Shown here one piece after another: positions 1-64,000 of a DNA stretch of 64,000 nucleotides. The number at the start of each line of letters is the position of its first letter. The stretch's first letter is position 1. This DNA is from Chrysoperla carnea (lineage: Eukaryota; Arthropoda; Insecta; Neuroptera; Chrysopidae), in contig NC_058342.1 in assembly GCF_905475395.1 (NCBI RefSeq), positions 29,050,640-29,114,639 on the forward strand. Direction: 5' to 3'. The position numbers and the translations under genes are program-made. The notes under the pieces were generated by a model, which was not told the DNA's origin, did no database searches, and saw only the letters and a program-made list of their open reading frames with translations.

Positions 1-1504
1 AATCGAATTAAAAAACCAAAGATTTTATGATATATTTTTTTAGCATTTTCCCTAAATTTTCCAAAATCTAAGAATTTTTTGAAATTTCCAGATCGATCGT
101 CATATTGTTTTTGTGTAAAAAAAAGGCTGCTTGGAATATGGCAAAATAAAAACTGTGATATGCACCAGGTCTAACAAAAAATTTCATATAACTGATTTTA
201 ATCATGACTAAATTATAGCAAAAAAAAGGCCTTATTTTAATTTTTAGGATAATAAATAATACAGTAAAACCTTATTAAAACTACAACGTTACAAGAAGTT
301 ACAAGAAAATTTCGATTAAAGAATCATCTAAAATTTGTATGACTGAACAAGGTTTTACTGTAGCGTTATATTTTTAATTTTTAAAGAAAAAAACATCATT
401 GTGCATCAATTTTCTTTTTATGTTAAAATGGTGGTTTTTCCTTAAACGATTTTTATTCGGTGTACAACAATTTTTGAAAATCTCCTAAAAACTACACTTT
501 TTTCAGCCAATTAATATTACCAATTTTTATTTGGATCTTTTTGGCGAAAAAATGGCTCTGATAAAAATTGATGTTTTAAACTTTCATTGTTTAAAAGTCA
601 GCTCAAGTTTATCCTTAAAAAACTAACAACTGTAGAAAATATTTTTTCGAATAAATTCGATCGAAATTGTTACAAACAATTTTCGCCAAAATGAAAATCC
701 TATCTAAATTTCATTTCTATGGAATTTAGTCTAACTCCATTTTGTTTTCTAAATCCTCTGGCGGCTAAGCTAATGACTGTTAGGATAAACATTACACAAA
801 TTCCCTAGGACGAATCTTCGAAAACCAAAATGAAATTATTGTTGTACTCGAATTAGAAAACACTCCGACGAAATGGAATATATTAGATAATAGAAATTTT
901 ATATTTTGCTAAAACCACATTCACGTTAGGGAATCTATTTTTGCCCATGGTCCGAAGACACTCAATTTGGTACTGGGATTGTGAATTCTGATTTAAATTG
1001 AGCTTTTGTGTTCATTAATTCAAATAGCGAAAAAATTGTTTCTTTGCTTTTGAGTTATCTTAATTTACAAAAATTCGAATAAACAATAATCCAGTTCGGG
1101 TGTCAAGTATTTGACACACGATAAAATTGGAAGAACTCAGCAAAGTAAAAGGAGTAATCGAACTGAATATAGGTCACTTTTTTATTAACTATAAATTTGA
1201 TCAATTTTAATGTAATAAAAATTATCATTGGCGTTGATTAATCGTTCCAGCAAAGTTTTGAATCACGAGAGCGATGCTTTAAAATAGTTTTGAACGAAAT
1301 TCGAAGAATTGGCCTTGAAAAGTTCAAATCGAAAATGTGGCTTAAGAAAATTGAACGTATATAATATATATTAAATTTAAAAAAATATCCATTAAAGTTT
1401 GTAATTTACTCAAAAAAATAAAATTATTATTGAGCTTTTGATCAGTCGATATGAGCTGTTGTTTAGTTCGTTTAATGTGAGGCCCCCCATTATTATTTTG
1501 ATTA
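1..1504. other. No gene seen; 3' flank of the RING gene
   Basis: AT-rich non-coding sequence. The part next to 1505 should hold the 3' UTR of the RING gene on the minus strand. The only structured item is a tiny inverted-repeat element at 260-362, listed separately. No open frame here looks like a protein. Confidence 0.6.
260..362. mobile_element. Tiny (103 bp) MITE with TA ends
   Basis: The left end reads TACAGTAAAACCTTA and the right end reads AAGGTTTTACTGTA, so the two ends are inverted copies of each other. It begins and ends with TA, as expected for a non-autonomous Tc1/mariner or pogo-type element. No coding capacity. Confidence 0.55.
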
Positions 1505-4500
1505 TTAATGTGAAGCAGGTGGTGTTGATTGTCTGCGCAATCGCACATCACGTCGACATGTCGGACATATTCCATTAAATCCTAACCACTTGTCAATACA
1601 ATCCTTGTGAAAAATATGACGGCATGGTAGTTTACGTAATAATTCCAGTTTCGTTGTTAATGACATACATATGACACAAGTCATATCATCTTCGGTTTCA
1701 TCTTGTTTTAACAGCAAATCAGTGTTGTTGTGTATGTCGGTTTCCCCCATACCAATGAAATTAAAACGTTCCACCATTGGGACACCGTTTGGATTTGGTT
1801 GAGAACCCGTAAGCGATGAGGGCTGCTGAAACATATTTTAAATTATTTAAAAATTTTATTGGTCAATTTTATAATAAGCTTTTGTCTACGAAGAATAAAC
1901 CGGTTGGATAAACGTTTTTAATTATTATAATGGGAGAGCCAGGCCGAAAAAAATTCGATTAAGGATTGGTTATAGTAGTTGTGTATACACACATACTGCG
2001 GTCAGTCAAACCAACGATAGAACAGGGGTCAGATATATACTATCGACACGGTTATGATTTCCGTGCTATTTAAATGAATTTACTAAAGATGAAAAATGTT
2101 ATACAAATTGTATATTGCATATAAATAACTGTTATGACTGTCAGTCAGTTAGGTGTTAGAACAGGGCTGGTCAGTCAACCTTTATGCATGTACAGTAAAT
2201 AAATGAGCTGCTGTTATGATTGCCGTGGTATTTAAATAAATTTATTAGAGCTGAAAATTGTTATACAGATTGTATATTGCATATAAATAACAGTTATGAG
2301 CGATAAAGTGAGACAGATAGTTCTTGTGCTCTCTATCCTGCAAGTGACTAATCGTGTTCTGCGCATCTGTTACTGTTATTTTAGAGAATAGTTAAGTTGA
2401 AAAGCATGCTTATCGTGGTTAAAATTTCTTAGAGAATAGAGAGAATATAATGTACTCAACTTGAGAGTGTTTTAAGTTCTGTAGAAATTTCGATTAACTC
2501 GCAACAAGTTACAGGATGCTAGTTTAAAGTAGAGTGAAACTTACCGAAGAATTGCTACCGTTACTGCCACTGCTACTTCCAGAATTTCCATGTCTAATGC
2601 TATAAAATGAATAAATATAAAAAATAAAATATACAAAGTTTGAAAGTTCATGGATCTACTAATCCGGATGTATTAAAATCAGGGGGCGGGGTGTATTACG
2701 GGATTTTATAGAAAAATTTCCTCATTTAAAAAGTATAGGAAAAATCCATAAACTCGAATCGATTTCCATTTCATTACATAGATTTTTATAAAAATGTTGG
2801 ACACGTATTTTTTCGTTTTTCAAAACAAAGTACCTTTTTTGAGTTCATTGACTGTTTCCATACTTTTTAAATGATCTGCTCAAGGTGATAGCGGTGTATA
2901 AAGAGTGTGCTGAATGTTCAAATTTCTGATTTCTTTTATTGTATTTCCAATTTTGTTGGTAGGCAGAGAATACACATGCTGAAAAATACACTGTGCTCTC
3001 CGTATGTTACATTTGCCCAACGGTCCAAAGGCGGAGGATAATCTTGTAAAGGTATATCTACCTACACTCCGCCAACTTATTATGGGAACAAAATTTTACC
3101 TTAATTTCAAACAGGTGTACCTTCGCGAAAAATCATCGAACACGGAACTTCAATAGGTCATTTGAAAACTTATACTTTCTAGTTTTGACATCTATTGGTT
3201 AAAGATTTTTATCATCCTTTGCCGCTTTGCACAGAGGGTTGAAAGGATGAGAAATGTTTTCCAAAAATTTTATATAAAGTTTAGAAGTGTTATCAAAATT
3301 TTAAAAATTATTTTACAACAAATTTGTTTAAACCACTGGAAAGTTTGTTCATTTTCTTGAAAATGAGCTATAAAAGATTCCCGTACGAGTTTTTTGGAAA
3401 ATATTTGCCTGTGGAGGCATATTGTTTTGCAAAAACTTTTATAACTCCCCCAATTTTCGTTTTTAAAACATGCAAAAAAACAGATTTTTCCCTATTTTAG
3501 GCGTTTTTTCACCCGGCCACCATTTTATAAAAAAAAGTGTTATCCAAAATCTTATCATGCTCATTAGAAAACTTATACTTTCTAGTTTTCGAATCTATTG
3601 CTCAAAAATTGTTATCATCTCTTGTCGCTTTGTACGGAGGGTGGAAATGATAAGACTGTAAAAGCCAACACAAATTTTAAAAATTGTTTTTCAAAAAATT
3701 TGTTAAGATCGCTTGAAAGTTTGTTTATTTTTCTTGAAAATGAACTGAAAAAAGTTCTCGTTCGAGCTTTTTAAATTAAGATATTCACTGTCCAAGGAAT
3801 TTTGAGATATTAATTTTTTTATCCATGAAATATCAAGCTTCGAAAGAACAAACTTTTGAAGCTTTATATTTTGTTAGGATTATTATATCACGCCATTATA
3901 TGGATATTTTTTTTAATATTTTACAGTTCATAAAAAATAACTTTCATTCGATAAACAAATGGATGAAGGTCGATCCTAATTCGGCTCTTGTACTATATTA
4001 TCCCATTCATATTGAAAACTTTTAAACAAAATATCAAAAACAATCCAGACATCAATTGAAAATACGTTCCCAATTTACGCGACAAAAACAAACGGAAAAG
4101 AAAATATATACTAAAAAAATTTTCTCACTTTTGTGGTGCTACGTAGGCACGGCGTAACTGCATAATTGGTCTATTACCAGTTGAATTATAGGCGAATGCA
4201 GGAAGTGGCAACGGCATCGGTTGATGTCTTAATAAGAATTGCTAAAAAAATTATAATAAATGCATTAGTAATACGCCAAATAATTTTAGATATAAAATAA
4301 GGGGACTATATAAGTACTTACATCCCGTAATTGATTCACTGGGGCCATGTAACTTCGTAGTATTTCTTGGCGGAGATATTGGCGATAGTAAAGATACGGT
4401 AGTTGTTGGTTCATTCTAAACAAAAAACATTAGTTTATTCTCTTTATATTATCGGTTTAAATATTAATTTATACTGCCCTGCAAAAAAATGGGGTACTTA

Positions 4501-6531
4501 ATAAAAATTTTCTCGAAATTTCAATCAGGTATATCTCGGCGGAAAATGATTTGATCTAAATGCAGTGAAATTTGGTTAAGGTGATAGTTCAATCGACAGT
4601 GTCCTGTGAGAGTTCCGCCACCCTTCTCAACTGTGCTCTAGCAAGTTTCAGCCGAGCACAATCGAATGGCCTCGCTGTGGTTATTACAGCTAGGTTATAG
4701 TTTGGCCTGTCGCATGCCCTGCGAAAAGTCCCAGCAATCAAGATGGGCTTGTAGTAGCCATTCTTTGATTCGGTAAATTACAGATCATCTTGCTATGGGA
4801 ATGACAGGCTTAGATGAAAGGGGCGTTTGAGAATCACACATACTTAATTTCTTCTATAAATACATAAGCACCCCGTGCACGCTTTTAAAATTCATATAAA
4901 ATGAATAAATAAATTTTCTCAGCGTTTCAGTCCTGAGCATAAAATATTAAGTGATGATAAAAATGTTTGCCATATTGATTCAAAAACTAGAAAGTGCAAG
5001 CTATCGAATCATATATATTTCATTTACATATTTATAATCATTTTTCGCCGAGATACACCTGTTTGAAATTTCGATTCGAATTTCGAGAAAATTAAAAAAT
5101 TTTTTAAGTCGCCACTTTTTTAGCGGAGCAGTATAGAGTAATGATCAAATTCAAACAAAAATCTATTCGGAATAACGAGAATTAAGATAAAAATAGTCTT
5201 AATTAAAAAGATTCAGTGTTTCCACTCGAAAAAATTGCTGACTCGGATTGTAAATTATAATTTGATAGAAATTAAAAGAAATTAAGGATTTTACCTTATT
5301 AAATGTAGCTGCTGAATACGTTTCACGTAATAATCAAGACATATTTTTTTATAAATTTTTTCGCCTTCAGGGTTCATAATGTCACGACTACTAATTGAAA
5401 TGAATTGTTTAAATCGTTGTCAAGACAAGGTTTCTTTGTTTTCGTAGCCTCCGATATAAATTTATTAAATGAAAAGAGCCTACTTAACATTTATTTATGC
5501 TGAATTAACATTTTTTAGTTTTAATCGTTGAATCGTTGACAAGGCTTCGTTCTTTTCACAGCCTGCATTATAAATTTATTAAATGATAAGAATCTACTTA
5601 CATTTATTTCTATAACTAATTAAAATTTTCTGTATTTAAATTTATAATGAGATAAAAAACTCGCGTTAAGATAATTTGGAGTCAGTGCCCGATGCACAGG
5701 TGGCGAGCCGAGCAATCGTACGGAGCGGCAAATCTTTTTAACTTGGCAAATACTTGAAACTCGAAAAATAATTTTTTCGATAAAAATACTTCAAACGAAA
5801 AATATTGGGAGTGAGCTTGAAAATCTCACTGTACTCCATTATTGATAATCGATAGATGAACATTTATTTTTCTTTACTCAGCATGTGAGGTGTACTGAAA
5901 TAATAATAATGAAGAACTCTTACATGTGAGGAGTGCTGAAATATCGTTCCCTCGATGACCAAGGACGATTTTGTCGTACCCTGCATGGTGGAATATTGTT
6001 CCAATGATATGTAGCACTTGCTGATCCTCGTGTTCTTCGTGCTGGGTTATCTGGAGTTGAACTTCTGTAAGCAAATATTAGATACCCCTTTTTAAAGGAC
6101 AAAAACCCAAAAATTCCTACATATACATTTCTACCCAAATTTTATCCATTATCAGTCAATACAAATATCTAATTATTTAAACTAATACCGTTTTTAACTT
6201 GTCCTCTATTCCAAGGATTTTTAAAACACATAAATAATTACATTCCCCTAATATCCCCAGGTGATTTAGAATAATCGATAACACCTACAAAATCACAAAT
6301 TTATAAAAATGTCAAAAAAAAAACAACTTACGGTGGCCAAAATAATGAATGTCTTTGATGTGGATCTTGGACATTCGGATCTGCATTTTCACTTAACAAA
6401 GTCAACTCTTCCTCACTGGAAGTTCTCGTGCGACTATTAGGTCTTGGTAAATTGAAATTTTGAGGTATCACATCACCAGGTGTATCACTTTCTCCTGTTT
6501 CTGATTCACTACCATTACGTTGACGTTCCAT
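1505..6531 (-). CDS. RING-H2 E3 ubiquitin ligase, 7 exons, 338 aa
   Basis: Likely E3 ubiquitin-protein ligase. The exons on the minus strand are 6531-6332, 6064-5924, 5387-5295, 4415-4322, 4241-4129, 2599-2545 and 1825-1505. All have GT..AG borders and the coding sum is 1017 nt with phase kept throughout. The start is the ATG at 6531, giving MERQRNGSE. Residues 1-115 are polar, rich in Ser, Glu, Pro and Arg. Exons 3-5 are rich in Tyr, Gln and Arg, and exon 6 is a Ser/Gly/Asn linker. The C-terminus carries a complete C3H2C3 RING at about residues 282-322: CVIC, then C-x-H-x2-H-x2-C, W four residues later, and CPTC. The tail is basic. The RING resembles the RNF38/RNF44/Arkadia type, but that is family resemblance only, so no symbol is given. 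There are no membrane segments. Exon 5 uses a GTGAGA donor. One intron holds a MITE. Confidence 0.85.
3140..3770. repeat. Two diverged direct copies of a dispersed repeat
   Basis: A segment containing AAAACTTATACTTTCTAG followed by a CTTTGCCGCTTTG-like stretch appears near 3155 and again near 3562, about 405 bp apart. A third relative lies at 8283-8395. The two copies here lie in an intron of the RING gene (between exons 5 and 6). The short open frames in them are not genes. Confidence 0.6.
4470..5135. mobile_element. MITE with ~85-bp inverted repeats inside the RING gene
   Basis: The left end TATACTGCCCTGC and right end GCGGAGCAGTATA form imperfect inverted repeats. The match goes on through a conserved TATCTCGGCG/CGCCGAGATA block. 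The element is about 666 bp and sits in the intron between exons 3 and 4 of the RING gene. It has TA flanks, as Tc1/mariner MITEs do. Its middle (about 4570-4815) is a copy of a dispersed repeat also found at 37440-37640. Confidence 0.65.
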
Positions 6532-7140
6532 CGTAATTGCGTTATAAATTTCGATGAAATGAAATGATTTTAGAATATTGTCGTTGTCTCGAAAAATTTA
6601 GAAATGTTGATCAATCTCCACAAATCTTAAATAATTTCACATAATTAATAAATTAATTATAAACATTTTTAACATAATTTATGACTGATAAAAATAAATT
6701 ACGATCAATTTAATTTGAATGAATTTGTCTCAAAACAGAAAGAAGTCAATTTCTAACCCAACTTTATGAAATTAATTACAAATTTTTAATCAATGCCAAT
6801 ATGTCATAATTTTATATTAACAAAAAACATTTAAATTAATTATATAAATATTTATTTACCAAATAATTTTAGATTTTTTATTGAATTTTAAATAATTATG
6901 TATAAAAATACACTGACATCTTTTAAAGTTCTTTAGAAAACATTGATAGATAGTTTTGTCAAAGAGTTATGGGAAATATCATTATTATTTTAAACAACTC
7001 TATCGGCAAAATAATTGAACTAAATTTATATTTAAAAAATTTGATAAAAGTTTATTCGTTTAAAATTAAAAAGTTTTCTTTGTTGTATGCTTGTTATTTA
7101 TACGTTCCTCTCACAAGAGATATGTTGAAGAATAATTCGT
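6532..7140. other. Upstream of the RING gene, no gene seen
   Basis: Very AT-rich (long A/T runs). It should contain the 5' UTR and promoter of the minus-strand RING gene, but no clear TATA box or other control site stands out. Confidence 0.5.
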
Positions 7141-7147
7141 TTTGTGT

Positions 7148-7530
7148 GTAGTCATGGTAGGGACAATAAAATCGATTCCAGCGCTTCCAGTGAAAAATTT
7201 TGGCGTTAAAGGGGGCTGTTATTACTAATTTGCAGTTCTTTACATGTTAATGTTATAGAAAATGTCAAATTAAAATTATTGTAAAACACGAATTAATTAA
7301 ACTTAATGCCTTAAAATTTGTGAAAATAAGAAATCAAATTGCACAAATATTATTTTTCAAATTTAAATTATCATAATTATTTATTTAAATTTGTTAGACA
7401 ATAATATTAAATTTTCAATGTGAGTCATAAATGCAATCCATACAATTATATATGCATCCATACAATTCTATAATTAAAGTAGTGTATCGTTACCATGGAA
7501 ACGAAACTCACGCACGGAGCGAATATATAT
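7148..7530. repeat. Dispersed repeat G, copy 1
   Basis: Starts at GTAGTCATGGTAG and ends near CTCACGCACGGAGCGAATA. The same ordered blocks return at 10462-10680, including GGAGGCTGTTAT, CCATACAATT and TCGTTACTATGG. It is non-coding. Confidence 0.6.
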
Positions 7531-7705
7531 ATATCCACTAATTTGCCCCGCTGATCTAAAATAGCAATACCTATTCTGTAAATATTCAACAAAATGAACC
7601 AAAAAAGTATACTCGAGGGTTTCTGGGGTCACTGATCACGATTTCGTAGTTAGAATGAGGATACTCTTCCCCTCTTAGGGTAATTTAACCCCCGCTGCCC
7701 CAATA

Positions 7706-8230
7706 CAACAATAAGGTATACTAATTTTAGTTCCAAGTTTGTAACGCAAAAAATGTTGATAACACTGAATTAGTTCATATGAGTCTAAATGACCGAGCGG
7801 TCTAAGGCGTGTGTCTTTGACTGTTTGTCTATGTAGACTTAGGTTGCGGGTTCGAATCCAGGCAGCGGCAGTGTGAACAATTGTGATTAATGAGGGCGGT
7901 AGAATTGATCACATTGTCGTCACTTGGATAAGAACGAAGTAACCGACTCTACCCACATCAAAAATGTAATTGTAAATATGTTTGTAATTAAAGAAATAAA
8001 GATTAACAAATAATGATGTGGGTGGCATCTGTTATAGGCGTATATGTCAGAGAAACGGAGGTTAAACCCCATTATTATTATAATTAGTTCATTTCCGGCT
8101 ATCCGTCCGTCCGCCCGAGAACACGAAACATTATCTACTAGTTTTCATTTTTGTCGATTCGTGGTTGTTAGACTATTTTTAGCTAGAGTAGAGAAATTTT
8201 TCATACCAACAATAAATAGTACTTGATTTA
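7706..8230 (+). repeat. Dispersed repeat D, split by a SINE
   Basis: The left half (7706-7778) begins AAGGTATACTAATTTTAG. The right half (8082 on) continues AATTAGTTCATTTCCGG, followed by a CCGTCCGTCCG stretch. The uninterrupted order is seen at 54175-54330, where AATTAGTCTATTTCCGG occurs with no SINE. Confidence 0.65.
7779..8081 (+). mobile_element. tRNA-derived SINE A, copy 1, with 11-bp target duplication
   Basis: A Pol III A-box-like block TGACCGAGCGGTCTAAGGC (7790-7808) and a B box GGTTCGAATCC (7849-7859) resemble a Leu or Ser tRNA head. A non-tRNA body follows, then an (ATT)n tail. AATTAGTTCAT occurs exactly at both borders (7768-7778 and 8082-8092). The element was inserted into dispersed repeat D, which continues on both sides. 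Confidence 0.85.
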
Positions 8231-9692
8231 TGTTACAAATAAATGGTATACAAATTAATAAAGGAACCAAATTTTTACCTAAACTTCAAAACCTCATTTG
8301 AAAACTTGTACTTTCTAGTTTTGAAATCACTTGCTCAAAAATTTGTATCACCTCTTGTCGCTTTGTACTGAGGATTGAAATGGTGAGAAATTGGAATATC
8401 GCGATACCTATTATTTCGAGTATCGTGATATTTATTTCAATAACAATCTTCCAAATTTTAAATTTTTCATCTCTGTAAATTTTCCACTCCACAAAGTTTT
8501 AATTTTTAAATCGATCAATTGCATTTCCAGAGATCCAATATTAACTCCAAATGGATCAATGTGGATTTCGTTACTATTCGAGTCACATTCACGGATTTCC
8601 TTGATGTTTTTATGATAATTCCTAACCGAACATAATCTGATGGTTTTCATTTAATCCCAGGTTGTGGGCACTGCGTTAGACTCAATTACAGGACTAACAG
8701 ACTTTTAAGAAGAAGATGAATTATAAAAAATAAAACCAATTGAATATTGTAAATAATTTATTATGTGTATTCAATTAAAAAAAAAACAATATAATTAATT
8801 AAAAACAATGATTAATTAATATATTTTTAATGAAAAAAACAATTAATTTAGCAAACTTCAAATATAATTCTCAATAATTAAATTTTGATTGCTTTCGAGT
8901 GCCGGATTAATCATTGCCCGAGGTCCCTGGGCAATGCAATTCTCACCCGCATACAAAAATCAGATGGTCCAGTTTTTTCTAGCCTTCGTAAATCAACTTG
9001 GAGCTCTTCCCGTTGAGTGGGGATCTTTTTTTTCTTATTTACTCTTGATTTGATTTACTCTTTCATCGCTAGGCAGTTGCCTACGCCGCCTAGTGGTTAA
9101 TCCGATCCTTATTCAAATAACAGATTAAATACCACAATCCTTGAAATAAAATATAATTTAATTCGAATACTATGGCATTAAATCCGTTATTTGAACCCAA
9201 AAAATTAACATATGTTTTGAGTATTTTCGATATTATCATTTCTAGGTTAGATTAGATTAACCATCTAACCTAACCTATTATTTCTAAATTACATCAAAAT
9301 TTGAATTACATTTGAAATTTTATTTTATATATATCGATACTTGACGCCGCCATTAATTTATGAGGAATATTGAACATTAATTCTTCTTGAAAGAGATATT
9401 TAAGGTGGTTCTAACATAAAATCATTTTTCGATATAAACGTGAAAATTTTTTATTGATAGAGTGTGAGTAACATTTTCTAAATAATTTCAAAGTCTGGAG
9501 AATTTTAAGAATGGATAATTCCATCTCAATTCAATTAGTTCCAAAGAAATAAAATAGAAAATGGAAGCCATGTTTAAGTAAACCATTCTAATAATAATTG
9601 TTTAAGTATTCCTCTTTCGTACTTTCATTTTCAATCAAGATGCGTGAGTTGATTTTATAGAAAATTTGTTAATAATTGTCTAAATGAATTGA
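8231..9692. other. Intergenic, repeat debris only
   Basis: Holds the third copy of the 3.1-3.7 kb repeat (8283-8395). A fragment at about 8915-9110 is shared with 20765-20809/21027-21075. A short palindrome built on TAACC/GGTTA lies near 9240-9290. The open frames at 8286-8650 overlap on both strands and look like chance. The end next to 9693 would be the EIF2B4 3' UTR. Confidence 0.5.
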
Positions 9693-12600
9693 TTAATAAC
9701 TACTGTCTGTTGGTTTTATTCGTAAAATAACCGGAACACTAGTACATGGTAAAATAGCTAATTCGGTTACAACGGCTGTTACTAAATCGGATGGTGTTAC
9801 GTCGTATGTTAAACTTAACGGTATCACGGTTGATAATTGATCACTATCGGGTGTTTCATCAGTTTTATTGATCAATAATCGATCTGGATCCGCTGTAAAC
9901 AAAAGAAATATAAAATAATTAGTAAACATTTTCATGATATATTCTCAGTTTATACAATATATTTAAACAATTTACTCTATTAGTTGTTACAACAAAAGGT
10001 CCGAAGTTAAAAAAACTTTGGGATGTTGGTCAGGGATGGTTAATTAACATTTTAAGAAGCTCGAGGATTGTGTGAAAAGCGGAGGGGAGAGAAAACTGAA
10101 AAAATTTGGATTTCTCTCCGATTTCCCTTCAATAACTTCCCATAATTTTTTTGGAGAATGTTTCGTTTCGATTTCTTACAATTATTCAAACATGTTTGTA
10201 CATCAATTCGTTATCGAGATATGACGCTTCAAAAAATGGTCATTTTTCAAAATTTGCTAAATTATGCATTCGCGAATTATGGTTACAATCACTAACTTTT
10301 CGGAGAAAATCATCAGACTTGTGTTTGATTGTAGGAGTTGAAGCAGGTGAACTAACTGTAATGAAAGCCAGGGAGGAAAAAGTGTTTTTTACGCAATTCT
10401 AAATTAGAACGCCTCTTAAAAATATGTTTGTGTGTAATTCAACCTTTATTGACCCTGTGCGTAGTCATGGTAGAGAGAATCAGATCGACGCGAGTGCTTC
10501 CGATGGATAATTTTGACAATAAAGGAGGCTGTTATGATTAATTTTCAATTGTTTATTTGTAATTTGTAATCTTATATGCTATCCATAGATTAATATGTCC
10601 ATCCATACAATTATATTAATAAAGTAGGGTGTCGTTACTATGGTAACTTCCTGAAATAAAACTCATGCACGAAGCGAATAGTAAAAATGCAAAATGTACC
10701 TACCAATTTCATTATAAACAAATGAATCTGTTTGGACTCGTTCACAGAATTTATACGTTTCACAACATACCAAAACAGGTACATTATGAGCTTTTGCCAT
10801 AAGTGCAACTTGAGCGGTACCAGTACGTGACATCACATTTCCGTTGGCAAGTAATGCATGCGCACCGAGTAATACTTTACTAACGGATGCCATAATGAAA
10901 CTAGTTGTTGCAATTAAAACGTATGTACATTTAATACCAGCTGCTACCAAATGACGTAACATTTCTTTACCCTCTAAAAATGGACGGCTATCAACGACCA
11001 CGACTCGGAAAGTTTTACCGCTTCGATGTGCATCCAATAAGATATGTTTAATTAACGAGGAACTGAAAAAAACAGAAGCTCATGAAAATTTTAAATTCAT
11101 TGAAGTAAAAAGTGATAATAACTTACCATCCATATGTTAAAATCGTATCACCATTAATAATTTTCGGTTGAACCGTTATACTAATCGCTTGCCCAGCCAT
11201 TTCAATTTGTTCTTTAATATACGTATTAATCGCATCCGTTAAAATATTCGACGCTTGATCATCACTAACATTATTCGGCAACAACGTTAACTGATACTTA
11301 AAAAATCGTAACGCATTTGTCATGGATACAGAAATCGGTCGACATGAATGTAAATATTGCACACATTTCTTTAACGTGATCTCTAAACTCCGTCCATATT
11401 CAGCTTGAGTCGGTGTTTTAAAATCTTTGACCATATCTTTAATTGCAACTAACATGGCGACACAACGAGCATTCGATCCAAATATTACACCTTTTTGATA
11501 TTGGATACCGGTACGGATCATTGCCGGATGAATGCCATCCGTATCAGATACATGCGCAGTACGTTGATCTCGATCGATGTATAAATGATTGAATAAGATT
11601 TGTGCTTTGTGTTGTAATGGAGATATTGTTGATTTTTTTATGGTGGATTTTAATGGAGTCGCAGTTTCTGTTGGTTTCTTTTCTTGGGCAGTTGTGGTTT
11701 TTGATTTATGTGGTGTTTCTGGAACTTTCTTTACAGCCTAAAACGAAACAATAATAATTTTGAATAAACTATCCAATGAAAATTCGATTTTGAAATCAGA
11801 AGCTACGTAGAAATGTAAATGGAGTTTCTACAGACTTCTATTCTTTCAGCCCCCCAGACAAAAAAAAGAAGATTTTCAGCCAATTAACAGATAGATTTTA
11901 ATATATGCAGGGCTTTTAAACAATTCAATATGTTTATACTTGTTATAAGTATATCTATTTAAACTTACCGCAGCAGCTTTGGCGGCACGTTGAGCCTCCT
12001 GTTTAGCACGTCTTTCAGCACGAAGTTCTGCCTTACTTTTACCCTCATCATTATTCTCCAAACTTTGCTTACAATCATCAGTCAAATTTTCCAGCTTAAT
12101 AGCTGGTGATTTTCCCTCTGAACTTACTTGCTTTGCAACCGTTGGTGGCGGTACTTTTTTAACTTCTACAGGTGCAGTTGGTGAAGTTGGGCTATCACCT
12201 TGAGTTTTAACTGACGATTTACGACGAGCTTCCTTTTTCTGTGGTTCACATTTTATTTCATCTTTGGGACTCTTATCCACAATTGGAGGAGATACTATTT
12301 CATTTTTGGAAACGGTTTTTGTGGGTATTCCACGAGCAAAATCAGGTGTATCGACAAACTGAGGTGATTCATTTTGAGCTAGTTTTATTGGTGCTGCTTT
12401 AATGGGTTCTGTAGTCTTTTTCGATTTTTTTGCTAGTTTTTTCGCTTCTCGCTCCGCTAAAATAGTTGCACGATCTTTAACCGGTTTCTCACTCATTTTA
12501 GTAGCGTTAATTTCGTCTTCGGTTTTAATACGTATGGTCTGTTTTTTTGCATCTAATATATGTCGAATTACGTGTTGTTCCAATTTATTTACGAATAATT

Positions 12601-15600
12601 CGTTGCGTTTGTTTCCACCAGATGGTTTTTCTTCTTCTTCGTGATGTCCCGAATATGAACAATAATGTAAATTTTCGTTACCTACTAACGGCAACCGTAC
12701 ATCCACACGATTGTGGGAGCAATTATTGTGAGTGGTAGCGGCTGGGAATGGAATATCATTCGAATTGTTTACCAAATCCGCATTATCTTTTTTATATCTA
12801 CGTATTCTAGATGTACGTTTTCGTTCGATTTTCTTGGTTAATTTCGATGATATTACAAGGGAATCACCTCGTTCTCGCTTTTCTAAATTTGGATCATGTT
12901 TTTTACCCAATAATTGTGTGAAATCAAAAGAATCGTTTACTGGTTGAGCTTTCGGTTGAACGCCTATTATTTTAGGAGCAACTTTTGTTGGAACAAATTC
13001 AATTGTTTGTATTTCATTCGATGTTTCTGGATTACGTAAACGATCTTTGGCACGTTTACGGCGTAATTGACGGCGTATACTATTTGATAATTTTCCTTGT
13101 GCGTTATTTTCTACACATTGTTCATTTTCGGTATTATTTTGTAAATTTTTTTTCTAAAAATGAGAAAATATAAAAAAAAATTATTATTTTTTTTGGGGAT
13201 AATGAAAGTTTTAGTTAGAGATTGCTCATAAAATACGTAACGCGAAATTTATTAAATCCCCCTCCGGTCGTTGTCATATTTTTTATTATAATATGACAAC
13301 AGACGATAGCCAAAGATTTTTTCACTAGAGGTATGCATTGTTATTCCAGTAATATCGTCGGGTAGAAATAATTTTTGTATTGGTTTTTGGATTTTCAAAA
13401 GCAAAAGGGCCCAAACATTTTTTTTTTTTTTGAGTTGTATAAAATACTGCATGGAATTGATCTGGGGAATCGATCTTTGTATGAAATTTTGAATAATATT
13501 TCAAAAAGTATTCTTCAAATCTTCAAAATATATCCGATTTTTGTATTTTTTAGGTGAAAATTACCTTTAAAATCGAAAAAATAACAACCATTTTTGTTTC
13601 GGGCAAGCTCTGTGTCCTCTTTGAGAACAACCTGTCACCCGAAAGCGAAACGTCTTATAAGAGATACTATTTTAAGCAGATTCCCCCGGGTTTTTCACCG
13701 AAATTTCTCTCAGAATGGATGGATCCAAGGTTTCGGACCAGAACATTCTAAATCTTACACCCTGCAGGTGCAAATAACATGTATAGAGATTCCATCGTTC
13801 TCCATACAGGCCCTACAAGTGGCGGAAGTTCAATTGACAGTGTAGAGTAGAGACTCTTCTCAACTATAAAACCAACAAAACTCAAATCTATTTGCCAATT
13901 GATAGGGTAGTTTTAGCGATATTTCCTGAAATCTCTCCCAAAGTGAAATTACTTTAAATGAGTTTTGTGATCGTTGAAATCATTTTGTAACGCTATTACG
14001 TACTTTATAAACAATCTCTAAATATAAATTTTGAAAAGGGAAAGTTAGAATCTAGCCGAAAATCAACGTTTTTAAATTCAAACTACTTGGGAATTAATAA
14101 GTTTTATAAAAGTAGCTTGCCAGAGTAGAGTTTCGGTCGGACTCAACACTATGGATTTTACAATGTTTCGATTCAGAAGCAATTAATATCCCCCTTAATA
14201 CGATATCTATATTTACGGGGTCCGCTTCTTTATGTCGGTGTAAACATTGAATAACTTTTTTATTTGTCAACCGATTGATTTGATTAGACATACTTTTGAA
14301 ACCGAAACAATTTAACGTTCAGCTGTACTAACTGCATGCGCAAACCGTGGCCAACAGGCGTGGTCTCATAACACTATTCATTGTTTGGTGTCATATTTTG
14401 TTGAGCACGAGACAGTGGGAGATCGTCTACATGCCATTTATCACGACCAAAACGTTCCAATGAACTGGTTGGATCGTTACCAAACATTCGCTTGAACGGT
14501 TTACACTGAACTTAACTTTCTTAAGCAAATTGTGATGACTGAGGAGGCCTAAATAAACAAAATTGACTCATTTGGGGATCCGAGAATCCACACGAGATTC
14601 ATGAAAGACCATTCAATGCCCAAAAGTGACTGTTTGATTGATGTTGTATTCAAAAACTAGTCCAATAAAAAAACCTCATGTACAGAAATCGGTTATCGGT
14701 TGTGTTTTTTCAATTATTCAACGTTTACATACCGAAATAAAAAATGACACATCCGTTAAATATTATATGGAAAAGGGTAATTTTCTAGAAATGGTGCTAT
14801 TTTCCATAGTTTCTACCCAACAATATATAGTCGACTTGTCATCATTTCGTTCAGTACATGCACGAAATTTTTTATTGAAAGTCCTAATGTCGAATGCCAA
14901 ACGTCCGTCGCAAACCGACAAGTCATAATGTTACCCAAAATGGTAAACCTTTACGATGCATGGAGTGACGAACGAATCGGTCTGAAATGAAAGTATAAAA
15001 ATCTGGTCTAGTTAATAATTTTCCCTGAAAAGAATCTGACATTTCCAGATTTTTAATGTTTTTCAAGTGAAAGTATAAAAACCTGGTCTAGTTAATAATT
15101 TTCCCTGAAAAGAATCTGATACTTCCAGATTTTTAATGTTTTTCAAGTTGATTGCCACCCCGCATAAATCTCTTGATACGGTGCCATACTTTGACGACAG
15201 ATTGTCACTCGAGGAAATACGACGTAAAAAGAAAATTTTTCAATATTTTTCTTAGTTTTCGAGATATTAAAAAATTATTATTTGGTAATTGTGTTCCCTT
15301 TCCCGTTAAGAAATTCACTATTTAGCAAAAAAAAGCACTTGTCGGATTAGAAAATACGACAATTCTACGAGGGGTAAAAACCAATTCAGCCCAAACCAGG
15401 CTCGATAACCACTCGACCCAAATAAGCTTGCCCATACATAAAACTGATCGAAAATTACCAAATTTGAATTCTAGATTTCGATAAGAGACCCGAGACTATA
15501 ATTATGATTTTTATCAAAATTTAAAAAGCCACACTTCTAGATAACTACCCAGAAAAAAGTATTAACATTCCTTTTTCGATTTAAAAAAACCCAAATCCTT

Positions 15601-15968
15601 CACCATTTATTAAACAAATAATTGAAAAGCAACCACAAAGCTTGTACATGCATTTACCCGTGACCAAAAAATTACTTGAAAAGTTTTATATCCACAAAAA
15701 TTTTGTAAAATCCATAAATCCAAAAAGATTATATCATCATGCTTAGAAATTTCAACATATATTACATAATTTCATAAGAAAAAATGGTAACATTTAAGAT
15801 CTAGACAACATATGTTACCTACAAAAGAGAAGGAAGCCGTTTATTAGTACAAAAAAAAGAATCAAAAATATTACCATAATTTTTATACTTCAAAAAAGGG
15901 GGTTAAACACACACACAGAGGAAAAACATATGAAACAGGGAAACGACAAATACCTTGCCAGATTCCAT
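9693..15968 (-). CDS. EIF2B4: Translation initiation factor eIF2B subunit delta, 5 exons, 789 aa
   Basis: Delta subunit of eIF2B, the decameric cytosolic guanine-nucleotide exchange factor that recharges eIF2 with GTP and is inhibited by phospho-eIF2. The exons on the minus strand are 15968-15954, 13153-11969, 11737-11127, 11062-10704 and 9892-9693, 2370 coding nt in all with phase kept. Exon 1 codes only MESGK. Residues 6-430 are a polar Lys/Glu/Ala-rich extension, with runs such as [17 protein letters not shown]. The conserved IF-2B Rossmann-like fold fills about 450-789. Recognisable blocks are [68 protein letters not shown], then [20 protein letters not shown] near the end. These blocks are very strongly conserved across animals. 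The N-terminal region is longer than in vertebrate homologues. Intron 1 (13154-15953) holds repeat debris, including a broken transposase. Confidence 0.93.
10462..10683. repeat. Dispersed repeat G, copy 2, next to an EIF2B4 exon
   Basis: Starts GTAGTCATGGTAGAG and ends near CTCATGCACGAAGCGAATA, parallel to 7148-7530. It ends only about 20 bp from the donor of EIF2B4 exon 4 (10704). Confidence 0.6.
13590..13862 (+). repeat. Dispersed repeat C fragment (EIF2B4 intron 1)
   Basis: Contains AGAACAACCTGTCA, then GGATGGATCCAAGGTTT and CTCCATACAGGCCCTA. The same blocks occur in the same order at 37155-37410. The short open frames across it are remnants or chance, not a gene of this locus. Confidence 0.6.
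14300..14935 (+). pseudogene. Broken mariner/IS630-type transposase relic
   Basis: Frame-hopping translation gives blocks such as [21 protein letters not shown] (about 14570-14630), the kind found in the catalytic domain of IS630/Tc1/mariner-superfamily transposases. Stops and frameshifts break every frame. The piece lies in the first intron of EIF2B4, on the opposite strand. This rests on remembered motif resemblance; a translated search would confirm it. Confidence 0.5.
15005..15150. repeat. Short tandem duplication (~77 bp unit x2)
   Basis: The stretch beginning AAGTATAAAAATCTGGTC near 14991 is repeated at about 15070 as AAGTATAAAAACCTGGTC, followed by the same TAATTTTCCCTGAAAAG and TTCCAGATTTTTAATG blocks. 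Non-coding, within EIF2B4 intron 1. Confidence 0.7.
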
Positions 15969-16925
15969 GGCTAATATCCAAATAACCCGATATATTTGCT
16001 AAAATTGTATTGAATCAAACCTTATTCGAAATATCATATTATAGAATTTGTGTACAATGAATCGAAAAACAAAATGAACTTTATAAATGAATCATCTAAT
16101 GAATTAATTATCACGATTTATTTTATTTATTTACCTTTGATTAATTTCAAATAAAATATATATATAATATGTTGACGAAAAATTTTATGAGAGCAAAAAA
16201 AGTATTTTAAAGGTTAGGCCTAAAATTCCATTTAAAAGTCATTGCATACATATGACATCATGCTATATTTTAAATGTTTAGGGTAATGACCACAAAAAAA
16301 ATATTACCCTAAAAATTAATTCTTTTATCAAAAAATAATTTATTATAAGCTCACATATTATATTATTTATTATTTTTAAAATTAAAATATAAACATTTTA
16401 GTAAAAAGAAGATTCTAATATTTAAAAAAAAATTATGTTGATATTTGAATTTTACTTCAATTTTAACAAACCAGATGGCTTTTAAGATTAGTGACATTTA
16501 TGGATTTTTGTTCATTAATGATACAATAGATGGCATACTAAAAATTTATGAAATATTCGATCTATGTAAAGTATATATTGGCACATTAGCTTAGAAAATG
16601 TGCACTAAAAGAAAGGCTGTTAGATACGGCTGTTTTATCGTCCGAAAATAATTTAAAATATAAAAAAGGACGAAACATGAAATTTTTAGATGGCGAATAT
16701 TTTCAGAAAACGATCCCCTATAGGATCAAAGTCATCAAAACTACGTGCATAAAAGTTATTGGTACTTCTTATGTGAAACATTTTTGTTATAAGTTTTCGA
16801 ATGAAAATAAAACTTTTATGGATAGACTCTTCATTCTAGTAAAACTGAGAAATGAGACTTTTTCTCATTTATCCTCATTTGCTCGTATCAGAATTTAAAG
16901 AAAATACACATCTAATAACCAATTG
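15969..16925. other. Between EIF2B4 and a satellite remnant, no gene seen
   Basis: Should hold the 5' UTR and promoter of EIF2B4 near 15969-16100. The rest is AT-rich. The short plus-strand open frames at 16677-17085 overlap the satellite remnant and show no protein features. Confidence 0.45.
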
Positions 16926-17400
16926 TCGATTTGCTGGGACCGTAAATTGCACATCGGTACAAGTGCAAAAAATCGGTTTTTGGATAACACAGCCACATAT
17001 TCAATTTGTATGGAATTTTTTTTTGAAACCTTCTAATTTTGTGATACTCTTTTCATCTGCGATGTTAGTTTTTTGCTACAATTAACCTTTGTGCTAAAAG
17101 TCGGGACCAGGACCACACATTCTTGAAACCTATTACAGTGTGGTTGAATTTGACCAGAAATTTGAAAAGTATGACCCAAATTTAGTTGGGTTACATACTT
17201 GATTTATCAAAATTGGATATAATTGGGAGGTGATAGAGAAAATTAAAATTTTTTGGATTTTGATGACGTCACAAAGTTCAAAAAATCGATTTTTGGATAA
17301 CACAGCCAAATATTATCCAATTTGTATGGACTTTTTTTGAAACTCACTAATTTTGGGTTACTCTTTTGGCCGGTGATCTTAGTTTTTCTGCTGATATATA
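16926..17400. repeat. Satellite-like repeat, ~1.5 units
   Basis: Contains GGGACCAGGAC, CACATTCTTGAAACC, GGATAACACAGCC and a GATGTTAGTTTTT block. The order is the same as in the ~315-bp tandem units at 62041-62835. Confidence 0.7.
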
Positions 17401-17832
17401 TATACCATGCGTTCGTTTCATAAAAATGTTGAATTCTTTCTCTAAAATACCAACTTTGTGTTTATTTTAACTGGAGAATGGAACCAAATATCTCATTTAT
17501 TCGAAGTAGAAGATTGGATGGAATTAGGATAGGAATTTGTTGTTTTTCAGAAATAAATAAATTTTTTTTTTAGTGATTTTCAGCTGAGTGCTTTATTGTG
17601 ATATGGCTATAACATTGGAATACAAAATACGCCGAGATGTTGGCAATTCGATATCAAATAACAGTAACCATTTTCAGTCAATATAAAAAAAAAGTTTTTT
17701 TGGTTTTGTTTGGAGACCTAAAATATTTTTGGGAGTGAATAATACAGTGTACTCTCCATTATAACTGATCGCCGTGCTTAAAAAAAACACGGATAAAAAT
17801 TTTTAGTCTCCCAGTGCATGTGCGTTGATAAT

Positions 17833-17838
17833 TTTATT
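17833..17838 (-). terminator. Likely polyadenylation signal AATAAA of the Asn/Ala-Gly/Ser gene
   Basis: The plus strand reads TTTATT, so the minus strand reads AATAAA about 70 nt past the stop codon of the gene at 17910-19587. Confidence 0.55.
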
Positions 17839-17909
17839 CTGTGCTTGTTCAAATGATCCGCATCCACAACAAAGAAATTAATTAATAATTTTTCTAAATT
17901 ACAAATAAA

Positions 17910-19587
17910 TTAGTAGCATAATCCCCCTCTTCCTAATACTCCGGCTCCAGCGAGACTATTGGCAACACCGGATACACTGCCTAAACCACCAAGACCGGAT
18001 ACGCCAGCAAGGCTAGATGATTGACCATAAGCACCACCAAGACCGGATACTCCAGCAAGGCCAGATGATTGACCATAAGCACCACCAAGACCGGATACTC
18101 CAGCAAGGCCAGATGATTGACTATAAGCACCTCCAAGGCCGGATAATCCAGCAAGGCCAGGTGATTGACCAAAAGCACCACCAAGACCAGCTACGCCATA
18201 AGTATCAGCGGAACCATAGGCAGAGGTACCTGGATAAGATGGTACATATGAACTTCCTACACCACTTCCACTTCCCAAACCACTTCCGAGTCCTAAAGCG
18301 GCAAGTACTGCTTGGTTGTTGACATTCGATACAGCATTACCATTTACGTTGGCATTTACGTTAGCGTTGGCATTTTGGTTAGCATTTGCATTTTGGTTAG
18401 CGTTTGCATTACCGTTGGCAGCAGCGTTGCCGTTAGCGATTGATCCAGATAAACTTCTTCGGAAGAAGACTGGACTCCTTAAGAGACCGGTTCCACCGAA
18501 GATTGAGTTGATTAATGCAATGTCTTGTGCCGATGCTTGAGCGTTGCTGTTTGCTGCAACGTTAGAGTTGACATTAGCGTTGACATTAGCATTCGCATTG
18601 GCATTTTCGTTTGCATTGGCATTTTGTTGAGAGTTTGCTTGAGAATTCACGTTGGCGTCTCCTGCTGCGTTAGCTTGTCCATAAGCAGCACCATATTGTG
18701 GGTATGGGTTCGCCTGAAAATATAATTTATTTGATATTAAATGTTTTCTGGGTAGATTTTGCCAAAATCGAAAATACCCTTTACCTAACAAAGAGAGCTA
18801 AGTCAGACAAATATTTAGAATAAAAGTTTAAAAGTAAAAATGTTCTTTATAAAAAAATAAACAACTTTTGTTTGAAACATTTTTTCGTAGACATCTATAA
18901 AATATGTTACGAAGTTAATTTCCGATAAAGTTGAAAATTTACCAAGAATTCGAAATACATATCATCAATTGTATATCTTTAATTATATATAATTATGATC
19001 TCATTTTCAAAACGAGATTTATTTCTTTCTATGCATATCTGAATTTCTAAACCATGAAGGTTATAAAGAAGGAGAACGATCGCTACGTGTTAAAGCATTA
19101 GCGCGTCTGTCCCTGAAAATTTGTAGAATTTATAGTTCATTTTTCAGCCACCAGCCGCGCTGTCATCATTAAGTAGTATCTGCGAAGTTAGCTGTTTATG
19201 AGTACAAGTAGATGAAGTTAGTTGCATAATGTACAAATTGATATATCATTTCAAATTAGCGCACAACAGCCCGCTTTTATTGATACAACTTAGCGATCGC
19301 AGCGCCTCACTTATTTTGCCCATATTCTCCTTCTCCTTCTCGTTCTCCTTCTTTATAACCTTCATGTTCTAAACTGCGAGTGATAGCAAAAAAATTGAGG
19401 AGAACATATCCCTTTTAAAATCGATAGCCCTTTCTAGGAAAACTATTAGATCTTCGAAATTTGAAGCCAAAAATTCAAAAATTCAAGGCAAACGATTGAA
19501 AGTATAATTGAAATAAACAATGATGGAAAAGAAACTTACCAATACGGCGGCCAAGCACGATAAACAGAAGAATACTTGAGAAATCAT
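17910..19587 (-). CDS. Secreted Asn-Ala / Gly-Ser repeat silk-like protein, 2 exons, 283 aa
   Basis: Probable silk or adhesive structural protein. Exon 1 (19587-19540) codes a 16-residue hydrophobic signal, MISQVFFCLSCLAAVL. Exon 2 is 18713-17910, joined in phase 0 and opening ANPYPQYG; cleavage probably falls at the A-N bond. Residues 47-79 are an Asn-Ala run ending VNANVNSNV. Residues 80-111 hold DIALINSIF and FFRRSL. Residues 112-149 are a second Asn-Ala run ending VNANVNGN. AVLAALGLG follows, then a Gly/Ser/Tyr segment. Residues 192-255 are four 16-residue repeats of the form GLGGAYGQSSGLAGVS (48 bp in DNA). The end is GRGGLCY, with a lone Cys one residue before the last. The Asn-Ala, FFRRSL and LAALG parts are shared with the divergent gene at 24669-28443. 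I do not recognise a named orthologue. Function is inferred from composition, signal peptide and neighbour. Confidence 0.85.
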
Positions 19588-19686
19588 TGTTGGAAAATTG
19601 ATTTTTTGTAAAAAAGTTCGAATTGATTAAAATAATTGTAATCTTCGTTGATGAATAGCGGATGATATTACAAGAAAATCGCTTCG

Positions 19687-19694
19687 TTTATATA
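19687..19694 (-). promoter_or_regulatory. TATA box of the Asn/Ala-Gly/Ser gene
   Basis: TATATAAA on the minus strand, 107 bp before the ATG at 19587. The spacing nearly equals the 108 bp of the partner gene, and transcription would start about 30 nt downstream. Confidence 0.6.
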
Positions 19695-19699
19695 TACAA

Positions 19700-20764
19700 A
19701 TGAAAAACTGCAGCTCAAATTGACTACGGTGATTTTTTTTAATCAGCACATTATTAAATTTTACGTTTCATTAGTTGTTTTAGACTAGACGCTGGAAGGA
19801 ATTTTCATTTTTTCGTGTAAAATATGAGAACTGCTAGCTAAGTTTGCATTCATATTCTAATAACCCCAAAGAATGAGGAAATCCATTTTGACAGGCAAAA
19901 ATCTGGTCTAATTTTTTTAAATCAACTGTCAAATCTGAACTTTTGGAACCGAGTAAGGATATTTTAGATTTTTGTGTCATATAAAAATTTTAATTCAAAA
20001 ATTTGTTTCCGGGATATTAACAATTTAATGTAATGTGTTTTTCATTTTTGAGTTAACGGGCTCGCGGAATGACGGACAAACGGAAATGGACTAATTAGAT
20101 GAATTTATGAACACCTATACCAAAATTTTGTTGGTAGCATCAACATTTCTAAGATTTACAAACTTGGGCTTAAACTTAATATCCTTCATATATGGGGTAT
20201 AAAAATTGGATTTGATTTCTGGCAACTTGGGGTTTTTCATCCTTCGGGATATAAGGACACATTTTACAAACGATATTTCTTTTAGCGCCTGTTCTATATA
20301 TTTCACGGTGTTAAAAGGTACTTGAATTACAACACCTGTGCAATTTAATTAAAAAAATATCAAAATACTTAAAAAAAAGATTTATGCGTTTAAGAAAAGA
20401 AAAATAATCAACAAGTATCCGGGTGGTGTTTTTGGAATTTAATTTATATGTGGGCATACAATTTTTTATTTTATCATAGTCGATTTTTAATATATCAGAT
20501 ATTTTGATAATTATAATACAATGAAAGAAGCTGTTCATGTGAGTGCAACTCTTATATACTATGTTTGCCATAAGAACTCCATGCTAAATTCTGTTTTGCT
20601 AGAAAGAGATAATAATAAACCTTTGATGGATTTTATCTTGGTTGTTTTTACATTTATTCGAAAGATATTTTTTCTCTGCTATTCATTACATTAGTTACCT
20701 TTTATTAAAGCAAAAAAAAAAATCTTATTGTCAAAAAAATTGTCGTAATTTCAGATATCCATTG
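19700..20764. other. Shared upstream region, left part; no gene seen
   Basis: Part of the 5 kb between the two divergent silk-like genes. AT-rich, with no supported coding frame. Minus-strand frames of 63 and 86 codons at 20115-20571 lack domains or a signal peptide and were not called. Confidence 0.45.
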
Positions 20765-20809
20765 CCGGAAATGTGAAAATCAGACGGCACTGTTTTTTTG
20801 CTTTCGTAA

Positions 20810-21026
20810 TATGGAGGGTAGAGATAAGGAGAACTATCTTAAATAGGAGTTAAAGTAAAAAAGTGTCCATCTAAAAACAGCAAATAACAGTTACAAAATT
20901 GGCCAGAATGGCGCTTGTGTAGCAGGAGGTGTTTGATGTGAAATTTTCTATCCTTCTCGAACAACTCTTTTAGATCTTTACACTTTTTATATACAGAGAT
21001 GGTTCTCCTTATCTCTACCCTTCATA
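20810..21026. mobile_element. hAT-like MITE, 217 bp, with 8-bp target duplication
   Basis: The 25-bp ends match as inverted repeats with one mismatch: left TATGGAGGGTAGAGATAAGG, right CCTTATCTCTACCCTTCATA. Flanks are TTTCGTAA (20802-20809) and CTTCGTAA (21027-21034), 7 of 8 identical, typical of hAT insertion. It interrupts an older repeat that continues on both sides and is uninterrupted near 8975-8995. Confidence 0.85.
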
Positions 21027-21082
21027 CTTCGTAAATCAACCCCTTGTACCCCTCTCGGCACCCACGGTGGTGATTTGAATAA

Positions 21083-21601
21083 TAAGGTATTATCGTTAGT
21101 CAAAAATAAATCATGAAATTTGAAAAAAGTTAAAATTTATGTAAAAATATACTTAAATATTCTGATTTCGAGTCATAAAAGCACATTTTTCTTTTATAAT
21201 ATTAAAATTAAAAATCGTAGTTTTTAAACTGTATATCACGTGACCTAAAACGCGGGTAAGCCCTGCTGTAATGTCATAGCGGTATGAGTCATAGACCATC
21301 AGTTAGTTCAGTGTAGACAGTTGAGTATAATATATACATAGATATGTATTTATATTTATTATAATCAGATGTCTATGAATGCATCTGTCAAACTTATCTG
21401 TGTTATTTCGTATAATAATACCGATATTACATCATCAAATTGGATGCCTGAATTTTTGACAGTTTAAAAAAGGTTTAAAAATTAATTTTAAGTTTTTGGC
21501 AGGAAAGCGTGTGTATTTTTCTGAAATAAATTTTTGGTGGCTTTTTATTAGCAATATCAACATTTTGAAGTAATTTTTCAAAAATAGTAGAATACCCTAT
21601 T
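21083..21601 (+). mobile_element. Repeat E (MITE ~515 bp), copy 1
   Basis: Matches 47012-47535 along its full length in opposite orientation. The ends read GGTATTATCGTTAGTC and GAATACCCTATT, giving a short AATAGGGTATT-type inverted repeat. It contains a CACGTGACC-like stretch and several ATAATA tracts but no coding frame. Confidence 0.75.
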
Positions 21602-22618
21602 GTACTATATGATTTATAAAAGAAAATTTTTAATTATTACATTTAATGATTTGGTTAAGAGTGAATTTACCAAGCAATGGTATAAATCATTGTATACGCG
21701 AAAATTGTTATCATAATAACCGTAAAAAAGGGGAATTAATTACAATAGATTTATCAACCGGATTTTAATACACAGTACATAAAAAATAGAAACTAACCAA
21801 ATACATACATAACTTATTTCTAGCATTTTTTCTTTCTGTAAATTAATCTATAATCTAATTTTTTATTAATCAATTATAAATTTGTTATTTTTAGATTGTA
21901 TATACCGGATACCAGAAAAATTCGTGTGCGTTTCATTAACCAAAACGAATTTTTCTTTTTTTTTTATGTTTATTGATAAATGAATTTCATCACTTTGCTA
22001 TTTTGATCTTTTTATTATAAGCTTTCATTTAGTTTCACCTGCCCCGTTGTCTGTCTGTAATCAAATTTTGCAAGTCAAATTTGATCCACTTCCCGGTTTA
22101 CGATTGAGCTGAAATTTTGCATGCCCATTTAATTTGTATGACAATGCATGGTAAGGTTGTGGCGTCATGATTTTCCCATCGCTTCCACCATATTTGATAT
22201 ATTCATAAATTTTCCTTTAGCCTTAAATTAAAAATTTTAATTGAACTAAAACACAAGCTTTTATTGAACTAAAAAGTAGAAAATAATGTTATCTATGAGT
22301 CACTCATAACCGACTATTTGTAAAAGCCTGAGGCGCTTAATATCAAGAATGAATCGAAAAATAATTAAGCATGTGGAGTAGATGTGGGGTTCCGATTCAT
22401 TTTTGATATTTTAAATTGAGCGCCTCGAGCTTTTTCTTAAAATCAAAAAAGTCGATTTTTTCTTTTCCAATACTTGTCAAATCAACACCTGAAGATTCTA
22501 AAAAAAAAACCACGGGAGTTGACTTATTGAAATTTGTTGGAATGCAAAATAAATTAATTAATTGTCATATTTGATATAATTAATGCTAAGAAACAGTTAA
22601 TTCTGATTTCTGAATATG
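21602..22618. other. Intergenic, no gene seen
   Basis: AT-rich sequence between two mobile elements. A fragment near 22035-22200 (TGTCTGTCTG then TTTGATCCACTTCCCGG) looks like another dispersed repeat. Nothing coding. Confidence 0.45.
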
Positions 22619-22622
22619 TTAA

Positions 22623-24302
22623 GGAGAGTGACTCGCCAGTAATAGAAAAAAATAAATTTGTAGATAATATTCGAAATTTTTAGTATGTTACAGTTAGCAA
22701 AACATATTATTATATTTTAAAAATATTGGGGCATCTTACCGATTAATTAAGAGAGTAATTAATTAAATAAAAATTTACTACGTATCATAACCTGTTATGA
22801 GAATGTTTATGTTATTTAGTATATTTTTAATTAATTAAACTTCTTAATTGATCAGTAAGATACCCAAATTTTTGTTTTATACAGGTTTCGCATTTAAGAT
22901 GAAGACATCCTCACACTTTCGTCATTTAGAGGAATATCAATTTGAAAAGTTTCACTGTCATACAGGGGGATAAGTCACATTTTTAAGTTAATTTTGAGCC
23001 AAAAATTTCAAAACTCGAGTCCATTTCACGAAAGTTTTGAAAGAAAAATTCATTTAGGAGAGTAGGTAGTTTTCGAGGTATTCGCCTTATATTTGAGGCC
23101 ATATTTTCAAAAATATTTATCCGATCGTCAAATGAACCTGATTTTCGCATTTTTTGGGTCATATTTACCTTATAAACCAAGTTTTATCCAATTCTGAGAG
23201 TAAAAAATTTTTTCGGTTTTTTCGATTTTTTTGAAGGGGTACCCCTTAAGAAAATTGCAAAAAATTGAGAAAAAAATATTATTTCCGATTTTGACAAAAC
23301 TCAGTTTATAAGCTAATTTTGCCCCAAAAAATTCAAAAATCCCGTTAAATTCGCAATTGGGACGGTAGTTTTCGAGATATTGCAAATTCGCCCTATATTT
23401 CTGGCCATATTTCCAAAACTACTTATCCGATTGTTAAATGAATCCGATTTTTGGATTTTTTGGGTCATATTTACCTTATAAACCAAGTTTTATCCAATTC
23501 TGAGAGTAAAAAATTTTTTCGGTTTTTTCGATTTTTTTGAAGGGGTACCCCTTAAGAAAATTGCAAAAAATTGAGAAAAAAATATTATTTCCGATTTTGA
23601 CAAAACTCAGTTTATAAGCTAATTTTGCCCCAAAAAATTCAAAAATCCCGTTAAATTCGCAATTCGGACGGTAGTTTTCGAGATATTGCAAATTCGCCCT
23701 ATATTTCTGGCCATATTTCCAAAACTACTTATCCGATTGTTAAATGAATCCGATTTTTGGATTTTTTGGGTCATATTTACCTTATAAACCAAGTTTTATC
23801 CAATTCTGAGAGTAAAAAATTTTTTCGGTTTTTTCGATTTTTTTGAAGGGGTACCCCTTAAGAAAATTGCAAAAAATTGAGAAAAAAATATTATTTCCGA
23901 TTTTGACAAAACTCAGTTTATAAGCTAATTTTGCCCCAAAAAATTCAAAAATCCCGTTAAATTCGCAATTCGGACGGTAGTTTTCGAGATATTGCAAATT
24001 CGCCCAATATTTCTGGCCATATTTCCAAAAATACTTATCCGATTGTTAAATGAACCCGATTTTTGGATTTTTTGGGTCATATTTACCTTATAAACCAAGT
24101 TTTATCCAATTCTGAGAGTAAAAAATTTTTTCCGTTTTTTCGATTTTTTTGAAGGAGTACCTCTTCAGTGACGAAAGTGTGAAGGTTTCTTCATCTTAAA
24201 TGCGATACACTGTATAATATGTTTCATTAATTATAACATACTAAAAATTTGTATCATTATCCACTAATTAATTTTTTTTCTATTACTGGCGAGTCACCCT
24301 CC
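22623..24302. mobile_element. TTAA-flanked inverted-repeat element carrying a satellite, 1680 bp
   Basis: TTAA lies directly on both sides (22619-22622 and 24303-24306). The outer ends are GGAGAGTGACTCGCCAGTAA and its inverse TTACTGGCGAGTCACCCTCC. The match goes on inward over about 120 bp, and a second inverted block begins CGCATTTAAGATGAAGA (about 22888-22925 against 24169-24206). TTAA duplication is the mark of piggyBac-type transposition. No transposase is present; the inside is a 306-bp tandem array. Confidence 0.85.
22975..24165. repeat. 306-bp tandem satellite array inside the TTAA element
   Basis: The landmark GGGTCATATTTACCTTATAA recurs at 23156, 23462, 23768 and 24074, exactly 306 bp apart. 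The middle units are almost identical and the first one is diverged. Three 71-codon minus-strand frames repeat with the same spacing; they are by-products of the array, not genes. Confidence 0.95.
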
Positions 24303-24560
24303 TTAAATGTGTTAGAAATTAATAATTGCATTAAGCATCGATGTAACGTAAATGCATACAATTAATTAAAGTAGAAACAAAACAATTGAATGTTTAATAA
24401 TAATAAACAGCCGTAGTTTGTAATAACAACGATTCACGATGGTCCAACTTGTAAGAAGATATTGATTTGTTTTTGATTTTAGGATTTTCCATTGAATGTG
24501 CCATGACGCAAAATCAAAACTCAACGAACTTGATAGAAAAGTGTGTTACTAAATTTTTAC

Positions 24561-24567
24561 TATAAAA
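24561..24567 (+). promoter_or_regulatory. TATA box of the Ala/Gln silk-like gene
   Basis: TATAAAA, 108 bp before the ATG at 24669. Spacing and context mirror the divergent partner gene. Confidence 0.65.
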
Positions 24568-24668
24568 ACCAAATGTACATTTGTTAAAATTCATCTGGTG
24601 TGAGTGATTTTTCATAGAAAGATCATTATAAATATCGGTCTTAACATCAATAACATTCATTTACAACA

Positions 24669-27600
24669 ATGGGAAAATCACTTATATTGTTGAGTATCAT
24701 TGCCCTTACGGCTTTGTGTACTTCCGTAAGTACATTCTTTAATCATTACAGAACTCTGTTTTATTTTCTTTATGGAAATAAAAATACTTTTGTTTTAAAA
24801 AACTTTTAGGTTTATCCATACTCAGTGCCATCATTACCAGGATCAAAATATGGAAGCGCAGCAGCTAATGGAAATTCGGCCGCGAATGGAAATGCTAATG
24901 AAAACGCTAATGCCAATGCTAATGAAAATGCTAATGCAAATGTTAACGCAAATGTTAACTCAAATGTTAATAATGAAGTTGCATTGAATTTACTTGCTTC
25001 AGGAGGATTTGGAGGATTATTCAAAGCAGGTGGAGGTATGGGAAGTTTTGCGGAGGCTGTGGTAGCTGCACAATCCGCAGAAAATACTCAAGCAAGTGCT
25101 GTAGCAAATGCTGCTGCACAAGCCAGAGCCGCTGCTGAAGCTGCTATACAAGCATCACAAAGTGGAGATAGTGCTCTAACATATGTACATGCTCAAGCTG
25201 CAGAAAAAGCCGCCGCTGAAGCTCAAGCTGCTGCTCAAGCTATATCAAGTGGATCATCTGTCTACGCTGCTGCTCAAGCTCAAGCTTCCGCTGCTGCACA
25301 AGCAGCTGCCAAAGCTTTAGCTCTTGCACAGGCATTTGCCTTAGCTGGAAGTCAAGCAAGTGTAAGCGGTTGGCCTCAAGTTGGTGTCCAAGCTGATTCT
25401 CATGTGGAAACTGTAACAAATGCTGTTGCTAGCGCCGCTGCACAAGCCACTGCTGCTGCTGAAGCAGCTGTTCAAGCCTCACAAAGTGGAGCCTTTGCAC
25501 AAGCTGTGGCACAAGCCCAAGTGGCAGCTCAAGCTGCTGCTCAAGCAAAAGCCTCAGCGCGAGCCCTTGCCTCTGGATCACAAGCATATGCTGTTGCTCA
25601 AGCTCAAGTATCCGCTGCTTTACAAGCTGCTACCACTGCCCAAGCCGTTGCTCAAGCTTCTGCTACAGCTAATGCAGGAAATTCTGCTCAATTAACTGCT
25701 GTAGCTAATGCCGCAGCTCAAGCTACCGCCGCTGCTGAAGCTGCTGTGCAAGCATCACAAAGTGGAGCCGTTGTCCAAGCTTTTGCTCAAGCTCAGGCGG
25801 CTTCACAAGCTGCTGCTCAGGCCCAAGCCGCTGCTCAAGCCATTTCAGCTGGAACACAAGCATATGCTGTTGCTCAAGCTCATGCATCCGCTGCTACACA
25901 AGCAGCAGCCACAGCACAAGCCGTTGTTCAAAGTTCTGTTTCAACTAATGTCGGAAGTGCTGCTCAAGTAACTGCTGTAGCTAATGCCGCAGCTCAAGCT
26001 ACCGCCGCTGCTGAAGCTGCTGTGCAAGCATCACAAAGTGGAGCCATTGCTCATGCATTCGCCCAAGCTCAAGCTGCTTCACAAGCTGCTGCTCAAGCTC
26101 AAGCCGCTGCTCGAGCCATTTCATCTGGATCACAAGCATACGTCATTGCACAAGCTCAAGCTTCCGCTGCCGTACAAGCAGCCACCACAGCTCAAGCTGT
26201 TGCACGAGCAGCTTCTAATGTTGAAGCTCAAGTTCAATTTCAAGCACAAGCTCATGCATCAGCTGTTGCTCAAGCGGAAGCACAAGTTCAAGCTGCTGCA
26301 TCTGCTGCAGCCTCTGCGGCATCTGCAGTAGCAAATACTTATGCTACAGTCCAAGCTGGGTCAGCATCCACATCTGCCGTCGCTGAAGCCAAAGCTGCAC
26401 AAAATGCAGCAGCTCAAGCAATTGCACAAGCTCAATCAGCTCAAGCTGCTGCACAAGCAATTGCTCAAGCAGGAGGCTCGTATGCTCAAGCTGCTGTGCA
26501 AGTAGTCGCTCAAGCTCAAGCAGTTCAAGCTCAAGCTGCACAAGTTGTAGCTCAAGCTGAAGCTGCTGTAAATGCTGCACAAGCCTATGCAAGTGTTTAT
26601 ACCAATGGCCAAGGACAATCTCAAACTCTATCTCAATCCCAAGTATCAGTACAAACTGTAGCCCAAGCTGCAGCGCAAGCTGTAGCTAAAGCACAATCTG
26701 CCGTAGCTACTGCCCAAGCTGCTGCACAAGCATCTGCATCTGGAGCTGTAGCACAAGCTGTAGCTCATGCTCAAGCTGCGCAACAAGCAGCAACACAAGC
26801 TGTTGCTGAGGCATCCGCAGTACAAGCCAGTGCATCTGCTCTTGCTCAAACATCAGCATACGGATCTGCAACTGCAAGTGCAGCGGTTCAAGCTTATGCT
26901 CAAGCCCAAGTTGCCCAACAAACAGCTGCTCAAGCAATTGCACAAGCACAAGCTATAACTTCTGGTAGATCTGAACCTTCTGGATTCGCTCTTGCTAGAG
27001 TACAAGGATCAGCCCAAGCTTATTCATCGGCTCGGGCAGCAGTTTCTGTAGCAGCCCAAGCTGTAGCAAAAGCCCAAACTGCCGTCGCTTCTGCTCAAGC
27101 TGCTGCACAAGCATCTGCATCTGGAGCCACGGCGCAAGCTGTTGCTCAAGCTCAAGCCGCCCAACAAGCAGCCACGCAAGCTGTTGCTCAAGCATCTGCA
27201 GCACATGCAAGTGCATCCGCCATTGCACAGGCATCAGCAGCTGGATCGGCTGCCTCCAGCGTCGCCGCCCAAGCAATTGCACAAGCTCAAGTTGCTCAAC
27301 AAACAGCTGTTCAAGCAATCGCACAAGCGCAAGCTGTCGTTGGTGTTTTAGGTAAGAAAAAATAATCTAAACGTATTTGTTGTTTGTAAAATTGAATTGG
27401 ACATTTGTTAAAACTGAATGAAAATTTTATGTATTGGAGTGAATAAAATGAATTGATAAAATAAAATTGTCTATAATTATAAAGAGGTTATTAGTAGATT
27501 TCTTACCTCAAAACACTTCGTAACATTCGTAGATGCATCTGCGAGTGGCAAAGCTGCAGTCACTGATGAAGGAGCAGGTTTCGCTGAATCTGCAGTGGCT

Positions 27601-28443
27601 CGTGGACAAGCTAGTTCTTTTGCACAAGCAAATTCTGCAGACCAAGGAGCAGCTTCTGCCGCAGCTGCTGCTGATTCAAGTGGTAAGATTCGTTACAAAT
27701 GAAATTGTAGCTAAGAGAGTTTAAGAAAGTTTCAAAAAGGAGCCAAAGCGATCTATTTAGATCCTGTCTGTCTCTAAGGGTAGGGCCGTGCTCATTAGAT
27801 TGAACGTGTATTTTAGCAAAAACTTGTTAGGAATTAGTAAAATCAGATTCTTTCAACAGACGCTTAAGAAATGCAGAAGGAGAGAAAAATTCCAACATAC
27901 TTGTTTTTTAAATAAACAATTTTTGTTAGAAACTTAAAGCTAAGTTAGTTGTTATATTCTTAGTTTAGTTTTTTTAATTGTTTAGTTTCTAAGTTTAAGA
28001 CTGAAATCGTTAGCTGATTAATACAATTTTAGCTGAAAAATAGTGTGTTGATAAATACAAACATTCCGATTAAATCTTATCGATATCAGTAGTTTAAATC
28101 ATAAATTTTATTTACAGATAACAAAGCAACAAATTCAAATGAGGAAGCAAATGCCAACGCAAATGAAAATGCAAATACCAATCAAAACGCTAATGCCAAC
28201 GCCAATGCAAATGTCAATGCCAATGTTAACAGCAGCTCAAATGCTGATGCTCTCGCTGTAATCAACTCCTTCTTCCGACGGAGTTTAAATTCAGGTGCAC
28301 ATAGTAATTCAAATGCTCAAGGTAATTCAAATGCTCAAGATAATGCAAATGCTAATGAAAATGCAAATGGCAATGTAAATTCGAACTCGAATTCAAATGT
28401 TGATGTCGCTATGTTATTGGCTGCCTTAGGATACAGGACCTAG
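24669..28443 (+). CDS. Secreted alanine/glutamine-repeat silk-like protein, 4 exons, 1024 aa
   Basis: Probable fibre-forming silk protein. Exons: 24669-24725, 24810-27351, 27533-27682 and 28118-28443, 3075 coding nt with GT..AG borders and phases 0, 1, 1. Exon 1 is a signal peptide, MGKSLILLSIIALTALCTS. Exon 2 opens VYPYSVPS, followed by an Asn-Ala run ending VNANVNSNVNNEVALNLLAS. About 750 residues of Ala/Gln/Ser repeats come next: 92-residue units in the first half (276 bp apart in DNA) and two ~127-residue units in the second half. Exon 3 is a linker beginning DASASGKAAVTDEGAG. Exon 4 holds a second Asn-Ala run, ALAVINSFFRRSL, a third Asn-Ala run and VAMLLAALGYRT. The mature chain has no Cys. 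The composition predicts long helices. Green-lacewing cocoon silk is known to include an Ala-rich helical fibroin; identity with it is untested. Confidence 0.87.
27352..27465 (+). terminator. Possible intronic polyadenylation region giving a short silk isoform
   Basis: If intron 2 is not spliced, translation ends at 27363-27365 after VLGKKK, making an 870-residue form. AATAAA occurs at 27442-27447 and 27460-27465 inside the intron. That form would lose the Asn-Ala/FFRRSL cassette. Confidence 0.4.
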
Positions 28444-28505
28444 AATGTTTTATTTAATGAATATAAAAAAGAAATGTATTTTGTTAAAAGATTGAGTGAA
28501 AAGTG

Positions 28506-28511
28506 AATAAA
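28506..28511 (+). terminator. Polyadenylation signal AATAAA of the long silk-like transcript
   Basis: AATAAA about 60 nt past the TAG stop at 28441-28443, within a typical A/T-rich 3' end. Confidence 0.65.
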
Positions 28512-28654
28512 AAAGAATAATTTTTTGAAAAAAATGGTTTTTTTCTAACATATTTTTCCAAGTTCCTCTGAATATTTTTATTTGTTAAGTGTGCACAAGT
28601 TCAAACACTTTAATTTTGTAAGTGAACATTATTTTAACTCATTCTAAATTATCC

Positions 28655-29170
28655 GATAATTAAGTGAGGTCGAGTACGTAAATCAGTAACATAGGTCAAT
28701 TGTTAGAGATTCAATAAAGTTAAAGTAGAAAAAATGTTCCTTATAAAAGAATAAACAACTTTTGTTTACCCTTGAGGGCGCAAATTAGCTTAGAAACATA
28801 CAGGGTGTTCTGTTATTGACTGCAGAACTTTCACTTCCTGAATAAGCTGAGAAAAAAAAGAAGAAAATTTTCTTTACCAAATTTGAATCTGAAGCCTAAT
28901 TTACGAGATAATTATCCAACTCTTATTATAATCAATTAATAAAAAATACATTCCTCATAATAAAATTCATCCAATAAAACACTACTTAAACTTATGTATG
29001 TATTTGTTTGTTTATAACTACATACACTGAGAAAGTGAGAGGAAAAATATTCGTATTACTTTGTGTGTAAGAGTGGCTATATTTATTTACTTACATGACG
29101 TAAAAAAACAAACAAATGCGTAATCAACACGTCTTTGCATGGTATTTCAACAATTATTCAATTAATTAAT
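28655..29170 (+). repeat. Dispersed repeat D copy with an inserted ACAGGGTGTTC element
   Basis: Blocks such as GTGAGGTCGAGTACGTAAAT, TTCCTTATAAAAGAATAA and GCATGGTATTTCAACAATTA match 54380-54690 and 60530-60735. The stretch 28799-28990, beginning ACAGGGTGTTCTG, is foreign to the repeat and is shared in reverse with 40370-40525. Confidence 0.6.
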
Positions 29171-30333
29171 TTCAGCACAAGTTTATTCGTTCGAGATACT
29201 TTCGTAAGACTTTTTATAAATTTGGGTGAGGGGGGGGTAGTATTTCGGCTATAACTTCGCGGATGAAAGCTTTTAGATGCTCCAACGTTGCAATCTTGTT
29301 GATATAGACGCAATCTTAAGAAAGCCACACAAAAAATAAGAAATTTTTTATCTCTTATTGAAAAATTATATTTTGATTTTATCAAATTCTTAAGAAAAGT
29401 GGCTTTACGACGAAACTATCTATGATGGCCCTGAAAGGATTTGAATGGGATTTAGATAAAATAAGAAACAAATATTTTTAAACATATTATCATTATTTTT
29501 TTTCAAAAAAAAAAAAGTCTTATAAATTGCTAAAATTACAAATCTAATAACTATAATTTCGTCAGGAGCATTTAATAATTAATTTAATTATATGATTTAA
29601 CAACTTATTAACAAATCAGAAACCTTAAATCAAATACTTTGATTAATATTTGTAATTTATTCATAGATATATATGTATATATATATATATAGGTTTACGT
29701 ATCATAATTGCAATTAACAAATTTATAATTTTACTCAAATCAACAGTCTGAGTAAAATCATAACTTTTTTTCATATTATTAACAAAGCGTATAGATAATA
29801 ATTGATTCTCAGATACAAAACTCTCATCTCGAAAATAAATAAAAAAATTTATATGAAAAAGAAGTTAGACAGTATACCAGAAAATTATATGAAGCATTTC
29901 GAAAAAGTCAATTGATTAATTTTTCTAAAAACTATGGTTCGTTTTGGTTATTGACGATTTCGAAATTTGTTTTTGACTTAATCTAATAATTATTATAGAA
30001 GGATACCTATACATTTAATTAAAGAAGTTCTTACGAAATACTGTTCTAGCGACGATGGTTTAAGCGTCACAATTTTTTTTTTAAATTTACTATTGCATAT
30101 TATATACGTAAAATAACGTTAAGTGATTTTAAGTATTATATTTATATAAATTGTTTTTATCGTTAGTGGATTACCATTTTTAGATGGACCAAACTCAGTT
30201 CCAAATTCAAAATTAGTGCTTGCACAAGCAAAGTTCAGTACTATAATTGGTTTCCAGGTACATATATTACACATGTGCATATTTTTAAATGTAGGCTTAA
30301 CTGTAAGTTTAACTTTCCAGAGAAAGCTAACTT
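29171..30333. other. Downstream of the silk-like gene; one weak candidate exon
   Basis: AT-rich. At 30184-30257 there is an open stretch with an AG border before it and CAG|GTACAT after it. It would read (D)GPNSVPNSKLVLAQAKFSTI..., but no partner exon was found. A (TA)n microsatellite lies at 29668-29690. Confidence 0.35.
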
Positions 30334-30738
30334 ATTAACTTCCCAGAGGAAGGAAGTTAATGTAATGGGGCCGATTTGGAAAATCTCCAGTTTGACATAT
30401 TTTCGCGGCTACAAGGCCGCAATACCCGAATCAATCCTTTTCAATGTCTGTCTGAGTGTGTGTGTGCGTATGTTCGTGTGTGCGTATATTCTTATGCGAC
30501 GCGTAATCGCGAATTTAAGAACTGAAACAGTTTTCAGCAGAATTCCGTTTAGCCGTTTTTTAATGGTAATAAAAAACTGGAAAAAACTGAATAAACAGAA
30601 TCTGAAAAGTGGATAAAACACATAATTTATCTATGGAGATAGTGAGCGTTCCAGCATAAGCTGCAGTACATGGTCGAAAAATAATCTATGAAGGCGAACA
30701 AGACCTTTTTTAATGTTTTTCCCCCTCTGGGAAGTTAG
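30334..30738. mobile_element. MITE with TAACTTCCCAGAGG inverted ends
   Basis: The left end TAACTTCCCAGAGG and right end CCTCTGGGAAGTTA are exact inverted copies about 400 bp apart. The inside includes a GTGTGTGTGCG stretch. The overlapping open frames at 30275-30621 on both strands are not genes. Confidence 0.65.
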
Positions 30739-32728
30739 TCGTTTGAACTACAGGGGTAGCACTCACACGACTTCAGTACCACACCGACTATGTACTGCCA
30801 ATTTATTTCCTAAATTATACTATCAGAGTATGGCCGAGATTTTTATTCGAAAAAATTTGATTACTATCTGAAGTAATAATATATAAAAGCTAATAGTGAT
30901 TAAATGATTAATTTGCGACGATTTTAGAGTACGCTTTCTTATTAACGCTAGCGTTATGGAGAAGAGAAAACTTGGCAATTAAGGCATTAAGAACTTTTGG
31001 GGGTAGTGTTCATCTATACAAATTTTAAAGAATCTAAAGCCTACCTGAAGAAAGTTAAAAAGTCAATCATTGAGTTTTTACGGTGATAGACAGGCTTGTG
31101 ACCTGACTGAGAAGTGCATGAATTACTAAATACGAAAAGGCAGATTAAAATTACAGTTTGAAAACATAGAACGTATCAAAACACAGCGAAAAAACGTGCT
31201 TAGTTTAACTTTTGCAGGATGAACTTTTTATTAAATTTTCAAAAGCTATCTTAGCTTGAAGAGCGACTGTTGTTCTATAGAGATATGGAGAAATCTCTCT
31301 AAATCGACAGAAAAAAGTTGATGCTGTAATAAAAAAAGAAAACTGCTTAAGAATATTTTGGAATACGAAAAAAGCTTATCCAAGTAGCTTCTCGTGATGA
31401 GGAAGGTACTCTTTTGATTTTTTGGAAAGTACAAGGTCCAAAAACCAGCTATATGCTGTAAAAAATGGGGAATTAGATTATTACCGATATCGATTTTTCT
31501 CATCAGAATGAATTTATCACAAATTTTTGTTAGGAAATCCAACAAAATATCATATACAATGCACAAGCATTATCCATAAAAATCCAAATTCGGTATCGAA
31601 TACGGTCCATCTATTATAGTTATAAAATATTTCACTTAGGATGAAGCATAAACTATATAGAAAATTTATATAAACAAATAAATAAAAAATATTTACACAT
31701 TTATTTTTAAGTTTTTTGGACGGCAAGCAAATTAAAAATTTAATTTAAAATCACTTAACATCATTAATTGATTTTTTTTTCTATTTTTTAAGTGTAGCTC
31801 AATTTTTTTAGCTTATTTCTGACATTGCATTAACAAGTGATCTAAAAAATTCTTGTGTTTTTGTTTTTTTTATTTAATTTTTTATAAATTAATTCATAAT
31901 AATTAATCTTAATAATAATACTTAATTCTTAAATTTGATTTTTTTCTGTCTTATATAACAATTATACCTTAAATATTTATGTTTGAAATAAAAATTTAAT
32001 AACTTATTTACAAATAACAATGTAATACATAAATCAAAATATTTTGTTTGGTTATGTTTTTATTTTTATTATAAAAAAAATGTCAGAGAATGGAGTGTCA
32101 TTTTTATTTTAAGGTTAGAATGAAAAGGCATCATTTTTTGGCATTTCGATGTATTTCTCTATAAGTGAAAAGTCTTTAAGACTAAAAATGTCGTTGTACT
32201 AGTTGGATATTTTCACAGTAACACTTTAAGAATGCCAGTTTTTTTTATACCAGTCTAAATTTTTAATCAGTCAAATTATGGTGTTTTCTCTCAGACAGAG
32301 AGATTTCTCTCAAGAAGTCAACTTTCAAGCTAACACTGATGCGGAAGTAAAAGCAGAAAAAGTGTCAAAGTTCGGGCTAGCCATGAATATGTGCCTTAAT
32401 GTCCGTTTGTTATTTAGGTTTAAGAGGCTACAAGCAAGGCATTCTTTTCATAAGTGGGCGCGAATAATAATGTATAGAAAATAAGATGTAGTGATAAGAA
32501 GTCTTGATCTTATAATCGCAAGACTATATTTGCACTCTTGCAAGAAAACGTGCAATTGTGGATCCCAGCAAAATCAACCACGTCTACAAAGAGCAATGGA
32601 GTGGATATTTAAGTGATTTCTAAATATAGTCACTTTATGTCTACTTTCAAATTATGTTTTGGCTTGATATCAAGACTATTTTGAGATGTTTACACCATCT
32701 TTAAAAATAGTCTCGAGTTTGGATTTGG
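30739..32728. other. Intergenic, no gene seen
   Basis: AT-rich. The frames at 31246-31566 (minus) and 32278-32484 (plus) show no recognisable domain, signal or splice context. Confidence 0.45.
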
Positions 32729-33002
32729 ATGTAACCAAGTCCGTTCGCGGTGTGCCTAGGGCAGCGGGTTCGATTCTCGCCGTCACCACAAAAATTAGTT
32801 TAATTAATAGTTGTTATGGGCTGGTGTAGTGCATGGTATAAGCATGAAGGAGGTGCACTCCGCCTCTGAAAATAATTGAAGATCTGATTAATGAAATTAT
32901 CAGCGGAAAAGGTGGCAAAACACATATATGGTATCACAATAGGCTCTATAGCCTAAGTGTGTCCTTCGTGGACAGCCAATATAACCTAACCTAACCCAAC
33001 CT
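32729..33002 (+). mobile_element. tRNA-derived SINE B, copy 1, with LINE-like tail
   Basis: The B box GGGTTCGATTC (about 32767) and the body GGGCTGGTGTAGTGCATGGT match 56746-56935. The head lacks the A box that the second copy has. The tail, from GGTATCACAATAGGCTC through CCTAAGTGTGTCC and GGACAGCC to CCTAACCTAACCC, matches the 3' ends of local LINE fragments. Confidence 0.7.
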
Positions 33003-33936
33003 TAGATTTGGATATCATTTTCATAGTGTAAGCTGAGTCTTCTTTTATTACAAACAGATAGCAGAGTCGTTTTTCCTACTGGCTTTTCAAACTCGTGTGT
33101 TAGAGTAGTTACTGCATTTGAAGTCTTTTTTTTGTTTATATCCGATATTTTATCTAAGAAGATAAAGAAACGGGTGAGACACTTATACACTTAAATTTAT
33201 TTAATTTTTTTTGGTACAAACAAAATATTTTGTTCTATATATAAATGGCGAGCTCAAAATAAAAAATTTATTTACTCAGGCAGGAAGTTATGATGAACTG
33301 ATAATATTTTTTGTCTAATTTGCTTATAAATAGGTTTTATTTTTTATAATTTATGTTTTTTTGTAGAATGATTTTTAAATTTTTTTTTCTCATTTTTTTA
33401 TTGTACAAAAATATGAAATTTGTTTTTCTAATTATAAAAAAATAATTAAACAAAAGAAGAAGCTTACAAATTTAAGATTTTCTTTTTTTATCCATCAACA
33501 AACATCATCAATACATTTTGGAGATGTGTGTAAGTGTGTGTGTATGTGTGTGTGTGTGTGTATGTGTGTATATGTGTGTAAAATAGGTAGTTTGGTTTTG
33601 GAATCTGTGCAAACACCAGAGCAAGAGATTGCGTTAAATTTTGATTTTTTTAAGACAGTTATATCTAACTGAAAATAAGAACAACTTTTGTAAATAACAG
33701 CTTGATTTATTGCTTGGGTTTATTAGTCAGTAGATGTAAGTGTCTACGAAAAAAACACTGATCCAATCATTCTAGGATTCTTCAACGAGATCACATAAAG
33801 TGTTATTGAATTTTTTAAATTGTCGGGAAGCGAAATATTCAGGATCATAGGTTTCAATTTGGTGTTATTCGACGCAGTCCGTGTAAATAACCGCAAAGAG
33901 ATATTGATAAGTTTATTTCTGTCTAACAAATGAGTT
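33003..33936. other. Intergenic with a (GT)n microsatellite
   Basis: AT-rich; a TGTGTG/TATGTG microsatellite lies at about 33527-33580. No coding frame with support. Confidence 0.5.
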
Positions 33937-33944
33937 AAAGAAAG

Positions 33945-34138
33945 CAGCGCCGGACCAAGGGTGGAGTAAGTGAAGCGGGCGTTCCAGGCCTTTGATTGAA
34001 AAGGGCGCCAAAATGCCAAATACAAAAAACAATTTCGCATTTTAAGTGTTGATTATTGAAATACAAGTTAATTTATGGAAAAGAAGGTGTCGAAAGACGT
34101 TCTCGCTATACCTTGCTTTGGGGGTTGAGCCGGCGCTG
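33945..34138. mobile_element. hAT-like MITE, 194 bp, with perfect 8-bp target duplication
   Basis: AAAGAAAG lies at 33937-33944 and again at 34139-34146. The ends CAGCGCCGG and CCGGCGCTG are inverted copies. The size and 8-bp duplication fit a non-autonomous hAT element. Confidence 0.85.
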
Positions 34139-34146
34139 AAAGAAAG

Positions 34147-34660
34147 ATGCATATAGTTTTAACATTCTTTTATAACTGCTATTATATGTCTGTGCTGAAA
34201 AGGCACAAAATGATAATTAAGTCTCTAAATTGTTTCTAGCGAGAGACACTGCAATTAGTAAATAACTGAAATATTAGTCAGCAGATCAAGGCTGCATTAA
34301 TTTTTGGCGCTTACATGCTTTCAGCGTTCTTCCAGAATGTTGTCTTTCTTTGTAGGAAGAGCTTAGTTTTTTTTGAGAATTAACGCCATTGTTTATAATC
34401 AGGAACGAACGCCAATAAATGGTATCCATAATATTTTTTGTTAATTTCTATTCCGAAACTGTGGATTATTTTGCGACAATTTTCGACTCTTATATTATCC
34501 TACAACGAACAAAAAATGAGATAGGCATTCGTAGAAAATTGAGTTTTATAACCTTTGACCTTGACTACACCTTCTGCGCATTACACATTTTTAAGTGATT
34601 ATTGCAAGTGCTTAGCCCAAGTGTTTAGTAACAGCACTAAGCACAGTAGCACAGTTTAGT
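34147..34660. other. Intergenic, no gene seen
   Basis: AT-rich sequence without a supported gene or repeat that I could define. Confidence 0.4.
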
Positions 34661-34928
34661 GAGGAAGAAGAGGAAACGATGTCTCATCTTCTCTGTTACT
34701 GCCGAGTTCTTGCTACGAGTAGGTGGACTCGAGCCAGCCTTTATTTGACGATCTTTCCGACCTAAAGTCCGTTGACGTCAAAGCACTCCCACTGTTTTAA
34801 AACACCTCCAAATGGTTCATGGAGTAGTGGCCGATGATGGATCAACCTTTTTTCGGTATCACAACGATCCCCATGGTCTAAGTGTGTACCACATCAGGAT
34901 AGCCACTCTAAGCTATCCTAACCTAAGC
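34661..34928 (+). mobile_element. LINE 3' end fragment (RNase H tail plus 3' UTR)
   Basis: Reads EETMSHLLCYCRV at its start, the C-terminal zinc-knuckle-like end (CxxC/HLLCHC) seen after RNase H in R1/LOA/Jockey-type non-LTR elements. Then come ATGGTTCATGGAGTAGTGG, GGTATCACAACG, GGTCTAAGTGTGT and a CCTAACCTAA end. Truncated and mutated. Confidence 0.7.
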
Positions 34929-36390
34929 CCAGTTTAACAATGTGATAAGTGTAAGTGGTCAGTAATTTTGCTAGTATGTGACTTAGCTAGTATTTTGCTA
35001 GTAGTGCACTTGTAAAAATTAACTTAGCACTTTCACTGCTAAAAGTACACTCGCTATTTCACTTATGAAAGTGTAAATGTGACATAACAAAAAAAGTGTT
35101 TCATCGTTTTAATTTCTCCTAAAATAATTGGAGCAACACATCCAAAAAAGAGTAGATAACAATCTCACCACATCAGTTCATTTTGTGCTTAACAACAACA
35201 AAAATTTGTTTTCAGCAATTCATAATTTATTGAAGCTACAAAAACTTATAAAAATATATGTTATTAAAAATGATTACGTACTTAAATTCGTTTCAATTTT
35301 TTTTTTTTTTACTTTAATTTTATAAATATTTGCTAACCATTACTTAATAAGCTTTTTTTTTGAAAATTATTTTATATACACAGTCATTTGCATTATATCC
35401 CTGTGTGTCTTTTAAAAAATTGTTTTTTACTTTTTTTTAATGATTTAAATGACTGTTTCATTTTAAATTAATTAGGACGTTGGTTTATTTTTTTAAATTA
35501 ATTTACATTAAATATTTCTATTGCTTATTTAAATTTGTCGTTTCAGGGTTAATCTTTACAACAAAGACACATTGTATTGTATTGACATCTAACGATTATT
35601 TGTTCAACTAGTTTTTACTGCTATAATGGGGGTGTAAAGATTAGGTACAAGTGGGGAGTTAATGTGCCTTTTTGAAGTATATCAGACAAATTTAAATTTA
35701 AATTATACATATATACATTTAATTTTCACTAATTTATGGGATTGATGTGTTTTCGTTTGGTAATCATTTCCAAAATGAGTTTTTCTTCTTAATTGTGTTT
35801 TTTCTCGACTAAGTTGCGTTCTTTAACTTCAAATGTAAGATTTTGAATGTATTAATCAGTCTAATGTAATAGCCAGATATTTTTTCTTTGTTTTTTCTTA
35901 GAAATTTTCCCTATTTTAATACACCTCAAAGTTGCTATTACACATGACATTCAAAGTCAAATTGAGGGTAGGAAACAGCTATCGGGGTTTGAAGTGAGAC
36001 TTTATGACACTAAAATGGGAAAAAGTGATAGTTTCTTTGTAAAGGTAATTTTGGAGACTACATCTTGGAATGTGCTAGAAAGGCGACGAGTTTTTCCCAA
36101 AAGATTTATAAAAAAAGTTTCATACTACTTTTATACCATACAAAGGAAAATAATTTTGAAAACTTGTTAAAAAAGAGCTTTAATTTCTTGAAGGTTTTAG
36201 GATTTTGCAACCACTAAACGATTTCGATTAACAAATAAATTCCAGAAATCTGTTTAGGACTTATCTATTTAATCGTCTTACTTTGAAAGACTTTTTCTCC
36301 CGTCTTTCTTCCTTCTTTTTTCCCGTAGAATGTACATAACCTTAATTACGCTTTGCAGTAAATTTAATTAGTTGTATCTTATCCCGGGAT
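34929..36390. other. Intergenic, no gene seen
   Basis: Between two LINE tails. Contains duplicated TTTTGCTAGTA motifs near 34968-35000 and long T runs. No supported coding frame. Confidence 0.45.
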
Positions 36391-36505
36391 ATCTATGGAA
36401 TAGTGGCCGGGGATGGGCCAACCCTTTTTCGGTATCACAACGGACCCTATGGTCTAAGTGTGTCTCACCTCAGGACAGCCATTCATTACATAACCTAATC
36501 ACCAT
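36391..36505 (+). mobile_element. LINE 3' UTR fragment
   Basis: Contains GGAATAGTGGCCGGGGATGG, CGGTATCACAACGGACC and GGTCTAAGTGTGTC, ending ATAACCTAATC. It is the same tail as at 34800-34928 and, inverted, at 41414-41530 and 58979-59100. Confidence 0.7.
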
Positions 36506-37084
36506 ATCCCACTTCTGATATCAAAATAGGCCTTAACTGCATATGATCAATTCAGAGGAAAAACTCATGTTTGGAAATTTTGCATGTATCATGAATTATT
36601 ACTAACGGACCAGGGGGCATTTTGTTGCACAATTTTTTAATTTATTTATGATATTTATAATAATTATTAGCCTAATTTTTTTTTATATATAAATGTGCTG
36701 TGATAAATATTTATATATATTTTTTAATACAAAAAAAATCTCTTTCTTTTTGCATATGAGCCTTTGGTTTTAAATCAGTGTTGAACTAGACAGTTCTATT
36801 TCAGGAATTGAATTTATAGATTTCGCCATTTTTCTAATCTTTTACTTCATTTGAAAAGAAATTGTACTAAATGAAAGTAAAATTTAAAAAGCTTGTCTTT
36901 GGAAAATGATATATTCTTACAATTATCTTCAAAATTTCTTAAAAAAAGACCTACATTTAAATTATTTACCGTATTAGGTTTTAGTCCAGAAAAACTGTGG
37001 AAAAGAGTGGAAATTAATTAAAACTAAGTATAAGGTCGAGCCATTTATCATACATAGTGTCTTTACAAGGTCTTTACAACACTC

Positions 37085-37640
37085 TATTAGATATAATAAT
37101 AATATATAAGAAGGGTACCAGAAATTGGTCCTTAGAACCTGGAACAAACCCTCCTTTAGAACAACCTGTCAACCGTAGGTATGACGTCACCGAGTAAGAG
37201 ATGCCATTTTAAGCAAATGAAATTAGAGGATTCTGTCGAGACCAGACTTTCTGCCACGCAAAAAGCCTACAGCTTCTGCGCCGGGGTTTCTTTCAAAATT
37301 GATGGATCCAAGGTTTTATGCCCAAACATCCTAAACCTGACATCCTACAAGTTTCTGCAGGTACAAATAATATGTATGGATGTTTCAATGTTCTCCATAC
37401 AGGCTCTGTAAGAGGGGCATCTGAGATCCTCATGTTATCAAGGTGGTATTTCAATCGACAGAGCCCTATCAAGAGTCCCGCCACCCTTCTCTACTGTGCT
37501 CTAGTAAGTTTCAGGCGAGCACAATCGAATGGCCTAGCTGTAGTTGTACACAGTTTGATCTATCGCATTAATCAAGATGGGCTTGTCGAAGTCGAATTCC
37601 TTGATTCGGTAAATGACGGGGCATCTTGATATGGTAATGA
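37085..37640 (+). repeat. Dispersed repeat C, longest copy
   Basis: Contains AGAACAACCTGTCAACCG, GATGGATCCAAGGTTTT, CTCCATACAGGC, then AATCGACAGAGCCC and GAGCACAATCGAATGGCC. The first half matches 13590-13862 and the second half matches 4570-4815. The overlapping frames here (37181-37629, both strands) belong to the repeat. Confidence 0.65.
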
Positions 37641-38164
37641 TAAGTCAAAGTCAATGCAACGCGTAAACAATTTTTTCGTAAGAATCAAAAAATAAGTTCA
37701 ACAAATAACACTGATAGGGTACTAATTTTGATTCGGCGAAGCCGTTGGCAAAGATTTTAAATTGAAAATCATTTTCGACCTTTGCTTTCACCACCGCTTT
37801 GAAATTTGTTCAATCAATTCCTGAATCGAGCTTGTTCAGTCCAAAACTAATTTCAATGTTTTAACTAATTTTATAAATCTACTAATAAGGTGAATAATTT
37901 TTTAATATATTTTTTAATTTTTTTTGTTTTTATACATTTAGGAAGACATTTATGATTGTGTGACATCATTTTTTTTTTTAAATATTCGTACACAATTTAT
38001 TTAATTTTTTGTTAAATCAATTCATGTATACTTCTTTTCTTTGATTCATCTCAAAAAATAAATGAGCCATTTTTTTGAGTTGTGTGTGACATAGAATTGA
38101 TTTATTTATTTTGTTTCAATGAAAAAATCATAAATAATGTTAGGATGTTGGTTTTTTTATATAT
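37641..38164. other. Intergenic, no gene seen
   Basis: AT-rich non-coding sequence with long T runs. Confidence 0.45.
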
Positions 38165-38515
38165 AGGGTGTTCCATTTTCGATGTTATTTTTGAATGTGC
38201 TGCCATTTTGATGTGGCAATCGAATAACCTCTCGTTAAGCAGGCATTAATTGATCGACTAGATTTTTCTAGGCGACTGTTTTCTTCCGTTTTCTATGTAG
38301 ATAATTCAAGGCAACTGTCTATCTATACTAAAGCTCCGCAAACTATAGATGATCGGAAAATCATTGATTCCATTCAAAACATAGGTGTGGAAATTTTATC
38401 CAAAATAATTTTTTTGCTAATCGGGAATCTTTCACTCCACAAAACATGAAAATCGAGTAGAAAAGATCGAAATGGCGAAACATTTTTGTAAAAACAACAT
38501 CGAAAGTGGAACCCC
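38165..38515. mobile_element. MITE, ~350 bp, ends GGGTGTTCCATTTTCGATG
   Basis: The left end GGGTGTTCCATTTTCGATGT and right end ACATCGAAAGTGGAACCCC are inverted copies with few mismatches. No coding frame. Confidence 0.7.
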
Positions 38516-39079
38516 TTTTAGTTAAATTATAAAGTCAGGTTCATTTTTTTTAGGTTTTTACAATTCTAATGGTTTTTGGTTGTGCTTTAGAAGTATTTTT
38601 TTTAGGTTATTCACACATTATAAAATATTTTTAAGCCAAAGTTAAATAATCTAAGCCACGATTAACTAGTGTTATGTAATACTCTGAGTTGAAAATTTTC
38701 AATATTTTTGAAATAATTAAAGTGTTTCAAATGAAGTTGAAATGCTCCATGTATAAACACGCCTGCGTAAATGGTAATTATTTTGACAGTAATTGCTAGT
38801 TGCATAAGCGAAGGCGGGTCACTTCAACTCTCTTACACAACTTTAAAGTCGAAATAAATAAGAGATCGGAAAGATCTATTCAGCAGCTATCAGCATAGAC
38901 TTTTGCCCAAATAGAATATTAATTTGCCCAAATAGAAAATTTAAACTAATTAAAAAATTTAATTTATAAACAAATATCATACAAAATATCAGCGTGTTTC
39001 TTTACACAGCCAACTGACGTCATGACCATAGACTAATAGGTGGCCACTGTGTTCAGCGTTTTCGTCAAATTACGCATGA

Positions 39080-39492
39080 AAGGACCCCGCATACACTACA
39101 TTAATGTTTGGTTTTGGTTAAAATTTTTTGAATACTATGGATTAAGGTAGTTTTGATCATTCTGATCAAAAGTTCTTATGGACTCAACTCTCAAAAACCC
39201 TTTCCTGCCCAACTACGGCCCCATGTAGGCATAAATTTTAAAGGACCGTAGCTGGGAAGCTAAGCCTTTTTGAGGGTTGAATTCACAAGAACTTTTGATT
39301 AGCACGGTCTAAACTACCTTAATCCATAGTTTTCGAAAATTTTTAACCGAAACCAAAAGTCAATATCTCATGTAGGCATAACCTTTGAAGGGCCGTAGTT
39401 TAGAAGAGAAGGGATTTTGAGGGTTGAGTTCATGAGTATTTTTGATCAAAACTACCATAACCAAAAATAAGTGTATTGTGTGCGGGGTCCTT
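39080..39492. mobile_element. Fold-back MITE, ~413 bp
   Basis: The ends are AAGGACCCCGCATACACTAC and an inverted copy (GTGTGCGGGGTCCTT). A second inverted pair lies inside: GATCAAAAGTTCTTATG against AAGAACTTTTGAT, and CTCAAAAACCC against TTTTTGAGGGTTGA. Most of the element can fold into hairpins. Confidence 0.75.
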
Positions 39493-41007
39493 GGAAAATG
39501 TAAAATTTAAATGCATTCAGGGCTCTTATCGATTTATTTAATTGAGAGACTTTTCAAAAATGGGCGTAATACCTTATTGCTGTTATTTAATTTTGGGTAT
39601 TTGTATTATTGAATTTGAAATTGAGGATTACATAAACACTGAATTTTTTAACTCATACTTTGAAATTATTTGACGGGCAGAGAAAAATTTTGGCAGTTTT
39701 GAAGAAATTATCACATATTTTTAATTTATTTATAAAAATTTAGTAATCAATTTAAATAAAAAAATCGATTACAAATATGTAAATTAGTCAATTCGTTAAA
39801 TTTATAGATGTATATAAATGGCAAATTTTTCCAAAATTATTACTAAGACAGGAGGCCGTTTTTTTTTTTATAATTATTTATTGCCGTGTTCAAAGGATGA
39901 GTTAATTTAAATTCAACCAAAAATATTCTAATTAGAAAAATAGTTCAAGGAAAGTAAGCTTTTTCGTATTTTTTTTTCAACGTATTGGCTTTATTCTTTT
40001 AAAAAGGTTGCATTTTTTGAGTTTACACGCCTTTCTTTATATTTTTTTGATGAAAATTCAGTTTCCAAATACAGAAAGGTGTTGATACTTGTTCGAAATT
40101 CTCTTATAAATATATAAATGAAATTTTGAAACTTCCAAACAGCTTTATTTTCTCAATTTTGAAAGTCATTAAGTCCTTAGCTTAAAGTATGTGATATGCG
40201 CACGATTGGTTGCGTACAAAACTTAATTTACAAAGAAAGGGAGTTAAATAAAACTTGGTTTTAATGGGATAGTTTCTATAACAATATAAGTAGCCAAATA
40301 GAGTTTTTTTTTGTAGTAATTTTGCATTTAGGTCACTCCTTCACGTTTAAGTAGTATTTTATTTGATGAATGTATTTTTTATTAATTGAGTAATATACGA
40401 GTAGGTTAATTATCTCGTAAATTAGGCCTCAAATGCAAATTTAGTACAGAACATTTTCTTTTTTTTTTTCTCAGCTTATCCAACAAGCGAAATTTCTGCA
40501 GACAATTGTAGAACACCCTGTATAACAGTATTCGTTTTATCGTTGACAGATTAACTTCACTTCTTTCTCACTCCGATAGAAATACCTTAAAATACGATGA
40601 TGCATTTCTAACATTTCCTTCATCGATCACCTTAAAAATGCTTAACCTTCTTTAAAAGACCTTATTTTTTATGATGTGAGAATATCGCTAAAAATTTAGC
40701 CTTAATTCCATTTTATAAATAACGAATGATTTGAAAAATTTTGGTAAAGCATGCGCAATGATAAATTTTGTTTTGGGTAAAAATTTAAAATCAATTCGTT
40801 ATTGATAAACATGAATGTAGCTACGTATGTAAATTACAGATATGTGAATATTTATAGTTATTATAATAATTAATATATATAAATTTTTTTGTCATTTTTT
40901 TCTTTCAATATTTTTTGAACAATATTTTACAATGCTAATCATTTTTGTTTATTTAATTATTTAGTATAAATTTAATTGTGCCAATGATATGGAATGATTT
41001 AAGTGTG
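39493..41007. other. Downstream of the GDNF-receptor-like gene; no other gene seen
   Basis: The right end should be the 3' UTR of the minus-strand receptor gene. 40370-40525 is a reversed copy of 28799-28990, ending GAACACCCTGTATAAC. Otherwise AT-rich with no gene. Confidence 0.5.
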
Positions 41008-44000
41008 TCACAAATGATGTAGAAAGTGCCAACTGGATGTTGATCGAATTATAACTCGATGGAGTACTAATATTGTTGATAGAATTATTAGTACAGGACT
41101 TGATGTTGTTTGTCTTTGTTGTGCATTTATTTTGGCTGGAATTACTTCAACTTCAGCCATTTTAAATATTGATAGGAGTAAATGTGAGTTGAATTCAGGA
41201 TGTTGTGTGTTGATTTTTTCACTTATATCTTCTAAAATTTGTGCACATTGTTCCTGAAACACGCAATAAAGTTTTTAATCATTTCCAGAGGCATTGTAAA
41301 ATTCAAGGTAAAATAAATTATTTCGAATAAGAAAGAACAACTTCAATTAAGGATGTACGAGCATCAAGGAAATTTTAAATAAAAAACTTCATTTTTTTAT
41401 ATGAAGTTGAACTAGGTTAGGTTAGGTTAGAGTGGCTGTCCTGGGGTGGGACACACTTAGACCATAGGGTCCGTTGTGATACCGAAAAAGGGTTGGTCCA
41501 TCCCCGGCCACTACTCCATGAACCATTTGGAGCTGTTTCAGAACAGCAGGAGGAGTTTGACGTTGACAGACTTTATGTCGGAGAGGACGTCAAAGAGACG
41601 CTGGCTCAAGTAAGTCCATCTCCTCATGGAAACAGCTGGGCAGTGACAGAGAAGATGAGACATTGTCTCCTCGTCCTCACCACTGTGACAGCTCCTGCAC
41701 TAGTCGTAATACACTGCCAGCCCCAGGCGTTCAGCATGCCTGCCGGCCAACCAGTGTCCTGTAATAGCCGCAACAACTTTGCTAATAGAGGCCCTTGGAA
41801 GTGATATAAGATATTCGGAACGCCTACGATTGTACTCAGACCATATCTGCCTTGTAGTACCACAAGTACGTTCCTCCCTCCATATAAGATTGGCCTCTTA
41901 TAAGATATCCTCCTTGAGGTGCAACTTGCAGTTCGCAAATGGAACTCGCAAATGGAAGTTGGACTAAGTCTAAATTGATCCTGAAAATTTTAGGGAGGAT
42001 TATCCGATTATTTTAATAAATAAATGACTTCAAAAGTAGATATATTTACTTTAACCTTACGGGAAAATGGTAGATGGAAAAAATGAAATGGGAAAATGGA
42101 TTTTTAAGTATCTATGAGTGGAAAATTTATCAATTCAAAGAAAACTATCCTGTAATAATTGAATGATTTTTTAATGCTTACTTGTTCTTTTATTAAAATT
42201 TTTGTTTCATCTTCTTCATCATCATCTCGAATTTTCGCCACTAAGATTACGTTGGCTTTTGTAACGTTAAAAATTGATAACTGGCATGAAGTCTGTAAAA
42301 ATAACAACAATTTGGATTATTAAATATTCCACTCTGAAAGTTCAAAATTTTGGCATTGTAATCCTTACCTCATGCATAATCAGTTCTTGTAAAGATTGTA
42401 CAACATCTTGTACAGATAAATTACTGTGCGGCTTTAATAATGCTTCATCGGTTTCACTGTATCCTAAGAATAAGAACACTCCTTGCGGAAGCTTATATTC
42501 ACCTGGAATTATCCAACAAAAATCATTAATTTTCTATAATTCGAAAAAAAAATGTAGAATCTTACCAGGTGTGGGTCTCATGCAGATGAATTGGCCCGAA
42601 TAACAAAGACATCGACCACGGTATGCTTGGTATGCAGGTGCTGCATGATTATAGAATGCAAATTCAGTTTTACATGGAATACGATCAACGCATATTGTGT
42701 GACATATTACGATTAATGATTCTGCGCACTGACATAAGTCAGAACATTCTAGTTCATCGTCTCTATTCAGCTAAAACAAAATTTTTTACAAATTATGAAA
42801 CATGTATAAAAATGGTTTTAAATTTTCCTAAAAATGAGTCCCAAAATAACTGATTATTTCTTTTCCGAAAGAGAAGAATCTTCCGAAAAATGGATTATTG
42901 TTAACATTCACCGCATTTGCTCAAACAGCCGGACTACTTTAAAGTAGTCAACCTGATTTTGAATGAACCAAAAAAATTGTTCTTACCCGTTTACTTTTAC
43001 CCTCACGTATGTACTGAGTTGTTTGATGTGGTTTTTGAACTACACAGAATCCTAGAAACAAATAAATTTGGTAAAAATACAATTCAAAATTATTCCAAAA
43101 AAATTTATTTACTTGGTGGTGTTGTTGAAGTTGTGGTCGAAGTCGTGGTTGTAATCATTTCGGTCGTAGTTGGTTCCGTTGGTTCAGTGGTTAAAGTCGT
43201 TGTTTCCATTGTGATGGTAGTAATTGGAGCCAATGTAGTGGAAAGTTGTATTCGAGATCGCCAAGTAGAAGCAATTGGTTGAATTGTGGTCGTTGGCGTT
43301 GTACTCATTTTTGCTAGTTCAATCGCTGCATTCTTTATATGGAAGTCACTTTGTGATTGAACTGAAAATAAAAATTTATAAGTAACATTCAAATACAATC
43401 AAACCTTGGTAAGTGTGACCTGGATAAGCGAAAAAACTCTACAAGTGAGAGTGAAAAACAGAAACCTTTAAAGAGAAAGTTCGCTTATCCAGGATCTACA
43501 GGTTTTTTTGTTGAGCGTCGCCTCAATGAAAACTTACCAACACATGGATTTACCCATAAAAGTCTTTGCCATCCCAAACAGTCATACAGTTGAGTGAAAT
43601 CAGTCCCTTTACAGCCACATGTCGTTCTTAATTCTGTGCCTAAAATACCTAACATTGCTGCACGACATTCTGACGGAGGACCAGCACATTTCTTCGTGGT
43701 ACTATCAACAGCACATGATTGTTCATAAAATTCTAAACGAATTCTAGATAAAAATAAATTGGTTAGAAATTATGAGAAAGTAAAATTTTCCTTGCAGATA
43801 CTTACTTGCAATCAATGTCTTTGCGACATTCCTCAGCCAGTGTATGACATGGAGGCAAAACTTGATTACCTTCCACTCGTTGCGCACATATTGGATGTAA
43901 TTTTTCTTGGGCCACTAAGCAAGCGTCTTGTTTATTTTCGGATGTCCTAGAAAATTAAAATTAAAGTCAATGCTTTACGTAGAATTTACTTCGGAGCGAG

Positions 44001-44938
44001 TACAAGAAGGATTTATTATGAGGTTCAAGAAATATAATTTATAATTTCGCGGTTTGCTAAAGAACGAGCACAATTCCCAGTCCCACACATTTTTATAGGC
44101 GTATAGTAAATTTTAAGGTCAGTTTTTATAGCGAAATTCAAACATGTCGTTACGGGTAAAATGATCCCCTTTATATAATCTAAAATGATCCCTATTTTGT
44201 GTGTAACATTATAATAGATAAAATGATCCCCCATCATTAACGGGTCTTCAATGTGTTGATTTAGATCAATTTACCAGTGATTTTTATTTTTATACTAATT
44301 GTTGATGCAATGCAAAAAAACAATTAATATTTAATGTGAACTATTTGATAAAAATGCAGAGGGATCATTTTACCCACTATCCTTACAAGGTCGGTCGAAA
44401 TAATCCCTTTTGAAAAATATTGAACAGTTCTAAAAATTTGAACAGATCAAAAGAAATTTACATATCAATATTGTAACATTTGAATAAAGAATTCGAAAAT
44501 ATTCCGACGTTGTACATCGAATAGTTTGGCTATAAATTACAATTTTTCTTAATGGGATCATTTTAGACCACCTTCCCCTAATTATTTCGTAGCTTGTAAT
44601 TATTTTACTGAAATTTTAATTAGTTTGTAACACAATTTTACCATGAAAACTGATTATTTCAAAATGAAAACCAATTAATCTTCACAGTTGCATATAATAT
44701 TTAATAAATAATATTTCTTACTTGCACAAACAGAATGCAATCTCTAGACTCCATGATAATTCCGGTTTACGATATAAATTTTGTAATGCTTCCATACAAG
44801 AATTTCTATGACACTGTGATGTGTCACAATGATGTAATACTGGTTGTAACGCCGCTCGACACATGTAGTCATTATTACAATTTTCTAACGCTAAGTGACA
44901 TGTACTTTTGAATGCAAATTTTGTAATATCTGATGGAC
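41008..44938 (-). CDS. Gfrl: GDNF family receptor-like protein, 9 exons seen, N-terminus missing
   Basis: Cell-surface receptor of the GDNF receptor alpha-like family. Minus-strand exons: 44938-44722, 43946-43806, 43743-43538, 43361-43113, 43051-42987, 42770-42566, 42502-42369, 42292-42182 and 41253-41008. All are GT..AG with matching phases and give 523 residues. Exon 1 seen here has the Cys pattern of a GFR-alpha domain: C-x6-C, CRAAL, C-x4-C-x4-C, then FCLCK. Exons 2 and 3 form a second such domain (LPPCHTLAEECRKDIDC, then CRAAMLG, CGCKG, LYDCLGW). Exon 4 is a Thr-rich, mucin-like linker. Exon 6 is a third Cys-rich domain ending GRCLCYSGQFICMRP. The last exon ends in a hydrophobic stretch (VLIILSTILVL), suggesting a lipid or membrane anchor. 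The first visible exon is entered in phase 1, so at least a signal-peptide exon lies upstream, either in 45-64 kb unrecognised or outside the window. Confidence 0.85.
41414..41960 (-). mobile_element. LINE 3' end, longest copy, inside a Gfrl intron
   Basis: On the minus strand, frame-shifted translation gives VVAAITGHWPAGRHAERLGL, then CRSC, then EETMSHLLCHCPAV, the end of the RNase H region of R1/LOA/Jockey-type non-LTR retrotransposons. The 3' UTR ends in three CTAAC units (41414-41430). It lies between the last two Gfrl exons, in the same direction as the gene. Confidence 0.8.
43410..43500. mobile_element. Very short MITE in a Gfrl intron
   Basis: CTGGATAAGCGAA (about 43418) and TTCGCTTATCCAG (about 43482) are exact inverted copies. 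Pogo/Tigger-type small elements have such ends. It is non-coding and sits between the exons at 43361 and 43538. Confidence 0.5.
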
Positions 44939-47011
44939 CTATAAAAGTTAAATTTAATATTAAAATTATTATAATTAATATTTTCAAAAATAAATTCAAA
45001 ACAATTTTATGTTATCATAAAAAATCCAAAAAAAAAATGGTGATGTTTCAAAAATCAGGTATCATCTATCGTAAGGGGAGTTGCGAAAAATGCACAAAAT
45101 TAGGAAGTTTTAAAAACTTTTATGATATTTTGTTGCAACCTAAATGGTTTTGATACATTCTAGAACATCTTAAGATGCGCATGATTTTCAAAGTCTACAT
45201 TGGTCATTAACTACTTTTACTTACGAATTTTTGTAGAATGGACTTAATAATATCTAAAAATTTCGAATTCTTTTCACAACTTCTGTGAAGTTGTAATATA
45301 TTTTGGAGATATATCGAGAAATAACAATTTATAAATTTTTTTGCCGGAACAAAACTTAAAAATTATTTTAATTTTAGCTCAAGTACTCGAAATTAGACGG
45401 AGTGTTCAAAAAGTTCGAGACCCCGCTGAATGTTGGAAAATAATAACTGAAAAAAAAATGGTTACTACAAGGTCAAATTGATTTTTTTAAATGAGATTCT
45501 TAAATGATTTAATGATTCAATGAATTCACTAAACAAATACGTGTTGCTTTTTCAAAAATTTCATGCAAAATTCTGTGAGAACTTTTATAATCAAAAACTG
45601 CTACCAATCTAGAAAAAGATATATACTCTCATTTTAGAAAAACAAATTGACCTCGAAGTAATTCATGGTCAAATCTAAGGCCACCATTGTACGAGAAATC
45701 TTTTTTTCTTGGTCATTATTTTCTAAAATTCAAGGAGGGTTTCGAGCTTTTTGAATACCTTGTATGTACAATCGTCAAAATTTGTATACTATATAAGTAA
45801 TTACGTTCTGATCAATTTTTTACTCTATTTATAAAGATTCGATTATTGTTTTCCTTAGAAATCAGTTTCAAAATACGTAAATATTAAAAAAAAATTATTC
45901 TTGTTGGAGATAATTTAAAATGAAATATTAAAATTTTCCAAAATTTTCCATATGTTTCGAGTAATTTCGAATTTTAGAATCCCTAAAGCTGGAACATAAA
46001 AACGACTTGTACACTATAGTGTTGTTGGTTTTTGACGTTGAAACTAGTCAACTTGACGTATAAATTTTATCTTTTATGATATTTTTAAACTATTAAAAAC
46101 ATTTACGTGATACAAATATTATATTTATTCATAATTTTATTCATAACTTAGATTTAAATTCAATGAATATAAATTAGTTGCTAATTTGACTAGTCATGTG
46201 ACGGCCGAACTACTTTAAGTTAAATTTTATCTTTCTATGACGGACATGGTCGTATAACTTTAAATTCATGAAATGGTAAAATCAATCCATACGTTTTATC
46301 AGGAATATCTATTAAATAGCAAAACTTAGAAGAGAAACTCAAAGTGTTCTCTATTTAAAAAAAAAAAATATTTTTGATTTTTTTCGTAAGTTGTGCGTTC
46401 TTTTTTCATCGATCGTTAAAATTGAGGCTCATACGACCTTAGATATTTCTTCATTAGTGTTTTCTTATACTTATTTTCGTTTCGTATTGTTTATAACGCC
46501 TTTCGTGGCATAATTATATGGAACAAAATAAACAGTGTTTCACATTTTCTTAATAATCATTTCCATTTCAACATTTAACAAACTTTCTCTATCATACATT
46601 TTCATCAAGTTTGTAAACGAATAACGCAGACTTCCGTTGTAGATACATTAACGCGTTAATTAAATAAACTTTTAATGTGTAAATATTAACATCCATATGA
46701 GTACTACAAGTTATATTTAGCAAAAAAAAAACTAAAAAAACAAAAAATACTTTAGGAAATGAAAAAAATCCTACACACATACAACTGCCCATTTTTTTAA
46801 TAATATTAAAACATCCTTTATCAAATTCTAAAAAAAAAAAATGCAAATTCAGATATTTTCATGTAGTACAAGGAAAACAAGCACTATAATATGACTTGTC
46901 GTGGAAAAAGTTTTTCGTATATATGAAAATAATTCACATTAGAGTTTTCCATACGTTGTCTTGTGATAGACAGTATAAAAGTCGGACATTTCATGAAGTA
47001 TGGCATGTTAG
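44939..47011. other. Upstream of the visible Gfrl exons; no gene seen
   Basis: Either a Gfrl intron or its 5' flank. No exon ending in the needed phase could be picked out. The 84-codon minus frame at 46592-46846 reads through A/T runs and is not called. Confidence 0.4.
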
Positions 47012-47535
47012 CAATTATGTATTCTACTATGTTTGAAAAAGTACTTCAAAATGTTGATTTTGCTAATAAAAAGCCACCAAAAATTTATTTCGGAAAAATA
47101 CACACGCTTTCTTGCCAAAAATTTAAATTAAATTTTAAACCTTTTTTAAACTGTCAAAAACGCCGGCATCCAATTTGGTGACGTAATATCGATATCATTA
47201 TACGAAATAATACAGATAAGTTTGACAGATATATTTATAGACATCTGATTATAATAAATATAAATACTTATTATCTATGGATATATTATACCCACCTGTC
47301 TACACTGGACTAATTGATGGTCTATGGTTCATACCGATATGACATCACATCAGTGCTTGCCCGCGTTTAAGATCACGTGATATACAGTTTAAAAATTACG
47401 ATTTTTAATTTTAATATTATAAAAGAAAAATGTGATTTTTTGACTCGAAATCAGAATATTTAAGTATATTTTTACATAAATTTTAACTTTTTTCAAATTT
47501 CATGATTTATTTTTGACTAACGATAATACCCTATT
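47012..47535 (-). mobile_element. Repeat E (MITE ~515 bp), copy 2, inverted
   Basis: Reverse-complement match to 21083-21601 along the whole length, including the CACGTGATATACAGTTT stretch and a GACTAACGATAATACCCTAT end. No coding frame. Confidence 0.75.
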
Positions 47536-47942
47536 TACTTTTGTATTTTTTTAATGTTGCATATTTCGTGAAACAATCAAACTGTAAAACACGTCTGTTA
47601 TTGTTGTTATTTACAATAAGTGAAGACGGACGCAGAATGGTATTGTTTATTTTATTTTCAAGTTTTTCTTTCACATAATAAAAACCCCTCTTACGTATCC
47701 TACGTATGTATTATATGAAAGTATGTATGTATGTATGTCTATTTATAATGTACATGCATTGATTCAAACTTACAACAAATGCTTTCAAAGAATAACACCT
47801 ATCACTGCAATTGTTAACTGAGAAATAGTTTAACGTTCTTCGTTGCACATGTACTACAATACTACATATTTACAGAATGTCCCAGGAAGAGAATTTATAC
47901 GCACTTCTTCTGTCTGTAACACTTAGACTTCGTAGTCTATAT

Positions 47943-48178
47943 CAGGCATGGGCAAACGTGACATAGAGAAGTCCCTCAGACTTGTATAACTAAAATACGA
48001 GTAAGACAGAGAGGCAACATTTTTTTTCTACCTATCTCATTACTATTGGAGAAACTGAGATAGGTAGACGAGTCGTACACCCGTCTCGCTTCCCTTCTAT
48101 GAGCGGACTTGGATAAAGAGACACACAATAAAGTTATAACAATGATGACTTCGACTTAAAATAATTCGCCCATGCCTG
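47943..48178. mobile_element. hAT-like MITE, 236 bp, with 8-bp target duplication
   Basis: Flanks GTCTATAT (47935-47942) and GTCTATAA (48179-48186) agree at 7 of 8 positions. The ends CAGGCATGGGCAAA and TCGCCCATGCCTG are inverted copies with the CAGGCATGGGC terminus typical of some hAT elements. Confidence 0.85.
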
Positions 48179-48589
48179 GTCTATAATACTCTATATGCAT
48201 TTTAAGGTAAGGTCAAGAGCAATAAAATCATAGCCCTGTCATAAATTATAAAGTACTCCCCATTTATAACATCTTAATACAAGCAATAGCTCTCAAAAAA
48301 GTTCGTTTTTATTCGTTCGTTCGTTCGGAATTTTTATTATTATAGTATAAGAAAATATTTTGTGTTGGATTTACTTTATAGACGCAGAAACGACGGAATA
48401 AAATTCGAACAATTTGGATAGTAAGTCGGATTTGAATACGATTTTTGGCAATCGATTCGTTAGAGCGTCAGAAAATTTTATAACCTAGTTTGATTTATAA
48501 GAACTTAAAAACTTGCAATTAGCATAATTAATGTACATTTCATAATTGCATTTTAAATTGAAAAATGATGAAAATGATTTCATACTTGT

Positions 48590-48890
48590 TACACGAGCGT
48601 TTTTGGGGTTGCTGAATACGAATATCGCCACAGAATTGGTCTCAGAGGTTCTTGGAGCAACGGTATGCTCGTCGCCTCCTGGAGATTTCGAGAAATTTGT
48701 CATATAATCAGTCCAAACTCGTTAATCGGGGCTTTTTGGGATCGCTGAACACGAATGGCGTGACGAAAATTCCAGGAGGCGACGGTGATACCGTTGCACC
48801 ACGTACCTCTGAGACCAATTCGGTCACGATGCTCAGCGATCCCAAAACTTCTCGTGTAATGATTTGGACTGATTATATGACGAATTTCTT
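48590..48890. mobile_element. Fold-back element, ~300 bp
   Basis: TTGGTCTCAGAGG...AACGGTAT...GGCGACGA-like order on the left is mirrored by GGAGGCGACGGTGATACCG...CCTCTGAGACCAA on the right. TCATATAATCAGTCCAAA is mirrored by TTTGGACTGATTATATGA. The two overlapping open frames here on opposite strands result from this palindrome. Confidence 0.75.
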
Positions 48891-50214
48891 GAATGTTCAT
48901 TTGTTTTAAATCTCTCAAATCTATGATTTCTTTGTTCAATAAAAGACAGAAATATTTTTTTAGTGTATATCTTATTGAAATACATCTTTTTGGGTACACT
49001 TTGTACTTATTTTCACTGGCGGTCATAAAAACTTTTACAAACTTTTATGTACTTTTAAAGTATACTATTTACTATACTATACGGTTGAAATGATCATTAT
49101 GTGTTGTACCAAAATTAGGTAAAGTAAATATTAAGAATTTGTTTTATGATTATGTTTTGTAAATTTTTATTTGAAATCTAAATAAAAACAGTTTTAATTA
49201 AGTTGTAAACATCAAAGAGAAAAACTTAAGTTTATCTTGATAAAAAAGCATGGATACTGTAGGTCAGTGTGGCAAAGAATTTCTTGACTTGCTGATAACC
49301 GGCTGATATGGAGGCGTTCGAATTTTCATAAAATATCATATTTCAAGTGATATTTCTGAAACTATTCATCGAATCGTCAAAGAAAATTGATTTTAGTGTT
49401 TATTTTATACATAGCGAATTTCATCCAAATCGATAGAATTGTGATATTTATTCCCAATTTAAATAAAACTGCGTATAATTTCTAACGATATGAGACTAAA
49501 AAGAATTGTGCAAAGAGGTAGTTTAAACACGAAATATACCTAGCGTAGCGTTGACAGATTTACTGCATTAATGCAACCACTATTTAAATAACTACATTTT
49601 TTCTCTTTCTAAGATACAGCGTTCTCTTAACATCTACGATATCATATGTAGTTTCACAAAAAAAAAAAAAATCATTTTATATGGGCCATCAATACACTCA
49701 ATCAAATAATAATTAAGAGACCTATTGATTGTTTGATATAACATAAAATTCATAATAAATAAATTATAATGACGTCATATCAATAAAATACCTTTATAAA
49801 TATGTCTGTATACCGGGTAATCAAGAAAACGTTACGAAATATCATTGCAACAAATTGAAATTTACAAAATTCAGGTAATAAACCTGAAATATTGCAATAA
49901 GCATTATATTTCGATTTAAAAAAAATTAAAGTGCGGAGTAATTGACAGCCAAAATAGGTGCTTTTAATGCACTTTAATTTCATAGAAAATTTCAACGATC
50001 TATCCCAATTTGAAGAGGCTGTAGAGAAGAGTAGGGTAGGATTTTGAGTATTACATGAATGAATTCTTTTCGATTGTGGACAGTTATGGATTTAGGTTCG
50101 TTTCCGCCCTACAGTCAGTTATATAGTATCCTTTTTGCTCTATGTGGAAATGATTATTGAAACTAAACATCTAATTTTCAAATATTCCAATTATTGTACC
50201 CTGTATATATGAAA

Positions 50215-50440
50215 TACATATCAAGGTATACTAAATTTAGTCCCAAGTTTATAACTTAGTATTATAAAATCACTTTATTAGTCCAGTTCCGTTTGTCTGT
50301 CAGTCTGTCATCACGATAACTCAAAAACGAAAAGAGATAGCGTAAAAAGTCAGGTTGAGTTCGTAAATGTGCAACGTAGATCAATTAGGTCTTGGGTCCG
50401 TACGATCCACTTTGTTGTGAATTGCATTTTAAACACAACT
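50215..50440 (+). repeat. Dispersed repeat D, partial copy
   Basis: Begins AAGGTATACTAAATTTAGTC, then GTCTGTCATCACGATAACTC, AAAAAGTCAGGTTGAGTTCG and GGTCTTGGGTCCGTACGA. Same order as 54175-54445. Confidence 0.65.
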
Positions 50441-51389
50441 TTTTATTAATTTAAATATAATTTTTCAAAAATTATGATAAATACATTATTTTTTAAATTA
50501 CCACTTATGATATTAATTGATTTCTTTTTTCCGATTTTGATTTAACCTTTTACCCTTTTTAAAGTAGAAAAAAACCTTTCTCCCGAACAATTTGTTGCTG
50601 AGATACATGAAAAATACAAATAGCAATGTTTACTTTATAATTTTGCATATATTTTGTACATAAATCGTCAGTATTTTCTAATGAATCTTTGAGTTGATAA
50701 TGTAAGTAGATACAATAATTTCTTAATGTTTTTTCTAAATCGTTAGGATTATATTCTCTCAGAAAAAATCTCCTCCAACTTTTACAAATTGTCGTGCATG
50801 ACTCATAGAAAAAATTATTTTCTATTTTTTTGTGCAATAAAAGAGAGAGATTGTGGTCCCTTGAACTTTAGCTTATGAAGGTTCGACTGTGTTTATAGTG
50901 AACATCTGGTATAATGGAACCCTTTTAAATTAGTCATATTAATAATTAATTTATAATTCTATTTATATATTGAAAAATATTTCTACCAACTAACATTAAC
51001 ATTGCATTGGGTGTTTCGATTAATAGTTAATGAATACCAAGAATTTTTTATGCTCAATAATTTTTCTATAAAAAGAATTAAATTCGATAGAATTTATATA
51101 CAAACATAGAAAAGGATATTAGAAAGTAATATTATATTCTTCTTTAGGTAGAAAAGTTTATTTATTTTTCGATTAAAACCTATTTTGAAAATTTGTTGGG
51201 ACAATAAATCAGTAAAAGACTATAAATAAACGTCCGTTAATAGAAAACAGTTTAGAATTTTGAAGATAGATGGGTCTGTTTTCAAAGTTGAGCCCAACAA
51301 ATTTCTTCTCTGCGAAAATTTTCCTAGTCATTGAATCAGAGGCGGATTAAATGTCGAAACTCTGGGTTTCAAAAGCAGAGGAATTGAAT

Positions 51390-52000
51390 ATCTAATTTCT
51401 TTAAATCCTTTAGTCTGGCGGATAAATGAATGTGATTTTCGTTATTTTTGGGTCAAAATAATCCTAGAAACTGGATTTAATTAAAATCGGCAAGAAAAAA
51501 TATTTTTGCAAATTTTGGAAATTTATCAAAGGGGTACCCCTTAAAAAAATAGCTAAAATTCGAGAAAATTTATTTATCTCTGATTATGATAAAAACATGG
51601 TTTTAGACTAATTTGAGCAAGGCGAAAGCGATGCCGCTGGTTAAAATACGTCCCGATTATTGATTTTCAAGATATCACTGTAATATCTCTGTGATTCCAA
51701 ATCCGAGAATTTGAAGATCCAATATCTTCAAATCCTTTAGTCTGGCAGATAAATGAATATGATTTTCGTTATTTTTGGGTCAAAATGACCCTAGAAACTG
51801 AATTTCATTAAAATCGGCAAGTAAATATATTTTTGCAAATTTCGAAATTTATCAAAGGGGTACAAAATAGCTAAAATTCGTACCCCTTAAAAAAATAGCT
51901 AAAATTCGAGAAAATTTATTTATCTCTGATTATGATAAAAACATGGTTTTAGAAAAATTGGACAAGGCGAAAGCGATACCGCTGATTAAAATACGATCCG
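51390..52000. repeat. Two tandem ~327-bp units related to the 306-bp satellite
   Basis: AAATCCTTTAGTCTGGC occurs at 51403 and 51730, and most of the sequence between repeats. Shared motifs with the 22.9-24.2 kb array are TTTTTGGGTCA and AGGGGTACCCCTT in the same order, but the rest has diverged. The second unit carries a small internal duplication around GGGGTAC (51856-51905). Confidence 0.7.
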
Positions 52001-53059
52001 ATTATTGGTTTTCAAAAAATTGATGGATTTTTTTTTTAAAAGCGTTTACAAAATCGCACACCTCTCTGCCTCACTCTGTACTTCAAAAAGTAATGACGTC
52101 AGGTTTATAGTCATATTTACTATACAAGCAACAATAATAACAACAGTTTTTCTAAGTTTCTAGAAGGTTTTATAAAATTCTAGAAACTTTCCGATTATAT
52201 CAACAATCATTATACAAAGCTTATATTATTTTTGTTAATGAGTATGCAACAGGGTTTCCACCTCAAAGTTCCAGGAAGTTAGGAGATAGTGAAATTCATC
52301 TAATTATTTTACTAAATCATACGCATGATAAATTTAAATAAATATTCTTCAAATAATTGAAAATAAAAGCTACTTAAAACTGTCTCTATTCATCTGAAAA
52401 TAAAACAAATACTTAGAATCTCTAGAGGATTCATGTTGATATCGGGAATCGGGAGAAACTACACTATTTCTGGAGTCTCCAAACGAAATGTAGATAAGTG
52501 GCAACCCTAGTATTTCTAATCAAGTATAAAATATTAAAATAGGAGTGTATACGAATACAATTTTGGTGGAGGGGGGTGTTAAGTGATCCGTTCAAATCTT
52601 GCATAAGATTAAGAAATATAGATGAGAAAATAATGCAGCTAACATGTATAAATTTCAATATGTCCAAGCACGATTTCGAAATTTTATTTGCACATTTCAA
52701 GGTTGGGGGAAGTTTGCCCCCCTTCCCCTTTTGTGCAGTCTCTTATGTAACGCCCCTGCAAAGGAAATGGACAAAAATTCATTTATAAAAATGCATCTAA
52801 TAAAATGTCTTTGCATTGGAGGGATATATATCATTACCCTTCTGAAGATACGCTCCTGTTACATATGTATAACACATATCATCAAAAGTAATTATTCATA
52901 CGAAAATATAATATTTTTGATTAATGAATTATTAAAATAACGGTAAATAAATATAATTAATAAATAAATATACATTTTTTACTGTATGAGTCGGCTTGTG
53001 TGGCATTGAAATTTTTGTCAATCACAATTGAAAACATTTTTGTGAGAATTTTGAGCAAA

Positions 53060-53130
53060 AGGTTAATATATATTATTAACCTCCGAACTAAAAAAAAAGG
53101 GGAGTTATAAGTTTGACCGCTATGTGTGTG

Positions 53131-53177
<47 letters not shown>

Positions 53178-53185
53178 GGCATCGA
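53060..53185. repeat. (GTCT)n microsatellite in a dispersed repeat
   Basis: About 12 consecutive tetranucleotide units at 53130-53178. The flanks (CCTCCGAACT, GGAGTTATAAGTTTGACC) look like part of a longer dispersed element. The frame at 52957-53376 (minus) translating to repeated RQTD is a by-product. Confidence 0.75.
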
Positions 53186-54169
53186 AAAACCTGTTGAAAA
53201 TTTAACCTTCTTTGTAGATATATACTACACTTTTTGAGGAAAAACCAGTCTTTACGGGTCAAAATCGGCAAAACTGAAATCAGGACAAAATTTTCGACGT
53301 TTTTCTTATTTTTCGTCATGATCCGGTCGTTTTCCGAGGTCAAACACTTGAATTTAACATTGCCTTTACATTGCAATCAACATATCAAAAAAACAAAAAT
53401 ATCTTATTTGAAGCAAGGTTCAATGGTTAATTTGATTGAATTATATGTATTGATTCACTATTGATTGAGCGAACAACTGAGCTAACCAAAATTTTTTTTT
53501 ACAATTTTTATTATGTACCTAACAATTCATAAAATGGGGTTTATTTTTTGAGACACCCGGTAATAAATATATAAATTTCTATATACATGTACATAATATA
53601 TTATTTTTTTGTTGTAAATATTTGTTAATGATAATTTTCTACCCTAAAGTAAAATTGAATTAACAATATTGTAACAGAAGTGATCTAGAGATGTTACATG
53701 GTGTAGTTTGTGGGTACATTTTGTAATATCAGAGTCGGTTAGCTATACCAATCATTTGGTTGAATTAAGAGAGATAGACTATCCCAACATTTATATATAC
53801 AAATATAGTCAAAACCGTTTATAGCGACATCGCTGATAACTAGTGATTTGAGAGGACAATTATCTGGAAATTTACCGGTAAGTTATTTGGTGAACTTGAG
53901 ATTAATAGATGATTTTAATCTCTCAAATCTGCTTTTATTCGCTCAATAAATGGCAGAAATAGTTCATGAGCCTATTGGGTTTTAATACTAAGAAAGATTC
54001 TATCTTGTGGTAGACAAAAAAACTGTAGTTTGCAACGCCCATAGATACATAATATTTAACGGAGGTATTTGATTACAATCTTTTAAATCCTACACATGCA
54101 CGTCACAAGAAAATGTATGATAAAGTAGGCATCTTTTGTCTTTTGATTCAATGAAAAAAAACATCTTAG

Positions 54170-54690
54170 TTATGCAAGGTATACTAAGTTTAGTCCTAAG
54201 TTTGTAAAGCTTAAAAATATTGATGCTAAGCAAAAAATTTTTGTATAGGTGTTCATGAAATCACCTAATTAGTCTATTTCCGGTTGTCTGCCTGCCATCT
54301 GTCGTCTGTCTGTCCGTCTGTCATCACGATTATTCAAAAACGAAAAAAGATATCAAGCGTGCTTAGGACGTAAAAAGTGAGGTCGAGTTCGTAAATGAGC
54401 AACATAGGTCAATTGGATCTTGGATCCGTAGGACCCATCTTGTAAGCCGTTAGAGATAGAACAAAAGTTTAAATGTAAAATATTCCTTATAAAAGAATAA
54501 CCAACATTTTTTCGTAAAAATCACTGTTTAGCCGTGAGGTCGCAAATTAGTCGTAAATTGTATAGTATGTAATTATGGGAATATCAGTTATGTATGTGTG
54601 TGTAATGTGATAGAATCATCAACACTGTCTATGCATGGTATTTCAACAATTAACTCAATCAATTGTTTGTTTTCACTTGTTTAGGTATGG
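54170..54690 (+). repeat. Dispersed repeat D, fullest copy
   Basis: Runs from AAGGTATACTAAGTTTAGTC through CTGTCTGTCCGTCTGTCATC, GTGAGGTCGAGTTCGTAAAT and CCGTAGGACCCATCTTGTAA to GGTATTTCAACAATTAACTC. Other copies: 7706-8230 (split), 28655-29170, 50215-50440 and 60530-60735. No coding frame, so non-autonomous. Confidence 0.7.
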
Positions 54691-55853
54691 TTTACATTTT
54701 CTAACTAGTGGCGCTGACATCTTAGCATTAAAATCGAATAAGGACCAATAATTGTACCGTTCTTAAAATTTCATCAGAACCGATTTTGATTGTACATGCA
54801 TATAGCTCTCTGAAGTGAAGCTCTTTCTATTCGAATGTTAAAAGATATATGATTGGGTATATGGTGTTTATTAGACGGCAGTGTGTGTACCGTTTCTCTC
54901 TTGCTGGGGTTTTGTTTTGGGTATGTTGTAGGTGATTTTCCATTTGATTGCAAGCATATATCAGTTTACGACTGTATGGCTACGGAAAAGCCTTTAAAAT
55001 ATATTTTAGTTTACACATTTACACAATGTTTCAAAAGGTACAGCTCTCAAGAAAAATTACTTTTCTTAAAGTTTCATTTCTTAAAGTTTCATCATAGTCT
55101 GGTACTTACGAGCACCAAGGCAATTTTAGATTTAGAGTTGAAATTATTTGTACCTTAGTTTCAATTTTAATGATGAATATATTTGTAACTTCATGAATCT
55201 TAAAGCTACAGCAAACAAAAATCGATTTTTCAAACGGGAACCCCTACTTTTTACTGCTCATTTGGAAAGAGCAGAATATTTTACATTCAAATATGACTTT
55301 GACCATGACCTTCAAGTTCATTTCAATGTCAAAGATCTTATTTCATAGGAAACTCTAAAGCAAGAGGAACAATTCTGACAGTTCTTTTTTTCCCACTGAC
55401 TCTGCGAGATTTTCAGAGGTTTCCATACTTTGAGCAATCTGTATATCAATGTAGCGGCTATATATATCGGATATAATAACATAATGGCCATAGCGACCTA
55501 TATTCATTGGAATTATAAGCCGAAATATTGGATAAAACGACCAAAGTATATACATAAACACATTTGGTACATGCACATACGTTTTCAGTTAAAACAATAT
55601 CGTAATAGTATTTTGAACTTGAATTTAAACTTTATTTTGTACCTTACCAGCTCATATATTGCTTATAGCGACCAGTTGTCATCGAATTGAGTCAGCGTTA
55701 ATGATTAACAAGTATGTATATACTATCACTTTAAGATAAAAATGTACATTTCGCTTATAACGACTGTCGCTTAAAATAACCATAATTTTGGGTTCTTTCT
55801 ACGATGCTATTATCAATTTGGACTCTAATAAGAAAGGCTTTGAAAAAAATATT
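54691..55853. other. Intergenic, no gene seen
   Basis: Open frames at 54853-55690 are unsupported. The stretch around 55430-55780 repeats TTATAGCGAC-like motifs also seen near 53815-53830, which suggests fragments of a pogo-type MITE. Confidence 0.4.
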
Positions 55854-55866
55854 AATTACTCAAGAA

Positions 55867-56127
55867 CCGGCTAAGTGGTCGTACGATCTAAGTCGTCTTT
55901 AGAACGTTCGGCTACTAACTGGGATGCTGCAGGTTCGAATCCAGGCAGCGGCAGTGTGAGTAATTATAATTAATGAGGCGGTAAAATTGATAAGAACGAA
56001 GTAACCGAAATGTATACTTGATGTAGTTCAAAATAAAATAAATAAAAATTAAAAGAATTATGTAGGTGGCCTCTGTTATAGATAGATATCTGAAAAACGG
56101 AGGATAAACAACATTATTATTATTATC
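55867..56127 (+). mobile_element. tRNA-derived SINE A, copy 2, with 13-bp target duplication
   Basis: AATTACTCAAGAA stands exactly at both borders (55854-55866 and 56128-56140). The B box GGTTCGAATCC is at 55932-55942. The body matches copy 1 (CAGGCAGCGGCAGTGTGA, GAACGAAGTAACCGA) and the tail is (ATT)n. Confidence 0.88.
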
Positions 56128-56227
56128 AATTACTCAAGAAATGCTCATGAAAAAATGCATATTGCTCCCTAAAAAATTCTGGTTCCGCCAATGAATTCTT
56201 GAGTGTATTTTTTTGTGAACCAACCGG

Positions 56228-56235
<8 letters not shown>

Positions 56236-56265
<30 letters not shown>
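56236..56265. repeat. (AT)n microsatellite
   Basis: An uninterrupted AT dinucleotide run of about 15 units. Confidence 0.9.
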
Positions 56266-56268
<3 letters not shown>

Positions 56269-56715
56269 CGATTATGTACATGTAATATGCATAATTCAAG
56301 TTAATATTGTGGCGTATATGATGACGAATATGACATGGATCCAGCTAATTGAATGCTTTAGGGTACTAAAAAGATAGAGTTGGAGGGGTAGAAGTTATCA
56401 CTGAGATTCTATCCCTAATATGTTTGAGTAAAATGTTTTCCATTCATACCGGATGTTACGAATTTAATCGCACACATTTATAATATTTAAAATCATTCTC
56501 ACAATTATTATCATATTAGAAAGTAATTTGAAACTAAATTATTGTACAGCCTATACATTTCAAGTGACCCTAAAACCTTTCAATTGAAAATTAAATACTG
56601 AAAATCAAGGGTGTCACAAGCCGATGGCTGGGCAAGTTGATTTATGGAGAATAGGAAAGTATAAATTCTAGCATTCTAGATATGTTCAATTAAAAAAGGA
56701 GAAATAACGCAAAAT

Positions 56716-56940
56716 CGCCCTATTAGCTCAGTTGGTTAAGGCGTAACCAAATCCGTCCGCGGTATGCTTAGGGTAGCGGGTTCGATTCTCGCCGTCGCAA
56801 AAAAATTAATTTACTTAATTATCAGTTATAGTGGGCTGGTGTAGTGCATGGTATATGCATGAAGGAGGTGCACTCAACATCTGAAATTGAGGAGCTAATA
56901 ACTGAAATTATCAGCGGAAAAATTACTGATTTTGAAAAGT
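56716..56940 (+). mobile_element. tRNA-derived SINE B, copy 2, with intact Pol III head
   Basis: A-box head GCCCTATTAGCTCAGTTGG (56717-56735) and B box GGGTTCGATTC (about 56778). The body GGGCTGGTGTAGTGCATGGT is shared with 32729-33002. This copy stops before the LINE-like tail. The head is tRNA-like, but the sequence after the B box shows it is a SINE rather than a tRNA gene. Confidence 0.75.
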
Positions 56941-56944
56941 AGGG

Positions 56945-58978
56945 TAACACTAATCATAATACCAACGCATATTATAATTTATATACCCACAGAGATCAAC
57001 CAGGCACCAAAGGTTTGTTTGACTATAACAAATGGAGTAATAAATGTTAAATAACTGTCATATAATGTCAAAATGTATTTATTTAAGTTAGTGTTTAATT
57101 GACATTATTGACAATTAACAAATATAATTTCATTCGAAACAGAAGGAGGAAAACTAAGTAATAAAATACGCTTCATTGACGATCTCAATACTTCATTCAA
57201 GAAAATAAGTATTTGACGGCTTAAAAAATTCTTTTCAAGTTTTATTTCCTTGAAACAAAAACTATTAATTTGAGTAATTTCATTTATTTGGTTTAAGTAT
57301 TATACTTAGCCCACGACTTTATATATATCTCGATCAGTGGCGCATTATCCCTAAGGGAAACCAGGCATGTGTCTAGAGGTGCAAGGTTACAGAGGGGAAA
57401 CATAATATATGGTTGCTTGCCTAGGGCGCTTTCGATATTTAATCCGCCTCTGCTCTTGATACTTAAAACAAGTAAAATACTTTCTCTAATATCATTTCAA
57501 AACAATCAAAGAAAATTATTTACTTTAAGAGTGTCTTCATCTTAAATGCGATACTCTGTATAATTATTTCGGAATATTAAAGGTCACATCCACAACTGTT
57601 TGTTTGATGCGTATTTTGATTTAATTTTTGTGATGGGCATGCTATAGCTTACTTACAAGGGTAAAAGTTTAGAAATCGATTAGAAAGAGAAATTATGGGT
57701 CGAATGTTTGGCTCTTAGATAATATATTTTACTAGATAGGCCCAATATATACCAAGTATGTACATTTTTGCTTCACAGAGAATATTAACAAAGATAACAA
57801 TACAATATTCAAACAGCTTATAGAGAAACACAATACCAGAGCATGGTATTCACTACGCATGATTGTATTAACGGAAATCAATTGCTTCAATAGTGATTGT
57901 TTGTTTAATTAATTCTGTGTTAAAGTTCTAAAAAACGGTTAGATATTGTTTTATTTGCAAGGAATATTTTAAAGTAGACATGTATCACAGGTTAGTAAAG
58001 TTTAATTATTAAATAATATTTATTAAATTGCAATTATTTTGTAAATACGCGCCAGAATATTATATTGTTTATTAAGACATGCGCATTAATAATCATGCTC
58101 TCGTATTTATTATCCTTCTCAATCTTCTGTGAGAAGTGGTTCTCACTCTGTTGTCGATTCCAGTTAGTAAAATTTCAAAAATAGTGCCATATATTGAATT
58201 AAGAAAATTTTGCACTATAAAAAATAATGACTAGGATCATCTTAATAAGAAAATCATTAATAAGTGAAAATGTACGGAAAAAGAAATCCTTTCAGGATCA
58301 AATCCGACCCGTTTACTGTGACGACATGCAATTTCATTCGACTACGAACAATAATTGAGTAATGTCAAAATGTTTGCGGAAAAGATTGAATAACCATCAA
58401 ATAGATACATGGAAGTTGTTTAGTGTTCATATAATGTGATGTATTTGTATTTTGTAATTGAGTCGACCCTTATAAATTTACCTACGAAATGGTCATTCAT
58501 CCATTTGATGTCCATCAGTCACGCTTCTATGCAAACTGTACTCCAAAATACCACTAAATTATCTCAATAAACACCAATACGATTGGACAGGCTTATTCTA
58601 TGTATATCTAAAGTCTAATTTACAAGTGTTTATTGTATAAAGTGAAAATTGAAAAGGATTTATTCATATTCATATAGAAAATTGTTTTATGGATGTATGA
58701 AGGGTCTATGGAGGTTTTTACACATATTTAGTTTTCAAAAAGGTTGACAATATTTCACTACCTCGTTTAAAAATCAATGATTTTTCTGCTTAAATAAAAG
58801 CTCATTCATAAAACAAATAGCAGAAATAAAAATATTCTTCGAATAATTATAAAAACAATCAAAGATTTGATTGTATCTCTTTCTAGCAAAACAGAATTAA
58901 GCATGGATGTCTTATGACAAACATAATGTATGACGTTAAATACTATATCCAATATCTAATATCTGTCAAATTAGCAGT
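56945..58978. other. Intergenic, no gene seen
   Basis: AT-rich. At 57530-57565 there is a remnant of the TTAA element's inner inverted repeat (TCTTCATCTTAAATGCGATA). No coding frame with support. Confidence 0.45.
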
Positions 58979-59262
58979 AGGTTAGGTAGGTTAGAGTGGC
59001 TGTCCTGGGGGACACACCCGTAGACCATAGGGCCCGTTGTGATACCGAAAAAGGGTTGGCCCATCTACGGCCACTACTCCATGAACCATTTGGAGCTGTC
59101 AACCTACTTTAGATCGGAGAGATCGTCAAAGAAAGGGTGGCTAAAGTGAGACCACTTCTTCGTGGCAAGAGCTGGTCAGTTGCTCCTCCTCACTGTGGCA
59201 GCTCTAAGGGCCTCTATTAGCAACTATTTTGCTAATAGAGGCCTTTGGAAGTGATATAAAAT
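58979..59262 (-). mobile_element. LINE 3' end fragment
   Basis: Inverted copy of the LINE tail: GGCTGTCCTGGGG, GTGATACCGAAAAAGGGTTG and ACTACTCCATGAACCATTTG, then RNase H-end sequence that is truncated and internally rearranged. A part with GCTAATAGAGGCC is repeated in a hairpin at 59213-59245. Confidence 0.65.
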
Positions 59263-60529
59263 CGAGGAGAGAGCTCATTTTTCTTGGTGGAACACATCTA
59301 AATCGACAATTACGCTACTGTCTACATGTAAATGGGGCTTTATCTGTATCTGTATTTAAAAGTAATATCAACATTAATCGTTATAAAACACAGTTCCAGC
59401 ATTAAACAGAAGTTAATTCGCAAATAATTATTATAAATATGATCATAATAAAAAATTCATGGTAATAGGTGTATAAATATCTAGATATATGTGTGTGGGT
59501 GATGAAAATGGTGAAAATTGAATAAACTCTTAACACCCTTTTTCAATTGTTTTGAATTATATGTACTAATAGCACGAGCAATAAAGAAAAAGTTTTACTC
59601 TAAGCTCAAAAATTAATCGGTGATTGAACTTCAATTCAAAAAAGTTTTCATCATGAAGAAAATTTATCACAGATTGTGTTTATGCAAAAAAAACTTTATC
59701 TTACGGCGCTTACAAAAAGAAAACATAAAAAAACTTTGGTTTTTGACGCTTTTACGATATTTATATAGCATTCTATTACATTTCCGTCACACAAATTGCC
59801 TAGTTTACGATATTTTTGGCATTTTATTACATTTACGTCATACAAATTACCGAGTTGACTACACAACAGCTGGATTACCTTAATGAAAGAAAATTGAACA
59901 AATTTGCATACGAGAGGAGTCAAAAACTGTTTAAATTGTCATTTCTTTCTTTATTTTAATTTCCCTCAACTTCATGTGACAGGAACTTTGACATGTTATT
60001 TTACATCCCATTAACTACATACAATCAAACTTTCAGTGAGCCTTTTAAATATTTGAACCTCTATTTTTGACCTCAAAATCTTTATTTCTTGTACTATAAT
60101 ATAAAACATCACAAGAGCTTTATGTATTTTATACAGTATTATGATATATGTGTTTTTCATTTTCAAATTAATCAATTATACATGTGTCAAAATCCTTCTA
60201 GCTATGCAAATGTTTTGACATATATGTTATATGTGTTGCATGAAAATTAGTTGTTGCTGTGTTTATAAACTTGAAATACAAATCTTCTTCAGTTTTAACT
60301 TTATACAAAAGCTAAACACTCTTTGTATTGTGATATTATTTTATTATATACAATTATATGTACTGACTGTATTTTTAAACTGTGAATATATAGATTTTGT
60401 ACATAAAGTATGTGGGAGCTAAAAATACTGATAGTCAAAAGGGCTTCGCCAGCCGATGGCAAAAATAGGAGTTCAAATTGTTTTATGGAGAATAGGAAAA
60501 GTATGAATTCTAGATATGTTAAGTCATAA
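59263..60529. other. Intergenic, no gene seen
   Basis: AT-rich. The region 59755-59850 has a short internal duplication (ACGATATTT, CATTCTATTACATTTCCGTC / CATTTTATTACATTTACGTC). No supported gene. Confidence 0.4.
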
Positions 60530-60735
60530 AAAGTGAGGTCGAGTTCGTAAATGAGCAAGGTAGGTCAATTGGGTCTTGGGTCCGTAGGACCCATCTTGTA
60601 AACCGTTAGAGATAGAACAAAACATGTGTGTGGTTTCTTTCTTTACATGACGTGAAAAAACAAACGGTTGGGTCAACAACACTTTTAATACAAGGTATTT
60701 CAACAATTAACTCAGTCAATTGTTTGTTTTTACTT
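60530..60735 (+). repeat. Dispersed repeat D, partial copy
   Basis: Contains AAAAAGTGAGGTCGAGTTCG, GGTCTTGGGTCCGTAGGACC, CTTTACATGACGTGAAAAAA and GGTATTTCAACAATTAACTC, in the order seen at 54375-54690 and 28655-29165. Confidence 0.65.
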
Positions 60736-61409
60736 GTTTATTAAATGAAGTTCAATATAAGTAATTATGAAAAGTGAACTGATTATTTTAAAAGCCTCCA
60801 AATATTTCAAAACCAAAAATAGTTTCATTTTATTTGCAGTATCATTAAACAATCTCTTTGGTTCAATGCAATGGTATACAGTTCAAAATTATTATCTATG
60901 AATGGAGGCCACAGTTCAAAATTATTATCATTTATATAAATTGACCAATTCAAATATTAACACGAACTGTAACCATTGGCGTAACTACAGATTTTTTGAC
61001 AAGGTATGAAACCGGTCAGCGTTCTCAAACATATTGTCAGTGCCTGTGGAAAAATAATCTTTTTTTTTAGATATAAAACTTTTAATCCATAATTTTCTTG
61101 ACATTTTAAAATAAGATAAGTATTAATAGTTAGAGAACTAATATGATTAACTAACAGTCATGGTTACGGTTTGCTGGACCAGTAAGTGGCCACAATCCGG
61201 AGTTATGTCGAAAAAATCGAAAAATCGACATTTTCGGAAGTTCTTTTCGACAATATTTAAAAAATACGAAATAAATTTATCAAACCTTCACATGGAATTT
61301 TTTTCTAAAAACATTAAAATTGTTAGATATTTTTCAGTATTTCTGAAAATACTTTCCCACCTAAAAACAATCCCCAAAACATATCTAAATTCAAAAAATA
61401 TTCCTACCA

Positions 61410-61650
61410 GATGAGTGGCCGAGTGAGTAAAGGCACAATCGCCCTAAACTCTTTGACTACTGAGACTGGGAGGTTACGGGTTCGAATTCAGGTGGTTTAT
61501 TGATCACACTGTCGTCGTTGGGATAAGAACAAAGCAACAGACTCCACCCACATCATAAAAATTGAATTAAAAATAACGATGTAGGTGTCCTCTGTTATAG
61601 ATGTATGTCTGAAAAACTGAGGTTAAACCCCATTATTATTATTATTATAA
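61410..61650 (+). mobile_element. tRNA-derived SINE A, copy 3
   Basis: A-box region GATGAGTGGCCGAGTGAG, B box GGGTTCGAATTC (about 61478-61489), the same body end (CTCTGTTATAGATGTATGTC) and an (ATT)n tail. The flanking duplication is only approximate (AAAATATTCCTA and AAAATACACCTA), so this copy is older. Confidence 0.75.
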
Positions 61651-62040
61651 AATACACCTATATTTAGGCGGAAATCCTCTAATTATAAGTTAACAACACT
61701 GCGCGTAAGGTGGCATTGCTCCCCCTAGCTACACCAATGACTAACGATGACGCTAACGCACACAAAACACACAAATGGAATATGATAAAACACCTAATCA
61801 TAGTCAACAAAATAATTAAACGTTTTGTGTGTGTAACAACTCTATATAACACATGACTCGATGCGAAGTTCATGCGATGTCCATTAAATTGATTTGAATA
61901 TGTTTCAAACAATATTTTTCATTATCAAAATTGTTAAAAATTATTTTATTTATATAAATATAAATATATATTATTTGGATTTACAGGGTGTAGTAGAGTC
62001 TTTGATCTCTATAAATGTATAGTTGACATTATAATCTTCT

Positions 62041-62835
62041 GTTAGCTATCACTTATGTGCTTAGTTCCGGGACCAGGACACCACATTCTTGAAATCAATT
62101 AAAGCTAGGTTAATTTTGATCACAAATTTGAAAAGAATGGTAAAAATTTAGTAGGATTACATACTTGGTTTATCAAAATTGGATAAAATTTGGATGTGAT
62201 AGAGCAAAATTAAATTTTTTGGATTCTGATGACGTCATAAAGTTAAAAAATTTGATTTTTTGATAACAAAGGCAAATTTGATCCGATCTTATTGGATTTT
62301 TTTTTGAAACCCACTAATTTTGGGTCGTTCTTTTCAACAGTGATGTTAGTTTGTCGCTAGCTATCACTTATGTACCTAATTCTGAGACCAGGACTCCATA
62401 TTCTTGAAACCTATTATAGTTAGGTTAATTTTGATCACAGATTTGAAAAGTATGATCCAGATTTAGTAGGATTACATACTTAGTTTATTAAAATTGGATA
62501 AAATTTGGATGTGATAGTGCAAAATTAAATTTTTTGGATTCTGATGACGTCATAAAGTTAAAAAATTCGATTTTTTTGATAACACAGGCAAATTTGATCC
62601 GATCTCATTGGAATTTTTTTTGAAACTCACTAAATTTGGGTCAATCTTTTCAGCTGTGATGTCAGTTTTTCGCTAGCTAACGCTCATAAGCTTAATTCCG
62701 GCACCAGGACTCCACATTCTTAAAACCTATTAGAGCTAGGTTAATTTTGATCACAAATTTGAAAAGTGTGACCCAAATTTAGTAGGATTACATACTTTGT
62801 TTATCAAAATTGGATAAAATTTGGATGTGATAGTA
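62041..62835. repeat. ~315-bp tandem repeat, about 2.5 units
   Basis: TAGCTATCACTTATG-type starts lie near 62043, 62358 and 62674. Each is followed by ACCAGGAC, ACATTCTTGAAA, TTAGTAGGATTACATACTT, GGATTCTGATGACGTCATAA and a GATGTTAGTTT end. The units match each other at most positions. A related piece is at 16926-17400. Confidence 0.85.
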
Positions 62836-63533
62836 ATTACGAACCAGACGTATTTCGAAAAATTCAAAAATACAAAAAGTATTTCCGTGTTTACTTTTCA
62901 TTAATTTCATTCAAAATTTTGTGAGAATAAGATAATTCTGGTCAAGTGAAATCCTAATCTTAATCCTAGTTAAGTGAAATCCTACAACTTTTTCTTGATC
63001 CTTTTTTTTTCAGGTATTATTTTCTAAAATTCAGAGTAGTCTCGAACTTTTTGAACATCCTGTATAACAAATATTGTACACCTATTTTATATATGAATGT
63101 TATCTATCGAAAGCTTTGAATGAACAATTATTGACTATAAAATCTGACAATATTGAATAATATTATTACGTAACGTAGATACGTATTGACGCACAGCTAA
63201 TGATTAAAGCTGTTCACTCAATTGAACCGGTTTTAGTGGTTTCAACAAAATATACCAACAATATGTGGTAGCGATGGTATAGTTTATTATAACCGGAATT
63301 ATACCTTAATTTTACACATTTATTATTATTTAAAAATAAAAGATTAAAATTTTAAATTACTATTACTTGATTAATTTTGTGAATTAATTAATTGATTAAT
63401 TTTATATATTGATATAAGGGTCTCAGATCAAAGCAGTGGTGGATTTAGACTTTGAAATTTAAGGATAAGTTTTAAAATGTGCTAACCCATCAAGTTGCTT
63501 TGACGATAAAGCTTAAAAATTGATATCGGAGGA
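62836..63533. other. Intergenic, no gene seen
   Basis: AT-rich. A stretch near 62930-63065 (CTCGAACTTTTTGAACATCC) resembles 45405-45770 and is probably another dispersed repeat. Confidence 0.4.
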
Positions 63534-63739
63534 ATCCCTGGTGGAAAAAATATTTTAAAAAATAATAAGTCTTAATAAGTCTTAGGAAACTCTGAAAAAG
63601 TCTTAGAAACTTTAAAAAAGTATTAAGAACTCTGAATAACTCTGAATTAGACTAGTCCGAAAACGTTGAGAAATTCAAAGTTCCTAAGACTTTTTCAGAA
63701 TTTCTTATTCTTTCTTCAAGTATTTTTTCCACCAGGGAT
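63534..63739. mobile_element. Fold-back MITE, ~206 bp
   Basis: The ends ATCCCTGGTGGAAAAAATA and TATTTTTTCCACCAGGGAT are exact inverted copies. Inside, AAAAAGTCTTAG pairs with CTAAGACTTTTT. No coding frame. Confidence 0.8.
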
Positions 63740-64000
63740 AATAGGATCTACTACTACGCTTGTAGGTCCTACACTGTAATAAAACTGATAGGATTTTTGA
63801 ACTACTGCTTACAGATTTTTATCCACTGAAACTGGGTAACAAATTAAAGCACTTCAATCGGTTTTCTTGCAAAACTCAATTCGAGGAATACGGGGGCATA
63901 ATAGAGGGATGTGGACTTAACAGAAGAGAGTCTAGCAGTTTTGAAAAATGTCGTATTCCAACAAGTTAACAATACTTAGTTTATAATAAAATTTGGATGT

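Follow-up and report, generated by a model that had tools for sequence, protein, structure and literature searches.

Two neighbouring, divergent genes, A and B, encode putative secreted proteins with different bulk repeats and a common cassette of Asn-Ala runs, which—going by the sequences—is shared through homology and amounts to more than low complexity. A and B are probably a diverged pair of structural proteins of the silk or egg-glue type, whose common module would serve self-association. Both lie in a 64-kb window, the whole stretch of DNA that was analysed.

The divergent pair and its parts

Gene A lies on the minus strand (19587–17910) and gene B on the plus strand (24669–28443). These opposite-strand models and the 5.1-kb gap between them agree with the divergent pair proposed in the sequence-only reading. 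A consists of two exons encoding 283 aa (~25 kDa) and B of four exons encoding 1024 aa (~95 kDa), as cDNA-free models whose splice sites were placed by eye and checked by frame and phase only. All introns are GT-AG; the first is of phase 0 in both genes, and introns 2 and 3 of B are both of phase 1. As had been claimed, the phase-0 intron splits off a signal-peptide-like exon in each gene, and poly(A) signals follow 71 (A) and 62 nt (B) past the stops. The parts are the following.

17910–18713, minus: A exon 2, including the stop codon (gene model)
17985–18188, minus: A Gly/Ser/Tyr repeats, 48-bp (16-aa) unit, 4.2 copies
18291–18305, minus: A LAALG, hydrophobic patch 2 (matched by eye)
18333–18416, minus: A Asn-ladder run 2, 14 alternating Asn
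18450–18467, minus: A FFRRSL, with the sole dibasic site of protein A
18468–18503, minus: A 12-residue in-frame segment IFGGTGLLRSPV, missing in B (A/B alignment)
18498–18521, minus: A hydrophobic patch 1, IALINSIF (matched by eye)
18558–18623, minus: A Asn-ladder run 1, 11 alternating Asn
19540–19587, minus: A exon 1, predicted signal peptide MISQVFFCLSCLAAVL, then phase-0 donor; hydropathy 1.68 over residues 1–19
19588–24668, no strand: divergent intergenic region, 5.1 kb; TATA boxes for A at 19696 on the minus strand, for B at 24561 and 24627
24669–24725, plus: B exon 1, predicted signal peptide MGKSLILLSIIALTALCTS, then phase-0 donor; hydropathy 1.90 over residues 4–22
24810–27351, plus: B exon 2, N-terminal module and Ala/Gln repeats (gene model)
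24885–24974, plus: B Asn-ladder run 1, 15 alternating Asn
24975–25001, plus: B hydrophobic patch 1, EVALNLLAS (matched by eye)
25421–26203, plus: B 92-aa (276-bp) repeats, 2.8 copies
26670–27351, plus: B 127-aa repeats, two aligned copies starting at 26670 and 27051
27352–27532, plus: B intron 2; read-through stops after LGKKK at 27365, with two AATAAA beyond (27442, 27460)
27533–27682, plus: B exon 3, 150 nt, flanked by phase-1 introns (gene model)
28118–28443, plus: B exon 4, carrying the double module of the C-terminus and the stop codon (gene model)
28150–28233, plus: B Asn-ladder run 2, 14 alternating Asn
28252–28275, plus: B hydrophobic patch 2, LAVINSFF (matched by eye)
28270–28287, plus: B FFRRSL, with the sole dibasic site of protein B
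28342–28401, plus: B Asn-ladder run 3, 10 alternating Asn
28417–28431, plus: B LAALG, C-terminal hydrophobic patch 3 (matched by eye)

The promoters of A and B show no similarity to each other (score 19 against a mean of 23, with 239 of 246 random stretches equally high), and neither an Rfam scan at gathering threshold nor a tRNA scan gave a match anywhere in the window. An eIF2B-delta gene and a GDNF-domain gene also lie in the window. Read-through of intron 2 marks a possible short isoform of B that would lack the C-terminal cassette.

The repeat units named earlier, 16-mers in A against units of 92 and about 127 residues in B, were recovered on measurement as a 48-bp unit, 92 aa and 127 aa. 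The fibre parts were also said to differ completely: this stands for the sequence, but the B repeat has the cassette's two-residue alternation. Exon 2 of B is composed of 41% Ala, 15% Gln and 10% Ser, and its units are 85% (92 aa) and 82% (127 aa) identical in the best 80-residue window.

Insect cuticle genes commonly combine a split signal peptide with Gly/Tyr-rich repeats, and A, with its phase-0 intron after the signal peptide and its Gly/Ser/Tyr repeats, would fit this pattern. That A and B are cuticle, eggshell or other extracellular matrix proteins is nevertheless quite improbable: Pfam searches up to E 10 with A exon 2 and B exons 2 and 4 gave nothing below 0.17, hence no recognised chitin-binding domain in these pieces, and an Ala/Gln bulk as in B is not known from cuticle proteins.

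The shared Asn-ladder module

The smallest unit shared by A and B is a module in which Asn occupies every second residue for 20–30 residues and is followed by a short hydrophobic patch. Five such modules occur across both proteins—N-terminal in A and near both ends in B. Their Asn runs, chosen by alternation, hold 10–15 alternating Asn each; VNANVN stands near the run end in four of the five, and the alignment of all five has 12 invariant columns, made up of 11 Asn and one Ala. In the cassette the order of elements—run, patch, FFRRSL, run, LAALG—is identical in A and B. Every element listed in the sequence-only reading (Asn-Ala runs, VNANVN, IALINSIF or LAVINSFF, FFRRSL, LAALG) is present in the translations, with two amendments: in B, the FF of INSFF and that of FFRRSL are one and the same residue pair, and the spacing from INS to FFRRSL, elements common to both proteins, can only be aligned across a 12-residue indel. 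The module near the N-terminus of B is additional to those listed earlier.

The case for homology is carried by the linker between the Asn-Ala runs rather than by the runs. Aligned between A and B, the linker scores 62, a value reached by none of 5000 shuffles (mean 25.5, sd 4.8, maximum 50.5), and the match is also seen in the DNA, where a single in-frame indel of 12 residues is needed and the score of 42.7 exceeds the highest of 1000 null values (35.4); the segment ends in both tests were picked by eye. Unfiltered tblastn finds B from the A core at E 1.1e-5 and A from the B core at E 0.002. In a gapped scan of 8514 window peptides, the A linker ranks top after B itself (68.5), and all 16 peptides listed fall in or overlap the module regions of A or B. 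In the INS-FFRRSL linker, seven of nine codons are identical against 3.3 expected (P ~0.01).

It had been recognised that the cassette might turn out to be a mere unrelated low-complexity run, and the linker test went against this. A convergent, slippage-made likeness without homology can still point to Asn-Ala runs that are low-complexity by themselves, with compositional malaria NANP repeats as their best PDB matches; to codons of identical residues that agree across the whole A/B alignment in 32 of 62 cases, about the 29 expected from codon usage; and to a scan of the 17-residue core with stricter gaps, which did not single out A (31) from a stretch at 34.2–34.3 kb (32). Set against the linker and DNA scores, the identical linker codons and the common order of elements, convergence is hardly credible. 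Neither the gapped nor the stricter-gap scan found a third cassette copy within the 64 kb.

Synonymous sites are saturated in the A/B alignments. Reading this saturation as the mark of an old duplication was abandoned, given that the Asn runs have no certain register in the alignment and that seven of nine core linker codons are identical.

Several database matches were set aside as compositional: a TolA match to A in NCBIfam (E 1.6e-4), whose 20.8 bits fall far short of the cut-off of 213, and three further, weaker ones far under their cut-offs; the NANP repeats in the PDB (B exon 4 at E 3.5e-6, A at 6e-5); and the single confirmed match among 46 of A exon 2 in viral contigs (L001), which covers the Gly-rich residues 177–237 only (E 8e-6). 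B exon 4 gave 29 pattern matches in viral contigs and 356 in genome contigs of bacteria and archaea, where A exon 2 gave 230; none of these was confirmed. A PDB search with B exon 2 found nothing up to E 1. The pieces of A and B that were searched match no named family in Pfam, NCBIfam, the PDB or these contigs—a result that says little on relatives as far as the contigs are concerned, because they are viral, bacterial and archaeal, not animal. Among the open full-text papers listed, no description of the cassette was found by titles and abstract starts, literal motif strings included.

Repeat divergence, alternation and predicted structure in B

Amino-acid replacements between the B repeat units are scarce beside silent ones. 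Three comparisons of the 92-aa units, over 76 of 92 residues, give dN/dS values of 0.22, 0.11 and 0.25, and the two 127-aa units give 0.16 over 97 residues; these values were taken on the better-aligned part of the units with the first, more diverged copy left out. Tandem copies can be homogenised, which bears on the reading of such values.

Gln in B shows an even/odd spacing ratio of 3.05, against 1.01 ± 0.11 in shuffles (0 of 2000 as high). As residue shuffles ignore slippage and the relatedness of tandem copies, the test was redone with one copy per unit, giving 2.26 (0 of 5000) overall and a weak signal for the 127-aa unit alone (332 of 5000). Alternating-Ala runs of at least six number 20 in B against a maximum of 8 in 1000 shuffles; the longest (14) does not go beyond the shuffles (maximum 15). 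This two-residue alternation, in the B repeats as in the Asn ladders, suggests β strands. The alternation is not that of a pure (QA)n: Gln is not enriched at spacing 2 (1.03) or 12 (0.95). The longest Gln run is 2, and among hydrophobic residues even spacings are not favoured (1939 of 2000 shuffles as high). Hexanucleotide slippage could by itself yield a two-residue alternation, without selection for strands.

Structure prediction draws a different picture. AlphaFold places three helices of 19–29 residues in the 92-aa unit of B (mean pLDDT 59.4, 3 sequences). Its model of A is poor (42.9) and likewise has helical Asn runs, at residues 9–72 and 104–139 of exon 2. These low-confidence models favour helices, not strands, in both places and speak against a β ladder. 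B might then be an α-helical silk of the coiled-coil type, with the cassette as a flexible or helical Asn-rich spacer without assembly role. The enrichment of hydrophobic residues at spacings 7 (1.42), 14 (1.18) and 15 (1.37) would agree with this, as would a polar period near 3.5 (2.67)—weaker, however, than period 2 (4.94). Gln behaves otherwise than a heptad pattern as in coiled-coil silks would have it: depleted at spacing 7 (0.31) and at odd spacings 1–11 (0.18–0.81), it is enriched at 4, 6, 10 and 14. Also, a mere spacer would not need the linker conservation between A and B. The helical reading is possible but on the unlikely side.

Proposed assembly and known systems

We favour secreted structural proteins with a self-associating module, a reading consistent with the signal-peptide-like exons, TATA boxes, poly(A) signals and low dN/dS in the B units. 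A and B would be delivered by their signal peptides and deposited outside the body as a solid resembling silk or glue, the bulk of which might be formed by the bulk repeats—Gly/Ser/Tyr 16-mers in A and Ala/Gln units in B. The module probably makes chains of A and B adhere both like to like and across the two proteins, with Asn side chains forming hydrogen bonds along one face and the patch providing hydrophobic contact. Of the common assembly or anchoring module on two different fibres put forward in the sequence-only reading, the linker homology and the different repeats stand and assembly is plausible, whereas membrane anchoring by the patch was rejected: patches measure about eight residues, and beyond the signal peptide no 19-residue stretch exceeds a hydropathy of 1.25 in A or 1.31 in B, the usual threshold for a membrane segment being about 1.6.

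The single Arg-Arg in FFRRSL may be cut in processing, parting two modules from each other and setting the time of assembly. Conservation of this site amounts to two sequences only, and a dibasic pair also arises by shuffling, in 5% of cases for A and 37% for B. A bolder and rather doubtful proposal is that A and B represent a new family of structural proteins of the extracellular space, in which a portable Asn-ladder assembly module is joined to unrelated repeats and dibasic cleavage switches assembly on by freeing a C-terminal patch in B. Such cleavage can be likened to that of zona pellucida proteins, where removal of a hydrophobic patch triggers assembly.

Should the module prove to be an assembly unit, it would be a small portable part compatible with chemically different fibres, of relevance to protein materials and to silk evolution—new fibres arising while the assembly part is retained. 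The pair offers a direct test of this, as two adjoining genes carry one module next to unrelated repeats.

Spider silk proteins combine common terminal domains with differing repeats. The parallel drawn with them earlier holds loosely for this general plan, a common non-repetitive part joined to different repeats; it does not extend to position, the module being N-terminal in A but lying towards either end of B, nor to its nature, as the module is a short repeat and a spidroin terminal domain is folded and spans ~100 residues. A PDB search with A exon 2 and B exon 4 listed one spidroin (to B exon 4, E 2.7), which is not a significant match. Argid sawfly silks are rich in Ala and Gln with parallel β structure; B is like them in its Ala/Gln richness and two-residue alternation, and no Argid silk gene paper was among the listed open full-text matches by titles and abstract starts. 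The lepidopteran fibroin heavy chain is linked to the light chain by a disulfide from its C-terminal Cys, unlike B, whose single Cys is residue 17, within the signal peptide.

The lacewing egg-stalk silks MalXB1/2 and ChryC1–3 are described, in the available part of the source, with Ser/Gly/Ala-rich repeats of 16-residue periodicity and a C-terminal Cys/Asp motif (PMC5485732). The fibre part of A shares the 16-residue periodicity, but its C-terminal GRGGLCY has Cys without Asp, and its Asn-Ala ladders are not among the features described there (PMC5485732).

By description, the nearest published designs are the lacewing MalFibroin and the louse nit-sheath proteins. The former, a secreted 49-kDa cocoon protein of Mallada, has a reported Ala/Asn/Gly composition (PMC9697091); these residues are prominent in A too, but the masses of A and B (~25 and ~95 kDa) differ from its mass. 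LNSP1 and LNSP2, as far as the accessible text goes, are a secreted homologous pair from the louse female accessory gland with alternating Gln-Ala and Gly-Ala repeats interpreted as β strands (PMC6328571). A and B might in the same way be an accessory-gland glue for egg attachment or coating, not a spun fibre, in which alternating Gln-Ala and Asn-Ala strands harden round the eggs. The Ala alternation of B and its Gln, chiefly at even spacings, would suit this. This reading is rather unlikely, as the polyQ tracts of LNSP (5–10 Gln, C-terminal) and the polyGA domain are theirs whereas Gln runs in B do not exceed 2, and as the tandem 92- and 127-aa units of B, the Asn-Ala ladders and FFRRSL are not among the LNSP features described in that text (PMC6328571); the sequence has nothing to separate glue from silk. 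For the favoured reading as structural proteins of either type, the louse pair provides the parallel: like LNSP1 and LNSP2, A and B are a homologous, apparently secreted pair with a two-residue alternation, putatively forming an extracellular solid (PMC6328571).

The divergent gene pair and its surroundings

Genes A and B are silk-like and divergent, with start codons 5.1 kb apart. Gene A encodes Gly/Ser/Tyr repeats and gene B Ala/Gln repeats. Their splice sites were set by eye and checked for GT-AG borders and a kept frame, and the gene models are predictions. A RING finger is also found among the neighbours of the pair. Together, these neighbours indicate that the DNA comes from an animal, presumably an insect.

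Genes A and B with neighbouring genes
10663-13153, minus strand: eIF2B-delta, two IF-2B exons (IF-2B domain, E 8e-44 and 6e-16)
19587-19540 and 18713-17910, minus strand: gene A, 283 residues encoded
24669-24725, 24810-27351, 27533-27682 and 28118-28443, plus strand: gene B, 1024 residues encoded
43485-45011, minus strand: GDNF/GAS1-domain pieces (E 6.3e-8; second piece 1e-3, slightly under the Pfam cut-off), with a Thr-rich stretch close by

In both genes, intron 1 lies in phase 0 and cuts off a first exon that is hydrophobic and resembles a signal peptide. B introns 2 and 3 share phase 1, which makes B exon 3 symmetric. A TATA box is located 109 nt upstream of the ATG in A, and two are located 108 and 42 nt upstream in B, while AATAAA follows the stop codon at 71 nt (A) and 62 nt (B).

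The region also bears several repeats. Between the genes, a foldback-like element (22606-24319) contains 306-bp tandem repeats (23080-24165), which are partly palindromic themselves (about 71%); they are enclosed by inverted arms, 47, 65 and 40 nt long and 82-90% complementary. Inverted-repeat pairs at 19048-19371 (94% complementary, within A intron 1) and 20802-21034 (87%) resemble small terminal-inverted-repeat elements. A dispersed repeat of ~315 bp forms 2.5 tandem copies at 62043-62834 and has a related stretch at 16961-17388, its longer plus-strand matches being 77-85% alike; another of ~50 bp occurs in A intron 1 (18816-18873), downstream of B (28716-28767, 88%) and at 54457-54512 (84%).

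A shared cassette of Asn-ladder modules

Both proteins carry a cassette of Asn-Ala runs, hydrophobic patches, FFRRSL and LAALG. Asn-Ala runs alone are little proof of kinship, and hence the linker between the runs was put to the test. Aligning A residues 69-112 with B residues 953-985—segment ends picked by eye—gives a score of 62, a value reached by no shuffle out of 5000 (mean 25.5, sd 4.8, maximum 50.5). At the DNA level this region reaches 42.7, where the null maximum is 35.4 (n=1000). Among 8514 six-frame peptides of the window, the A linker takes the top place outside B when compared with the B linker (68.5); each of the 16 listed peptides falls inside, or overlaps, a module region of A or B. 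For a 17-residue core under stricter gap costs, A (31) is not singled out from a stretch at 34.2-34.3 kb (32)—as expected if a 12-residue indel carries a cost, since the alignment reads LINS-(12 residues, A only)-FFRRSL. By these comparisons the cassette common to A and B is real, and the sequence-only reading's own alternative of an unrelated low-complexity run does not account for the linker. That reading had listed INSFF and FFRRSL of B separately and so counted FF twice: in B the two strings overlap in this one FF.

The earlier description—divergent genes, phase-0 signal exons, a common cassette—is upheld and sharpened. The cassette resolves into five copies of a single module, in which Asn at alternate positions is followed by a patch. 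The module runs, selected by the every-second-Asn criterion itself, hold 10 to 15 Asn at every second residue; VNANVN stands near the run end in four of the five, and the last has VNSNSN. The patches, matched by eye, are DIALINSIF and QAVLAALG in A, and EVALNLLAS, DALAVINSFF and DVAMLLAALG in B. When all five are aligned, 12 columns never vary; 11 of these are Asn and one is Ala. Two modules precede the fibre in A; in B, one precedes it and two follow. The A double module is the counterpart of the C-terminal double module of B, with FFRRSL separating the two copies, and in a three-way alignment the N-terminal module of B aligns with the second copy of A. In B intron 2 (27352-27532), the open reading continues for four codons to end LGKKK at 27365, followed by two AATAAA at 27442 and 27460; read-through may give a short isoform ending in LGKKK and losing the C-terminal double module.

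The Arg-Arg of FFRRSL is the sole dibasic pair in either protein, which weakly suggests a candidate processing site; the hint is weak because such pairs arise by chance in 37% of B and 5% of A shuffles.

Module stretches (codons 1-130 of A exon 2, codons 1-65 of B exon 2, and B exon 4) draw on the two Asn codons and on three or four of the Ala codons, so a fresh and uniform expansion does not explain the Asn-Ala runs. Across the A/B alignments, whose register within the Asn runs is uncertain, synonymous change is saturated and dN amounts to 0.37 (A versus the C-terminal part of B) and 0.47 (A versus the N-terminal part). In the former comparison, linker included, 32 of 62 identical residues share their codon, where codon usage predicts about 29; for INS-FFRRSL it is 7 of 9 against 3.3 expected (P about 0.01). 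Either the linker has been held at the DNA level or exchanged, or the Asn runs were reshuffled by slippage.

Fibre repeats and their possible fold

The fibre parts differ, as had been claimed: A bears 4.2 copies of a 16-residue Gly/Ser/Tyr unit, and B bears Ala/Gln units of 92 residues (85% identical) and 127 residues (82%; best 80-residue windows). At 3520-3705, the viral contig L001 encodes a segment that matches the Gly-rich residues 177-237 of A exon 2 at 48% identity, a likeness that is probably compositional. B exon 2 comprises 41% Ala, 15% Gln and 10% Ser, and the B protein has no Cys beyond the signal peptide. dN/dS is 0.22, 0.11 and 0.25 for the 92-residue units (three comparisons, 76 residues) and 0.16 for the 127-residue pair (97 residues), in a set that omits the first, more diverged copy and whose values tandem-copy homogenisation could alter; this is compatible with selection on the protein.

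The B repeats resemble the cassette in design, with Ala tending toward every second residue and Gln toward even spacings. The even/odd ratio for Gln is 3.05 against 1.01 expected (0 of 2000 shuffles as high) and 2.26 with a single copy per unit (0 of 5000), while the 127-residue unit taken by itself is unconvincing (332 of 5000). An alternating pattern of this kind would set Ala on one face of a β-strand and the amides on the opposite one. Against this β reading, however, Gln is not enriched at spacing 2 (1.03) or 12 (0.95), alternation is absent among the hydrophobic residues (equalled or exceeded in 1939 of 2000 shuffles), the longest alternating-Ala run falls within the shuffle range, and AlphaFold draws three helices per 92-residue unit (three related stretches, mean pLDDT 59.4). 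One way to reconcile alternation with these helices would be a protein that is helical in solution and switches upon hardening. The AlphaFold model of A is poor (42.9) and unusable, its Asn runs being helical where anything is drawn.

Proposed role and known systems

Judged by their sequences, A and B are probably secreted structural proteins making up an extracellular solid, with silk as the likeliest use and egg glue next. Self-association is the preferred reading of the module, which combines a ladder of amides with a hydrophobic patch and would have been kept in both genes, whose bulk repeats differ completely. The interpretation proposed earlier, an assembly or anchoring role, is partly supported: the assembly half is plausible, while membrane anchoring by the patch is judged unlikely from hydropathy. 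The Asn-ladder module might possibly serve as a new family marker. No description of the cassette turned up among the listed open papers, judged by titles and the opening of abstracts, which falls short of proving it undescribed.

The 16-residue periodicity of A recurs in lacewing egg-stalk silks, whose C-terminal Cys/Asp motif is absent from A (PMC5485732); passages of PMC3280245, PMC10261109 and PMC13409908 offer nothing closer to A and B. MalFibroin, a 49-kDa secreted cocoon protein of the lacewing Mallada, is described as made up of Ala, Asn and Gly (PMC9697091), residues that also feature strongly in A. The closest published design among those consulted is that of the louse nit-sheath proteins LNSP1 and LNSP2 (PMC6328571): a secreted homologous pair produced in the female accessory gland, whose alternating Gln-Ala and Gly-Ala repeats are interpreted as β strands, and which differ from A and B by polyQ tracts and a polyGA domain. 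Repetitive secreted structural proteins are known, and A and B would be a variant of these.
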